Assembly: GCF_029227915.1 (NCBI RefSeq)
Contig: NC_079887.1
Coordinates: 21,325,650 to 21,389,649 of the forward strand
Source of the DNA: Hydractinia symbiolongicarpus
Taxonomy: Eukaryota > Cnidaria > Hydrozoa > Anthoathecata > Hydractiniidae
Direction: 5' to 3'
DNA: 64,000 nucleotides
This document shows positions 1 to 64,000 of this stretch, one piece after another (within the stretch, counting starts at the first letter, position 1; every line of letters starts with the position of its first letter). Under the pieces are notes generated by a model. That model saw only the letters and a list, made by a program, of their open reading frames with translations. It was not told the DNA's origin and ran no database searches. Made by a program: the position numbers and the translations under genes.

Positions 1-660
1 TCCCAGCAACGCGGAACTTTTTCCATACAACCTTTTTGAATGGAAGTATTAATGAACTTGTTTTTCTTCTTAATATGCGATTCTAACCGCTTGGAAATCA
101 AACTAAAAAAGAGCTTTCCTTCAACATTCAGAAGAGCTGTGGGGCGAAAATCCTTTATGTTGGATGGACAAGGAGTGTTGTTTTTAGGTATGTAAACTTC
201 TGATGCAATTCTCCATTTCACAGGAATAAAAGACTTCTTTAAACAAGCTTGAAAAATGTTAAACATGCAATATGAGGACAATTCTTATATACTGTGTAAG
301 AAATTTGGTTCAGCCCAGGAGAAGAAGCATTTCTACGAGAACGTAGGACAGCTTAGAAATCCTTGAACTTTAGCTTGGGAGAATCGAAAGCTGAGACTAC
401 ATTTGGTGGTGAAGGCAATCCAGGGAGATCTGAAAGAGGTATATGGCGTGAAGGATCGTTCAAGGTTAAATGTTTGTGTGAATCCATTTCGTGCTGGGCA
501 ACTTAAAGTTTTATTGAACATTTAGGATCTAAAATATTTTTCCCAGCCTGATAAGGATTCTTAGAGAAAGCCTGGCGTGCATTCGGGGTTTTCCAACGTT
601 TTTTCCTATTCCGCTCACCTCTGCGAAGTAACCTTAACTTGGCCATTGTATCATCTAAAA
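1..660 (-). pseudogene. LINE reverse transcriptase fragment (R2/CRE-like)
   Basis: Reading the minus strand from about 660 to the window edge gives the N-terminal part of a non-LTR reverse transcriptase. A basic segment includes RRGERNRKKRW and NARQAFSKNPYQAGK. It is followed by RRNASSPGLNQISYTVYK and then the diagnostic block DFRPTALLNVEGKLFFSLIS with QKGCMEKVPRCW at positions 270-1. The last 90 residues form one open frame that runs off the left edge. Upstream, at least two frameshifts or stops separate the blocks, so this is decayed. The RPxxLLNVEGKxFFS wording is typical of R2/CRE-type LINEs, the same class as the REL-USP copies elsewhere in the window. That makes it a plausible RT piece of that family, but the link is inferred because the downstream part lies outside the window. 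Confidence 0.8.
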
Positions 661-1344
661 GGTAAATGCGATTAGATAAGTAGTATTAGATAAAAAGTTT
701 ACTAAGTTTACATTTTTATGGTAGTAAAGAATGTTGTATTTCCATAAGTAATTTTTCATTCATTTAGGAATTAGAAACTAAGAAGGTTGATTTGGGACGC
801 CTTTCGGGACTTCTGTGCAGAAAAACAGTCGTTGGCGCTTTATTAAGCTCCCAAAAATACAGGTCCTGGAAGGCGTCAGGCGGTGTTTGCGTGTACACCC
901 AGGAGGACGACCAAAGGGGAAGGATGAGCATGAAGAGGAGAGGAGGCGGTTATAGCGGAGGGAGGGGAGGAAAGTGGTTTTGTTTATTTTTTGTTAATTT
1001 GTTCTAATTTATTATAGTTATATGTATATATGAGAAAATTTAGTCTTGAATGAGATGTTCACACATATTTTTTAGTATACTGTTACGCATTTACACCATG
1101 TTTATGTTTTTCTCCCCAGAGATAATAATCAAACCAAATAGGAATGCCATGACTTCCTTATGCGGATAAAGCATTCGGCAAACTCTGAGATCTTTTTATT
1201 TGGTTATCCGATTCTAATATTTGGTTATGTGATTGCCCTAATCAGTTATGCAATGTTGTCATTCGGTTGTGTGGTTGCTTAGTTCGGTTATGATGAAGTG
1301 TCAAAACAGCTGGCTGTTGTGATATAGCTTGTCCAATGGCGGCT
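661..1344. other. Interval without recognised gene
   Basis: No recognisable protein. The short plus-strand open frame at 792-1007 is low complexity (Gly/Arg-rich) with no family signature. From about 1192 to 1300 the sequence is built of degenerate GGTTATG-type words that resume after 1620, so the LINE 3' end at 1345-1625 seems to have inserted into this simple-sequence tract. Confidence 0.5.
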
Positions 1345-1625
1345 GGTGAGATATTATAGAGGTTGTAACTCTCTGAAGATTCTGCATAATAGCAAAACCC
1401 TCCCTTTTAACAAGGATTCTCTCAGAAAAAAACATTGACCATCAAACAGGACGCGTAAAACAGTGGTAAAGCACAAAACACTAATAAAAAAGAACATAAA
1501 AAGTCCACTATCCTTAAACGGATAAATGTTAGAATAATTCCTAAGGGAACAAATGTAAACTAAAGCAGGCAACGATCTGTGCGCCAGGACTTGTGTACCT
1601 GGCTGGGGCGCCCAACAGAATATGT
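1345..1625 (-). mobile_element. 5'-truncated LINE copy, 3' end only
   Basis: On the minus strand this stretch ends with the same terminal words as the 3' ends of the USP-bearing LINE copies: CCTTGTTAAAAGGGAG, followed by AGAGTTACAACCTCTA. The equivalent words are found near 6190, 11430 and 28490. It begins with the GCGCCAGGACTTGTG-like block also present near 6365. No coding sequence remains. Short 3'-only copies like this are what 5' truncation during target-primed reverse transcription leaves behind. Confidence 0.6.
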
Positions 1626-1680
1626 TGTTTGGTTATGTGGTTACGTCGATTGATTATGCAGTTAGGTAATTTGGTTATGA

Positions 1681-1736
1681 GGTTTCGTCATTATGCAGTT
1701 TTGTCATTATGCGTATTCGTCATTATGCGGTTTCGT
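1681..1736. repeat. 16-bp tandem repeat, about 3 copies
   Basis: The unit TTCGTCATTATGCGGT repeats about three times with one or two differences per copy. It continues the looser GGTTATG words on either side of the 1345-1625 LINE fragment. Low-complexity origin is likely. Confidence 0.6.
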
Positions 1737-1939
1737 ATTTAGGCGCTTTTTTCGCCCCTTTCTCTCCTTTCTCTTTGAAAGTCATAATACAGCGTTAACA
1801 AACTTTTCTCGGCGGCAAACAACGTCATATCGATATCATAGTGGCTAGAAGTATTAGGGTATAATTTACGGTAGACCCCTAGTGGTTTACCAAAGGTCTG
1901 AAATGGACATTTGCCCTGCAAACAATGCGAAGAAAAGCA

Positions 1940-2345
1940 GGTTGTAAAAATTGCTACTATGTCTAAAGGGCAAATGCCAAAAATAAAAGGTGCTATTTTT
2001 AATATTCCTGTCTCAGTAAATGAAACAGCAACAACATAAACGCGGAATCTACACTAATCTAAAGATGTGCTACTCAAATTAAAAAAAATAGAATTCACTG
2101 GTTATGTTTGCTTTGAACCCGTATCACCTGAAAAGGTGGAAAATGCCCTGTTTTATCTAAAAACTAATAATGCTTTTGAATGAATATTGATGTTGGTAAT
2201 TTACCAATAGAACTTCTTAATTGAGATGAAAATGAAGATTTTAACATTGAGTTGGAAGAAGAAACAAGTGATATTGAGACAGCTACAAACCGACTTGATA
2301 ATTTTCGTCAAAGCATATCAAATATGTGTATAAAAAAAGATTTTT
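1940..2345 (+). pseudogene. Helitron-type protein N-terminal fragment (DUF6570-like)
   Basis: The plus strand encodes QMPKIKGAIFNIPVSV, then after two in-frame stops VLLKLKKIEFTGYVCFEPVS and ENALFYLKTNN. This pattern (KxKGAxxNxP, then a short beta-rich block, then ALxYLKxxNxxY) resembles the segment upstream of the Rep domain in Helitron proteins. After another stop the text continues with IDVGNLPIELLN and an acidic stretch with GluGluGlu runs, also usual there. No Rep (HUH) or helicase motif is present, so this is a short relic. The family assignment rests on memory of the domain pattern and is moderate. Confidence 0.5.
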
Positions 2346-2605
2346 CTGGATGAAAAAAAATATTTGAAATAGTTTCAATAAAAAAAAATATATATCAGAA
2401 ATAAATAAAAAAGAAATAAAAATAAAACTGTAAAATAAAACAAAAAGAAAAGCAAAAATAATAATAATAAAAAAAAATGTAAAACAATTTTTAAAAATAC
2501 AACAGGCCTATCGTTGCCACAGTATAGCATAATGCCTTGCAATATCTAAAAGCGCGGTCTAATGGTTTTCGGCATTTTAAAAACACGTTCGAATAATAAA
2601 CAAAG

Positions 2606-3440
2606 ATGGCCACTGCAATGCACACAGCTGAATGGAAAGACGACAGCAGTCTTTGCGAATCTTTGACACAATATGTTCGTGAGGACTTGAAAAGGAAGTT
2701 CTGAGTTTTACGGTGAAGGAATTCCCACAGTATGCATGGAGTTATCGCTCGTTAGACCGGAGAATGCGTCATTTCAACGTATACTACAGCGATGTGAACC
2801 TCTCCATAAGTGATGTAAAAAACGCCGTTAAAACGGAACTTGATGGTTGGTCAAGGTAACTTAGTTGGTTAGAATGCAACATAACCTTAACGTTCCACGA
2901 GATTTAGTATACGCAGTTATGCAAGACGTTAAGAAAGGGCTGTCGGCTAGAACTATTGGACACACGAAAGTTAAAGGTCATTTTATAACCCCCTGGTCCT
3001 AACTGGGTTTAGTCACTGAACGGACATGACAACTTTGTGGGATATCACAATAGCACGTAACCTTTGCATAGATACGGCAAGTAGAAAGATTTTATGGTTA
3101 AAAATATGGACAAGCAACAGCGACCCAAAGTTAGGACGTTGGTATCTCTACGAAAATAAATTTATTGCTGCCTTGAGGGTTGACAGAGGAACAGAAACGG
3201 GAATTATGGCAGTCATGCATGCGTTCCTTCGGAGACATCACAATGATAACGATCCAAGCGAAACTATTTTGTATGGTCCTTCCACCTTTAATCAGGTATG
3301 TGACAAGTGTCCCACGAAGTAAAATATTTATTTGAAGTGCTTTCTTCAATTCTTCCGCATTGTCTATTAGATCGAGAGATGGTGGCGGGAACTGCATGAA
3401 GAGTTGGAAATTTATTTCAAATCTCAGTTAGTATCTCAAA
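2606..3440 (+). pseudogene. Integrase-core-like transposon protein, decayed
   Basis: Scattered frames together give an integrase-like protein. It starts MATAMHTAEWKDD, then FPQYAWSYRSLDRRM, NVPRDLVYAVMQDVKKGLS, CIDTASRKILWLKIW, NSDPKLGRWYLYE, RVDRGTETGIMAVMHAFLRR and YGPSTFNQ. An intron with GT at 3296 and AG at 3370 joins FNQ to IERWWRELHEELEIYF. The RVDRGTETG and IERWWRELH blocks are the second Asp and the Glu region of an RNase H-fold integrase family common in cnidarian genomes. I see at least four frameshifts or stops (for example TGA near 2703 and TAA near 2861). Where the mobile element ends is not visible. Confidence 0.6.
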
Positions 3441-4243
3441 GAAAACAGTAAGACGGGTCGGCGGGGTAAGACGAGTCAGATTTTAAAATCTCTTGTTTGC
3501 CCGAGATTGATTCGGTAAAATAGTTATCTAAAGGGCTATTGTTTAAGTTACATCATCTCTGAGCGCTATTCAACAGCTGAAACTTTACTGTAACCAACGA
3601 TTAAGATACTACAAAGAAAAAATAAATGTACCGTAATTTTTAAACTATTTGTTTATTTTTGTTATAAGAAACACATGTTAGGAAATTTCTCTATACTCCT
3701 CAAATACTGTAGTAACCACAGCATAGCTATATGTTTTAGAGACTTTACTCCTAGCTATACCTAAACATATCAACACAAAATGTCAAACTTTTTCCAATAT
3801 GAAAATTATTTAGGGTTTTCTCCAAAGGGGTACATGGGGTAAGATGGGTCACACAATGGATAAAAATTAGTGAATATCTGCTCCTCTCATGCTTACATTT
3901 TACACTGTAGTTTACCCAGTCCAGGCACTAAAGAAAGGCTGGGTTAGGTAGCTAATACCTACTAGCCAACATGTGCCAAGAAATTTTGTTTATTAAATTA
4001 GCAAACTCCTTTATTAAGTCTGTGTTTGATGCAAACTGTTCAAGAAAATTTGATAAGTTTACCTGGTTCGGCTACGTGTATAGCTACCTGACTGTGATGA
4101 GCTCCTTTTCATTTCCAATATATATACACCATGTGTAAAAAGAAAAAAAAGTCGATACGAAAAGCTGCTTCATCTTTCAAGTTCCTTCCGAGTCTCTAAG
4201 TCGACGTTGTAATGGACAGCTAAAGCAACTTTCGGGAGGAAAT
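3441..4243. other. Non-coding stretch with GGGGTAAGA-type words
   Basis: No gene seen. Two places, about 3452-3478 and 3828-3858, carry the words GGGGTAAGACGAGTC and GGGGTAAGATGGGTC. These may be subterminal or terminal repeats of the pogo-like element whose transposase starts at 4244. No matching inverted copy was found downstream, so the boundary is unresolved. Confidence 0.35.
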
Positions 4244-4837
4244 ATGCATAAAAAACAATTGGGTCCTATCCGTACTGTCCTGACTGAAGAACAAGAGACT
4301 GATCTGGAGTCATATATACTTGCTCTAGACAATTCTTTTTATGGATTATCCATAAATGAACTAAGAAGGGTTATATATGAATATTGTGAAACGAATAAAA
4401 TTAAGCACCCTTTTAACAAAGTTCATCAAATGGCAGGATGTGATTTTGTGTCAGGTTTTCTTAAACGCCGGCAGACATTGTCATTACGAAAACCAGAGGC
4501 TGTTTCATTAAATAGAGTGTTCAGCCTGAACAAAACCTCCATCGACCGATATTTCGAAAATCTTAAAACAGTCTAAGAGAAATTTAACATTAGGCCACAC
4601 CGAATATTTAATGTTGATGAATCTGGTTTAACATGTGTTCATAAACCAACAAAGGTGTTGGCACCAAAAGTCAAGCGTGTTGTAGCCACCGCAACAAGTG
4701 GTGAAAGAGGTGTAACCGTTGTTGTTTGTTGCAGTGCTACGGGCAGTTATGTTCCATCAATGATGATTTTCAAACGTAAAAGAAAAAGGCAAGATCTAAC
4801 AGAAGGTGCTCCAGTTGGAACACTAAATGAAGTTTAG
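4244..4837 (+). pseudogene. Pogo/CENP-B-type (Tc5-HTH, DDE_1) transposase fragment
   Basis: The frame at 4244-4576 contains a helix-turn-helix DNA-binding region followed by FVSGFLKRRQTLSLRKPEA and FSLNKTSIDRYFENL, the CENP-B/Tc5-type HTH signature. After a TAA at about 4574 the same protein goes on with FNVDESGLTCVHKP (first catalytic Asp region) and ERGVTVVVCCSATGSYVPSM. The frame ends at EGAPVGT. The rest of the DDE domain (second Asp, the 'LQPLDV' region) is missing, so there is an internal or 3' deletion after 4837. Confidence 0.7.
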
Positions 4838-4842
4838 TTAGT

Positions 4843-6060
4843 ATGAAAAAAGTAAACGACGTCATTAAGGTAGTTTATGGAACACTTGGCAAAGCAAAAA
4901 AAATTGGTCGCTTGCCATCAACTGGGGTAAGATCTCGTATAATGCAAAAAAGCCTTAATTTTACCTCAGTTTCAAGTAGCAGAAGCAATGAAAATGATGG
5001 AAAAACAATGGGTAATTGTTTTCATGGTGATGGTATTAGTAAGTATTACAAGCATTACCAAGATTCTCATACAACAAGTAGTGAAGGCAAAACTTTATAT
5101 TTTGGATTGTCTGAGGTAGTCAGTGAAGACGCAGCTACTGTGCTAAGTTTTTTTGCAGACACAATAGATGATATCTGTGATGTGTTGGATGAGAAAAATA
5201 CCAATTTTAATTTTGCTAAATTAGAATCAACAGTAAAAAGCCCAATGTCTGACCTTGGTCCAATAAATCCAATTATTTAATGCTCAATTGAAAACAGTAA
5301 GATAGGAGTTGCTACCAAAGGTGTTTAAAAATTGGAAAATGTTGTCTATAAAACAAAAAAATGACATTGCAGATATGGGTAAATTCTTTTGTAAGCTGCA
5401 TCTATTGCAAGTATTAAATACGTTTGAAAAGATAATTATATGTGACACATATGAAACGATATTAACCCTATAATAAAAGTATATGAGGGCAATACTGGAG
5501 CTTGTGAGGGCAATACGTGACAGAGGTTAATATTCAAAGGTATTGCCTGAAATAAACAGTTATTATATGGATTATTATCCGGGTACTGCATTTTACGACA
5601 AAAAATATAACATTATAAGCAGGACATAGAAACCATGTCTTTATAAAAACTATTCACATATGGAACGTAGATTCCAACTAAAATCTAATCACAGGTTTTT
5701 ATTGTAGCTGCAACATCGAATTCTTGAAAACAAAAAAGTCAGTTTCACTTATTTTTCGCGTTTTGTTTACTTTTTTTCCGTGTTTATTTACATTCAATGC
5801 TACCGTATTTAAGCTTTAAACACGGTTGCTATGTTCTAACCAATCACATTGCGCGATTCTCAGAAATATTGATGCCGCCCTTTTACCCGGGAAATAATTG
5901 CATTTAATACACAAGAAGCCGCTATAGTGAGATTAATACGGACAGCTTGTAAAGCTTTTCGTGATGAATGTGGTGTTGCATTGTACTTTAATTCCTTTTC
6001 AGCAAGTCGTCAAAAGAAATCTTATTTAGCACCATTTTTAGGTAACCGATTTAATATTTA
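4843..6060 (+). pseudogene. Uncharacterised transposon ORF fragment
   Basis: This segment encodes part of a protein I recognise only as a recurrent uncharacterised cnidarian repeat-associated family. Visible blocks are MKKVNDVIKVVYGTLGKAKK, LPSTGVRSRIMQ, then TLYFGLSEVVSEDAATVL and SDLGPINPI. After stops come NAQLKTVR, ELLPKVFKNWKMLS and ADMGKFFCKLHLLQVLN (to about 5415). An exon at about 5938-6042 reads IRTACKAFRDECGVALYF and KKSYLAPFLG before a GT donor. TAA and TAG stops interrupt the frame. It abuts the truncated pogo transposase at 4837, so one of the two was deleted or replaced at that joint. Function unknown. Confidence 0.4.
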
Positions 6061-6099
6061 TTTTATATAGCTGCTGCACTTTGATTATGAGATAACAAA

Positions 6100-8045
6100 A
6101 CAGCAAGCTGTAGTGATTCGACTAGTCTAATGACTCTTATTTTAAGTGGTAGAGTTTAAACCCTCTTAAGATCTCTATGCAAAGCAAGATCTCCCTTTTA
6201 CAAGGATGGTCTGTACAACCAAGTTAATTAATAAAGCAACCCTCTGGACAATACAAATATTGCAACAACAAAACAAAAAAACAAGAACAACATATATTGA
6301 CATAAAACGTATATATACATGCAAATAAATAAAAACTATGAGAAGGGGGCAAACAACTACCTATGCGCCAGGAGTTGTGAACCTGGCTGTAGCTTTACAC
6401 GTGTTACGGGATCCCAACACTCAGCCTTACACAGGTGATTGATGCTTAGGACCAGCCTTGGTCAGGACCAGCCTAAGGTTACTGGGGTGATATGCGTGGG
6501 CGTAAAACCACGAAGAAATAAAAGAGAAATTTCATACCCCCTTGCAGAGCTTCTTACAAGAATAACTATGGGTACATTAACCCTGTAGACCCAGTGCGCA
6601 AACTTGGCCTCCCTACTGGACTGGGGTAAAAAGTGGGGTCGTCGCACCCAAAGACAAGACATAGTCGAACCCCCTTGCTATGCTTCTTATGATTACTCTA
6701 TAAGAGAGTGAAGAGTGAGCAAACTCTAGGTTCACGGTAGACTGCTTGTGACAGAAACAGCCGGGGTAATATAAAACCTCTAGGGAAAGATAAGCCTCCC
6801 CATTTTATGTGAATGTTAATCAGACAATTTTTACATTTTCACAAAAAACAACACATACACAGAAGAGTTATTGAAATCGGATGGTGCAACTCTAACAAGT
6901 GCTTTATCGTCAAATCCTAACCATGAGCCACAGCTGCGATCTTCAATGAATGCCCAATAGTTACCTGCTCCTAGGGTGCCCGAATGATTATTAGTGGCAG
7001 CTAACGAATATTTGTTGTTAAATAGTATGTCATCCGTTGGCTGAGAGCGAACTCTAAAAATGTCATGTGAAGCAAGGCAGGTAACAAACTTGTTATTTTT
7101 TAGGGTTCTTCCATCAAGAAACGTAAACCTCTTCAGTTGGATAATTAGAATGTCTCCGCACTGGGTGAAAACCGTTTCGCTTGTACTGTCTTGATAAGAA
7201 GAGCACTGCGGGCAAAGCCACCTGTCATTTCCAGACAAATTTTCGGGCTGCAAAAAACAATTAATTGAACCTCAACGCTGTTTGAGATAGGGAGTGGCAC
7301 AATAGGCATACTTTCCTCCCTGCTAGTTGATAAGAAGCATGCATTACATGACGTCGTAATGGTTATAATGTTGGTGATGATTTATTTGCGATAACCGAAG
7401 GGCCTGTTAATTCACCCAAGAGATGAAGCAGTATTTCTGGCACGTTCTGCTGGGTATTAATGTTGAATGGGGTCTTCCTAATCTCACGCTGCAAGGCTCT
7501 TAAGAAGGCGGAAGGGTCAACAGCTGTGGAAGACTGGGACAGCATGGACATTCTCAGCATAACAGACTTCAATAGAGGAGAAACGAGAGAAGATTCCGAA
7601 GCACAATGTAACCAAAATGATGGGATTGCAGGTAATGCTTGCAGGATGGAATTGGCGTAACAGGTGTTTCCTTTATTTATTAATCCTGCGTGAATTACTT
7701 TGCAGGCCCAGACCCACCTACCCACGTAGGTGGGTCTGGGCCTGCTTTAAGAGGTGTATTGGGCTTGGCGACTGTTTGTTGTTTGCCCTTTGGCATTAGA
7801 GGAGTGGGTATGGAATAGCTGGTTGAAATAGGAATGTGGCTGTGTTCATTCCATACCTTTGTATTTCTAGCGACCCAAATACAAAAAGAAGCTTTCATGC
7901 ACATGTCACCAAGTTGACGAGCAGCTTGAAAAATTTTTCTGCGGTCCAATCAAAGTCTTTTCAAACACGAAGAAACAGACTGACGAGAGGTAGTTGCAGA
8001 AGAGAGTCACGTAAAGAAACACATTCAACAACTCTGTTGTCTTTC
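6100..8045 (-). mobile_element. REL-USP LINE copy 1 (5'-truncated, with 3' UTR)
   Basis: A minus-strand LINE copy that begins inside the restriction-like endonuclease (REL) domain near 8040, continues through a USP peptidase domain to about 6831, and then has a roughly 700-base 3' UTR. The UTR contains GTCGTCGCACCCAAAGACAAG (read on the plus strand near 6625) and ends with the terminal block near 6150-6200 (CTCCCTTTTACAAGGAT on the plus strand). The same UTR modules follow the USP ORFs at 28875 and 63741. This shows that ORF and UTR travel together as one mobile unit. Confidence 0.75.
6831..8040 (-). pseudogene. LINE C-terminal REL tail plus ubiquitin-specific protease domain (copy 1)
   Basis: From 8040 downwards: the end of the REL domain (CLKRL, MKASFCIWVARNTKVW), then a linker of about 50 residues rich in Pro and Lys. 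The USP Cys box AGLINKGNTCYANSILQ follows near 7690-7640, then LRALQREIRKTPFN and NTQQNVPEILLHLL. Zinc-finger pairs are TSCNAC (about 7335) and WLCPQC (about 7213). Then come GDILIIQLKRFTF and the His-box region NNHSGTLGAGNYWAFIED, ending VLFFVKM. USPs cleave ubiquitin from proteins with a Cys-His-Asp/Asn triad. Here the usual His of the GHY box reads Asn (AGNYW), so this copy would be inactive. A frameshift near 7365 and a TGA near 7966 also break it. Confidence 0.75.
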
Positions 8046-8054
8046 ACCAGATGT

Positions 8055-9096
8055 TCACCATGTTTCAAAAACCTTTTTAAGATGCTGCAATAAGATTTCA
8101 CTACTCCTGCTGATTTGCGTTTCTCTAGTACTCTCTCTATGTGCAAAGCATTGCGGACAAAACCACTTGTTTCCATTGTTTAGAATTTCTGGTTCTAAAA
8201 ATTTGCTGACACAAGACTGGATGTTATATGTCCTGCATTGCGACATTTACCGAGGTGCACAGGCAGGTATTTCAGTTTACAGAGATTGAGATTTCAGTTG
8301 AGATTTTATCTGCAGCAATCGGGAAAAATCCCTTAAGTGCGTCCAAAACCACAAACATAATCTCTGCTACATCTTGCTGATTATTAAATTGGAAGTCCAC
8401 TTTCCCATCAGAGCATTTGACGTTTAAGGGCCCAGAGAAAATTCGAAGGGTCAACAAGTGACAATGATTGCGTCAGTTTCGCCATGTTAAGCGAAATAGA
8501 TCTCGCAATAGGTGACAAATGAAACGATTCTGACCCACTTTGCGTGTTGGAATGGTACTTAATACTTGCAAAATGGCGTTGGCGTAACAAGTGTTGCCTT
8601 CGTTTAAAAAACCGATGTTTTTATATACACAAATTGGTTTTATTTTGGCTAACCTTTTTAAAAGGCCCCTTTTGGCGAGATGAAACACACTTGGTCTCCA
8701 CATTGGGCAAAGCCTGCTTGGATTTGGGTAATTGCATTAAGGAGTCAGTTCACCAAACATTGGATTCACGTGCCAGCCAGATACAAAAAGAAGACCTCGT
8801 ACTGATTTTAACAAGATCATTTGCAGTGGAATAAGCAAGTTTGTTGGTGAAACCCATTCTTTTTAAAAAGGCAGTGGTGGTTCTTGCACAATACCCTCTT
8901 GCTCCTACTTCCACTGCCAAGAAATCAACTTGCCAGCCATTAACCATAATCACATTCATTAAACAGAAATACTTGGCAACTTTGGTGGAGTGCCAAGCAT
9001 TCACATTTTCCTCACATGGGCAAGTGAGTTCCACAATAATAACATGCTTAAGGTCATTCGAATCATAGTCATAAGAAAAAAAGATAGTCTGGAGGC
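8055..9096 (-). pseudogene. LINE REL nuclease plus USP domain (copy 2, downstream half)
   Basis: Minus strand from 9096: VIIVELTCPCEENVNAWHS, NGWQVDFLAVEVGARGYC and SSFCIWLARESNVW form the core of a PD-(D/E)xK REL endonuclease as found at the C-terminus of R2/CRE-type LINEs. A linker of about 45 residues leads to the USP Cys box IGFLNEGNTCYANAILQVL near 8630-8575. Then come DPSNFLWALKRQM, FNNQQDVAEIMFVVLDALKG and the Zn-pair region KWFCPQCFAHRES near 8165. It ends about 8055, before the His box, where copy 1 begins. The upstream half of the same LINE continues beyond the P element at 19832 (KPDLVLYSN). Stops and frameshifts are present, for example TGA after ESNVW. Confidence 0.75.
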
Positions 9097-9159
9097 CGGT
9101 GATGGCCCATTGTTTAGCCTTTAGCTAATTATTTAGCTGGCGCCCAGACCTCCGAAAGT

Positions 9160-9222
9160 ACACAAGAACTTCAAAATGGCTGATTATTAGTGGGCTACTC
9201 CCATCGGTTGAAGTTCTTGTGT
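9160..9222. repeat. 15-bp inverted repeat (hairpin) in P-element leader
   Basis: ACACAAGAACTTCAA at 9160-9174 is the exact reverse complement of TTGAAGTTCTTGTGT at 9208-9222, separated by 33 bases. It lies between the terminal repeat and the THAP start codon. It may be an internal transposase-binding inverted repeat, as P elements have, or an RNA hairpin in the leader. It is not repeated at the right end. Confidence 0.6.
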
Positions 9223-9245
9223 AATATTTTGAGTATATTTACAAC

Positions 9246-9477
9246 ATGCCTGGCGCAAATTGCTCAATTTATGGTTGTTCTGTTTCTCGAAGAAATAAAG
9301 AGTTCAGTATATTCAAGATTCCATCTCCTAACAATGATTTTAATAAGAAATGGAGAAGTGAACTTTTGAATATAATTACGAAAGATCGTGTTGTTGATGA
9401 CTTGCTAAAGAAGAGAATTGATGCTAGCCAAGTTTATATATGTGAAAAACACTTCAGAGAAGACCAGTTCTGGATAT
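9246..9477 (+). CDS. THAP-domain exon of P transposase
   Basis: A 77-residue exon starts MPGANCSIYGCSVSRRNKEF and contains IFKIPSP, the Trp of KKWRSELL, and VYICEKHFREDQFWI. These are the C2-CH zinc ligands (Cys6, Cys11, then Cys and His of CEKHF) and the invariant Trp and Pro of a THAP DNA-binding domain. The donor TATGTAAGT is at 9478. Spliced to the acceptor at 15634 it continues YPTRKSLKEGAIPTINLP, which supplies the expected 'xLKxGAIPTIxLP' end of a THAP domain in the right phase. The domain would bind the element's ends. The exon itself is undamaged. The intron is about 6.2 kb because another transposon gene occupies it. Confidence 0.8.
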
Positions 9478-9484
9478 GTAAGTA

Positions 9485-10379
9485 GCGAGTATCCTTATCT
9501 GTAATCATTATTGTTAGCTTTCAAATGTTTCTTCTGGAGTGACAAGAAGCTGCCTTCCTGACTTTCTAGCTCTTGCTAGCTAGAACTGAAACAAAGGGTA
9601 CATGTCTAAAAAACTCAAGGATATTTTTTTTGTAATTCTATATGTTATCTGGAACTCATGTGAGCTAAGGCATGTCTAAGGTCGTATCGCCTACCTAAAA
9701 CTTCGCACTTTGACATCCTATAATTTGCGTCAGAAAAATGCTATAAGCGCGCTCTTTTTTTATTGAAAGTGTGACCATAGACGGCTAAGTTTTTGTATGC
9801 ATGTGCATCTTTCCACTTCGGGACTGTCTTCTAGGAGTATTATAACAAATCGTACTTTTAGGCTTTCAAGCCATATTCGCTAGCTATGCTACATTCTCAA
9901 GTTGCGGTTCAGTATAAATAAGGTTAAACATCATGGCCTCTCACGTTTACAAACTGAGGAACTGATGTATAAGTTAATAAAAGCACAATAATCATAAGAA
10001 ACCGCTATTTTACGCCAATTATAGCATTTCTTTGGGTGATTTACTGGGTTTCGGCTCACTTTTTTACATTTCCTCAGTTTCCAAAATATTCTCTGATAGC
10101 TAAATAACTCTACTAAATATTTCTCAGAAGTTAAGGGTTCGTGGAAATGTTGCGAAAGTTCAATTTGTTGTTACTATCCATTATATTTTTTCTTAAACAA
10201 GCGTTTTCCCAAAGTTGTTGTTGTACACGCTTTGTTCACGTGAACATTAAAATTTAAGCCAATCAAGTTGAACATAAATGACGTAACTTCAAGTTTCATA
10301 ATGGCAGAATGCTTCTGAATAATAGCGGGAAATAAAAAGCGCTAACAAACTTATTTTAATCTAATTTATTATCAAAATA
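9485..10379. other. Intron of P element, non-coding part
   Basis: I see no gene here. It is AT-rich sequence before the first frame of the uncharacterised transposon gene at 10380. The last 100 bases before 10380 could hold that gene's promoter, but no defined motif stands out. Confidence 0.4.
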
Positions 10380-11329
10380 ATGAGTAATTATGCATTTCAT
10401 GATCCACGAATATGTGGATACTATCCCACTGCTGTTTATTTGATTTTATCAAATACCGAACTCGTTTCACCTCTTGCTATACGTAGTCAGTCCTTTAACA
10501 ACAGCGAAAGTGGCTATTCAAGCTTGAACGAAATTTCTGATTTGAACAACACCCGAACAGATCTTTTGAATTTTGTTGACGAAAATGAGCAATTAAGCAT
10601 AACTCGTAGCGGGATATCCGAAAACAACCTACATTCCACACCAAATGTAAAATGCAAACAAAAATCGTGTGTATTTGTTCCAATGGATGAGGGATTTGAA
10701 AAAATGAAAATACTATTTCAAAATCATTTCGACATGGAAATACTTCAGTATAATCTATTTCAAAAAAACATCCAGCGATTTATAAATACAAACAAAAAAT
10801 GAAGCAGAAATAATGCAAGAAACAAAAACCAATACTATAGTTTTTTCTCTCCTACTAATTGGAAAAAACTCCAAGATAAAGAAAAATTCAAACATTCACT
10901 TATTTGTGACGAATGCACCTTAAATCATGCGGAAATGCAATCCTTATTCCCATCAAGCACAAAGAGATTTTGCCAAGCAAGAAAGAAAAACATATCCTAC
11001 ACTACAAATGAAATGAAAAAAATACACCCCAAAAAAAACACTCACAGACTGCACAAATACAATCTATGCTGCTATTAATTTTGGATTTAAGAAGAAATTT
11101 GGAGTTAATTTTTCAAAAGGCTTGGCTAGTGCAAAAGAATTGAATCTTCAAGAAAGACCAACTACTTATGAGAAAAAAAAAGAAAAAAGAGCTCAAGTTA
11201 AAAACGTGATCAATTCCTTGCAGAAAAATTTGGATGAAACAGCAGTTGATAGGTAAGGTTACAGCTTCTTAGCAACAATAACGGAAAAGCTTCATATATA
11301 ATGAAGAATAGGAGTAACTACATCGCAAT

Positions 11330-11620
11330 GCAGATAAAACTAGTCTTTTAAGACGGAAAGTTTAATTAAAAAAGGAGGTTTCTCTCCAAAGAATAAGAAG
11401 CTGCTGGAGAACTTCTGCATTCTCCCCTTTACAGGGATAATCGGAAAGTTAATGGATTTCGACTGTACTGAAACAAACACCTATGAATGTGGAAACACGA
11501 GGATTGGTGAAATTCACTCATGCTTGGGATCTGGTGCGGGCCCTTGAGTAAGCATCCCCTGCCTCCTGCAAGACACCAGCCACATTCATTGACACCGTCC
11601 GCCAAAACCAATAACTTTTG
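11330..11620 (-). mobile_element. LINE 3'-end fragment in an intron
   Basis: On the plus strand the words GAGGTTTCTCTCC and CTCCCCTTTACAGGGAT parallel the terminal blocks of the USP-bearing LINE family near 6160-6205 and 28430-28490 (minus-oriented). Only the 3' end remains, inside the first intron of the uncharacterised gene at 10380-15019. Confidence 0.4.
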
Positions 11621-11644
11621 TTAAACTTTGGAAAAAGAAAAGTC

Positions 11645-11895
11645 GACAGCTGCAAATCGTATCGTTGTTGCTTTTACCTACTGACACAGAGCCCAGGGCT
11701 AAGAGAGGTAGACTTGGAACCCAGCCCTTAGAGAGGTTGTGACAAAGAATAAAAAGCAGCAAACCTGGAAACAGAAAAGCTTTCTGACCTTAGACATGAA
11801 CACTTGAGAAATCGTATCGTAGTGTTGGGCTGACCAAGAAACCGCCCCTTAGAAAGGTAGACTTGGAACCCAGCGGAGGCGACCCAGAAAACCAT
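11645..11895. repeat. Imperfect direct duplication, about 160 bp period
   Basis: AAATCGTATCGT occurs near 11648 and 11811, and GAGGTAGACTTGGAACCCAGC-like words occur near 11704 and 11859. A unit of about 160 bases was duplicated in tandem. No coding content. Confidence 0.5.
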
Positions 11896-14800
11896 TACAT
11901 ATCGTCTCGAGCTTAAACAAGTAATTCACTTCACCACCCAGTCAACTTTTATGATTCGAAATCCACCATATACAATAGAAGTGAAATATTGACCAATATA
12001 AAATACCAAAACATAATGTAAAACAAGTTTTAAAAATTAACAAAAAGCTTTTGTGCTATGCCAAGATCAGTTAAGCTAAAATCTTTCATAATATTACAAT
12101 ATATATTGTGAAAAATCGAAAAATACTTATAACACTAAAAATTACGTTGAGCAGATTTTTTGGTGGATAAGCGTCTGATAGAAGCAATTTCTGAATGAAG
12201 CTTTGGTGAAAAAAATGCTATAAAAGCTTAATAAACTTTTGTACAAATTTTGATTTAGAAGTTACTAACTTTCAAACAACCCAGAAATATGAATAAATAC
12301 AATTTAAGTTGTTACAATAAATTTGTGTTACCTATAAAATAATATATTACTTATGTATTTAGGTGTTTTGGTATGCGTCAATCTTTAAAACTTTGGGATA
12401 AATCAATAAAAATACAGTCATTTGAAACTGTTGATACAGCAAAAGAAAGAACAAAAGAGGTGAAGAAAAAAATTTAAACTGGTCAACAAACTCTGAAAAA
12501 TCACGTAGGAAATCACAAAAGCTATTCTTGGGATAAAAGTGGTCTTGAGGAAGAGGTAAATTGGTTTAAATTCAATTCTGGAGATTGATAAGAAAAGCAA
12601 ATTTTCGAGTGAATTTATTTCAACTGACTTTTTAATTACAGGCAAAGTTATGGGATTCTAATACAGAAGTTAACTGGGCAGAAATTGGTAGAAAATACAA
12701 AATATTGAATAAAAGTGGCAAGTTTGCTCAAAATGGTGGACAAATAGCGAAAGAGTACCTCCTATACAAAGCGAAAAATGGGTTTAAATTAACGTATAAA
12801 GGCAAAGATGAGAAAAAAGATATCGTTAGAAGAAGATTAAAAAGAGTTGCAAATACAACAGTTCCAAATGACATCAGTGCAAAAAAGGTAATTCTTACTT
12901 TTAAACAACAATATGCCAGTTTATATAATATATATAGTATATACAACTGTATCAGATTTTATTTGCTTTTCTCAAAGGTGAAAAAACTGCTGGATGATGA
13001 GATAGCAGCAGGAAAAATCTTAATTGGCCATTTAGTCAACCCGAAAACATACACTAGATTTTCAATAAAAGATGGAGTGGTTAGTTCAACAGAATTTACA
13101 GTGAAAGGACGTAAACACACATTGCATGAGATACGCAATAAACTGCTGCTGAAGCACAAAAAATATATGAGATCACAGCCTGATAGTTATTATGAAAGTT
13201 TGTCTGAAAAAGATATATATGAACGCTTATTGTTATTACAAGAGCAGAGTGCGGACCACTCAAATTTGAAAATGAAGCTGAAACAATACGAGTGCACAAG
13301 AAATTTACAAATTTGGCATGATGCTTTCACTATTGCTAACCACAGCCACATTTTGTTTGCTGTGAATGTTTTATATGACACTGCAGTATTCTATACTGAT
13401 AAGGAGTACTTGCAGATTTATGGAAACAAGGTAGATGTACAAAGTGAAATAGAGAGTCCAGAGTTGTACATAATTGGGCGATGTAAATCTTCTGATGAGC
13501 AACTAGGTTATGTTGACACAAGGGTGGAATGCTTACAAGACCTAAATATTCCAATAACTACTGATGAAGGAGTCACCATTTATGACAAAATGAGATTGTT
13601 CCATGGTGATGGACCAGCAGCACAACTCGAAGGAGGTAATCAAAAAGGTGGACATTATTTTTGTCCAACGTGTGACGTATTTCTATACCAAACGGATGAT
13701 ATAACTTATAGTTATCAGCTTAAATCAAACTCACTGCAAGAAATACAGCATAAAGTTATAAGTGGAAAATATGGACTGATAAACAGTAATAAAGGTAAAC
13801 TAAAACCCTTTGCTGCCTTGTCAACTAAGGAACTTCAGGAGGAATTGAACTAAAGAAAAATATCCACTAATGCAACAACGAAAATAAATCTTGCTAAAGA
13901 ACTAAAACAACACTTAAAGGGTACTACAAGAGTACCAATTCTTTTAAAAAATAATCCAACTAGTGACCTATCAAGTCTGAACCTGGAAAAATACGAGATC
14001 GCTATGCTGGAGCCCATGCACGACATTGGGGGCCATATAACTAATCTTTTTGAGGAGCTACCTCACCATTTGACAAAGGCTGACAAGGAAAAATTTGACG
14101 AAGCATTTGAGATTAGTCATAAACAAAAAGAAACACAACGGAATTGTGATAAACGCAAATCACTATTGACAATAATTGTAACCCTTGACGGTAAAATAAA
14201 TAATAAAGCTATATGCCTGCTTAAAACATTGGCAGATATACAAAGAATACTTTACTTGAACAAATTGAAAAGAAATTCACAGGAAATATTGCGATTACAT
14301 AATGCTTGTTTCAAACATGCAATTTTACTGAAAGAAGTCATTGGTTTTAATCTGAAAAAAATTACTAGGGAAAAGTTGTATGGCAAATATATGCACAATT
14401 TAATAGTACACTCTCCAATTCAATATCGTCTAATCAATGGACAATCAATTAATTGTGAAGGTGAAGAACGTTTTTTTAACACAATAAACAGATTACTGGT
14501 ACTACAAGTTCTAACAGACCAGGTCACATTATTGGCAACATTATAACAAGGCATCAGATAGAGTCGCGATGCAAAGAATCATACAACCTTAACAATGAAA
14601 ACAATCAAGTAAATCGAGATATACAACAACTAAATGAGATCATTGAACGATATCAATATAATACCGTTTTCACATATGATTACATAAAAAAGATTGGTGC
14701 TGAATGGCCGTCCCATTTATAAAGAATTTCCGACTTTCTTTATGCTGGTGAGAAAGTGTGGTGGAAGAGCACTGAATTTGGTGTTGAATTTCTAGATAAA

Positions 14801-15019
14801 TGTCGGCATGAAAAATATCCGCAACTACCTAAAGTTTATCACTTTCGATCAATAACAATTCCACAAATTGAACAAAAGCTGGAAGGTATGTGGGAAAAAC
14901 TGATAAATGAAAACATAGTCATACCCATTCATCAAATTTATACTGAGAATGAAGATGGAAAAAGCATATCAGCCACAAACTATTATGTCCATATATCAAA
15001 GATCAAACAACCATTCTGA

Positions 15020-15634
15020 AAGGTCACACTAGTGAAAATGAAAATGAAAAAAAAATTGAGCCTGAATTTGAAGAGTTGGATGATAAATGCTTGGATATAC
15101 AAGAGAAAAAAGAAGACATTCCTACAGATACTGATATGAACCTGGAAAAAGAAGAGGCTATTGACTATATATATATATATATCAGTGGTATAATTTGGAC
15201 TACATCCACTTGTGCTTTATTTCGTTTGAGAAGAAGACTACTGTAGGTAGCTCATCATTTCTCCTAAAAACGAAAAAATTAGCCCCTAAAATTCTGTAGT
15301 ATTTACTTGAAAGACTTTTTATTCTAATTATATGAATTTTAGAAGAAGATATTCATTATTTACCTGAAATAAAAAAGTTTTAATCCACACGCTATCATCA
15401 AACACTCTGGAAATGTTTTTGTTTTCGCCAACGGCCAATATTGATATATATTTGTAAGCCTCTGATTGGTTTAAATATTTATTGCGCGACTTGCCCAAAG
15501 TAGCATTTCCTAGATCGCGGTGGAAAAAAAGACAAGCCTTAGCCGACATGAGCATGATGCTTCTTCCCTAAAGCTTGAGGTTGAATTAACTTGTATATAT
15601 ATAATTAATTGCTAATTTATTCTTTTCCAAATAG
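15020..15634. other. Intron 3' part of P element
   Basis: There is a TA-dinucleotide run at 15165-15183 and otherwise unique AT-rich sequence, ending with the polypyrimidine-like tract and AG acceptor at 15634 used by the P transposase. No gene seen. Confidence 0.4.
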
Positions 15635-18091
15635 ATCCAACACGAAAATCATTAAAGGAAGGTGCAATACCAACTATCAATCTTCCCCAAAAAAGTATTA
15701 AAACACCAAGCCTGCAGCACGCATAACCTTGGCCATTGAGAAACGTGAAGAATGTTTAGTGCTTCAGCAATTGTCACCTTTACCACCACCACGTATGTAT
15801 AAAAGTTTTGCAGATTTCCAACAACGCATTCAAAAGCTACAACTTGATGAATGGAATATCAGCACATCAAACACCCTCGCTGTAATCACTTTACCTTCTC
15901 CTGATCACATTCTACCAAAATATGAAATCTTTGTTGACCAGTCGTTGTCATTTAGTCTACGCGTTTTTGGTTGGATGTTACCGGATAACCATAAACTGTA
16001 TATTGATTACAAAAGATCATTTTTAAATGTCACACTTTCTATTTTTGTTTGTGATGTTATGAAGTTTAATTTTTGTACTGGTATTCAAACTTCTGATCTT
16101 GATGTGAAACTTAGCTGTCAAAGCCATGTTATTCCAAGAAAATTTGATTACCATCAATTTCAAAAAAAGGAATTCAAACCTGTTGTTAGTCAAGACGAAT
16201 ATTTTCGTTCTTCCATGTGTGAACTTCTGTTAAGTAATGATGGACAGAAAATATGCATTTCTTGTGATAAACATAATGTGAAGTGCTTGTATGAACGTAA
16301 TCGGAAAAAGGCAAAGCTGAACGAGCCTGCAAAGCTGACTGCTCCGATAAAATTTACTTCGCCTGAAAGTACAAAACTTACCATACAAGGTCAGCTTTAA
16401 GATGTAAGCAGTTGGAACAGGAAATTATTAATATGAAAACATCAATAACTTCAGACAGCAAAAATGTGACTCCTGAACTTTCCAATGATTTCAAATCCAT
16501 ATTTTCAAGCTCTGACCAAGGCAAAATCCCCCCCTTTATGAAATTATTTTGGGAGGAGCAGCAAAAGTACCTAAAAGAATCAAATGCAACAAGTGTTCGG
16601 TATCATCCAATGATTATAAAATTTTGTTTGGCTCTTGCTGCTAAATCATCATCTTCATATTCAGACCTTCGGTACAACAGCAAAACCGGTGCTGGCATTT
16701 TAATACTTCCAAGTTTACGAACATTAAGAGACTACAAAAATTACATTCGTCCAAAACGTGGATTTAACAATGAAGTGATTTCAGAGTTAAAACAAAAGAC
16801 AGAGCTATTTTCTTCTCCTGAAAGATTTGTTACTATTCTCTTCGATGAAATGAAGGTGCAAGAAGATCTTGTATGGGATAAACACACTGGCGAGTTGATT
16901 GGTTTTGTAGACTTGGGTGACATTTCAGTAAATTATGCAACTCTAAAAAATGTTAAAGAATTGGCTACCCATGTCCTTGTATTTTTGGTTAAAAGTGTTG
17001 TCAATCCTCTTTCATACAGCATAGCCACCTTTGCCACTACAGGTGCAACATCTTTTCAGATATTTCCATTATTTTGGAAAGCTGTTAATATTTTGGTAAA
17101 TATTGATTTAAAGGTTATTGCTGCAACTGCTGATGGTGCTTCACCAAACCGCAAATTTTTCAAAATGCACAAAGCTTTGGATGGAAACCCAGGAAAGAAT
17201 GTTGTTTATAGAACTGAAAACCTTTACAGTCAAGATAAACGGTATATCTATTTTTTTGCTGATGTCCCTCATCTTATCAAAACTGCTCGTAATTGCCTCT
17301 ACAACTCAGGTGCTGGTCGTGGTACCAGGTATATGTGGAATAATGGTTTATTTATTTTATGGAGTCATATATCTCAACTGTATTATGAGGATTTGGACAG
17401 TGGTTTAAAAATGCTAACTCGTCTTACATCTGATCACATTAACCTAACACCGTATTCTGTTATGAGAGTTCGTCTTGCAGCACAAGTCCTAAGTGAAACA
17501 GTTGGTTCAATTCTAAACGAATTTGGACCACCAGAAGCTGCTGGTACTGCCCAGTTTTGTGACATGATGGATAAGTTTTTTGATTGCTTGAATGTCAGAA
17601 ACACTGTTGAACATACATTGAAGCGAAAACCTTTTTTAAAGCCTTATGAGTCGATAGATGATGAGAGATTTGAGTGGTTGGATAATTTTCTATCGTATTT
17701 TACGCAGTGGAAAGAATCCATAGATCAACGTGCAGGAAACTTTTCTAACCATGCTAAAAGTAACATGTTTGTTTCATGGCAGACACATGAAGGATTGCAA
17801 ATAACAGTCCATTCCTTCAAAGAAGTTTCTAAGTTTCTTCTTCAGCATGGTGTTCCATATATTCTTTCTGAAAGGTTTTGTCAAGACGATCTGGAAAATT
17901 ACTTTGGCAGACAGCGTGCTATTGGTCATCGCCGAGATAATCCATCTGTGAAAGATGTCGGCTACAACGACAACACCATAAAATCTCAATTTTCTGTTCG
18001 CCCAATTGCTGGTAATGTTCGAGGTGCTGTTGGTAAATATAATGTTATTGATGATACTCCACTACCCAAAAGAAAGAAATCAAATCAGTAA
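15635..18091 (+). pseudogene. P-element (THAP9-like) transposase body
   Basis: The exon at 15635 continues the THAP exon of 9246-9477. The body follows in two frames: 15729-16400 (MYKSFADFQQRIQKLQLDEW, FGWMLPDNHKLYIDYK) and 16412-18091. Before the second, CKQLEQEIINMKTS is a short coiled coil. The catalytic RNase H-like part includes VTILFDEMKVQEDLVWDKH, ELIGFVDLGD, VIAATADGASPNRKFFKMH and FADVPHLIKTARNCLYNSG. The C-terminal helical part has FCQDDLENYFGRQRAIGHRR, DVGYNDNTIKSQ and RPIAGNVRGA, the standard end of P transposases. The acidic residues of DEM, ADGAS and the QDDLENYFG Asp/Glu are present. One frameshift lies near 15710 and another near 16400, so it is nearly intact but not translatable as is. 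Confidence 0.85.
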
Positions 18092-18145
18092 GAACTTTTG
18101 TCCCATTAGGGAATTTCTAATAAAACAGCTATTTTTATAGCTACA

Positions 18146-18212
18146 GCCCTGGTAGTCCAATAGTAGGACAACCACATTGTGGTAGATCTAGGTTCAAATC
18201 CTAGTCAGGGCT
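18146..18212 (+). other. tRNA-like sequence with a 3-nt anticodon loop
   Basis: Acceptor arms GCCCTGG and TCAGGGC, D stem GTCC/GGAC, and T arm CTAGG-TTCAAAT-CCTAG form a good cloverleaf. The anticodon arm, however, is ACCAC-ATT-GTGGT with only three loop bases, so it cannot decode. It is preceded by TATTTTTATAGCTACAG, which recurs in front of the opposite-facing tRNA-like unit at 18431-18493. It is probably a tRNA-derived repeat (SINE head) or tRNA pseudogene rather than a working tRNA. Confidence 0.5.
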
Positions 18213-18430
18213 TGTATTATGAAAATGCATAAGATATATTTTTTATTGTCCTTCGGACATAACAAACATATCTAAATTCAGCATAATGAACACTTAGATT
18301 ATATTTTATAAAACATGATAAGATTTACTAATTTTACCAAATTTTTCTTCATGACATGACTTCTTTAAGTACCAATATTAAAACACAAATTTAAAAAAAA
18401 AATGTTTCTAAAACACATTTTAGTTATCAT

Positions 18431-18493
18431 CGTCTCAGCTGGGAGTTGAACCCAGATCACCAGATTGGTATCTTTCCATTAGACGACTAAGAC
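18431..18493 (-). other. Second tRNA-like sequence, opposite orientation
   Basis: On the minus strand: acceptor GTCTTAG with CTGAGAC, D stem GTCT/AGAT, T arm CTGGG-TTCAACT-CCCAG, and an anticodon arm ACCA-ATC-TGGT with three loop bases. The leader TATTTTTATAGCCACAG matches that of the unit at 18146. The two form an inverted pair between the convergent P transposase (ends 18091) and C2H2 gene (ends 18534). Confidence 0.45.
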
Positions 18494-18533
18494 TGTGGCT
18501 ATAAAAATAACCGTATTAATTTGGCAAAATACA

Positions 18534-19737
18534 TTACTGCGTTGGTTTTGAACTGCAAGTGGAACTGGCCCTTTTCATTTCTGTCCTGAGATAACGTTTT
18601 TTTGATACCTTTTTCGCTATTTTGTGTTTTTCCCTAACATCTTTTGCATACGAGAAGGTACGAACCTTGACAAACAAACTTACCATATGTTCCAACAAAT
18701 TGAGCTGAGTTTCTTCCTTAACTTTTGGACTAACACTATACCCTATATGTAAAATTGGAAACAACTAATGAATTGGTGATCATAGCACGTACAAGTCTTT
18801 GCAGTTAATAACAGATGTCACATTGATTGTGTGCTCACGAAAGATTTGCTCACATTGGTAAAAAACATCTTTGTACTTGATTTTGGTACTTCCCATCCAA
18901 AGTCCACCTCTGTTCCGAGCATTAACCAATGTCTGGGTGCTATCTTTTTCTACTTTACAAGCTTGTAGTAGTGATACATACTGCTTATAAACTTCAGAAC
19001 TATGCCACTTCTTTCAAAAGCGAAATTTTGAATGCAGTTTGTGCAATATATAACCAAGCAGATATTGCAAACTCTTTTTTTCCTTATCAGGTAAAGATGC
19101 AATTTTAGTTAAGGTTTTAGCATCACCAACTTTTGAACCAGAAAGGTGGAGTAAAACATCATTAGCTACTTCAGCAAGTAAAGTGTTACTAACAGTTTTA
19201 TCTTTAAACTTATCCAACAACAAATTTTCAACAAGCAACGAATAATATTTTGCATAAAATTTCTCAGCATCACCATTAAATTCATCGATTACAGACCTTA
19301 TTTTGCACCAAAGTTCATGTGCCTCATCTGTAGAAAAAGAAAAATTCTTTGGTGAGAATTTATTTCTTAGCTCTTCTGGGAAACAGCAGTCTGAGACAAG
19401 TTTTTCAGCACATTTTTTCACAATCATCTTCAGTTCAAGTGGATGCAGTTTTTTCAAAGAAATTTCATCTACAGAAGAAACCACTTAAGTCTGTTGAGGG
19501 TCGTGTCACATGCTTACTGTTGATGTGCCTAGAAAGGCCACGCCTGGACTTGCATCTCTTTTCACAATGTTCGCATTGAAATCCTTCAACTATTTCTTCA
19601 TCCAATGTTACCTCAGAAACAAGGTTATTAATTTCTCCATTAAAATCTTCATCTCCATCAAGAAAACCACCTTCTAGCAAGTAATACAAATCATCAAGCT
19701 CTTCTCCTGCAATAAAACTCTCTGAAAGGGTAGCCAT
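18534..19737 (-). pseudogene. C2H2 zinc-finger gene convergent to P transposase
   Basis: From ATG at 19737, within the right terminal repeat, the protein begins MATLSESFIAGEELDDLYYL, is acidic for about 55 residues, then has one C2H2 finger, FQCEHCEKRCKSRRGLSRHI. A single-base frameshift near 19490 leads to SLKKLHPLELKMIVKKCAEK and a helical region to about 19014. Decayed frames then give SEVYKQYVSLLQACKVEKDS, LVNARNRGGLWMGSTKIK and HTINVTSVINCKDLY. The C-terminal piece at 18764-18534 is FSYAKDVREKHKIAKK, LRTEMKKAS-like. I recognise this as a recurrent transposon-associated family (RNRGGLW motif) without known function. It lies within the P-element borders and ends 440 bases from the transposase stop, so it looks like the element's second gene. 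Confidence 0.55.
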
Positions 19738-19831
19738 TTTGATGAAGTTGTGTACTTTCAGCGGGTCGTCGAACTTTTTTCAGCCTTGCGCGCGCAAGAC
19801 AATATTGAAGCTAATAAACGGCCCACCGTGA

Positions 19832-21095
19832 CTAAATTTGAATATAGCACAAGGTCCGGTTTAAGCTCAGAGGTTCAAAAGGAAGCTCAAAAATGAACTT
19901 CTTCAAAGTTTCTACCAAATGGGTAAGTACAGAATCGTGTCTAAAGGTATATCTTCCCTGGGAAAGAGCAGTTTTACAAGCACCAAGTATGTGCGCAGAA
20001 ACAAGATGGTTCTGTATTTATTTCCCCCCTCCTCAAGTTACTTGGTGAGGGCAGAACATCGTAAGTGGATTGCAGGCAGAAAGATAAGAGATTAGGAGGA
20101 GTTGCTAGGATGTTCTTATATGAAAGATCAAACTTTACGTAGTTCTCCCATCTCCCATCCCCCGCACCTGAAGTTGCAGTGCCTTAGATAGATAGCTTTT
20201 CTCGTCAATCTCAGCCGATGTTTTTGCGATTAACTTTCTGTACTTGTGAGTGGTTTTTGGTGGTATTACTTCCACTTTACAATTGCCAAGACCGGTTCGT
20301 CCACGCTGTAATTCATCCTCAGCTATTTCAACTGCATCGCTCACCTGCCTTTAAAGATGGATTGAGTGTTGACAGAATTGGATCTTTGGAGTGTCGCAAA
20401 AGTAGGTGAGCACTAATTTTTGCGGATTTTAAAATAGAACTGAGGCTCTTAATGGGCAGAGGGCAAGGAGAGGAGTCAGCATATAGGGATGTTTGTGATG
20501 GAACGGTGCAAGTTCAGCCATTTTCGTATGAACACTGAAACCTTTTGCTCTAGTTGCCAGCAACAGACATCGAAACCTAGTATATTAACAGTGGCCACTG
20601 AATTCGCGGGATCAAAAGATGTTGCAAGATCCAAAGTTTTTGTGCTCCAGTGTATAAGGACTTATTAATGACACCAAGCCCTTCTATCAGCTTTTCCTCT
20701 AATTCGTTGATGGACTTCTTGTCTGAGATAAAACAATCAATAATCCGGCCTAAAAATCGCACTGGCAAGGCATGAATAGATGGGATATACTGTGAGAAAT
20801 GTCGTTTTCAGGGCTACTTACACTAAAAGGGGTGCTATTGATAGATCTTCCCTTGATGATCACAAAACTACGGGATTTTTCAGCGCGAAATGTCATATTG
20901 GCTTAACTTAGAGCTGTGGTGCACCTGTTAAGGAGTTCCAGCAACAGACGAAGACATGATGTTTATGTCGTCCATAAAAGACCTTATTAAAGGTAAGGAT
21001 ACTCTTTTAGAGGTGATGTAGCATGACACAGATGTTGCCAGCGTGTACTCCAAAATAACATTTATGCCTGATATAAACAAGACGATGTTATAAGT
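19832..21095 (-). pseudogene. LINE reverse transcriptase, Zn knuckle and REL start (copy 2, upstream half)
   Basis: Minus strand from about 21090: GINVILEYTLATSVSCYIT, then the RT active-site motif RSFMDDINIM (near 20985). Next come ANMTFRAEKSRSFVIIKGRS, PVRFLGRIIDCFISDKKS and QKLWILQHLLIPRIQWPLL (the palm/thumb region typical of R2/CRE LINEs), then LQRGRTGLGNCKVEVIPP. Further on are STYDVLPSPSNLRR, EPSCF and HILGACKTALSQGRYTFRH, a CCHC-type knuckle region. Last comes KPDLVLYSN, the PD motif of the restriction-like endonuclease. At 19831 the P element begins, and the REL domain resumes at 9096 with HVIIVELTCPCEEN. This copy therefore shows RT, REL and (after the P element) USP in one collinear LINE. 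Several stops and frameshifts break it. Confidence 0.8.
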
Positions 21096-21250
21096 GAGGT
21101 CGTTACACCCAAAGACAAGGCAATTGCAAAGCCCCCTTGCTAAGCTTCTAATAATTGCTTTCTAGGAAAGCGGCGAGTGAACGAACTCGTGAATAACGGT
21201 AAACTATATCTAAAACACACAGCAGGGGTAAGAATGAAAATTACAAAGTG
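21096..21250 (-). mobile_element. LINE 3' UTR fragment
   Basis: Plus-strand words GAGGTCGTTACACCCAAAG and AAAGCCCCCTTGCTAAGC match the 3' UTR of LINE copy 1 (about 6620-6760), including the following ATTGCTTT..GGAAAGCGGCGAGTGAACGAACTC-like part (here split by differences). It lies directly against the 5' end of copy 2, so two LINE copies meet head to tail here. Confidence 0.5.
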
Positions 21251-23029
21251 CACGCACAATGATAAACCCGACCAGTTAAGTCTTAAAATTTAAATTCTAG
21301 AGGTTATGCTCATATATCATTGCACGAAAGAAACAGTTTCACTAAGATATGTCTATAAGACCTTCCTGGCTTCATCAAAAAAGAGGTGATCCGTAAAAAA
21401 ATAGTGGTTGGCCCGAAAGCGTGTCTTTCCTTCATGATTAATCAAACTAAGACAGATCGGTTCAATGAAGGAAGGAAGGTTATTGGAAAAAAAAATATCT
21501 TATTCAAATAATTGTCGCTTTGGTGCCTGAGAGAAGTTTAGCTATACCGTTATAAAAGTACAACGCTATCCCGCGCATATTGTTGGACATGCAAAGAATA
21601 TTGAACAGCATTTTACTACAACAAAATTGTCGTCGGAAATAGGCCCTGATATAGACAATGGAGTGTGCATAGACAATGGAGTGTGCATAGAAGATGGAGT
21701 CACAATAAAAACATCCTCGCGGGAATTATGACTCAGGTTAACAAAGTTAACACTTGGACCGCAAGAGGTTACACAGTCAAAGATACTTAAAAACCAAGAA
21801 GAGCAACTAAACGATCTGGACAACTTATTAAATTCCTAAAAACCCTAGTGGCACTATTAAGGGGTAAAAGAGAAATTACACAACCGTTTGGGTTTTCGAT
21901 AGTGAAAATAAGAGGGAAAATGAAACAGATTCCAATCTCTTTGACATAACACTGATTGTGTTAACATATCCGCGAGAATAATTCGTATTAAAGAATATGC
22001 GCGACTACCACGCTTCTTAAGATAATAAATGGATTAAAATTCAACAATGCCCTTATTGAGCACTTATTTTAAAACATGTAGTAAAATTGAGCTGACATGG
22101 CACTAAATAAATAAATTACGGAAGATCAATAATGTCCCTTAAAAATCGAATGACGTCAAATGTTATTAATTAAGAAAAAAGGTAACTATGCTTCCGATTT
22201 GATCTATGGCGTAATTTCTTCGTGAATGATAACATTCTAAAAGAGATGCAGCAAGCTCGTGTGGGTATAGTAGAGATTATATAATAACATATTTTTACTA
22301 CAAATTGTACATAAGGCTGATGTGCATTTATCAAAGGACCAACACGGCGGTATGTTGGAAAGCAATTGAACCCATGTGATTTTTTAGGATGGGTGTCGTT
22401 TTTAGGTAATCTGTAGCATGGTTCCTGGTTGTAGCTGCTAAAATGTTTTTTGCTGTCGATTAACCACAGTATCACACTAATCACAATGCAGTATAAATCA
22501 ATATGAATTACACAAACAGTTAATGAAGGCACTTGCAAGGTAGAAGTATTACAGTTAGGAGGATGTCAATTAAAATATGATCAAATAAGCCAATTGCAAC
22601 AGCGTAAATCTTATTTCAGAAGTATAAATCTTTATGACAACTACAGTACGACGCTGATCACAGAAGCAGTTTAAGAAGACACTAACAAGCTAGAAAGATG
22701 AATATATTATTTTAATCAGGTAGAATTTTTGCTTCTGTAAAGATACGTAAAAATTGTTATTAGCCATGTGTATTTTGTATAGTTAAAAAATTGTGCAGAC
22801 TTTTTTATTTAAACTACGAACTTATTTTTATAAACTTGCACGACTTCCTCACGCAACAGTCGCTTTCTTGCTTCAAATCACAGCAACAAAAAGAAGAAAT
22901 TTTGATTCCAGTGGTCCAAGTTAGTTTAGTTTATGTCTAATGACATTGCTTATCAAAACCGTAAAATATTGTGGAATGATTAAACACTAATAAAGTAAAT
23001 GAAACAACTAAGATTTGCGGTTTTACATA
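21251..23029. other. Long interval without recognised gene
   Basis: I find no protein family, tRNA or transposon end in this AT-rich stretch. A short tandem repeat of the 18-bp unit ATAGACAATGGAGTGTGC (about 2.5 copies) lies at 21654-21706. The remaining short open frames have no family signature. Confidence 0.4.
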
Positions 23030-23600
23030 TATCTAATCATACTGCATGTGTTCAATTACTACTTTCTGGTGATATTGACATTAAATCTGGACCTATTCAA
23101 AAGTTTGTTTGTCAGGTGTGTTAAAAACAGTGAGAAAAATACTAACAACTTTAGTTCAGACTTGTTTTAAGTGCACACTCTCTATAATGTCGTTTTTCAA
23201 TTGCCTGTTGGGGGCTTCAGACGAGTTTTTCATTTTGGATAAAAAAGTTAAATAAACATTGCAACTAATTGTCAATAGCTCATCTGAATGAAAGTTTCAC
23301 ATGAAACTTTGATCACTTTGAAGTTATGCTAAAGAGTCATGAATCTGATGTTATAACTTTATCTGAATTTTGGTTAAGACAACGTTGCTAAAACCTTCAC
23401 AAATATCGGGATAAAGTTCAGCTAAATTACCAGAGACAAAACCAAGATATATGAAAACGTCAGTACGATATAAATAGAGGAAAGAGACACATAAGCTTGA
23501 TGAAACATAGAAGATCAGAAGCTCAAAGTTAAATGTAAAAATAACACCATCTTTATAGGTGCAAGTCGGAATATGTACCAACTCAGATCATGATAAATTG
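23030..23600 (+). pseudogene. CR1/L2-like LINE ORF2 start (2A-like and endonuclease remnant)
   Basis: The plus strand reads LLLSGDIDIKSGPIQKFVC, which resembles the degraded N-terminal 'GDIExNPGP' 2A-like peptide and Cys-rich start of CR1/jockey-type LINE proteins. Next, with stops, come ASDEFFILDKKVK and HFEVMLKSHESDVITLSEFW, the start of an apurinic-endonuclease domain (DVITLSExW). The rest is missing. It is short and badly decayed, so the clade is only approximate. Confidence 0.5.
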
Positions 23601-23617
23601 GAACGAACCGATCGATT

Positions 23618-24109
<492 letters not shown>

Positions 24110-24511
24110 TGACACAAGCAATTTATCTTCTACATCGACTAAATATCTGGATGTAACGAATTCGTTAGAATTGCACAAACCATTACGAAACTAACTGACA
24201 TAGGGGATAATGCGTGAACCTTTTTAAAAGTAATTTTTGAGGTGGTCATTTCCTGCGATGAAATAAGTAATCACGATACACCTTTTTCTATTGTGAATTA
24301 TTACAGTTTTTTCAAATTTATGACATCGTTGTTTGTTTTGTCGTTGTCAGATTTGTTAGAACGAGAGTTTTCTCCAAATTAATGCATATGTGGTCAGCTT
24401 TTATTACATGTTTCGAAGACGCTGCTATTACCACTAGATGCTGAAAACACGTGCAAAAATAAGTGCCTTGTTAAAGAAATTTAAGAGTTTGGAAGTACTA
24501 CTAGCTGTCTG
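24110..24511. other. Interval without recognised gene
   Basis: Unique AT-rich sequence between the SINE tail and the CCCAGC-ended element. No open frame or repeat recognised. Confidence 0.4.
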
Positions 24512-25311
24512 CCCAGCTGGCACAAGACGTTTTAAAGACGCCTTTTCTGGAGCTTTTTTGCGCATGAAATATGCGCGCACCCGAAATACGTCTTTTCAAC
24601 GTCTTTAAAACGCATGTGTCAGACGCGCATTTTAAAGGCGTCTTTAATGCGTCTTTTTCAGGCACGGTCTTTTTCGTTTGTGATAAAAGACGTCTTGAAG
24701 ACGTCTTTTTCGTGCATAATTAAGACGCGCATTTGAAAGACGCAAAAAAGATCGAAAAAAGACCGGTTTTTATTCGTGATATAATTGGTCTACTATTTCT
24801 CCGCGGGTAACATGTTTAATTACTTCTTTCATGTAAAAACGGTAATGCCAATAAAAAATATATCTCACAATAACTTGATTTTAAAAACTTGTATTGTATT
24901 AAAATAGCAGGGTATATCTGTATTTATCATTAGAAAGAGTGATTAAAGAGTAAAAAACTTAATTATTACCCCCGTCTGTACAATTTTAAATGTCTGAAGT
25001 GGCGGTAACTTTTAAACAAAACCAAGTCGAGAAAGGAAACCGGTTGGTTGCAGAAAGTAATTTAAAATTGTTTTTGTTTTTATTTGCATTATTCATCAAA
25101 TGAGTTCCGGCAATATGGTAGCCCGATATAGAGCTGAGGCTTGTTTCTTCTTAAAATTGATCGTGTTTTTTCATGAGCACCAAAAAAGTTATCTTTTTAT
25201 TTTGTGAAGCGAGTTTGGGGACTAAGAGCTATTGATCGTATGCAGTTAAGGTCATGTATATATATTTATTTTATTGTTTACTTTTTTTACTGTTAGAGCT
25301 AGTAGCTATGC

Positions 25312-25365
25312 TAGCTGCAACCCTGGAAAAATAGTGAAAAATATTTTTTTCCAGGGTTGTAGCTA
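25312..25365. repeat. 20-bp hairpin
   Basis: TAGCTGCAACCCTGGAAAAA at 25312-25331 pairs with TTTTTCCAGGGTTGTAGCTA at 25346-25365 with one mismatch and a 14-base loop. It lies inside the CCCAGC-ended element. It could be a folded RNA or the relic of a small foldback insertion. Confidence 0.6.
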
Positions 25366-25968
25366 GGTGTTTCTAGCCAGTTAGTGTAGCCATAAGTCTC
25401 ATAGAGCTAAGTTTTACGTGCTGTCTAAAGAGAAAATAGCTAGTCACAAAAGTTTATAGTTATACCAGCTAGCTAGCAAACATTTATAAGCATTTTACAC
25501 CCAAAAGCCACCACAACACCCACACAAACCCTGTTGATTCTGCGTGACTTGTACAATTGAATTTTTAAATTAAACAAAAGTATTTACATCACAAAAAGTA
25601 CCTGTGTCTTAACAATATTTTCAAAATAAGATTATTAGAAAGTCATACAAAATACAGAGAAATATTTGTGACATCTTGCAGCTATTTCTTAAGGCAAAAT
25701 GACATATACTTTGCCGGTCACAGACACGTTTCTGTAACTTGACCTGAACTAAAAGCTGACGTTTCTTAAAAATTATTTAACTAAATATTTTATTAAGAAC
25801 ATTGATGAATAAATCTTCACTTTCTTAAATAAGTCTTGTAACTATAACTTTAGAGTGGATCTGTCTCTACTTAATGGAAATTGTCAAGCTATTTTAAATT
25901 TTATCCACAGGCTAGCTATATTTTTAACATTACATCAATTCTAGCTAAGCATTAAATTTATTTCAGAA

Positions 25969-26136
25969 ATGGATAAGTCAAAAATCTCACAATCGTCTTT
26001 TTTTTCAGACACTATTGCACGAAAGTACCCTGCAGCCACCGAGAAGGATGTGCGCAATCAAATTGCAATAAAGCTAAAAAACGCCCCTGATCAAAAGGGC
26101 GGTGCCGGTCGCCAAAAAGCAAACCAGCCAGAATGA
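25969..26136 (+). CDS. Small 55-residue frame in the CCCAGC-ended element
   Basis: ATG at 25969 directly follows a pyrimidine-rich tract and AG (TTTATTTCAGAA), so it may begin at a splice acceptor. The peptide starts MDKSKISQSSFFSDTIARK, contains PAATEKDVRNQIAIKL, and ends GGAGRQKANQPE. It is basic and soluble, with codon use less AT-rich than the flanks. I do not recognise a family. It could be one exon of a longer transposon protein or a chance frame. Confidence 0.3.
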   Translation: MDKSKISQSSFFSDTIARKYPAATEKDVRNQIAIKLKNAPDQKGGAGRQKANQPE

Positions 26137-27744
26137 AATATTTAATATTTTTGTTATTGTTTTTCTGTTTGTTTATTTCGCTCCACAGGATTTGGAACTG
26201 TTAGTCTTTATTTATTTATCACGAGCATTTATACAGGATAGTCATTCAAAAACTACCGTAGTTTGTCTAATTTAACACGCCCTCTAATTGTAATTTATTA
26301 CCAAGACAGACTTATTCTTTTTACATATCAGTACAGTACGCTCTGGGAAAGTGGAACCTACCTGTGGCGGAAAACATTGAAAGAGCCCGAAAAAAAATCT
26401 ATCCGACTTAGTAGAAGTACCATGGTTCTTCTAACAAGATTTATAAAAAAAGTAAAAAAGCAAATTATGTTTGGTCACAGTATTTCTATAACATAAGGCA
26501 GATAATATAATTTGAAAAAAATTCTTATTTTCTGAGCTTTAAATTTTTTGCCTTTTATTAACGCGTGTTTAGTTTCGTTCCAGTTTCTATTTTATTTCCC
26601 TTTAATTATTAACGCATGAAAATAATTATTTTTATAATTAGAAAAACTACGGTACCTTAACTTGTAAGTAAGTATTCAAATATAATTAGCGATTCTAGAC
26701 TCACATTATTTGGTCCTTAATCTATGGGGGAATTCAGACTGAGTACTAAGCCTCAACGTTCTTTTAAACTAGGTTCTCATAGAAAGAAAAACGTGTAGTA
26801 ACCAACTAATTTGAGCAAATACTGATGTTTAACTGCTGTGAATAAAATTATTGTAAATTTGTTGTTATTTATGATATTTATGATTTTAAAGAAAATATTA
26901 CAAAAAGATAAAGTTATACAGTTTTACTGCATTTCTAACCCCTCTAAGGACAAAGGTTGTTTGAGCAGCTTTATAGAATGACTTTATTTACGAGTTTACG
27001 TCTTATTTGCCACTAAAAAAGACGCAAACATTTAAGACCTAAAAAAGACGCACTTAAAACGCATTTAAAAAAACGTCTTTAAAAAGCATTACAAAGACGT
27101 CTTTAAGACTGCAAAAAGACGTTTTAAGACGCACAAAAAGACGCCATAAAGACGCACAAAAAGACGTCGGAAAAGCGGACATTTAAGACCTAGAAAAGAC
27201 GCATTTAAGACGCATTTGAAAGATGTCTTTAAACCGCATTTGGAAGACGTCTTAAAAACTTAAAAAAAGACGTCTTTACGACGCACGGAAAAGACGTCGT
27301 AAAGACGCACGAAAAAAGACGTCAGGAAAGCGGACATTTAAGACCAAAATGAGACGCCAAAAAGACGCACGGAAATGCGTCTTAAAGACGTTTTAAAGAC
27401 GTTTTTTTTGCCGGCTGGGTGTAGTCACCTCGAAAGTTTTGAGCTTGGTATCGCCTATCTCATTAATGTTCGAAAACGATTCCCTTATGCCATATCAGAT
27501 TGCTTCAAGTATTTAGAAGTTTGTGAAAAATGTAGAGAAATACATTGACAAAAATGTGGCAGAAATTAGGTGCAATGCTGAAAAATTTGTGAATTTCTTT
27601 GAGGTATTGGATAGCGAAGAACCACTCAAACTAGGAAGAAAAATGAGCATGATATAGAAGTTCTATCCAAATGCATGACATGAACAAACCAGGAAGAAAA
27701 ATAATCCCTATTTCTTTTATCAGCCAAGCAACTCCTACAACAAC

Positions 27745-28431
27745 TTGGCAGTGAACGAAAGGATTGAGACGATGACATCTTTCAACAACAACGAGCAATA
27801 TGGGACGGAATTGACATGCCTGCTAGCGAACAAAAGAAAACGAAATTTGGGTTCTCTTTCTCGTTTGAGCCCATTCGTGGATGAAAATTCTATCATACGA
27901 GTTGGTGGGCGAATTGGAAAATCGTCAAGTCTGGATTGGAGGATAAAAGAATCCCATCATTTTGCCAAAAATGCATCCTATTACAGAATTGGTGATACAA
28001 TATCACCACAAGACGGTGAAACCTGGTGGTCGAGATGCAACGTTAAACGACAGAGGTATCATGATTGTTAATGCAAGTTCATGTGTCCGAAACTAAATCT
28101 TTAAATGTGTTACATGCAGGAAGTTTAAAGGACGATTCGGTGAATAAGGAATGGCAGATTTACCATCAGAGCCATTTACCATTGTAAAGAAGCTGCACCT
28201 TTCACGTATTCAGGAGTGGACATGTTTGGTCCATTTTTGATCAAAGAAGGAAGAAAGGAACTTAAACGCTACGGCGTTTATTTACCTGCTTCTGTAGTCG
28301 AGCCATTCATTTGGAAAGTACAAACAGTCTCAAGACTAATTCTTTCGGACAGTAGCAATAAGAAAGTAATTTACAAAGAGGTGGCAAGCCACCGCAATGA
28401 TGAACTCAACCTGTTACGTCTTTGGAAATGA
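27745..28431 (+). pseudogene. BEL/Pao retrotransposon integrase fragment
   Basis: Plus-strand frames give LSRLSPFVDENSIIRVGGRI, the Zn-binding linker of BEL/Pao polyproteins. Then come PGGRDATLNDRG, IVNASSCVRKLN and, after frameshifts, APFTYSGVDMFGPFLIKEGR with KELKRYGVYL, which is the first catalytic Asp region of the integrase (GVDxFGP). Protease, RT and LTRs are not seen. Several frameshifts and a stop at about 28068 make it a relic. Confidence 0.75.
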
Positions 28432-30170
28432 CCTAGAGGTTGTACTCCTCTAGAGAAAATGCCTCTAAAAGCACAATTCTCCCTTTTTACAAGGAATTAA
28501 TTAAAAAATATAAAAAAATAAAAAGTACACAACACATTTGAAAAGATGAACAGAACTTTAACCAAGGGCAGGTAGATTTCGACCCATATTTCTGAACCTA
28601 ACTACCCTGGATGTCCAGCTGTGTCACCTATCTTCCTAAAGTAAACTTTGACCACTTTCTGTTCAACTGTGCTATTCTTTGTTTTTAACTCAGGTAATAA
28701 GTGGAGTCGCTACTTTCCAAAGACAAGATCATGTGTGATCAAACCCCTTCCTAACTTAATTTTTATTTGATTTTCTTTTTATTTTCGACTGGGGTAAAGT
28801 GGAGTCGTCACTTTTTAAAGACAAGACTGAGTGTAGTCAAGCCCCCTTGCTGACTCATTCCGGTTAAAATATTCTTATCTCAGCTCTTCTAAAAAGAAAA
28901 CATATGACTCGTGACTGTTAATAAGGCGGCCATCACAGAAAATTACTGCTCTATCGTTGCAATGTATCCACCTGTGTACCATTTGGTCAAAGGCTATGGT
29001 TGTGTAGTGACCATTATTTAAGTTGCCGTAATGGTTGATAATAGCCCTTAATTGAAAATTTTTACGAAATTTCACTTCTCCATCTGCGGTTAAAGGTATG
29101 GAAAGGGTACCAGGGTAAGCAGTAATACGAGAGGCAATTTTTGACACAAGGCCGTTGGCACTGGCAAAACGTTTTAGCTGTAAAATGAGATGGGAACCGC
29201 ACGACACTACCTCTTTTTCAACTAGAGCAGTTTGATAAGCGTTGCAAACATGGCAGACGTAGGCATTGGTGTCTGACAACTCCTCGCTTTCGAAGAAATT
29301 ATCTAAGGAAGATTGTAACGTAGGGTGCAGAGAAAGTTGGATGCATGGTGCTATAACTTCTGAGGAGCTGGTAATATGACATGAATTGCAAGTGGTTGAT
29401 GTCTTGATGCCAATACTAAAAAGACTTCCAAGAAATGGAAAGTCTAATGACAGACCAGATAGGAGATATTCAAGAACCTCGGGGACGTCGTGCTGAGCAA
29501 AGATATTAAATGCACTTCCCTTTGCAGTTGAGATATGATGTTTTATAGCACGCAATAAATGGGAGGGATCAATTGGACTTCTAGAAACAGCCAAACTTTG
29601 AAGAACACCAACAAATGCTTCGCCTAGCTTTGAGGTTGTTTTGCTGACAGAAATGGCTTCTTTAACTTTTGGAAGGTTATAAAAACATTGTAAGATTGCA
29701 GGAGTTTGCATAACATGTGTTTCCCAAGTTTTTTAGACCGCTATTCTTAAAATCAGGGTTAGATGGAAATGCGACTGTTGTTTTGGAAGACCTTGTAGCA
29801 AGTTTTGTGTGATTTGCGGAAGATTTCTCAGATTTTTATTTCTTACACTCCATATTTGTAAGAGAAGAAACTTCAGGAATTATTGGGGCCTTTTCAGGCT
29901 CAACCCAAGTGGTAGAATTTCGAGACATCCAGATGTAAAAAGAAGCACTCATGGAGGTAAAAGTTAGGGATTTTAATAGGAAACGTAAAGGCTTGTTAGG
30001 GAAACCAAGGCGTCGAAAACAGGTCCTTACTGATTCTGAACAGAAACCCCTTGCACTTTAACAGATTGATTGCAAGACCCTGCATTGGGGGTCAGGCATG
30101 ATGCATCCTGTGTACTGGTCTTTTGATGTTGTTAATATGATAGGTACTTTTTGAATACTTGTCTTAGTTA
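28432..30170 (-). mobile_element. REL-USP LINE copy 3
   Basis: A minus-strand copy starts at about 30170 (AAGTATTCAAAAAGTACC) in the REL domain, runs through the USP domain to the stop at 28875, and has a roughly 440-base 3' UTR ending with AGGAGTACAACCTCTAGG near 28432. The same unit, in plus orientation and almost identical over more than 1.5 kb, occupies 62462-64000. Both begin at the same point. Confidence 0.8.
28875..29990 (-). pseudogene. LINE REL tail plus USP peptidase domain (copy 3)
   Basis: The REL tail SASFYIWMSRNSTTW (about 29950) is followed by a roughly 70-residue linker and the USP Cys box SGLKNLGNTCYANS near 29725. A 4-base insertion there shifts the frame. The rest is a single open frame of 278 codons (29711-28875) with FAQHDVPEVLEYLL (Q-box region), the Zn-finger pairs TTCNSC and YVCHVC, SCGSHLILQLKRFA, and the His box INHYGNLNNGHYTTIAFDQ. 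It ends with HRWIHCNDRAVIFC (active-site Asp/Asn region) and SYVFFLEEL. All USP catalytic elements are therefore present apart from the frameshift. A stop in the linker (near 29843) also occurs. USPs remove ubiquitin; here the substrate could be RT machinery or host defence factors, which is speculative. Confidence 0.8.
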
Positions 30171-30181
30171 GACAGGATACC

Positions 30182-30263
30182 TGTCTCTCTTTTCTGCTCT
30201 CGCGCTGTCCTGCTTTTTTAACCCTGCTTTTTTTACCGCGCTATCGCTGAAAAGAGAGACAGG
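30182..30263. repeat. Inverted repeat upstream of RecQ-like gene
   Basis: CCTGTCTCTCTTTTC near 30182 is the reverse complement of GAAAAGAGAGACAGG near 30249, a 15-bp hairpin with a 50-base spacer. It sits between the LINE copy and the helicase gene. It may be part of the end of the element that carries the helicase. Confidence 0.5.
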
Positions 30264-30440
30264 ACTAACCTACCGTAGGAATGCAACTGCTACTTTCTGA
30301 TTGGCTAATTTTTGCAGGGCAGTTGCGCAACAATTTTGTTGATCCGTGGCCGTATCAACTAAACTAATAAAGAAAGCTACACCCTTTTAATTATATTATA
30401 GTGAGGCTGATGATTAAAATTATGGATTTAATTTATTTCA

Positions 30441-32491
30441 TTGAACATGGCGACTGTTTCGGATGTTTCAAAAGTCATCTCAAACATTTTAGTTCCACTT
30501 TCTTTTTCAATTAAACCCAAACAATTAGAAGCTGTGGTAAATATTTTAAATGGAGTCGATACCTTGTGTATTTTTCCAACGTGTTATGGTAAAAGTTTAA
30601 TCTACCAACTTTTACCAAGTGTGTGTTTGGAGTTAAATATAGCACCTTCACCACTTGTTTTAGTCGTTTCTCCTCTTATTTCTTTAATCCAAGATCAAGT
30701 TTCATCTGCAAATTCGTTAAGTGCGTTAGGATTAAAGGCTTCCAAACTAGATTGCGATGATTATGGGGATATTATATCTGGCAATTTCAATATTTTGATT
30801 GGCACACCTGAATCTTGGCTTAATAATGCCAGGTGGAGAAAGTTTCTCTCATCTAAATTTGTACTGGACAATGCTGTTTGCCTTGTTGTGGATGAAGTAC
30901 ACAAAGTGTCATGGTATGGTATTTTTATTATTGGTGCCCCAAAGAAAGCATTTTCAGAATGTATGTTTTGTATAATAACATCGTCCATCATAATATGATG
31001 CTAGATATAACTAAATCTGACCCCATGATATTCCTCTATGCATCTTTAGTTTTTAGCGAGAGAAAAGAGAGTGTAGTTTAATGCAAAACAGCATGAACTT
31101 TACTGTACATGCAGATGCAGGCTCATTTTCTGCCACTCTCTGTAAAAGATGAAAACGTTTTCCATTTTTTGAACCAAGTTTTATTTTATAGCTTTATAAT
31201 GTTTATATATCCTTATCTTAGGGGTGCCTCACCAATGAGCAATGAGGACAAGCCATTCAGAGAAGCATTTGGTAGAATCAGTGAAATGCGGTCTATCTGT
31301 CGTCAAGATTTACCTATTCTTTCCCTCAGTGCCGCTGTGGATGTTGATTTGACCCAGCTTGTTATCGGAAGTTGCGGATTATCAAAAAAACTGAGAGTAA
31401 TATCAGTATGTAGTGACAGACAAAATATACGATTGTGTGTTTTGAATATTTCCAGTAGGGAAAATGTCCAATGTCTGAAAAGGATTGTTGACACTTTTTT
31501 ATCAGAGGTTTCTGATACACATAAGGTAATAATTTACTGTCGATCAGTGACTTTGTGTGGTTTTGTTTACTACCACGTTCGTAAGATGATTGAACGAGAA
31601 ACTTTGAAATCTACCGACTAAATTGCCTTATTTCACTGTGGAACATTGGAAGCCCAAAAATCGAATGTTTTATCAGCCCTGACATCAGACACAGGTACTA
31701 TTCGGTTGGTAGTTGCAACAAGTTCACTTGGTTGTGGTGTTAACATGAAGAACGTTAAATTTGTTGTTCATTATGGTCCAGCATATGACACCGCTGATTA
31801 TTGCCAACAGGTTGGCCGAGCAGGACGGAACATTGAAGGACTTTGCCATGCAGTACTATATGTCTTTCCACAGGGCAGAGGAAATGTAAATAATTCTATG
31901 GTATCCTACATTCAGAGCCATGAAAAGAGTTGCTTGAGGACATCACTGTACACTCCATTCAATGAAGACGGAAACAGTGTAATGCCTTTGTCACCTGGCC
32001 ATAACTGTTGTTCATTTTGTGCAAGGAAATGTGAGTGTGATGAATGTCCGTTGTTTCCCTTTGAAATTGTAACAGAAGAAAAAGAATCCAAATTATTTGG
32101 TAAAAAGATTATACGTGAAATTTCAGAAGATGATAAACAACTTGTCAAAGATATGCTAGTTGAGTACCATGAAACTATATGTTCCAAACCAATGTTACTA
32201 GTGCTTGGAGAAGTGATGACTGGGTTATCAAAGAGTTGTATAAATGAAATTGTTTTGCATTTACCATACATAAATTCAATGGAATATATACAAAATAATC
32301 TCAATCTGGGTACAGATACTTCCAAGGAACTTATGCTGATACTCAATGATGTGTTTCAAGATATTGAAGTTCCAGATGTTCACAAAGAATGTGACGATAG
32401 CATGGAAATCGTTGATAAAACGAATCTAGAGTGTCCTGAATTTTCAGATTTCTCTGAACATGAGTCAAATGACAGTGAACTTGACTATTGA
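30441..32491 (+). pseudogene. RecQ-like superfamily 2 DNA helicase (one in-frame stop)
   Basis: Exon 1 (30441-30915) contains the Q motif region SIKPKQLEAV, Walker A FPTCYGKSLIYQLLP (the usual Gly before Tyr is Cys), motif Ia VVSPLISLIQDQV, IGTPESWL and the DEVH box VVDEVHKVSW. The donor TCATG|GTATGG splices to 31217 in phase (SWGASPMSN). Exon 2 carries FGRISEMRSICRQDLPILSL (motif III region), VIIYCRS, ALFHCGTLE, VVATSSLGCGVNMKNVKFV (motif V) and YCQQVGRAGRN (motif VI). A C-terminal Cys cluster CCSFCARKCECDECP follows (about 32005-32060). The only break is a TAA at 31619. RecQ helicases unwind DNA 3'-5'; here it probably serves a mobile element, since it faces the DUF6589-like gene. The Cys in Walker A might reduce ATP binding. 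Confidence 0.8.
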
Positions 32492-32689
32492 TTTTTTTTA
32501 ATGACAAACTGAATTTAGAACCTATTCTCACACTTAAACTCTACTAAAAATGGCTTTAATAACAAATCACAAAAGATAGGCCCTATTTCAATCTCCAAAA
32601 TGTCCTACTTTATTAAGTTAGTATGTACAATATACAAAGTTATAAAATATAATGCAAAAAACGAAATATGAAAAAGTAAATAAATAGGT

Positions 32690-35600
32690 TCAGGTATAAA
32701 GTTCGTTGAATTCGTGTTCTTTCTGTGATAACCACTTATGTAGATGATCTGCATCTATTGAGCATAATATTGTTTCTTTAAAATTTGGAAACGATTCATA
32801 TTCTCTTCCTGGTGTTTCTCTAAATACTTTAGCCTGATGATATGCAAGTGCCAACTTCTTTACGTCTTCAATAGTAGATGGCATCTTTCTATGACCCTTG
32901 ACCTCAGACAATTCCAGTGATCTTTCCAAGTTGTCAACAATTCCTTTTAAATAAAATATATGTTTTTTCTTAACAGATAGTATCTTACATTGTATTATAG
33001 TAGTATTTCACATATAGCTGTAATATTTTTTACCTTTCATATTTTGTAATGTATACGACACCCTTTCAGCATTTTTTTCATTGATGTTGCTACGTAATGA
33101 ACGCAGTAATTCCTTTAAAAATGATTTAAATGTTCCAGGTGAAGATCATTTGATATATTTCTTCCTTTGTATCCCTGTGTATTAATGAACCTTCCCCAGG
33201 TCAACTTGAATGCATTTTCCGGTTCCAATCTGATTCAGTATAACAACTTCAGGATGGTGTATGCGTATTTGTGATGCCGAGTTGCCTTGAAGTAAAGCAG
33301 AACCAACTTATAACTTTTGATTAATCGTTCACCATCTCCCTGTCTTATTGCATCATTCAAGTTCATGAGTAGCAGATTGATAGTGAACAAGGCTTTCTGA
33401 TAACATAGAACGTGGTCCTTTATAATAGGCTGCTGTATTACATCAGGTTCGCGTCTATGAAAATATAAAAGTTTTAACATTTTTATTTTTATTTTAACTG
33501 TAAAGGTACGATATATATACTGAACATGGGTTTCACATAATAATTACATTTAAATATACATTATCTGACCTGTCCATGTTATGCTTCAGTTTCTCATGAA
33601 GATCCCTCGTACGTGCGGATTTGAAGGGGCAATGATTACATTCTTCAGTAGCATTTTTGGAGCAGACGAATATTTTCAGCTTTCTTATGCCTTCTTGTTT
33701 AAGTTTTTCTCTTACATTGCCTATGTTGTCAGCATATGCTACTGTGTATCTAGACATTTGTTATTTAGTATACGATGAAATGTAATTTTATTAGTGACGA
33801 CATTACTGAACATATATTATCACATAAATCTACCTTTTTATTATATCTTCAACATGCATAGAAATCCATTTTCGTTTCTCTTCCTCACATCCTGTTTTGA
33901 TATTTGTCGGTACTGGGTCATCTTAATGAAGAAATAAGTTTCAAATTTAGTAAACAATTTATATAAATTTGCATGAATAATTTGTAACATAAAGACCTTC
34001 AAATGTTGCCATGTTGAAGTGCTCCATTGTAATAGCGACTATTTGTGCATCTAGTTCTTTATCCGAAAATTCACCGTAGGCTTTCATTGCAGCATGTGGA
34101 CCTTTTTTAGCATTGCTTGTACGTAACACGTTCATTGCCCACTGTGTCGTTCCAAACTCTGCGCCTGATGTCTCTTTACGAAAAAGCGAATCTTTGACCT
34201 GTTATAACGAAACACTTTATTATTTAAAACTGTCTGATACATCGGGAAAGTAGGTGAAAGTGATATCACTTCCATCAAAATTTCGGGATTTTTCAGTTTA
34301 AAAAAAAATTGATACCTCGTAAAGAGTCATTTTCAAGTGCCAGTCCTCAAATTTGGGTTGTAGACCTTCAATACGATCGTAGCTGGTATCGCCATCCAGA
34401 AAAGCGCGAATGATGTTGATAGAACGTTCCTCAGTCAATTGGTCCCCACCAAAAGGAATCGGTTGAAGTATCTGAAAAAAGAGAGAATATTTTTTATGTC
34501 AAAACGGCGAGGCAAACATATAATTTTGTGATGAATTTACTGACCTCCAATTTTCCGTTTTCGTTTATCGTTTGTGGAACATATTCTTTCTGTATATGAC
34601 GTAAGATCTTAGTAATTCCAGATGCCGTGTTTTCCGACTCCAACAACAGTCCAAGACTAACCACCTCTGATTTTTTCGAAGGATACGATAGTTCTTGTTA
34701 CCAAGTGCTTGAAATTATCTGCCAACATCATGAGCGTGTGGTTATCTGGTAGAACACTTGCACGCGTGTAATCTTCAAAACTTTTAGGATCTAAATCAAT
34801 CAATCATGATATACCCAAACATATTTATAAAATTTAAGCCAATTCCATTTATTGCATTTGACATAAAAATAAATAATTTGAAGATGACCTTGAGCGGGGT
34901 GCACGCGATCTTTAACAGCTATGTAATGAAACCAGTGATGACTCCTATTGGGATTGTTGATTCCTTGGTGTCTGACATTAACTTCGTAGTCTAGATTATC
35001 GCCAATAATCTGCCAACATACAATACATATGCAGCTTATATTTGAAATGCAACGTTTCTGAATTACTAGAGAAAAAAAGTATTACCTGGTACCCAACACT
35101 CTCCAGATCATTGGATTCTATCATATTTTTCCAACCTTTAACGTCTCGGTCATGATTACAGGCTAATTTCTTGTTTTTGTTCAATGCAGTTTGATAACTA
35201 TTGGTTACACCAAGGGCATTGAACCATTTAAACGCCCGCTTCTTAGCACTAGCGGCAATGAACAGCTGGTCATTGCGATGCGAGACTATACAGGCTCTGC
35301 TTTTATGATATCTTGCTTTGAACAGGATTCCGAAACACGCCACTTGTTGTCCAATATATACCCTGTAAAATATTAAGCGTATAGAACATATTCGTAACAT
35401 TTTGTTGCTCTCCGTATCTCTTGGACAGTCATCGATCTTACCCTTTCTCTTCAGCTACTGCACCTCTTACGGCAGCCGACAGGATTGGGCAAAGTTCTTC
35501 CATCCTCTCTAAGAAATTCGCGTCGTTAAAATTGACTAAAGCATCGACAGAGACGTCTGTCATTAAATTGTCACGCTCAACTCTTGCCATTTCCTGTTTG

Positions 35601-36015
35601 CACTCGTTTTCAACTACGATATTTAAGGAATCTAGTTCTGAAGCATTCTATGAAAAAAACTAGTGTATATAGTATCAACGATACAAAGAAAAGAATAACA
35701 CAAAAAAATCGCTTATGAATTACCTGATCGTCAGCAATTTTACATTTTCGTTTAAATCTACAGTTTTTCCACCTCAATCTGAGTTCTTCTGCTTTCTCCA
35801 GTACTCCTATTCCTCTATAGCACTTGTCACACACCGATCCATTTACACACTTTTTTTTCCTGTCGTCATTATTAACACTATCAATATCACGATTAAGGAG
35901 TTGGAAGCCAATTCTGTGCAGCCTCTGCAACTCCATAGGCCAAAAGAGATGTCTATTTTCCTTACAGTTTTATATTCTTTCACACAAAGACGGCATGAAG
36001 TCATACTTCTTTGAA
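32690..36015 (-). pseudogene. DUF6589-like multi-exon transposon gene
   Basis: Minus-strand exons, each with GT-AG borders. About 36000-35730 is a Cys-rich N-terminus (CVNGSVCDKCYRGIGVLEKA); 35663-35453 is acidic. 35380-35088 has SHRNDQLFIAASAKKRAFKW and WFNALGVTNSYQTALNKNKK. 35012-34900 has IIGDNLDYEVNVRH and RSHHWFHYIAVKDR. About 34795-34545 has LPDNHTLMMLADNFKHLVTR, then a frameshift, then HIQKEYVPQTI. 34470-34310 has PIPFGGDQLTEERSINIIRA and PKFEDWHLKMTLYE. 34200-34005 has GTTQWAMNVLRTSNAKKGPH. 33235-33480 and 32690-32940 finish with FKLTWGRFINTQGYKGRNIS and a His-rich end. The GDQLTxER and KFEDWHLKM blocks match DUF6589 as I remember it, a domain of unknown function in fungi and cnidarians. 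It is convergent with the helicase, the two ends being 200 bases apart. Confidence 0.6.
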
Positions 36016-36794
36016 CTCCAGACACAAGGGTTTTTTCATATCGTAGTGTTGTTTTTTGTACATGTGCGCTCCATGTGTTTTCTTAAATTTCCCGCTTGAA
36101 CTTTAAAGACATTAGTCCACTCACTCGCGGTGGTTAAAACCTTATTACAGTATACAGTTGTATATTTTTTTCAAACTTTTAATCACAGAAGGAGAGTGCT
36201 GTGAGGGAAAATAATCTATCAAGATTTCGAGATGTGGATGCTTTTTCCATGCTTAACACGAATAAGATACTATTCCTTCTTGTTTAGAAAAGACAACCAA
36301 GCAACTGTAAACAACGTTCTATCTAAATGTCATCGCTTAAAAGGTGTTTTAAATGGCGATTGATCAAGCAGGCAGCTGCATGTGCGTTGACTGATATTTT
36401 TCAATAAATGTGAGTTTGGTGGGATATTTTCAAATGTTCAAACATATTAAAAATTATTATGCGGTAACTCCATTATTCTTTTTTAGTATTTAAGCCATTT
36501 CCAGCGATTTTATTTGACTAAAGCTAGAATTTTTTGTCTTTTAGTCGCAGCTGCTAGCTACCTTAAGCTAATTAATGTTTGTTTTTAATCCGCCATGTTT
36601 TAAAGTGACTTCCAAAATAATTATGCGAATATTTAAAAACAATACTGTGAAATTTAAGTGTCTAATATTTTTGATTTTGAAATCAGTTGTCAGTTTGAAT
36701 GTTAACTGTCAAGGTAGGTTATTCTAAACTCTCTTTTTTCTCTTCTCTATCAAAAATATCAAAAAGGGAAAAATGATGAGTTTAGTTTACTAGA
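36016..36794. other. Interval without recognised gene
   Basis: Upstream flank of the DUF6589-like gene. A weak inverted match to the other side of the helicase gene exists: TAACCTACC with AAGAGAG a few bases away near 30253-30280, and its reverse complement near 36713-36740. This could mark the ends of a helicase-plus-DUF6589 element. Nothing else seen. Confidence 0.3.
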
Positions 36795-37085
36795 CTAATC
36801 TCAAGTGTATAAGAATGCTCATTCTTCAAATTTATAAGAAGCACTCCGTGACCAAATAATTTTCAGTCCAAATGAGCGCCTAGAGTAATTGTTCAAAAAT
36901 TAAATACTCAAACTTTAAATCAAAACACGGAAAACGGAAAAAAGCAATTATGTAGGGAAAACTTAGCAATTTTCTTTGTAACTTCTTTTATAAAATGTGT
37001 ATGCCGTTTTCACTTGTTATAAAAAACAAATGCCTTCAAGATTCATCATTTATAACGGGAAGGGAAAGAACATCTACTCAGATTG
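36795..37085 (-). repeat. Half of repeat R, left of Kolobok insertion
   Basis: The reverse complement of this stretch matches 62243-62462 with few differences (for example GCGCTCATTTGGACTGAAAA and CACGGAGTGCTT). The other half lies at 46350-46560. The two halves are joined in the undisrupted copy at 62038-62462. The nature of R is unknown. Confidence 0.8.
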
Positions 37086-39987
37086 TTAAAGGGATTCCTG
37101 CATACAAAATGATACTATGCCAATAAACTGTAAGCAAGAATAGAAAATCAAATATTCATACCTTACTCAACGGTTTCACTTTATTCGTCAGAAATGTAAA
37201 AAATAATTTCAAAAAAAATGGCCGCCGCTATGATCTGGAAGGACAGTGTGCTTCGTCCACTAAGTAAATTCGGTCCAGTCCTCAAAGTACTTGTGATGTC
37301 ATAAGAAAGTACCTAACTTTGCCGTTTAATACAAAACAAGAGAGAAAATATAAGAATCTCAACTTGCCTAACTAATAAAAGCCTTTCTAAAAGAATTAAC
37401 AACTTCCTTGCAACAAGAACTTCCTCTTTTTTTTCGTAGTAATGTTTTTCTCGGAAAATCGAGGCAATTTGATTATTGCATCAGCCATAACATTAGCGCT
37501 CTACCACGGATGTCCAATATAAACAATTATTTCCAGCTTATATTTAGCATTTTTATTAACACAACGGTAGAGTTCCTTAAATAGCTAATCCAAGTTAGCC
37601 TCGAAATGATAAATCTTCTTATCTTCCGTGGCGGGACCCTTGAGCGAGACGAAGAAACGGCGGGAAAATTCCATAAACAAGACTGCCAGTCGCTATGCCG
37701 TTTTGTGTGGCTTTTGGTTGTTCAAATCAAACAGAAAACAACAAAAATGTTTCTTTCCACACCATGCCTAAAAAGCAATCATTATTTAAAAAGTGGGAAG
37801 TGGCTATTGGGAGAACAGATTTACCTCCAAGTGGAAGATTATGTTCTGATCATTTTGAACAATCGTGTTATGTCTCGACAACAACATTAAAACAGGAACT
37901 TTGTGGTGACTTGTATTCAGCACGTAAAGCTACCCGTCGCCGATTGACACCTGATGCCGTGCCAACCTTGTTTAAACATAAGGAAAATAAAAATAAGGAG
38001 AGAAGCACTTCTGTTGGCCGATCTACACGTGCTGAACATGTTAGGGTAAGATTACATTGGTAATTAATTGTAAAGTCATCTGCGTTATTATCTTGATACT
38101 TTTTAATTTAGATTGTTACAGAGGCAATGGCTTCATTCGAATGTGAAACAGATGCTCCTGTAGTTTATCACGACGATACATCTGAGATAGAGCCTATAAC
38201 ATCAGAGGACCATTTTCAGGTATTCAGTTACTATCCATGGCTGTAGCTGTGCATGTATTGCTACAGACTTCATATAAGTTACGTCGCATATTATTTTCAG
38301 AATGCTGAAGTTCAAACTGATAGAATTTACAACGTCCACGCTCAGACAGATACAACAAACCTGAGACGAGTAACAACTACAGATTTCGGTTGCAATTTCA
38401 AGGAAATCATTTGCAAAGTAAACGTTTCAACACAAACTGACTTTGATAATAATATTAATACACAGTTAGAACAATCCAGGTAAGCACCAACAGTTAGCAA
38501 TATTAATTGAAAGAAGGCATTTTCGTTGGGGTGTTTTTTTTACTCATGATAATATATTTTATCGTAGATTGTTGCAGTTTTGCACATCGACGCCCAATCG
38601 CCGTGATTATTCTTTTAGAGATACAGAAAGTGGTTGCAGTGACGATGATATGTCATCCTCGACCTTTGGTTTTTCTTCAAGTCAGTTTAAAATTATTTAT
38701 GGGTGTGTGGTGTATCTTGTTGACAGTATTTACTTACGCGTGTATTTTTAAATTTTGTAGCGAATTCTAGCATTTTGATAGATGAAGATAATTCGCTGAA
38801 CGTTACTTCAGATGTTGCTGATGACAATGTTGTACCTGCATCGAATGCGGGAGAAACCGATGAAAAAAAAGATGAACGTAAAACAGATGATGGATGGAAA
38901 GAAAAAAGTGTTGAAGGTATGTACAACTCGTTCTCTGGGGACGAGAGTGAGTTTTGTATTCACTTATAATTATTTGAGTACACTGGTCTCATTCAGGTAC
39001 TTCACAACTGAAGGAAAGTTTTTTATCTGAAACAAGTGAAGTTGGCAATGATACAAATGATTCCGATTTTGACCCAACAGTTCATGGTGCATCCAGAAGT
39101 TTCGAAGAAAGTGAATCCGATATCGATGAATTCGCCGAAAATATATATGATCACAACAACAGATGCTTTATCGTGTATGGAAGTCAAATTGATGTGTTAT
39201 TGAACAGATGTTCAAAGTGTGGGTCGCTTGTGAACAAGTCAACAATTCGCGAATCATTTCGTAAAGGTTCCCAGCTTTATCTCCACATTACATGTACAAA
39301 GGCTGCACTTATATTTGGAAATCTCAACCAGATTTCAAATGTGTGAAAGGTAAGGGAAATCTTGATATTGCTGCTGCCGTAACTTTTGCTGGTATACCAG
39401 TTTCAAAGTTTGAAACATTTGCATGGATTATTAATTTAAAATATATGCACAGCTCGACATTTTACCGTTTACGAAAAGAATACGTAGCGCCAATTATTAG
39501 AAGTACTTGGCAGTCTGATCATGACAAAACTGTTGCTGAAATGATCAAATCTAGTGGGGTAACATTAATAGGAGACCAAGGTCCGAAATAAGGCTTCGCG
39601 ATTCGCAATTTACGAACCGTTTCTCAAAAGTAACGAGTCGATGTATGAGAAAAAATTCAAAACAACGAATCACTTCTTACGCAATTTTCTATTCTATGAT
39701 TTTTTATTTACCACGATAATTACTTTTGTGTTAAAAAATGAAAGAAAATACATTCAATTGCAACATGTACACCATGTGGTCAGTTTCTTTTCAAAAGATG
39801 ACATGGTTTCTACAAAGGTATCACACTTTTATCAATTGTGAATTCATAAATGAAAGAAGTAATTGGTTAACATATGAACCAGGTTAAAAAAATGTTTTTT
39901 CGAAAAAAATGATCTTTTTCTGAGTTGTTCATTCAAAGGTTGTCTATCGTATGTGAGGTGTAAATATTTTTCATTGAATATATTTAA

Positions 39988-42900
39988 ATGATGGCTTCGT
40001 TAAAAACAGTCAGAAATTGGGAAAGAGAATTCAAATCTAAATTCGATTTCGATATTGTTGGAGGCAAAGTGACGACATTGAGGTGAGATATTTTTCGATT
40101 TTTACAGAACTCAGTTTTTAAATAACATCGTTGTTAAAACGTGCTATTTTTTCTTAGATGCCAGGTGTGTCAGCGATGGGAGAGTCGCATTAAAAACAGT
40201 ACAAATTTCTCCCGCAAATGGATAGCTGGAAGTCGTAGTGTGACGAAGGATAGCGTACAAAAACATACTAACAGTCAACAACATAAGGAAGCCGTCGAGC
40301 TCAAAAAAAGAAGTGAGATGGGTGCTGAAGTATATGCTCAATCAGTGCTCACAACAACACCTATCGGAAGTGGTTTACGAAAAATGGCTGCGAGTGACAA
40401 GAAAAACCTTCGCGTCAAATTCAACACGGCCTATTATGTCGCCAAAAAAGAGCGTCCTTTCAGTGACTACCCTGACTTGCTAAAACTTCAGTTAAAGAAT
40501 AATGTTCCGAAGTTTGGAGAAAGTTATAAACACGAAAGAGCTGCTGCTACTTTCACCGAACACATAGCCAAGGTGGACAAAGAAAACCTTGGTAAAACTC
40601 TAGCTAAGACACGCTACTATTCTCTCTTGAATGATGGTAGTACGGACACAGGGATTTGTGAGCAAGAATTGGTCTACGTGTTGTACTTGCACGAGGGGAC
40701 AGCACTCGTTAAATTTTTAAGTATCGAGACACCTAAATGTGGAGATGCGCCTGGTATTCTAGAGGCGATTGACAGTGCTTTCCAGCGTATTGGCATATTG
40801 AATTTCAACCAAAGACTTGTTGGTTTTAATGCAGACGGCGCTAGTGTAAATATGGGAAAAAAAAAAGGTGAGGAAATCACGTTCTTACTAGCCTATTTCA
40901 TCGACGCAAACTTACTGCGTTCTTGTCACGAAAACACGTCTGAATAATTTCTCATCATGGTCAAACAATGTTTTGAGAACGTTTCGTAAACATGCTGCAT
41001 GAATTTTCTCTTCTTTTTCTTCAGAATTAATAAACAACACGTGCCTGACTTAACTATTACGACATCAATTTAAAAATAATCTTTTTTCTTAATACCCATT
41101 GTGTCACTCTCCTTCAGCAAATATTACTGTTTGCGAATCTTTGCGAATCTTTTCTTCGCCCACTTTGCCGTCACACGGCAAGCACTTCTCCATGGAGTGC
41201 AAGGCTCTTCTACGCGTTTCCAAATTTTCTTCTTCTTTATTCTTTTATCTTCTGTTCACAATAATCCTTCAGATATTCGGCTATCCGTTTCACTTCTTCA
41301 TCTGTTCCGTTCTTTATCGATCCAATGTTTCCTCCTTTTCTTCCTACTACTTTCTCCACTTCCTCGCATTCCAGCACGTGTTCAGTTGTTTCCTCTGTCG
41401 CTTTACATCCTTTGCACCTCCTTTCTACTCCTCCAAGATTTCTTCCTATATCCCACATTTCTAACCTCGTTCTTAACACCATCATCGCTTCCCTGACTCC
41501 CAATCTACCAGTGTATAATAATAAATCTAAAAGACCAATACTCCAAACAATAAATCAATGTATCTCACAAATAGTGACTAATAATGACCATCAGTGTCCA
41601 GTGAATGTACTTCTGTTCCTGCTTTCACTACACTCTATCAACTCTCAGTCCGTTTCTATACCACAATCAATCAATGTTTCAACCACAACCACAATAACCA
41701 CTGTTCGTTTAACTCAGTGCAGTCACTACTTCCACTGTACAATGTTACTCATCAATGTTCAATAAATAAATGTTCAGCTCAAATCTCTCATGAATATTTT
41801 CGTATGAATATGTTTTTGTTTTAACATTTTGTTGTTGTTTTTTAAACATGTCGAAAATATTCTGTTACTACATAATAAAGAATATACTCCACGGGGAAGA
41901 GCTTTGGAATGTTGTTTAATGTTTTTAAATGTTCAAGAATTTTTCACCTGTTCGAGATTGATCTGGCGGCCACTTAATCATTATCAGTGTTCGCTACACC
42001 ACTCAACTTAGGGCCCAGGTTCTTTGATAGCTTATATGTTGTTTTGACTGCTGAAACGTCCCGGAAAGGGGTATTATTAACTAAATAATAACCAGTTGAT
42101 AATTAGTTTCAATCATGTTTCTTTTATAAGGAGTTGGAGCATTAATCAAGGAAACTGCGCCCTGGGTCGAGGTTGTGCATTGTTTCAATCATCGCATTGA
42201 ACTTGCTATCAAGGATGCGTTTAACACTGTCAAAGCATTTCACGATGTCGACGAGCTTCTACTGAAGCTTTATTACTTATATCAGAAAAGTCCCAAAAGG
42301 CTTCAGGGACTCAGAAACTTCTCTGAAGCATTCGATGAAACAATTCCGAAGCCTGCTAAAGCATGCGGTACTCGTTGGATAGACCATCAGTTCAAAGCGA
42401 TGGTATGTGCTCTTCAAAACTACGGTGTGTATATGACCCACGTAGAGGAATTAGCTATCACAGATTCACAGCCTGAAAAACGTGCTGAGCTCAAAGGTTT
42501 TTTGAAAAAATGGAAAGAGGCTGCCATTCCATTCAATATGGCTATTTACTTAGATATACTATCCCCGATACGTCGTTTGTCTTTGAGCATGCAGTCTGAG
42601 CACGATCCTGTCAAACAAGTTCGGCGTATCCAGGAATTTACTGCGACCATGGCCAAATTGAAAATAATTTTATTAGATACCCTGGACGGAAGTAGTGATA
42701 TAATGACACATCACAAGCGCTTCACAGATGAGGTTATTAATGACGAAGATGGAAGTGCAACGTACCAAAACATTAAGCTTTTCCGATACGATATAGTAAA
42801 CAGCAGCGCTGAGACGAAATATCATGATCTTATCGTTCGTTTCGCTGACAGCATGGAAGAGAGGTTCGAAAATTTGTCAACATCGACCATCTTCAAAAAT

Positions 42901-43506
42901 ATCGTCTGTTTACTTGATGTTTCAACATGGCCAACTACTGTCACTCCTACTTTCGGGGAAGATCGCATTGATGAAATTCTTTTGGATTTCGAAAAGCTGT
43001 TGGAAAACAACGGATGTAACGTAGGCGAAGTAAAAAAAGAATGGATCTCTTTACAATCTCACATCATCCCTATTGTGATTAATAATCCTCGAGAGTACTA
43101 CTTGAAAGTATGGAAGAGGGTTTTCACAAACGAACACATTCGTAAGGATTGTGAAAACATCCTTCACATCATTGAAATATTGCTTTGTACCCCATTCACG
43201 AATGCCAAAGTGGAGCGAGGCTTCTCCAGGATGGCGAGGGTGAAAAGTGATTTTCGAAGCCATCTCAGCAGGGACATGCTCGACGCTTGTTTGCGAATAA
43301 ATGAGGATGGTCCAGATATTTGTAATTTTGACCCTGATCCAGTCATTGATCATTGGTATACGGAAAAAGTGCGACGACTTGGATCATCGTCGCACAAGTA
43401 TCCTAAAAAGAGAAAATCTACAACTACAACAAGCGATAGAGTGCAGGTTGATGACTTAGCCTCACTTGCACTCTCTGATATCGACTCTGATGAAGATGAA
43501 GCATGA
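39988..43506 (+). CDS. hAT transposase, three exons, 726 residues
   Basis: Exon 1 39988-40082 (MMASLKTVRNWEREFKSKF), donor GTGAG. Exon 2 is 40158-40867 and exon 3 is 42131-43506; splicing keeps one open frame of 727 codons including the stop. The N-terminal Cys-His region LRCQVCQRWESRI with KHTNSQQHKEAV is a BED/TTF-like zinc domain. LLNDGSTDTGICEQELVYVL holds the first catalytic Asp, GFNADGASVNMGKKKG the second, and TNAKVERGFSRMARVKSDF the Glu and the start of the hATC dimerisation domain. HCFNHRIELAIKDAF lies between. The C-terminus is acidic (SDIDSDEDEA). It resembles ZNF862/KIAA1586-type hAT proteins. No stop or frameshift was found, so this element may be recent or still competent. Confidence 0.85.
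41130..41545 (-). pseudogene. LINE C-terminal fragment in hAT intron
   Basis: Minus strand: LLLYTGRLGVREAMMVLRTR, then a Cys-rich knuckle RRCKGCKATEETTEHVLECE and a basic end KDYCEQKIKE with stop at 41237. The C-x2-C...H-x4-C pattern after the RT is typical of several LINE clades. It lies in intron 2 of the hAT gene, which may explain why that intron is 1.26 kb. Clade not assigned. Confidence 0.5.
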
Positions 43507-43509
43507 AAT

Positions 43510-43862
43510 CATTTTGTACATTTATTTAAAAACATTAAAATAAAAAACGTAACTGTTCGTTATAATTTTTCGTATCAAAACAAATCATTCTTGAGGTATT
43601 TATATTGCACAATTGTAAATCAAAATTTGGCTGTAGACAAGAAAGTTAAGGCTGATAGTGTCACATTACGTTGTCGCTAAAAGCTATCGTGTTTGGGGTT
43701 CACGATTTAAAACGTCCCCCACTTGTCTATTCTAAAAGTTTCGTGTGCAAAAACAGAAAATAGCGAATCGTAACCGTAAGAACGACTCGTGATTTCTAAA
43801 AAATTTTCGCCTGCGGCGCGCTATTTTTCACAAATCACTTATAAATTTTTATTTCGGACCCT
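43510..43862. other. 3' subterminal region of hAT
   Basis: Non-coding. Words such as GCGAATCG and ACGACTCG near 43765-43790 mirror GATTCGCAATTTACG and ACGAGTCG near 39600-39640, as expected for subterminal transposase sites. Confidence 0.45.
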
Positions 43863-45255
43863 GGAGACGGTCGTAGTGATAGTCCTGGCCATTCTGCCAA
43901 ATATGGTACATACACATTAATGGATTCTAATACAGGAAAGATAGCTGATACTACTGTGATTTCAGTAACCGAGGTGAGGTAAACAACAATTTTGCTGGTA
44001 AGATTCGGTTAATATGTTGTTTATTTAATTCATTATTTTATTTAGGTTAACAACTCTAACGCTATGGAGAAGGCAGGGTTTGTCCGCTTACTGGATAATT
44101 TACTGAAGGAAGGCGTTCCAATAGAGGAGATTTCGACGGATCGACACATGCAAATACGAAAACTAATGCGAGAGAATCCAAAGTACAAACATATCGCCCA
44201 TTCAATTGATCCGTGGCATTTAATAAAAGGATTAAAAAAAAAGTTAAATGCTAAAAGTAAAAAGAAAGGCTGTGAAATTATCGGTATAATCATTGTAACT
44301 ATTACTTTTAACCCCTGTACCTTGACTTTAATGTTATACCATTATTATTATTCATTTTAAGCTAATTGGGTGGAGAGCACGTCAAACCATTTCTGGCGGA
44401 GTTTGGCGTCCTGTAGTGGTAATCCTGATGAGTTAGTAGAAAGATTTCAGTCAATTATTTTTCACGTCATAAACAAACATCATTGGCCAGGTAAACTGAC
44501 AGCCTCGTCCTTCGCCCCTTGTGCGATCCGTAAAATATACATGCTGACTAACTTCTCTTATTTAGGAGCTGTTCACTTCAAACAATGTGCGCATGAGAAA
44601 ATACCTGACACTCCTGAAAGGCGCGTTAAATGGATGAAAGCTGGTAGTACCGCTCATGATCAATTTAAGAAAATTATCATGCATTCTAATGTCAGGAAAG
44701 ATTTACACCAAATGACAGGTGGAATTCATACTACTTTGTTAGAAGTAAGTTTACAAGATTCTAAAATTTACTTGTAAATCAAATGTATGGTTGTCTTTAA
44801 TATAATGTAATTTTCATACATAGGTTTATCACAACGTAATAGCCAAGTATTTGCCAAAAATATATCATTTCGGTTTTGATCACATGGAGATCGGAACTAT
44901 GCTGGCTTCGCTCGATAACAATAATAATACAGGTAGAGAACAAAAACGAACAATTGTTAAAAAAGAAGCTCTGAAAATTTCGTTTAAAAGTCATTACAGA
45001 ATAGCTTATCGTAAACCATCAAAGCGTTTTAGTGCTCGCAAGTTCTACGAAAATAAAACATATGATTATCTGAAAGAAATGCTTCGTGAGATCCGTGAAA
45101 ATGCTGCTCTTGGTATAAAAAACGTAAGCGCAACAAAAAGAAAGTCGATGGCTCCTATTGAAAGGGAAGCAAGGGAGAAAATGATTGCGGATAGTGTGAA
45201 ATACAAACGATTTAAATATTAAAATAAAAGTGTAAATATTTTTTTTTTTTACTGT

Positions 45256-46047
45256 TCAGTTACCACCATCTCTCACCCATTCCATTGCATTTACAATCTC
45301 ACTAGCCTTATCGTCGTGTCCTCTAAAAAAAGTGTAGTTGCCGTCTTCTTCTTCGAATTCGGCCCTTATACGGCTAACAGCGCAAGATGGTATAACCCGT
45401 CTAACATGGCGACCTAACTTATCATGTATCCACCAGGTAAACTGTCTATATGCTGCATATCTATACGATCTAAAAGTAAAAATAAATGAACCTATCTTTA
45501 ATCCATAACGAAATACAGTTTCATATGTGCAAAAAGTTACCCTACTTGTTTGGAACGTTATTCCTGCGCGGCAAATAAGCTCCTTCTCTATCTGCCAAGT
45601 TCACCAGCGATGTCCACAAAACCTCGACGTTAAGGCACACTGGACTAAAACCTGGATGATCAATTATACAGCCTAATAATAAGAATATTTTTATTGTTAC
45701 TATTTCTAATATGTGAAATTGTTAGATGTTTTATCCGCCGAAAAAGAAATTGACTCACCAATATTCTCCTTTTCAATCATCCGTTTTGTTTCTTCGACCT
45801 CTACACAACAAATGCATTCAATAGGAAAATACTTTTTTTGGCAATGTCCACATTTGCACCACGTTTCACTTTCCACGTCGCATCTTCCCTGTTTTCCCAT
45901 CTCTCTTTCTACATCACTCTCATTTGCCTCGCTACTGCAGTCAGTCCATTCATCTTCCCCACCCTCTGATATAACGACTGGCTCAAAAAGGTATTGTAAA
46001 ATATCCTCTGCCGTTTTTACAGTTGAAGATTCCGCCATTATTGACAT
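45256..46047 (-). CDS. P2X7 ballast-domain-like zinc protein carried by Kolobok
   Basis: Three exons in phase: 46047-45759, 45672-45546 and 45469-45256, giving 209 residues without stop or frameshift. The N-terminal part is acidic (GGEDEWTDCSSEANESDVER). Then comes a Cys-rich block, WCKCGHCQKKYFPIECICCV, then DHPGFSPVCLNVEVLW, SYRYAAYRQFTWWIHDKLGR, RRVIPSCAVSRIRAEFEEED and GNYTFFRG. This order (W-C-x-C-x2-C ... E-C-x-C-C ... HPGF..CL ... YR..AYRQF ... IPSC....IR..F ... G.Y) is that of the cytoplasmic ballast domain of P2X7 receptors, a zinc- and guanine-nucleotide-binding fold also known as a stand-alone domain in invertebrates. There is no channel part. Its stop lies 33 bases from the transposase stop, tail to tail, inside the TTAA borders, so it is a passenger or accessory gene of the element. 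Role unknown. Confidence 0.8.
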
Positions 46048-46349
46048 GTGAAATGAGCTCGTTTACCACAAGAACTTATTTACGCATTTTTCTGGTACAA
46101 GAATTATCGGCCAGCTTGGTTCATACTTTCTTATGACATCATAACAAAAATATAGACTGGCGCGAGTTTGAACATCGAGACGGAAAGGAAAGCAGAAGTG
46201 GAGAAGGAGGAACAGGGAAGCTGTAGAAGAATTTGAAGGGTATGACTGTTTTCCATATCTTTCGAAGCAAAAGAATGCGACTTTCGTTATTATTGGCATG
46301 ATAGGAATGTATCACTAAAATATCATTTTCAATGCAGGAATCCCTTTAA

Positions 46350-46560
46350 AAAAAACCTCAGAGATATGTAAACTGATATAAAAATTTCTTCTAAATTGCG
46401 CTGTTGAGTATTATATTTTGCTTGCAAACAAACATAGATGACCGCTATGCAAGCCTCATATATTGATTCTATTCACTTAATTATGCAGTTCCTAATTCGC
46501 CTTTTGTTAAACCGCTTGAGTAAATCGTTTTGCTACACGATTATTTCTAACTAGTCGATT
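46350..46560 (-). repeat. Half of repeat R, right of Kolobok insertion
   Basis: The reverse complement matches 62038-62238 closely (AAACGATTTACTCAAGCGGT, CATAGCGGTCATCTATG, CATATCTCTGAGGT). With 36795-37085 it reconstitutes repeat R. Confidence 0.8.
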
Positions 46561-46784
46561 AGGCCCGTGGAAAAATCCCCTTAGGCAGAAAAACAATACG
46601 GCTTTTCATAAATTATTGCGTAATACTTGAAAACGAGGCTAGCGATGTTCCGATTTTTAATAATGGCGGTTTCAGTAGAAAAACACAACGAAAACTGCTC
46701 GCTGACTGGTGTCTTCGACTTATCTTTTCTGAAATTCAAACTGTTACCATCGAATCATACGACTGTTATTTTACAACATCATAT

Positions 46785-46870
46785 ACAACTGTTATTTTTA
46801 TAACAACATTCTACAACTGTTATTTTTATAACAACATTCTACAACTGTTATTTTTATAACAACATTCTAC
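46785..46870. repeat. 28-bp tandem repeat, 3 copies
   Basis: Unit ACAACTGTTATTTTTATAAC plus AACATTCT repeats three times almost perfectly, 30 bases before the start codon of the YqaJ gene. It may be promoter-proximal or simple slippage. Confidence 0.75.
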
Positions 46871-46900
46871 ACAACTACTCAACCTGGCTCAACCATCAAT

Positions 46901-48907
46901 ATGGCTCATCATAGCACAGACACAGAGAATCAACCAGAGGATAATGAACTGGATTTTGAAGAACTAAAAATCGTAGGTAGGTCAACTAAAGTGTAACTTA
47001 GATTAGACTATCTCTACTACTTCTTCAGTCAGCTTTACTTCTTTTGCTAGTAGTGCTAGCTGCTTTGGCCTCTCTCTCTCTGTCTCTCTCTCTCTCTCCC
47101 TGCCTCTTTACTTTAATTTAATAATACTAATAATAATGTGATTGAGCTCACAAAAATTTTAAGATTAAAAGCAATAAAGTTTTAGGTTGGGGTATAGAAG
47201 GTTTTTTTTGACAGATTTACAATAACAACACTAACAATATAATTTTCATATTTTTTTTACAGATGCTGAGTCTATCGAGTTGACTGAAGTAGATATTGAC
47301 GATCCACACATTCATGTCGACATCTCATCATTATCCAAGTACAAGGTTGAACATTTAAAAAGGTGGTTGATATATCGTGGTGATAAACTCCACAACATTG
47401 AAACATTGAAAAGTGCCCAAGTCAGAGTGCTGGAATACTTTGAAAACAATACACAAGACATTATTATTGATCCAACAACAGACAAAAAATGGATCAGAAA
47501 GAAAGCAGATTCAATGGGAGTGATATTAAGCCCCTTATGGAAGGTTAAAACTTTACCATCAACACCGGCTATACTTGCTGATCAAAAGCTAACCGCAGCT
47601 GAAACAAATATGGAAGGATGGTCGAAATCCCTTGATGGTATGCCAAATGTCACAGTTGATAATATTAAGACATATAATGACAAAATCACAAATTTATTTT
47701 GTCAAAAATCAACAGCAATTAAAAAACATTTGTTAGAGGAACACAAATACAGAAAAGAGATTTCTTGACTTACTTCACAACGATGTGCTTGGAACCAAGT
47801 CCAAATGAGGAAGCACGAGGAAAATATTGACCGAATGCCACTTAGTGAATTGACTTTTAAATCGCCAACATGCAAGCGTAAGAGATCTGACGATGAGGAT
47901 AAAGAGGAGCCAGGACCATCGAAAGAGTCAAAAGGAATAATCTCGTCTCTGTACGAATCTCGTAAACAACCTATTGCATGTCCACCAAATCTGGCAGTCC
48001 TCTCTAACTTAATAGGGGGCAAAATCAACATTCCTGGTCCAAAACTGATTAATGCCAGCCCAGAATATTACCGCCAAACAACCTTTGGGAATGCACCATC
48101 AGGATCAATGTTGAGCTACCAATGCCCGTTGATGCCACCTAATTTCAAGGTGTATTGTAGCATAGTACGTAAACCTGTTGACTGTGAACCAAATTTTTTA
48201 TATCCATCATTCCCTTTTGTTGAAATTAAGAAAATAACTATTTTGGAAAATTTAAAGGTTAGTGCGAGAGAGAGTGCATCGATTGAAGAGGATACCAGAG
48301 AGCAAGCAAGCAATCCGGAATGGTTCGAATACCGAAAAAACCTTACAGGAAGAAATGCCCCGAAAACCCCCAGAGGTTTGACCACTCTGGCTAAAAACAT
48401 TGTTCACCCAAAGGAAGTGAACAAATTTGTAAAACTTAAAATGGATTATGGGAAATTTTATGAACCAATAGCAATAAGACATTATGAAACTGTTTTAAAA
48501 TTAATGTTGAGTCTTCTGGCTTAGTGTTGGATGAGACGAATTACATTCTAGGTGCAACACCTGATGGTAAAGTAACTTGTGATGGAGAAATGGGGATTTT
48601 GGAGGTAAAATGTACTGACCAGTACAAAGATATTGACCCAAAAGCAATATGTGTCATTTCGCCCAACCCCATGGTGATAAAAGATAAAGACGGTATTTTC
48701 CGTATAAGTAAGGAACATTCTTATTATAACCAAGTGCAGATGCAATTGGCACTTACTTGTCAGACTTGGTGTGATTTTGTTTTATATACATCTCAAGGAC
48801 TCATTATTGACAGGGTGAAATTTGATCCCCTGTACTGGGAAATATTACAAAAAAAAATTTTAGATTTTTATTTTACATATATGCTGCCCCAAATTGTAGA
48901 TTCATAG
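46901..48907 (+). pseudogene. YqaJ-type nuclease with SAP-like domain
   Basis: Exon 1 46901-46976 (MAHHSTDTENQPEDNELDFE) joins in phase to 47263. An early SAP-like motif, LSKYKVEHLKRWLIYRGDKL, suggests DNA binding. After a basic middle region comes the YqaJ fold: NPEWFEYRKNLTGRNAPKTP, KMDYGKFYEPIAIRHYE, then LGATPDGKV (Asp) and GILEVKC (Glu-x-Lys), the PD-(D/E)xK active site, and HSYYNQVQMQLALTCQTWCD. YqaJ/lambda-exonuclease-like proteins are known partners of ISL2EU transposases. Frameshifts near 47760 and 48500 and a stop at about 47803 disable it. The (TC)n run at 47072-47100 lies in intron 1. Confidence 0.8.
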
Positions 48908-48909
48908 GT

Positions 48910-49920
48910 ATTATTTATTTTATTTTTTTATATAGCTTTTATGTCTTGTGAGCTTACAAGTTAAATCAAATAGTCCTAAAATAACTTTCATAAATACACA
49001 GTAAAGCTTTGAGCTTGGTCATGATGTTTTAAGCAAAAATGTTTGAATCTACTTCTGAAAAAGGTGCTTTTAATTTTGTATTCTCACTTTGAAAAGTAAG
49101 AAAATGCCATAAGTTTTATTTTATTTTTTAACTTTTTCAAAACTTTGTATTTTAAGTTCCACTAGGGAATGTATTTACTTCAGGATACTTTTAGAATTTT
49201 AAGAAAGTTAACTAACATTGAATCAATTTTTTCTCTCCAGTTCCTCGAAGAGACAATGCTTTCGATCTCATTCTAATGAAAAATAAAAACCTTTAAAAAA
49301 ATTACATGGTGTTGTTTTGAAGAAGTCTTGAATTTTTTGTTATTATGTCAAAACCTTTTCCTGGTCTAATTTTGGTCTATCAGACTATATACTAGTAGTA
49401 ATCTTTGAAACAGTTCAATAACAAAACCAGCGAAAAATTGGGGTTTGGACAATACTGTAGAATTTGAAAACTTTTAAGTCAGCAGGTTCTTCCCCTTAAA
49501 AAATTCATAAGTGAAAAGGAAAATATACCTTGTGTAGGGTTGTTCAGAATAAAATGTTTGGGGTTTATTAGTTTTAGGGTCAAACCACATATACTGTTTT
49601 TCTGGAAAAAGCTGTTGCCTGGATAATTTGAAGGTGACAAATTTGGCAAAAATTCAATCGAAAAAAGCTGATTTTTTAAATATTAATTTACACCCAGAAA
49701 GTAAAGAGAACAATTTAAATTTATATCTAAATGTATTTCCAGGACCTCAGTTGACTGGTATAATGGTATAATGAATAGTAATAATACTATATATAGTAAA
49801 ACAGTGGAAAAAATGTCAAAATTGTTATCAAAAAAATAATAAAATAATAAAATATTACCTAAGCTAAAAATATTAGTCCCTCTCATACAAAAAATATGTC
49901 TTTTATAAACTAATTTATGT
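48910..49920. other. Non-coding interior of ISL2EU-like element
   Basis: AT-rich sequence between the two convergent genes with no recognisable coding remains. The DDE domain expected downstream of the THAP and coiled-coil region (minus strand) is absent, suggesting an internal deletion. Confidence 0.45.
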
Positions 49921-49921
49921 G

Positions 49922-50610
49922 ATTTTCATGTTCAAAGAGGGTAGGAAAATTTCAAAATCATTATTTATTTGAAAGGAGTAGTTTTCACAGTAGATTTGCT
50001 GACTCAATTTTAACTGTTCTTGACTCAATTTTAACTGTTGTTTCAATAAATTGTTTTCCTGTAAAAGTTCATGGTATTTTGCCTACCAGTCAATTGATTC
50101 TTCAATCTCTGGTTCTATGACTGGATCCTGTTGAGGCTCAGGAAAAGGTTCTTGGGTTTCTCTACACTTCTTTCGTGGGGATGCTCTTGAAGCTGGTGGC
50201 TTTCGCTTTTTGGGATTTGTTGTGTTTGTTGAGCTGGCATCTAAAGCTTCATCCTCAGTAAAGTATGGAATGACAGTCTCTTTATTTGAAAGTCTCTTCT
50301 TTGTACCCCCTGGAGGACGATAGATATCTTCTGGTCTGAAATGTTTTTCACAAAGTACAGTTGTTTTGGTTACTTTGAAGTTGTCCTTTCCGTTTACACG
50401 TTTGATACGAGAGCACCAGTATTTGACTCTGTTTGCACTCTCAGGGAACGTAAAAAAAGATATCTTTGATGTGACTCTTTCTCCTCCTTCTTCTCTAAAT
50501 GTTCTGTTATCACATCCATAAGCTGCACATTGTCTTCCAAGTGATTGTTTGTGTTTCCTTTTTGGTTTTTCATTCGATATCTCACTGTTTCCCTGCTTGC
50601 TGTCCGCCAT
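49922..50610 (-). pseudogene. THAP-domain protein of ISL2EU-like element
   Basis: ATG at 50610 lies just inside the terminal repeat. The THAP domain reads GRQCAAYGCDNRTFREEGG, FFTFPES, VKYWCSRIKRVNGKDNFKV and TVLCEKHFRPEDI, with GTKKRLSNKETVIPYF at its end. A basic Pro/Lys region follows. After an in-frame TAG at about 50083 a leucine-rich coiled coil continues (YHELLQENNLLKQQLKLSQ) to a second stop near 49922. The domain would bind the element's ends. The HTH and DDE parts normally following in ISL2EU transposases are missing. Confidence 0.75.
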
Positions 50611-50689
50611 TTTGGTTTGTTATGATTCCGTGGAACATCGCTAGCCTCGTTTTCAAATATTACGCAATAATTTATGAAAAGCCGTATAA

Positions 50690-51299
50690 AGCCTCATGTA
50701 TGTCAAAGATTTCATCATACAAAGAGTGAAAAAAATCAGTTAAAGAAATTTGGTCGAACACGTAAATTATGTTCCAAGGATGAGTTTTTGTTGGTTTTGA
50801 TGAAGTTGAGGCTAGGATTATTGTTTGAAGACTTAGCAGATCGATTCAAAATCTCAGTGGCAACAACTTCCAAAATATTTGCCTGTTGGAATAGAGCTAT
50901 GTCTGAATTTTTTAGCTGTATGGTTTATATGTAACACCAGGAAAGAATCCGAGAAAATATGCCTACACGTTTCAAAAAATAATCTTGTTGGGATTATTGA
51001 TTTCTCTGAGGTCTTTATAGAGACCCCAAAGGATCTGGGGCTACAAAGTGCTACATGGTCTGATTATAAACATCATAATACGATGAAGTTTCTCATTTCG
51101 GTTACTCCAAGTTCATTTATAAATTTCGTATCCGAGTCTTATACTGAACGAATTTCTGACAAAACCCTTACGCTTGACAGTGAATTTTTACATATTGTGC
51201 CACCCTACTCTCGTGTTATGGCTGACAAAGGATTTAATATTGCCAATAAATGTGCTGCCCTTGCCTGTGGAATTAGAAGAGGAAAGTGTTAACCAAGTT
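50690..51299 (+). pseudogene. DDE_Tnp_4 (ISL2EU/IS5-like) transposase fragment
   Basis: Plus strand: a helix-turn-helix region KLCSKDEFLLVLMKLRLGLL and FKISVATTSKIFACW, then after a frameshift GIIDFSEVFIETP (first Asp), TWSDYKHHNTMKFLISVTP, SESYTERISDKTLTLDSEF and SRVMADKGFNIANK (second Asp). The sequence ends before the catalytic Glu. Its N-terminus runs into the right terminal repeat of the ISL2EU-like element at 50685, so either the element inserted here or this is the displaced DDE half of a related copy. Stops near 50932 and 50983. Confidence 0.7.
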
Positions 51300-51454
51300 G
51301 CTATTGACAATGAAGAAGATGATTTTGTTAAGGCCGTTTCACATTACAGAAATATATTGAATCCAATATATTGGAAATTATTGATAACTATTGAAAAATA
51401 TTCGAAATTTGTCTGTCTGAAATAAACAGTAAATGAAACATACGAAGATAAAAG

Positions 51455-52411
51455 ATGGAGCAAAATAACATTTATTATTTTGAAAGTCAGCCACACGATT
51501 TTGCTACGAATGATCAAATACTATTTCCTCAAGCTACGACGCAACAGCAACATGCCTCACATGTCTTCACTCAGAGCTCACCAAAACCAACCTCGTCAAT
51601 CTTGAGCCAAAACACACAAATATTCGGTCAGAGCGTGCCACAGCAACTTCAACCTTCACTCAGCCCCGTATTTCAAAATCCAGAAGATGAAACTTCTGCG
51701 AAACCTCAGAAGCGAGGAAGAAAAGGCTTGAAACATGAGAAAGTTTGGAGTAGTGGAGAAACTGAACATTTGATAAATTTGTGGTCACAACACGAAGTTC
51801 TATACAAAGTTAGTTGCCCAGGATATATGGACAAAAAGAAAAAACAACTGGCACTTGTAGCGATTGCAGCCGAGCTAAATTGTAGCGAGAGTGAAGTACA
51901 AAAGAAGATGCACAGCATGAAGACTTATTATGGGACATTACTTCAGAATTATGAGGAATCGAAGAGGAAAAGTGGAAGCGGGAGAGCTGATTTGAAGAAG
52001 CCTAATTGGCCTTGGTATGCACTTATGGAATTTTTGAACGATAACTTGACTTCCAAGCGCACATATTCCAACATGAGACAAAACGAGGCTTCATCGGAGA
52101 TTGACGATTTAGAGTCTCACGAATCTTTCTATGTGACCCCAAAATCGAAAAACAACCGGAGTAAGGGGCAAAGTTCATGTCAACAAGATCTGCTGTACGT
52201 CAAACAATCTGCGCTTATGGACAAAGCTTTGAATGTTTTGTCTACTCCTAAGCCGAACGCACAGCCTTCTGAAAAGTCAGCTGACGATCTGTTTGGAATG
52301 ATGGTGTCAAAGTCTATGTCTTCCGTTCCCGAGAGCGAAGATAAGGAGGAATTGAAGATAGAAATTCAATCACTTATTTTACAAACAAAACGAAGAATAC
52401 AGCTTTTCTAG
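51455..52411 (+). CDS. MADF/Myb-SANT-like Harbinger DNA-binding protein
   Basis: An intact frame of 318 codons. The N-terminal roughly 90 residues are Gln/Ser/Pro-rich and disordered. Then a basic patch KPQKRGRKGLKHEK leads to a trihelical MADF/Myb-like domain (residues about 105-185): WSSGETEHLINLWSQHEVLY, KKKKQLALVAIAAELNCSE and VQKKMHSMKTYYG. The C-terminal part is acidic and ends in a leucine/basic helix (LKIEIQSLILQTKRRIQLF). In Harbinger elements this second protein helps bring the transposase to the nucleus and to DNA. No breaks seen. Confidence 0.85.
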   Translation: MEQNNIYYFESQPHDFATNDQILFPQATTQQQHASHVFTQSSPKPTSSILSQNTQIFGQSVPQQLQPSLSPVFQNPEDETSAKPQKRGRKGLKHEKVWSSGETEHLINLWSQHEVLYKVSCPGYMDKKKKQLALVAIAAELNCSESEVQKKMHSMKTYYGTLLQNYEESKRKSGSGRADLKKPNWPWYALMEFLNDNLTSKRTYSNMRQNEASSEIDDLESHESFYVTPKSKNNRSKGQSSCQQDLLYVKQSALMDKALNVLSTPKPNAQPSEKSADDLFGMMVSKSMSSVPESEDKEELKIEIQSLILQTKRRIQLF

Positions 52412-52461
52412 AACCCTTAGATTCGTCATTGTTTGTATTTGTTGTTTTGGTGAATAAAGTT

Positions 52462-53747
52462 CTATTGTCCGTATACTTGATTCCATTGCCAATGCACCTG
52501 ACCTATACCTTGAAAATAATCACTGAAAGAATTTCGAATATTTTCTGCGCGTGTCCTAAAGTTTCTTGATTTTGTTCCTTCCATCGGGGACAGACTTGAT
52601 AGGTTGTTAAAAATATTATCTTTGATTTCCGGTCCCTCCGCATTTGTATACGTTTGCATAGACATAGTACACAGCATATTATGTAGCGCACAAGTAGCTA
52701 ACGTTACTTTTACAGCAGATTCGGGCAAAACATTTAATTTTGCAGTGAGGCAGCGAAACCGATTTACAAGTATTCCAAAAGCGTTTTCACTTGTTCTTCT
52801 TGCACGTGATAAACGATAGTTGAATATGCGCTTTGACTCAGTAAGTCCTTTCTGTGCGTAAGGTTTTATGCAATACTCAGTTAAGGGAAAAAGCATCATC
52901 AGCAACTAGAACGTATGGCAAGAGTGGCTGGTCACACTCAGGGTTAAGGAAGGAATCATCAATTCCAGATATGTTTGGCAGTTTTCTCCTTTCTGGTAAA
53001 TCTATGCTGTTTGTAGATAATCCTCTGAAAAATTCACACCGCCTGAAAACTCCACCATCGCTCAGACGTCCCTGGCAGCCGATATCGACAAAAATAAATC
53101 GATAACGCGCATCAATGATACCTAGTAAAACTAAACTGAAAAAACCTTTGTAGTTGTAGTATGTTGAACCGCTAAGCTTAGGATGGTACAGAGCAATATG
53201 TTTTCCATCCATTGCCCCAATGCAATTTGGAAATTGCCACATCGTTTCGAATTCAGATGCAATTTCAAGCCAGTCGTCTTTGTTTTCGAGGAACTTGAGG
53301 AAATCATCTTTTAGTGTATCATATAATGCTTGACAAACCTGAGGAATAAATGTGGCAATGGTTGAAATACCAACAGAATAGTGATGATGTAAGCTAGTAA
53401 AATTCTCCCCAGTAGCGAGAAAGCGCAGAGTTATTGTCAGCTTCAACTCCGGCTCCAAAGGTTTCCGTAAATGCGTTGTCTTCTTCGTTAATTTACTTCT
53501 GACTTTCTCAAGTAAAAGCTAAACAAAAGGATTGTTTTAGATCAAACTCAGAATTATTTCACATGAATATCAAGTTAAAAATTATATTCACCTCATATAT
53601 GTCTGGGCTCATTCGCAGGTATTTGCGGTTTTTCATCCACTCCTTCACCCAAATTCTACGCGTAACCTTAGGTTTGCAAAAGTTTGTCGGAAGTAAAGTT
53701 GTAGCAATAATAATCGCAGCAACCGCTTTTCTCTGTTCCTCAGACAT
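52462..53747 (-). pseudogene. Harbinger DDE transposase, one frameshift
   Basis: Exon 1 53747-53592 (MSEEQRKAVAAIIIATTLLP, RIWVKEWMKNRKYL) with donor GTGAAT. The second exon, from about 53522, gives LEPELKLTITLRFLATGENF, then the catalytic core: NCIGAMDGKHIAL (Asp 1), FVDIGCQGRLSDGGVF (Asp 2) and, after a one-base frameshift near 52875 (DDAFS to LTEYCIKPYAQKG), ARRTSENAFGILVNRFRCL (Glu). The C-terminus reaches a stop at 52462. Apart from the single base the gene looks complete, so the element probably moved recently. Confidence 0.88.
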
Positions 53748-54015
53748 TTTGAATTACAACAAAATTTAAATGGACATTTAAAGAGACATTTAAAGAGACA
53801 ATTTGCAATAATTCGAAATATTTTCCAATATAATGAATTCAATAATTTTCAATTGATATCATTATTCATAAATATATTGCTGTCAATATTTTTCTATATA
53901 TTGCTGTAATGTGAAACGGCCTTTAGTAAGTTTGAAAAAATATTACTTTGACTTTAATACTTTCAGTTTAAATTTTAGTAACTGATATTACTAATATCAA
54001 CTAACTATATTTTTT

Positions 54016-56995
54016 ATGCTTTTAGCAACAATGAACCGTCATAAGAAAGTGCGTCAACCTGCATCGAAAAACATTAAATGCGCTCAAAATATCATGAAAG
54101 TCAGGTTTGAGAAAAAACACAAATCTAGGAAAGCATACTTTGTTGTTGGAGATAACGTTTCTGTCCGCATTCCACTAAAGGATAGGACAAGCACAGACCT
54201 ACTTCGTTTGCCATGCGTGGTTATTGAAGTAACAGGTGAAAAAATGAAATACTATAAACTTTTATCTGAGTTTGGGGTGCTGAATTGTACCTTCAGAGCT
54301 GGTGACTTGGAAAAGTATGAAGGTCACTTTGACATAAATGTGGAAGAAGCAGAAAATAAGTGTATTTCTCTGCGAAGTGCAAGCATTATGACAAACAGTA
54401 GAAACATCACAAAGACAGCCTCAAGGTAAAAAAGTTATATAACTACTTTGTTTTGTACTTAAGTTTCATGCTGTTTACACGACAATCCTCAGCAAAACAA
54501 GTATAAAACAAGTTGCTAAAAGACAATAAATATTTTTAGGGGCATGTGCCGCACGTCTTGCCTCATAGGGACATTCACAACATTAAAAAACACATGTCCT
54601 GTTGACACATGGCTAGCATTATTGAAAGTGGTACTATGCTGTTCGTCTAGCATGGAAGAACAAACACAAAAGGCCTGTGGAGAAAAAACAAAAAGGCTAT
54701 TTGATTTCATTGATCAAAACAAGTATTTAGAAGTCAAACTTCAAGTAGCCAATGACCATAATATTGCTCCACTGAATAACACCATAAATTTTTTTAGAGA
54801 TAAACATTTTTTAATAAAAACCTACTTAGGACCAAACATACAGCATCTAATCCAATCAACCTGTGACAGTCCATTTTGTCCACAGGCATTCGCAGAAACA
54901 AACCAAAGTGAAATCCCAACTATTAACTTCAATAATCATGATGATACAGAATGGGTTGCACCAATTATCTTTACATCTGAAGTACAATCATGGTTTATCA
55001 CTAGAAATACTTCCAAGTGTGGAAAAAGATTGGCTAAGTCAACTGAAGAGGAGAAATACATGTTTTGGGATGAAAACAAAACAAATAAGTAAAAAAAAGT
55101 ATGTTGATTAACATCCATTTCTGTACAAAAAACCTCTAAGTAATAATCTTACAGATATAAATAAATTAAATTGGATTTTATAACTTTTTAGCTCGTGGTA
55201 TAATGGTTCAAAAACATCTGGAGATCGAATTTTTCGTCAGGTTCCAGCGTTGTTGCCAATTAATGTTGAAACTGCCATGTATGACAGAAGAATTGACACT
55301 AGTTCAATACTAAAAGATTTAATTTTAGACATCCATGATATTTCATGCAGGTTAGAACATTTTATAGTTGGAAGATATATCATTCAAAACCTTATTAAAA
55401 GAGCATACAACTTTTTAAAAATGTATACTTTAGTTTTAGGTTAATTGGACTTTTACTTTGGAATGCCTAACATTACACTGCTATGGCTTTATACAATGAT
55501 ACATGGCATTTATATGATGGTATAAAATCACCTAACTTTTTACCATGTACTGAACATTTTGAAGCAATATACAGACCAACATACTGTCTATATGGTAATG
55601 GTATATATATAAATGTCATAAAATATCTGTTGAAAATTATTTTCTGTTTTATATCTTTATATTGTTTGAGATATATATAAATCTTTTTTATTCTTCAGCA
55701 TTGACAAATTCACATTCTGAAACACAAAAGCTACAAGAACCCAATACTAATGGTGTAGATGATTGCTCTGATACAGATATGCTTAAAGCTGCAATGATTT
55801 TGCAAACACTTTCAGCAGAGACTCGAGGTAGGAAAATGTAAAGTTACCTAACTATAAATTATAAAAATCACAAATGTATACAACTATATTTATTATATGT
55901 TTTTAGTATATGAAGACACAACACCTCTAGTACAAGACAAACCAGTGGATATTGTTGAAAGTGAAGCAAATACAGGTAAAACATTGTAAACAAAATTGCC
56001 TATTCAGTGACATGGTATAGCAATATCTGCATTAATGTATATGTATTTCTATTCATTTGTAGGTACACTACAAGCTTACTGTGACATGGATGAACATAAC
56101 AAGCGTAAAATGCTGTTATCTTGGTTTGTTGGATCCAAGAATGCCTCCCTTATTGTTAGCGAAAGTGAAGAACCAGATACTACAATGCTTCCTAAATCTG
56201 CAAGAAACCTTCCCGACTCTATTCGCGACTCAATCATAGCAACTAATATTTTAAAAAAATTTGCGAAACCAGAATTTATTTTGCACATTGATAACTTAGT
56301 AGCACAAAAGCAGAGAAGTAAACAATCAATGGAAATGTGGGATATGCCAAAAAAATATTGGGAATGAACGATGCATTGCATGTGACAGATGCTTAATGTG
56401 GAATCATTTTCGTTGTACGAAACTAAAAAAAAAGCCACACAGCAACTGGTTTTGCACAATATGCATAGAGGACGTGGGTAAGTTAACGTAATACATTTTT
56501 TAAAAATATATACTCAATCCATGTTTTACTGGTTTTAAAATTTGGTACAAATTATTTTAAATTATATTATCCATTGCAGCTGATCTTGGATTGAGTTAAG
56601 TGATTATCTCATGTTATGTAATTATAGCTCCTTCAGACAATTCAGATGACGAGAATCCTAAGACAGAAGAATGGAACAGGGTGCTTGGGAATCTGAACAA
56701 GAATGGCATTTTAAAAACAATTGTAAGAAAATCGCTAAATCCCCGATTAAATCCACTGCTTGCACATAAATCTGGCGGAGCGTATCAGGTGGCTGCTAAC
56801 ATGGAGAAGCTGAAAACAGACGACCCAGAATTGGCTAAGCAATTGGATAATTTCCTCAAAAGTTCATACAGCTCAGAATGGTCTGAATTCTGCCACAAAT
56901 TCATAAAAACAAACTTTCCAGACACATTACCATTTGGGAAAAAATATTGTGATACACTATTATATATAGTTGTTAAACTTTTTTCATTGCTATGA
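54016..56995 (+). pseudogene. Multi-exon transposon gene: integrase C-terminal-like, cysteine-protease-like, PHD finger
   Basis: First visible exon 54025-54426: NIKCAQNIMKVRFEKKHKSR, VGDNVSVRIPLKDRTSTDLL and RLPCVVIEVTGEKMKYYKLL, resembling the region after the integrase core of Ginger/KRBA2-type proteins. Exon 54541-55090 begins GMCRTSCLIGTFTTLKNTCP with CPVDTWLALLKVV, and exon 55191-55350 has SWYNGSKTSGDRIFRQVPAL. The next exon has HYTAMALYNDTWHLYDGI. Cys of NTCPVDTW plus His and Asp of HYT...YDG look like a papain-fold (ubiquitin-protease-like) catalytic set. Exons to 56367 are acidic. A PHD finger follows in a shifted frame (WKCGICQKNIGNERCIACDR, WNHFRC, WFCTIC), and a helical end to 56995. 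TAA at 55468 and a frameshift near 56325 break it. Family naming is tentative; no integrase core is seen upstream. Confidence 0.45.
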
Positions 56996-56999
56996 ACAA

Positions 57000-57490
57000 T
57001 GAGCTAGCTATCTAAACTAGACAGATTAATTTGACAAGTCTTGCATCCTTTGTTTTCTTCTCTTTTTGTTCTTTTAGCTATTACATCTTTGTTACTTTCT
57101 GGCAAAAGTCCTATAATAAATTCAATGAGTGTTTTGTTTGCCCCCCAAATGTGATGTCATTATCCTGCCACAAGAATAAATTTTGGCTAACTAGCTAGCT
57201 GTAGCATATGCCCTTATAACTTGTAGTAGCTAATTTAAAAAAAATGCTTACAAAGTTGTTCTTTCTGAAGAAAAGGTTTATTATGAAGGTTCTTTATCCA
57301 TTTGACTACCCCAATCCCCCAGCTAGCCAAGGTGCATATCTTTAATTTCTTTTGTACTGAGATAAAGTTTCATATCAAACGTACCTGATATAATATGTCA
57401 GCTTTTTAAATTAGGAAAAAAATTCAACAGTTTATGGTATTGTAGAACTTATATAGTCTAAAATTTTACTTGTTCAATGGCCTTCTCCAC
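57000..57490. other. Interval without recognised gene
   Basis: AT-rich flank between the PHD-containing gene and the DIRS element. No coding or repeat signal recognised. Confidence 0.4.
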
Positions 57491-57494
57491 GCGT

Positions 57495-57632
57495 TCTAAG
57501 ATTGGGCATGTGCGTCAGAAGATTGGATGGGCCCGTCTTAAGACCGGTCGCCAATTTGTCACTGTCCAAAGATTGGCCAGGCCAGTCTTAAGACAGGGCG
57601 CGTTCCAAGATTGGGCAGAACAGTTATACCGT
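57495..57632. repeat. Local degenerate repeats (AAGATTGG and GTCTTAAGAC words)
   Basis: AAGATTGG occurs four times (about 57499, 57519, 57570, 57607) and the palindrome GTCTTAAGAC twice (about 57534 and 57585), in two loose units of about 50 bases just outside the DIRS left repeat. Possible cis-acting element or leftover of another transposon. Confidence 0.45.
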
Positions 57633-57651
57633 TCCATACCGACAAGAAACC

Positions 57652-60600
57652 AGATTTTATTTCATAAAATTTCCGTCGATATAATGCTGAGTCATCCAAC
57701 CCTATAGCGCTAGAATAAGCGCGGCCCTGCGGGCCCCACATATCCTCTTTTTCCAACCTTCGCTAGCGAAGAAAGACGTACCTTGTTTTGTTTACTAAAG
57801 GAAAAGGTATTTTATCTTTTATTATCCTAGCTAAACTAGAATTCTTGATAGAGTTAGCTTATAAAAGCAACTCTCCTAATACTCATTGACATATGTGATG
57901 AGTCATTTTGTGGTTAAAACATTTCTCGGGATGTGAAAACAAAGTTTTCTCTTATCTTCAGATTTTCAAAAATGGCTACCAATGTTACCGAGAATGAACC
58001 TACCAATGTTACTGAGAACGAACCTGTTTGTACTGGGACAGAAATTAACGCCAGTCAATCAGAGAAAGCATCCAGGAAGAGGGAAAACTCCCTTCCTGGG
58101 ACAAGGGGATTATTGCCCACCTTTAAAGAAATTTGAGGTGGTTCCCTCAGAAAGAGAGTATAGTTATAATTTTACAGAAGATCAAAGAGACTATATTGTT
58201 AAACATTTTGCAACGTATATTAGTGATCATGATTTAAAATCTTGTATTTTAAATAAAAGTCCTGTCCCAGAGAATGTACCTGGCCCATCAAACTTGGACA
58301 GCTATCTGAGAGCATTGCTGGAGGAAAAGACCAAGTCCCCAGTTGTTGCAGAGGACAAGTCGAGTCAAAAAGTCCAACAAAAAAAAACTGATGTTTTAGG
58401 GCCCTTGTCTAAAATATGGTCATTAATGCAAAGGGCATTATCAGCTCAACCAGGTGAAATAGAAGTAGCTCTGGAGGAAGTGAATGAACTGGTAGAACAG
58501 TCGATTTTGCTGTTGGGACAAGCGAACAATGCGGTGACATATTTGCGTCGTGTTCGTGTTTTATCTGCTCTCATGAAAGATACGAAAAGTAAACAATTGC
58601 TAAAAGAAAAATCTTCATTGCTTTCCAACATGGGAGAGGATCTATTTGGAGAAAAATTTCGGGATGACTGGTGCTTAAGCATGAAAACTAAGCAGAAGTG
58701 CCAGGAGCTTTTGAAAAAGGAATTCAAAGGAAGTTATACTCCCTTTCGTGGAGGCTCTCTCAACCGTGGAAGAGGTTCGAGAGGGCGTGCATATTTTGTC
58801 AGAAAAGACTACGGTTCTTCCAGTACAACAACCAGTTCCAACTCAGGAGGTAAGAATACTTTCAGTTTACAATTCACACCTGCCAGAAATAATGCAAGTG
58901 AGTATAAACCATGTACATCCTCTAATAAGGTCCATGTTTTCAAACATAATTCCAAGAGTACTATTAGCAGGAAGGTTACAACATTTTGCAAAGAATTGGG
59001 AGAAATTGACACAAGATCAAAATATTCTGTCTGTAGTAAAGGGTATGTGATCCCATTCCTTTCTGTACCTCAGCAAAATCAAAAACCTCTGACTCCTCAT
59101 ATAAGTCAAGAGGCAAGGTTACTGCTGAACAACGAAGTATTAAGCATGGTACAAAAAGGAGCTATTCACAAAGTGAGTCATGTACCAAACCAATTTCTGA
59201 GCAACATGTTTGTGATACCAAAAAAGGACGGTGGAAATCGTCCGATAATAAACCTGAAACATTTGAACAGCTTCATACCATATTCCCATTTCAAGATGGA
59301 AAGTTTAGGGCTTCTCAGGGATCTGCTACAACAAAACGACTTTATGTGCAAAATAGACCTGAAGGACGCATACTTCTGCATACCAATAAGCAGTCAATCG
59401 AGAAGGTTTCTCCGGTTTCTTTGGGAGGGAAGCCTTTACGAGTTCCTCTGCCTGTGTTTTGGTCTGGGCCCAGCACCTTTGATCTTCACAAAACTAATGA
59501 AGATTCCAATATCTCTTCTTCGAAGAATAATGGTGCGAATGGTAGTGTTTTTGGACGACATGTTACTGATGGCAAAAACTTTGGAGTCCATGCGGGTAGC
59601 AAAGGAAACATTGATTTTTCTGTTACAAAATTTAGGTTACATAATAAATCAGAAAAAATCTCAGTTGACACCAGTGCAGAAAATAGAATTTCTGGGACTT
59701 GTCATAGATTCGCAAAAGATGACCTTGTCTTTGCCACAGGACAAAATGATACAAATTGTAAAAAAGTGTACTCATTTGATTGCAAATCCGGTAACCAATA
59801 TCTTGGAATTGACAAAACTGATAGGGAAACTAACTTTCACCACTCAAGCAGTTCTTCCAGGAAAGCTGCAGCATCGGTATCTGCAGTTTCAGCAAATAGA
59901 GCAAAGCGGATTACACAATCTAAACAGACGCTTCCATGAAAGGCTGGGGGGCAGCTTGTCAAGGAATTTCCACAGGGGGGAAATGGTCAGTACAAGAAAG
60001 GGAATACCATATCAATGTGCTAGAACTTTTGGCGGTAAAATTAGCCCTGAAAACTTTTCTGAAAAAGCAGATCATAATTACTGCGGAATATCTTCCCAGC
60101 AGTTTGAATGTAGTAGCGGACTGGGAGTCACGCAACAATACGGATCCGAGCGATTGGCAATTGGATCAAACAGTGTTTGCAAGACTTATAACAATCAGAC
60201 AAAAGCCAGAGATAGATCTTTTTGCGTCCCGTCTAAATCATCAGTTGGAGACTTACATGTCCTGGCGTCCGGATCCAAACAGTGTGGGGACGGATGCCAT
60301 GCAACAGGAGTGGGGGGAACTGTACGGGTATGCCTTCCCTCCATTTTGCTTGATTCCAAAAATTCTAAAGAAAGTTGCCCAAGAAGGCACAGTCCTTCTT
60401 TTATTAGCACCAGCTTGGCAAAGTCAACCGTTGTATTCTACACTACTGGAAATGTCAATTCAAAGTCCAGTACTTCTTCCCAAGCACCCTCAGTTATTGA
60501 CGAATTCTCAGGGTCAGATACACCCTCTAGTCAAACACAATCAATTAAGACTAGCGGCCTGGACTGTTTCAGGGAATACTTGGCTTCAGAAGGATTATCG

Positions 60601-62030
60601 TCGAAAGCTACAGAGCTTATCACAAATTCCAGACGCAAAGGGTCAATTTCTAATTACCAATCGGCCTGGCGTAAGTGGTCTGGCTGGTGTATGCAACAAC
60701 AAGCTGATCCTGTTCGATGTGATGTAAATGTAATTGCAAACTATTTAGCTATGTTATTTCATCAAGGTTATGAATATAGCACAATTAATGGTCATAGGTC
60801 AGCTATTTCCGCTTACCATGAACCAATAAATTCTGTCAATGTGGGGGAACATCCTAGAATTTGTTCTTTGATGACAGGTGTATTCAATTTGAGACCCACT
60901 AAACCACGTTTCACATTTATTTGGGATGTGTAAGTAGTGATTGATTATTTCAATACACTCCCAATTAATAACAGCTTATCTACAAAAGTTTTGTCTCACA
61001 AATTAGCGATGTTGTTAGCACTGACTTCTGCTTCAAGGTGATCAGAAATTTGTTACTTGAATATTAATCACATGGTTAAGTCCGAAGACAGTTATGTATT
61101 TACATTTGATAAGATAACCAAAACCAGGAAGAAAGGCTCTTCCGCTCCATTTCTCGAATTCAATAAGTTTGAGAGTAATTCAAAATTGTGTGTTGTGAAT
61201 GCTATTGAGTGTTATATTACAAGAACTCACAAGTGGCGAAAAAATGATGAACATTCACAGTTGCTTTTGAGCACATTGCATCCCCATCAGGCTGTGGTAC
61301 CATCCACAGGCGCAGGATGGATGAAGTCAATCTTGAAGGAAGCGGGAATTGATACTGATTCATTTTCCGCGCATTCTACAAGATCTGCCTCCACTTCAAA
61401 AGCAAAGGCAATGGGTCTTTCAACTGCGGATATTTTGAAACGGGGAAAGTGGTCTGGTATAACAACTTGGCAGAAACATTATCATAAGACTGTCAGACCT
61501 GTTTCACAAGTATTTCAAGAGACAATAGGACTGGGTAGCGCTTTGAACTGAGGATATGTGGGGCCCGCAGGGCCGCGCTTATTCTAGCGCTATAGGGTTG
61601 GATGACTCAGCATTATATCGACGGAAATTTGATGAAATAAAATTACTAAATTACGTAAGGCCGCGTAGCGGCCGCAATGTAATTTGGATTTTATAAATAA
61701 AATTGAAGTACGATATAATGCTGTCCCGCCCATACCCTACCCAGTGTTTATTGGATGTATTTACTTAGTATTTTCTCGAAATCGTGGTTATTGCGGTGGC
61801 TATCGAGGTGGATTACCGTGGATCGTACCGTGGATCAAATTAATGTTTAAATTATTCTTTTTCAGTGAAATATCACGTGTGCATTTTACATTATTTAGTA
61901 TTTTATTTTCGATTGTACCCTCCGGTTTCTTACTTATTCTAGCGCTATAGGGTTGGATGACTCAGCATTATATCGTACTTCATTTTTATTTATAAAATCC
62001 AAATTACGGCCTTACGTAATTTAGTAATTG
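57652..62030. mobile_element. DIRS-type tyrosine-recombinase retroelement with inverted ends
   Basis: The left repeat (57652-57752, containing GAGTCATCCAACCCTATAGC and GGCCCTGCGGGCC) is found inverted at 61546-61640, directly after the tyrosine recombinase. A further inverted pair flanks the 3' end: 61640-61728 against 61965-62030 (AATTACTAAATTACGTAAGG and its complement). A partial third copy of the first repeat lies at 61935-61976. Inverted termini plus an internal complementary region are the DIRS signature, as are the gag, RT, RNase H and YR order inside. Confidence 0.85.
57973..61551 (+). pseudogene. DIRS gag, reverse transcriptase, RNase H and tyrosine recombinase
   Basis: Gag-like start MATNVTENEPTNVTENEPV shifts frame near 58095 into FLGQGDYCPPLKKFE. 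A Gly/Arg-rich end (RGGSLNRGRGSRGRAYF) follows near 58750. RT: LLNNEVLSMVQKGAIHKVSH, FVIPKKDGGNRPIINLKHLN, CKIDLKDAYFCIPIS, LCFGLGPAPLIFTKLMK and FLDDMLLMAK (active site), in frame 1. RNase H, in frame 2 from 59936: KGWGAACQGISTGGKW and NVLELLAVKLALKTFLKK. It lacks about 45 central residues before IITAEYLPSSLNVVADWESR. YR, again frame 1: SISNYQSAWRKWSGWCMQQQ, LAMLLALTSASR, SAHSTRSASTSKAKAMGLS (His-x2-Arg), GKWSGITTWQKHYHKT (Tyr). Stops at 60931 and 61039 interrupt the YR, the latter right after its first catalytic Arg. Not functional. Confidence 0.88.
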
Positions 62031-62037
62031 TTGAGTA

Positions 62038-62462
62038 TTAGAAATAATCGTGTAGCAAAACGATTTACTCAAGCGGTTTAACACAAGGCGAATTAGGAAC
62101 TGCATAATTAAGTGAATAGAATCAATATATGAGGCATGCATAGCGGTCATCTATGTTTGTTAGCAAGCAAAATATTATACTCAACAGCGCAATTAAAAAG
62201 AAATTTTTATATCAGTTTACATATCTCTGAGGTCTTTTTTAACAATCTGAGTAGATGTTCTTTCCCTTCCAGTTATAAATCATGAATCTTAAAGGCATTT
62301 GTTTTTTATAACAAGTGAAAACGTTTTCCGTGTTTTGATTTAAAGTTTGAGTATTTAATTTTTGAATAATTACTCTAGGCGCTCATTTGGACTGAAAATT
62401 ATTTGGTCACGGAGTGCTTTTTATAAATTTGGAGAATGAGCATTCTTATACACTTGAGATAA
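62038..62462. repeat. Repeat R, copy without Kolobok (empty site)
   Basis: A continuous copy of the repeat whose halves flank the Kolobok at 36795-37085 and 46350-46560, in the opposite orientation. The joint reads GAGGTCTTTTTTAACAATC with a single TTAA at 62239-62242. No coding content. R itself may be a small non-autonomous transposon, but its ends are not clear. Confidence 0.8.
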
Positions 62463-64000
62463 GTATCCAAAAAGTACGTATCATATTAACAACATCAAAA
62501 CCAGTACACAGGATGCATCATGCCTGACCCCCAATGCAGGGTCTTAAAATCAATCAGTTAAAGTGCAAGGGGTTTCTGTTCAGAATCAGTAAACACCTGT
62601 TTTCGTCGACTTGGTTTCCCTAATAAGCCTTTACGTTCCCTATTAAAATCCCTAACTTTTACCTCCATGAGTGCTTCTTTTTACATCTGGATGTCTCGAA
62701 ATTCTACCACTTGGGTTGAGACTAAAAAGGCCCCAATAATTCCTGAAGTTTCTTCTGTTTCAAATATGGAATGTAAGAAATCAAAAACCCCTGAGAAATC
62801 TTCCGCAAATCACACAAAACTTGCTACAAGGTCTTCCAAAACAACAGTCGCATTGCCATCTAACCCTGATTTTAGGAATAGCGGTCTAAAAAACTTGGGA
62901 AACACATGTTATGCAAACTCCATCTTACAATGTTTTTATAACCTTCCAAAAGTTAAAGAAGCCATTTCTGTCAGAAAAACAACCTCAAAGTTAGGCGAAG
63001 CATTTGTAGGTGTTCTTTAAAGTTTTGCTGTTTCTAGAAGTCCAATGATCCCTCCCATTTTTTGCGTGCTATGAAACATCATATCTCAGCTGCGAAGGGA
63101 AGTGCATTTAATATTTTTGCTCAGCACGACCTACCCGAGGTTCTTGAATATCTCCTACCTGGTCTGTCATTAGACTTTCCATTTCTTGGAAGTCTTTTTA
63201 GTATTAACATCAAGACATCAACCACTTATAATTCGTGTCATATTACCAGCTCCTCAGAAGTTATAGCACCATGCATCCAACTTTCTCTGCACCCTACGTT
63301 ACAATCTTCCTTAGATAATTTCTTTGAAAGCAAGGAGTTGTCAGACAGCAATGCCTACTTCTGCCATGTTTGCAACGCTCATCAAACGGCTCTAGTTGAA
63401 AAAGAGGTAGTGTCGTGCGGTTCCCATCTCATTTTACAGCTAAAACGTTTTGCCAGTGTCAACGGCCTTGTGTCAAAAATTGCCTCTTGTATTACTGCTT
63501 ACCCTGCTACCCTTTCCATACCTTTAACCGTAGATAGAAAAGTGAAATTTCGTTAAAATTTTCAATTAAGGGCTATTATCAACAATTGCGGCAACTTATA
63601 TAATGGTCACTACACAACCATAGCCTTCGACCAAATGGTTCACAGGTGGATACATTGCAACGATAGAGCAGTAATTTTCTGTGATGACCGCCTTATTAAC
63701 AGTCACGAGTCATATGTTTTCTTTTTAGAAGAGCTGAGGTAAGAATATTTTAACCAGAATGAGTCAGCAAGGGGGGCTTGGCTACACTCAGTCTTGTCTT
63801 TGGAGAGTGACGACTCCACTTTACCCCAGTCAAAAATAAAAACAAAATCAAATAAAAATTAAGTTAGGAAGGGGTTTGATCACACATGATCTTGTCTTTG
63901 GAGAGTAACGACTCCACTTATTACCTGAGTTAAAAACAAAGAATAGCACAGTTGAACAGAAAGTGGTCAAAGTTTACTTTAGGAAGATAGGGATGTCTAG
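62462..64000 (+). mobile_element. REL-USP LINE copy 4, runs off the window
   Basis: A plus-strand copy almost identical to 28600-30170, including the upstream part (AAAAGTACGTATCATATTAA), ORF and 3' UTR with two GACTCCACTT modules near 63815 and 63910. It starts at the same point as copy 3 and is cut by the window edge. It shares the AGTTTACTTTAGGAAGATAG block and then departs in the last 9 bases. Confidence 0.8.
62580..63741 (+). pseudogene. LINE REL tail fused to USP peptidase domain (copy 4)
   Basis: The REL end ARGFCSES, then FPNKPLRFLLKSLTFTSMSA and SFYIWMSRNSTTW, is followed in the same open frame (62667-63020) by a linker rich in Lys/Ser/Thr. The USP Cys box SGLKNLGNTCYANSILQCF comes next at about 62880-62935. 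This single frame proves that REL and USP are one protein. Downstream: FAQHDLPEVLEYLLPG, the Zn pairs (TYNSC, decayed, and YFCHVC), CGSHLILQLKRFA, then GNLYNGHYTTIAFDQ and HRWIHCNDRAVIFC. Stops at 63018 and 63554 and a frameshift near 63050 break it. Compared with copy 3, the Cys box is intact here and the later frame is damaged, so the two copies complement each other as evidence for the full domain. Confidence 0.82.

Follow-up and report, generated by a model that had tools for sequence, protein, structure and literature searches.

Organisation of the locus

The window, i.e. the whole stretch of 64 kb from Hydractinia symbiolongicarpus that was analysed, carries four copies of a LINE recognised by the motifs given below, every one of them damaged by frameshifts, stops or truncations. 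Positions within the encoded protein are given as residue numbers of P0001, an intact relative, to which the copies were matched by tblastn. Copy 2 lies on the minus strand in two pieces. The first piece (19871..21110; residues 487-924) covers the reverse transcriptase (RT) with its motif FMDDINIM (20978-20955) and the zinc knuckle, and the REL nuclease motif KPDLVLYSN (19862-19836) lies just beyond it. The second piece (7979..9106; residues 973-1358), which is frameshifted, comprises REL, linker and ubiquitin-specific protease (USP), with the REL motif VELTCPCEEN at 9034-9005 and the GNTCYAN Cys box at 8598-8578. The tblastn matches and motifs together bear out the collinear minus-strand order from RT to USP described in the initial annotation. 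At the nucleotide level (blastn), the first and second pieces share 90% and 91% identity, respectively, with a young genomic family (family A).

The two pieces are parted by a later insertion foreign to the LINE (9064..19835, strand unassigned), recognised by its flanks and Pfam matches, which interrupts the REL after the PD motif and before the E motif. The flanks carry an 8-nt near-duplication (ATTCGAAT / ATTTGAAT, identical at 7/8 positions), and a transposase ORF with TNP-like_RNaseH_N and TNP-like_GBD domains (PF21787, PF21788) runs on the plus strand at 16367-18091. With these domains the insertion fits a P-type element, as had been proposed, with borders revised from 9097-19831 to those given here; no clean terminal inverted repeat of the insertion was found.

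Three further copies with the REL-to-USP joint had been listed, and all three were recovered. Copy 1, a 5'-truncated member of another family, extends on the minus strand in several frames (6837..7982) from the REL tail (residue 1044) to the USP end (residue 1425), with its GNTCYAN Cys box at 7671-7651; its start was placed at about 7982 instead of 8040. This start abuts or sits inside copy 2, whose final matched residue, 1358, corresponds to position 7979. Copy 3 (28896..30054, minus strand; residues 1038-1421) likewise consists of REL tail and USP, is frameshifted directly after its GNTCYAN box (29724-29704) and is matched by Pfam UCH (E 1.5e-23). Copy 4 (62562..63724, plus strand), delimited by tblastn, ORF and Pfam evidence, contains REL tail and USP, with GNTCYAN at 62898-62918. 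Its open frame 62562-63020 spans the joint, which agrees with the unbroken joint claimed for 62667-63020, and UCH is matched over the final part of this frame (E 1.8e-8); the USP resumes at about 63038 past a break, the continuation (63038-63553) giving no Pfam match. Apart from these copies, a fragment of a related family (3..661, minus strand) covers N-terminal and RT sequence (residues 180-401) and runs past the window edge.

Protein architecture and possible roles of the USP

Undamaged copies in the H. symbiolongicarpus genome hold the order RT, zinc knuckle, REL and USP in a single open frame of 1422-1426 codons. Residues 1-1426 are covered by nine genomic copies (33 candidates scored), and the seven of these that are stop-free uphold the proposed fusion of RT, REL and USP in one ORF. 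Domain searches, suggested together with that proposal, were performed on eight frames, four of which (L009, L018, L020 and L017) include the N-terminal part wholly or for the most part. RVT_1 and UCH were matched by Pfam; the zinc knuckle is visible as a motif, zf-RVT scoring below the cut-off in every frame that reported it. No APE, OTU, GIY-YIG or PF02902 (Ulp1-like C48) domain was found in the eight frames.

The match of the REL to R2 by sequence alone is non-significant, and the REL assignment rests on motifs and the structural model. The REL residues P, D and E are kept in 60/60 USP-bearing rows of the alignment described below, and the predicted protein model shows an R2 fold across residues 3-860, with R2Tg and R2Bm matched as far as residue 860-862, the nuclease end. 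Behind the nuclease, the predicted model matches the USP2-ubiquitin fold, and the features of peptidase C19 are present (USP fold, Cys box, His box, Asp/Asn and finger cysteines). The USP is a predicted deubiquitinase-type enzyme which, judging from motifs and modelled fold, would cleave ubiquitin. Taken as a whole, the element very probably represents a clade of R2/NeSL-group REL non-LTR LINEs whose single protein ends in a USP domain.

The role favoured for the USP, with confidence just short of even, is the trimming of ubiquitin off the element's own RNP, which would lengthen its half-life. The domain sits in cis on the protein to be protected, and its closest solved structures are USP8, USP15 and USP2. 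Transposon-type VTD deubiquitinases are described as cleaving K48, K63 and K11 chains, and helitron VTDs may spare transposition proteins from the proteasome (PMC9741609); nevertheless, relatives without a USP exist. Since the USP is tethered right behind the DNA-cutting REL, it might instead act at the nick, deubiquitinating histones, PCNA or FANCD2-like proteins and thereby letting second-strand steps finish. Such an action is in keeping with the suggestion that transposon Ulp1 and OTU domains may activate repair factors (PMC2836005), but it appears somewhat unlikely, as no sequence feature suggesting a nuclear substrate was seen and USP1 stands lower in the list of sequence matches than USP8, USP15 and USP2.

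Conservation and history of the USP

The family occurs in the colonial hydroid Hydractinia and in many other DNA sequences; RT and UCH labels are both present in 52 of 98 database matches. The alignment comprises 97 rows (99 proteins minus P0098 and P0099); 13 short rows were excluded from the RT-REL tree, and 37 rows with fewer than 200 USP residues each from the count of catalytic residues. The catalytic Cys/His/Asp are conserved in 59 of the 60 USP-bearing rows; for the zinc cysteines the count is 59 or 60, depending on the residue. Furthermore, the divergence of the USP tracks that of RT-REL (r = 0.85), and codon positions 1 and 2 are more conserved than position 3 in 10/10 pairs compared between older families. 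All of this argues against the USP being a captured domain without function for the element, a reading with which the USP-less relatives and a young-copy variation compatible with neutrality would agree, but which is highly improbable.

The RT-REL tree has two deep branches, each with USP-bearing rows; 15 USP-less rows, which end after the REL, fall in three groups within one of them, and the USP is thus not essential to elements of this kind. The initial annotation had considered that the ORF might end after the REL, with the USP a host sequence captured once. For the USP-bearing family this fails, given its presence in both deep branches and its joint divergence with RT, and these sequence comparisons indicate that the USP is not a one-off capture. 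A single old gain followed by losses fits the trees. The USP tree includes only six cellular USPs; among these, P0098 attaches to the LINE side at a point where the branching is unresolved, so that the USPs of the LINEs may or may not go back to a single origin.

Mean identity is 32% in the USP vs 50% in RT-REL, the USP being the more variable of the two. Domains engaged in arms races often diverge fast, and the faster divergence of the USP could be read as a sign that it cleaves ubiquitin, or a ubiquitin-like tag, of a host innate or silencing pathway aimed at retroelements. The occurrence of deubiquitinase or Ulp1-type domains in several transposon groups (PMC9741609, PMC2836005, PMC4640811) points the same way. 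However, weaker constraint also fits the faster divergence and no non-synonymous excess was shown among young copies; this reading is unlikely. In the seven full-length open young copies, the USP carries four non-synonymous and two synonymous variants, too few to show selection, and the RT ratio (9:6) is likewise based on too few to judge. The USP ratio becomes 6:2 when L017 is added and is 10:3 in family B; in family A with truncated copies included, it is 18:8 vs 27:41 for the RT.

Head-to-tail units and the proposed cycle

In young family A, 11/11 unit starts found adjoin the 3' end of another copy directly, with exact junctions, and in family B one copy (L031) is preceded upstream by a 3'-end piece of another copy. 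The 3' UTRs contain a conserved hairpin module showing covariation; three of 17 module pieces were excluded, namely L028a (long insertion) and L003b and w28b (near-copies of retained rows). In the window, cmsearch with R1 located two 3' UTR modules each for copy 1 (6618-6681 and 6479-6548, minus strand), copy 3 (28786-28853 and 28686-28754, minus strand) and copy 4 (63764-63832 and 63864-63932, plus strand). A single module (21080..21143, minus strand) overlaps the 5' edge of copy 2 and probably belongs to a neighbouring copy. No Rfam ribozyme was found in the element. Compared by eye, the 3' flanks differ among 12 copies; one copy seems, also by eye, to lie inside a Gypsy-like element.

In the proposed mechanism, the element protein would bind its own RNA via the 3' hairpin module, the REL would nick DNA and the RNA would be copied by target-primed reverse transcription in the manner of R2. 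The USP would deubiquitinate either the protein to which it belongs or others present at the nick, most likely sparing the complex from the proteasome ahead of or in the course of insertion. Transcription would cross the junction of tandem copies, the 3' end of the upstream copy serving as 5' control region of the next. We tentatively put forward, as possible rather than probable, that a widespread R2-type LINE lineage delivers a USP to the nick as part of each inserting complex, edits ubiquitin on its complex or on host chromatin, and replicates only via transcripts crossing head-to-tail joints, i.e. a Penelope-like cycle separately reached by a LINE.

Significance

Mobile elements have repeatedly been found to carry proteases of the ubiquitin/SUMO world: NeSL and Mutator have Ulp1, Ginger has OTU or Ulp1, and Helitrons have OTU and VTD (PMC4640811, PMC2836005, PMC9741609). 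The element hints at direct interplay with the cell's protein-tagging (ubiquitin) system and, with RT, nuclease and a deubiquitinase-type domain on one polypeptide, makes the question of this recurrence directly testable via one cysteine; near-identical open-frame copies are available in a cnidarian whose genome is sequenced. R2 proteins are reported to be under development for targeted gene insertion, and a natural R2-like protein would be of practical interest if its USP were a built-in stabiliser or chromatin editor.

Comparison with known elements

No USP-bearing LINE was found in searches of an open-access library, which does not include Repbase and most subscription papers. The element resembles R2 in uniting RT, zinc knuckle and REL in one protein, but differs by its C-terminal USP, varied 3' flanks and head-to-tail unit starts. 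R2 inserts at a single 28S site (PMC4640811), whereas the 12 differing 3' flanks place the element outside the R2 clade proper. With NeSL and Utopia it shares the combination of a REL LINE and a cysteine protease from the ubiquitin/SUMO world, although their protease is N-terminal and Ulp1-like (PMC4640811), as in P0096 (protease at 417-590, upstream of the RT at 902-1159), and that of the element a C-terminal USP. Membership of this protease-bearing family is not indicated, PF02902 being absent from the eight frames scanned. In the tree, for which two of nine chosen Ulp1 rows were omitted (without the anchor motif) and P0096 was added as the eighth, Ulp1-bearing rows sit in the opposite half from the USP-bearing LINEs, so that Ulp1 and USP look like separate gains.

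Dualen/RandI elements are LINEs with an OTU-type protease and two endonucleases (APE plus REL). As in the element, a deubiquitinase-type domain occurs in a LINE; neither APE nor OTU was present in the eight frames of the element. Deubiquitinase-type domains are further described in Helitrons (VTD/OTU), Ginger (OTU/Ulp1) and a Trichomonas transposase_11 protein with peptidase C19 (PMC9741609, PMC2836005), all of them DNA transposons, unlike the element. Within the literature consulted on deubiquitinase-bearing transposons, the Trichomonas protein is the only transposon-linked C19.

Canonical Penelope-like elements combine a GIY-YIG nuclease with a hammerhead ribozyme (PMC11167929); the element is not assigned to them, GIY-YIG being absent from its eight frames and the model showing REL and R2-like RT instead. 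Nevertheless, Penelope-like elements occur as tandem or partial-tandem copies (pLTR) with repeated flanking UTRs (PMC11167929), and the head-to-tail arrangement common to both, present at every unit start found, blurs the boundary between LINEs and Penelope-like elements.

Full-length copies in the genome

The initial annotation had proposed a LINE in which a single protein joins reverse transcriptase (RT), a Zn knuckle, a REL nuclease and a C-terminal ubiquitin-specific protease (USP). A UCH profile search of the Hydractinia symbiolongicarpus genome returned at least 150 matches (149 of the 1015 candidates being scored), many of which sit in long open frames. Thirty-one genomic stretches (20 + 3 + 8) plus one further were read; among the first 20 loci, eight harbour frames of 1345-1426 codons from a young family (family A) and two harbour frames of 1422 and 1379 codons from a second family (family B). 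Pfam UCH was identified in all eight frames scanned, RVT_1 in five (one below cut-off; the remaining three frames are cut short) and zf-RVT in six, below cut-off every time. The 1426-codon frame of locus L009 provided the intact reference protein, P0001, and at least nine genomic copies span its residues 1-1426 (33 of 3457 candidates scored). Seven of the nine listed are stop-free, with one ORF running through RT, REL and USP as proposed, and the fusion is very likely real.

Copies and neighbouring elements in the window

All the motifs named in the initial annotation were located in the window, where each of the four copies is damaged. Copy 2, with 90-91% nucleotide identity to the young family A, is collinear on the minus strand, as had been claimed: P0001 residues 487-924 lie at 21110-19871, followed by residues 973-1358 at 9106-7979. 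Copies 1, 3 and 4 run from the REL tail into the USP at 6837-7982, 28896-30054 and 62562-63724, respectively; in the last of these the REL-to-USP joint does lie in a single open frame, and its second piece gave no Pfam match.

The REL region of copy 2 is interrupted between KPDLVLYSN and ELTCPCEEN by an insertion (9064-19835), annotated initially as a P element. An 8-nt near-duplication lies on both sides of it. Its ORF carrying TNP-like_RNaseH_N and TNP-like_GBD domains is as expected of a P-type element; no clean inverted repeat was found for the insertion. Elsewhere in the window, a 998-codon frame at 57937-60933 (+) combines RVT_1 with a phage-integrase-like match that is weak and falls short of its cut-off, as in DIRS/Ngaro-type elements. 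DEAD and Helicase_C pieces adjoin copy 3 at 30432-32491 (+); they are perhaps, at a guess, RecQ-like and belong to a gene or another element. Furthermore, hAT dimerisation (42130-43506, +), THAP (50086-50616, -) and DDE_Tnp_4 (52877-53515, -) domains represent several DNA transposons crowded in the window.

Distribution and age of the fusion

A whole-length database search with P0001 gave 98 matches among 7981 candidates scored, 52 of which display RVT_1 and UCH labels together (a count of printed labels). Most of these 52 proteins (sources ena, lgn and jgi) are taken to be from environmental assemblies; one, P0032, carries a bacterial MAG name, probably reflecting contamination. Residues were counted in those 60 of 97 aligned rows, P0001 among them, whose USP part has 200 residues or more (the other 37 were dropped). 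The USP Cys, His and Asp are kept in 59 of these, the exception (P0083) being blank at the His and Asp positions. Of the four USP zinc cysteines, the first is conserved in 59 rows and the other three in all 60; P, D and E of the REL are likewise present in all 60.

In a quick RT-REL tree of 84 rows (53 with USP, 26 without and 5 partial), a clade of 76 has the USP in both deep branches (6/21 and 47/55 rows). Of the 18 USP-less rows of this clade, the smaller branch holds fifteen, which form groups of 10, 4 and 1; P0084, one of the fifteen, may be a truncated sequence, and so may the three remaining rows, P0050 and the Hydractinia gene models P0047 and P0064. A second tree, of 43 rows, agrees with the first and gives 100/100 support to the split between the USP clade and the rows that are fish-like or carry Ulp1. 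A single USP gain with later losses is the simplest, though tentative, reading of these trees. In the USP tree, 66 LINE rows stand apart from six cellular USPs; the exception is P0098, one of the six, which groups with the LINE rows through a fork that the tree does not resolve. Further, RT-REL and USP distances are correlated (r = 0.85 over 52 proteins; none of 2000 permutations as high), and the fusion is likely to be old and maintained.

Selection and predicted function of the USP

In ten comparisons between families, the USP is 42-64% identical at the first codon position, 51-77% at the second and 29-44% at the third; for family A versus family B the three values are 59/65/39 for the USP, 69/83/42 for the RT and 33/46/39 for the linker. 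Judged by codon positions, this between-family pattern shows protein constraint over long times. Young copies, by contrast, do not show such constraint in the variant counts of either family: the non-synonymous to synonymous counts are 4:2 (USP) and 9:6 (RT) in seven full-length open copies, 6:2 and 11:7 when locus L017 is added, and 10:3 and 23:12 in four family B copies. Inclusion of truncated, probably dead family A copies gives 18:8 for the USP against 27:41 for the RT, a contrast confounded because truncated copies add mostly to the 3' part. Pairwise USP dN/dS among close copies scatters from 0.31 to 1.13. Since its active site is intact, the USP is predicted as a likely deubiquitinase; as to its role, self-protection of the RNP is our first choice, held tentatively and at slightly less than even confidence.

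A hairpin module in the 3' UTR

The 3' UTRs contain a conserved hairpin module of 65-70 nt that shows covariation and is present one to four times per element: once in family A (L009 7594-7657), twice in family B and in window copies 1, 3 and 4 (6479-6681, 28686-28853 and 63764-63932), and four times in locus L028 (7484-7865). For a structure drawn up from the very sequences on which it was tested, 95.3% of cells are paired versus 88.4% after shuffling, five pairs are changed on both sides, a count that 2 of 500 shuffles also attained, and both-side-changed cells number 16 against 4.0 in shuffled and at most 2 in slid versions. The module model gave 54 matches with E up to 0.01 (21 of 43 sources searched), seven of them in the window; Rfam at gathering score gave no match in eight loci or in the L028 stretch. 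The module is a candidate site at which the element's protein would recognise the RNA.

Head-to-tail arrangement and copying

In the loci read, family A copies reaching the 5' UTR have another copy's 3' end directly upstream, with lengths of about 110, 205, 290, 480, 757, 1030, 2026 and 2450 bp, or a full copy (L009 2309-2788 and 7677-8156; also L010-L016, L020 and L026). Such a 3' end precedes all nine listed copies spanning residues 1-1426, and the first 33 bases of the unit occur at 11 genomic places, every time at one exact 40-nt joint with a 3' end. At L042 (C13:23.676-23.704 Mb), an array with a period of about 5.3 kb is formed by a diverged relative whose amino-acid identity is 68-78% in RT-REL pieces and 41-54% in the main USP pieces; the family A joint appears there five times with the same 3 mismatches each, and the one array copy read is frameshifted. 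In family B, locus L031 has another copy's 3'-end piece upstream of a long copy. The 3' ends match to a few bases in 11 of the 12 read, L024 ending early; they have no poly(A), and a target-site duplication was looked for and not found. Because the joints are identical, we infer that copying may proceed via an RNA crossing an existing joint, rather than by a fresh template jump each time. An RNA across the joint is proposed for a Penelope-like element in PMC11167929.

Comparison with known protease-bearing elements

No LINE with a USP was met among the papers listed from an open-access library lacking Repbase and most subscription papers. Dualen/RandI elements carry an OTU domain. Published papers describe Utopia/NeSL with Ulp1 (PMC4640811), mention a Trichomonas transposase with peptidase C19 (the Ginger paper, PMC2836005) and report VTD deubiquitinases with measured activities in Helitrons and others (PMC9741609); passages of the Hydractinia genome paper (PMC11067881) name LINEs as a class and lack the word "ubiquitin". 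Among RT proteins in the database, most members of a large group (P0105-P0223), one of which (P0135) has a cyanobacterial MAG name, harbour an Ulp1 (C48) domain; in these Ulp1-bearing proteins, REL LINEs offer a parallel example of an added protease.
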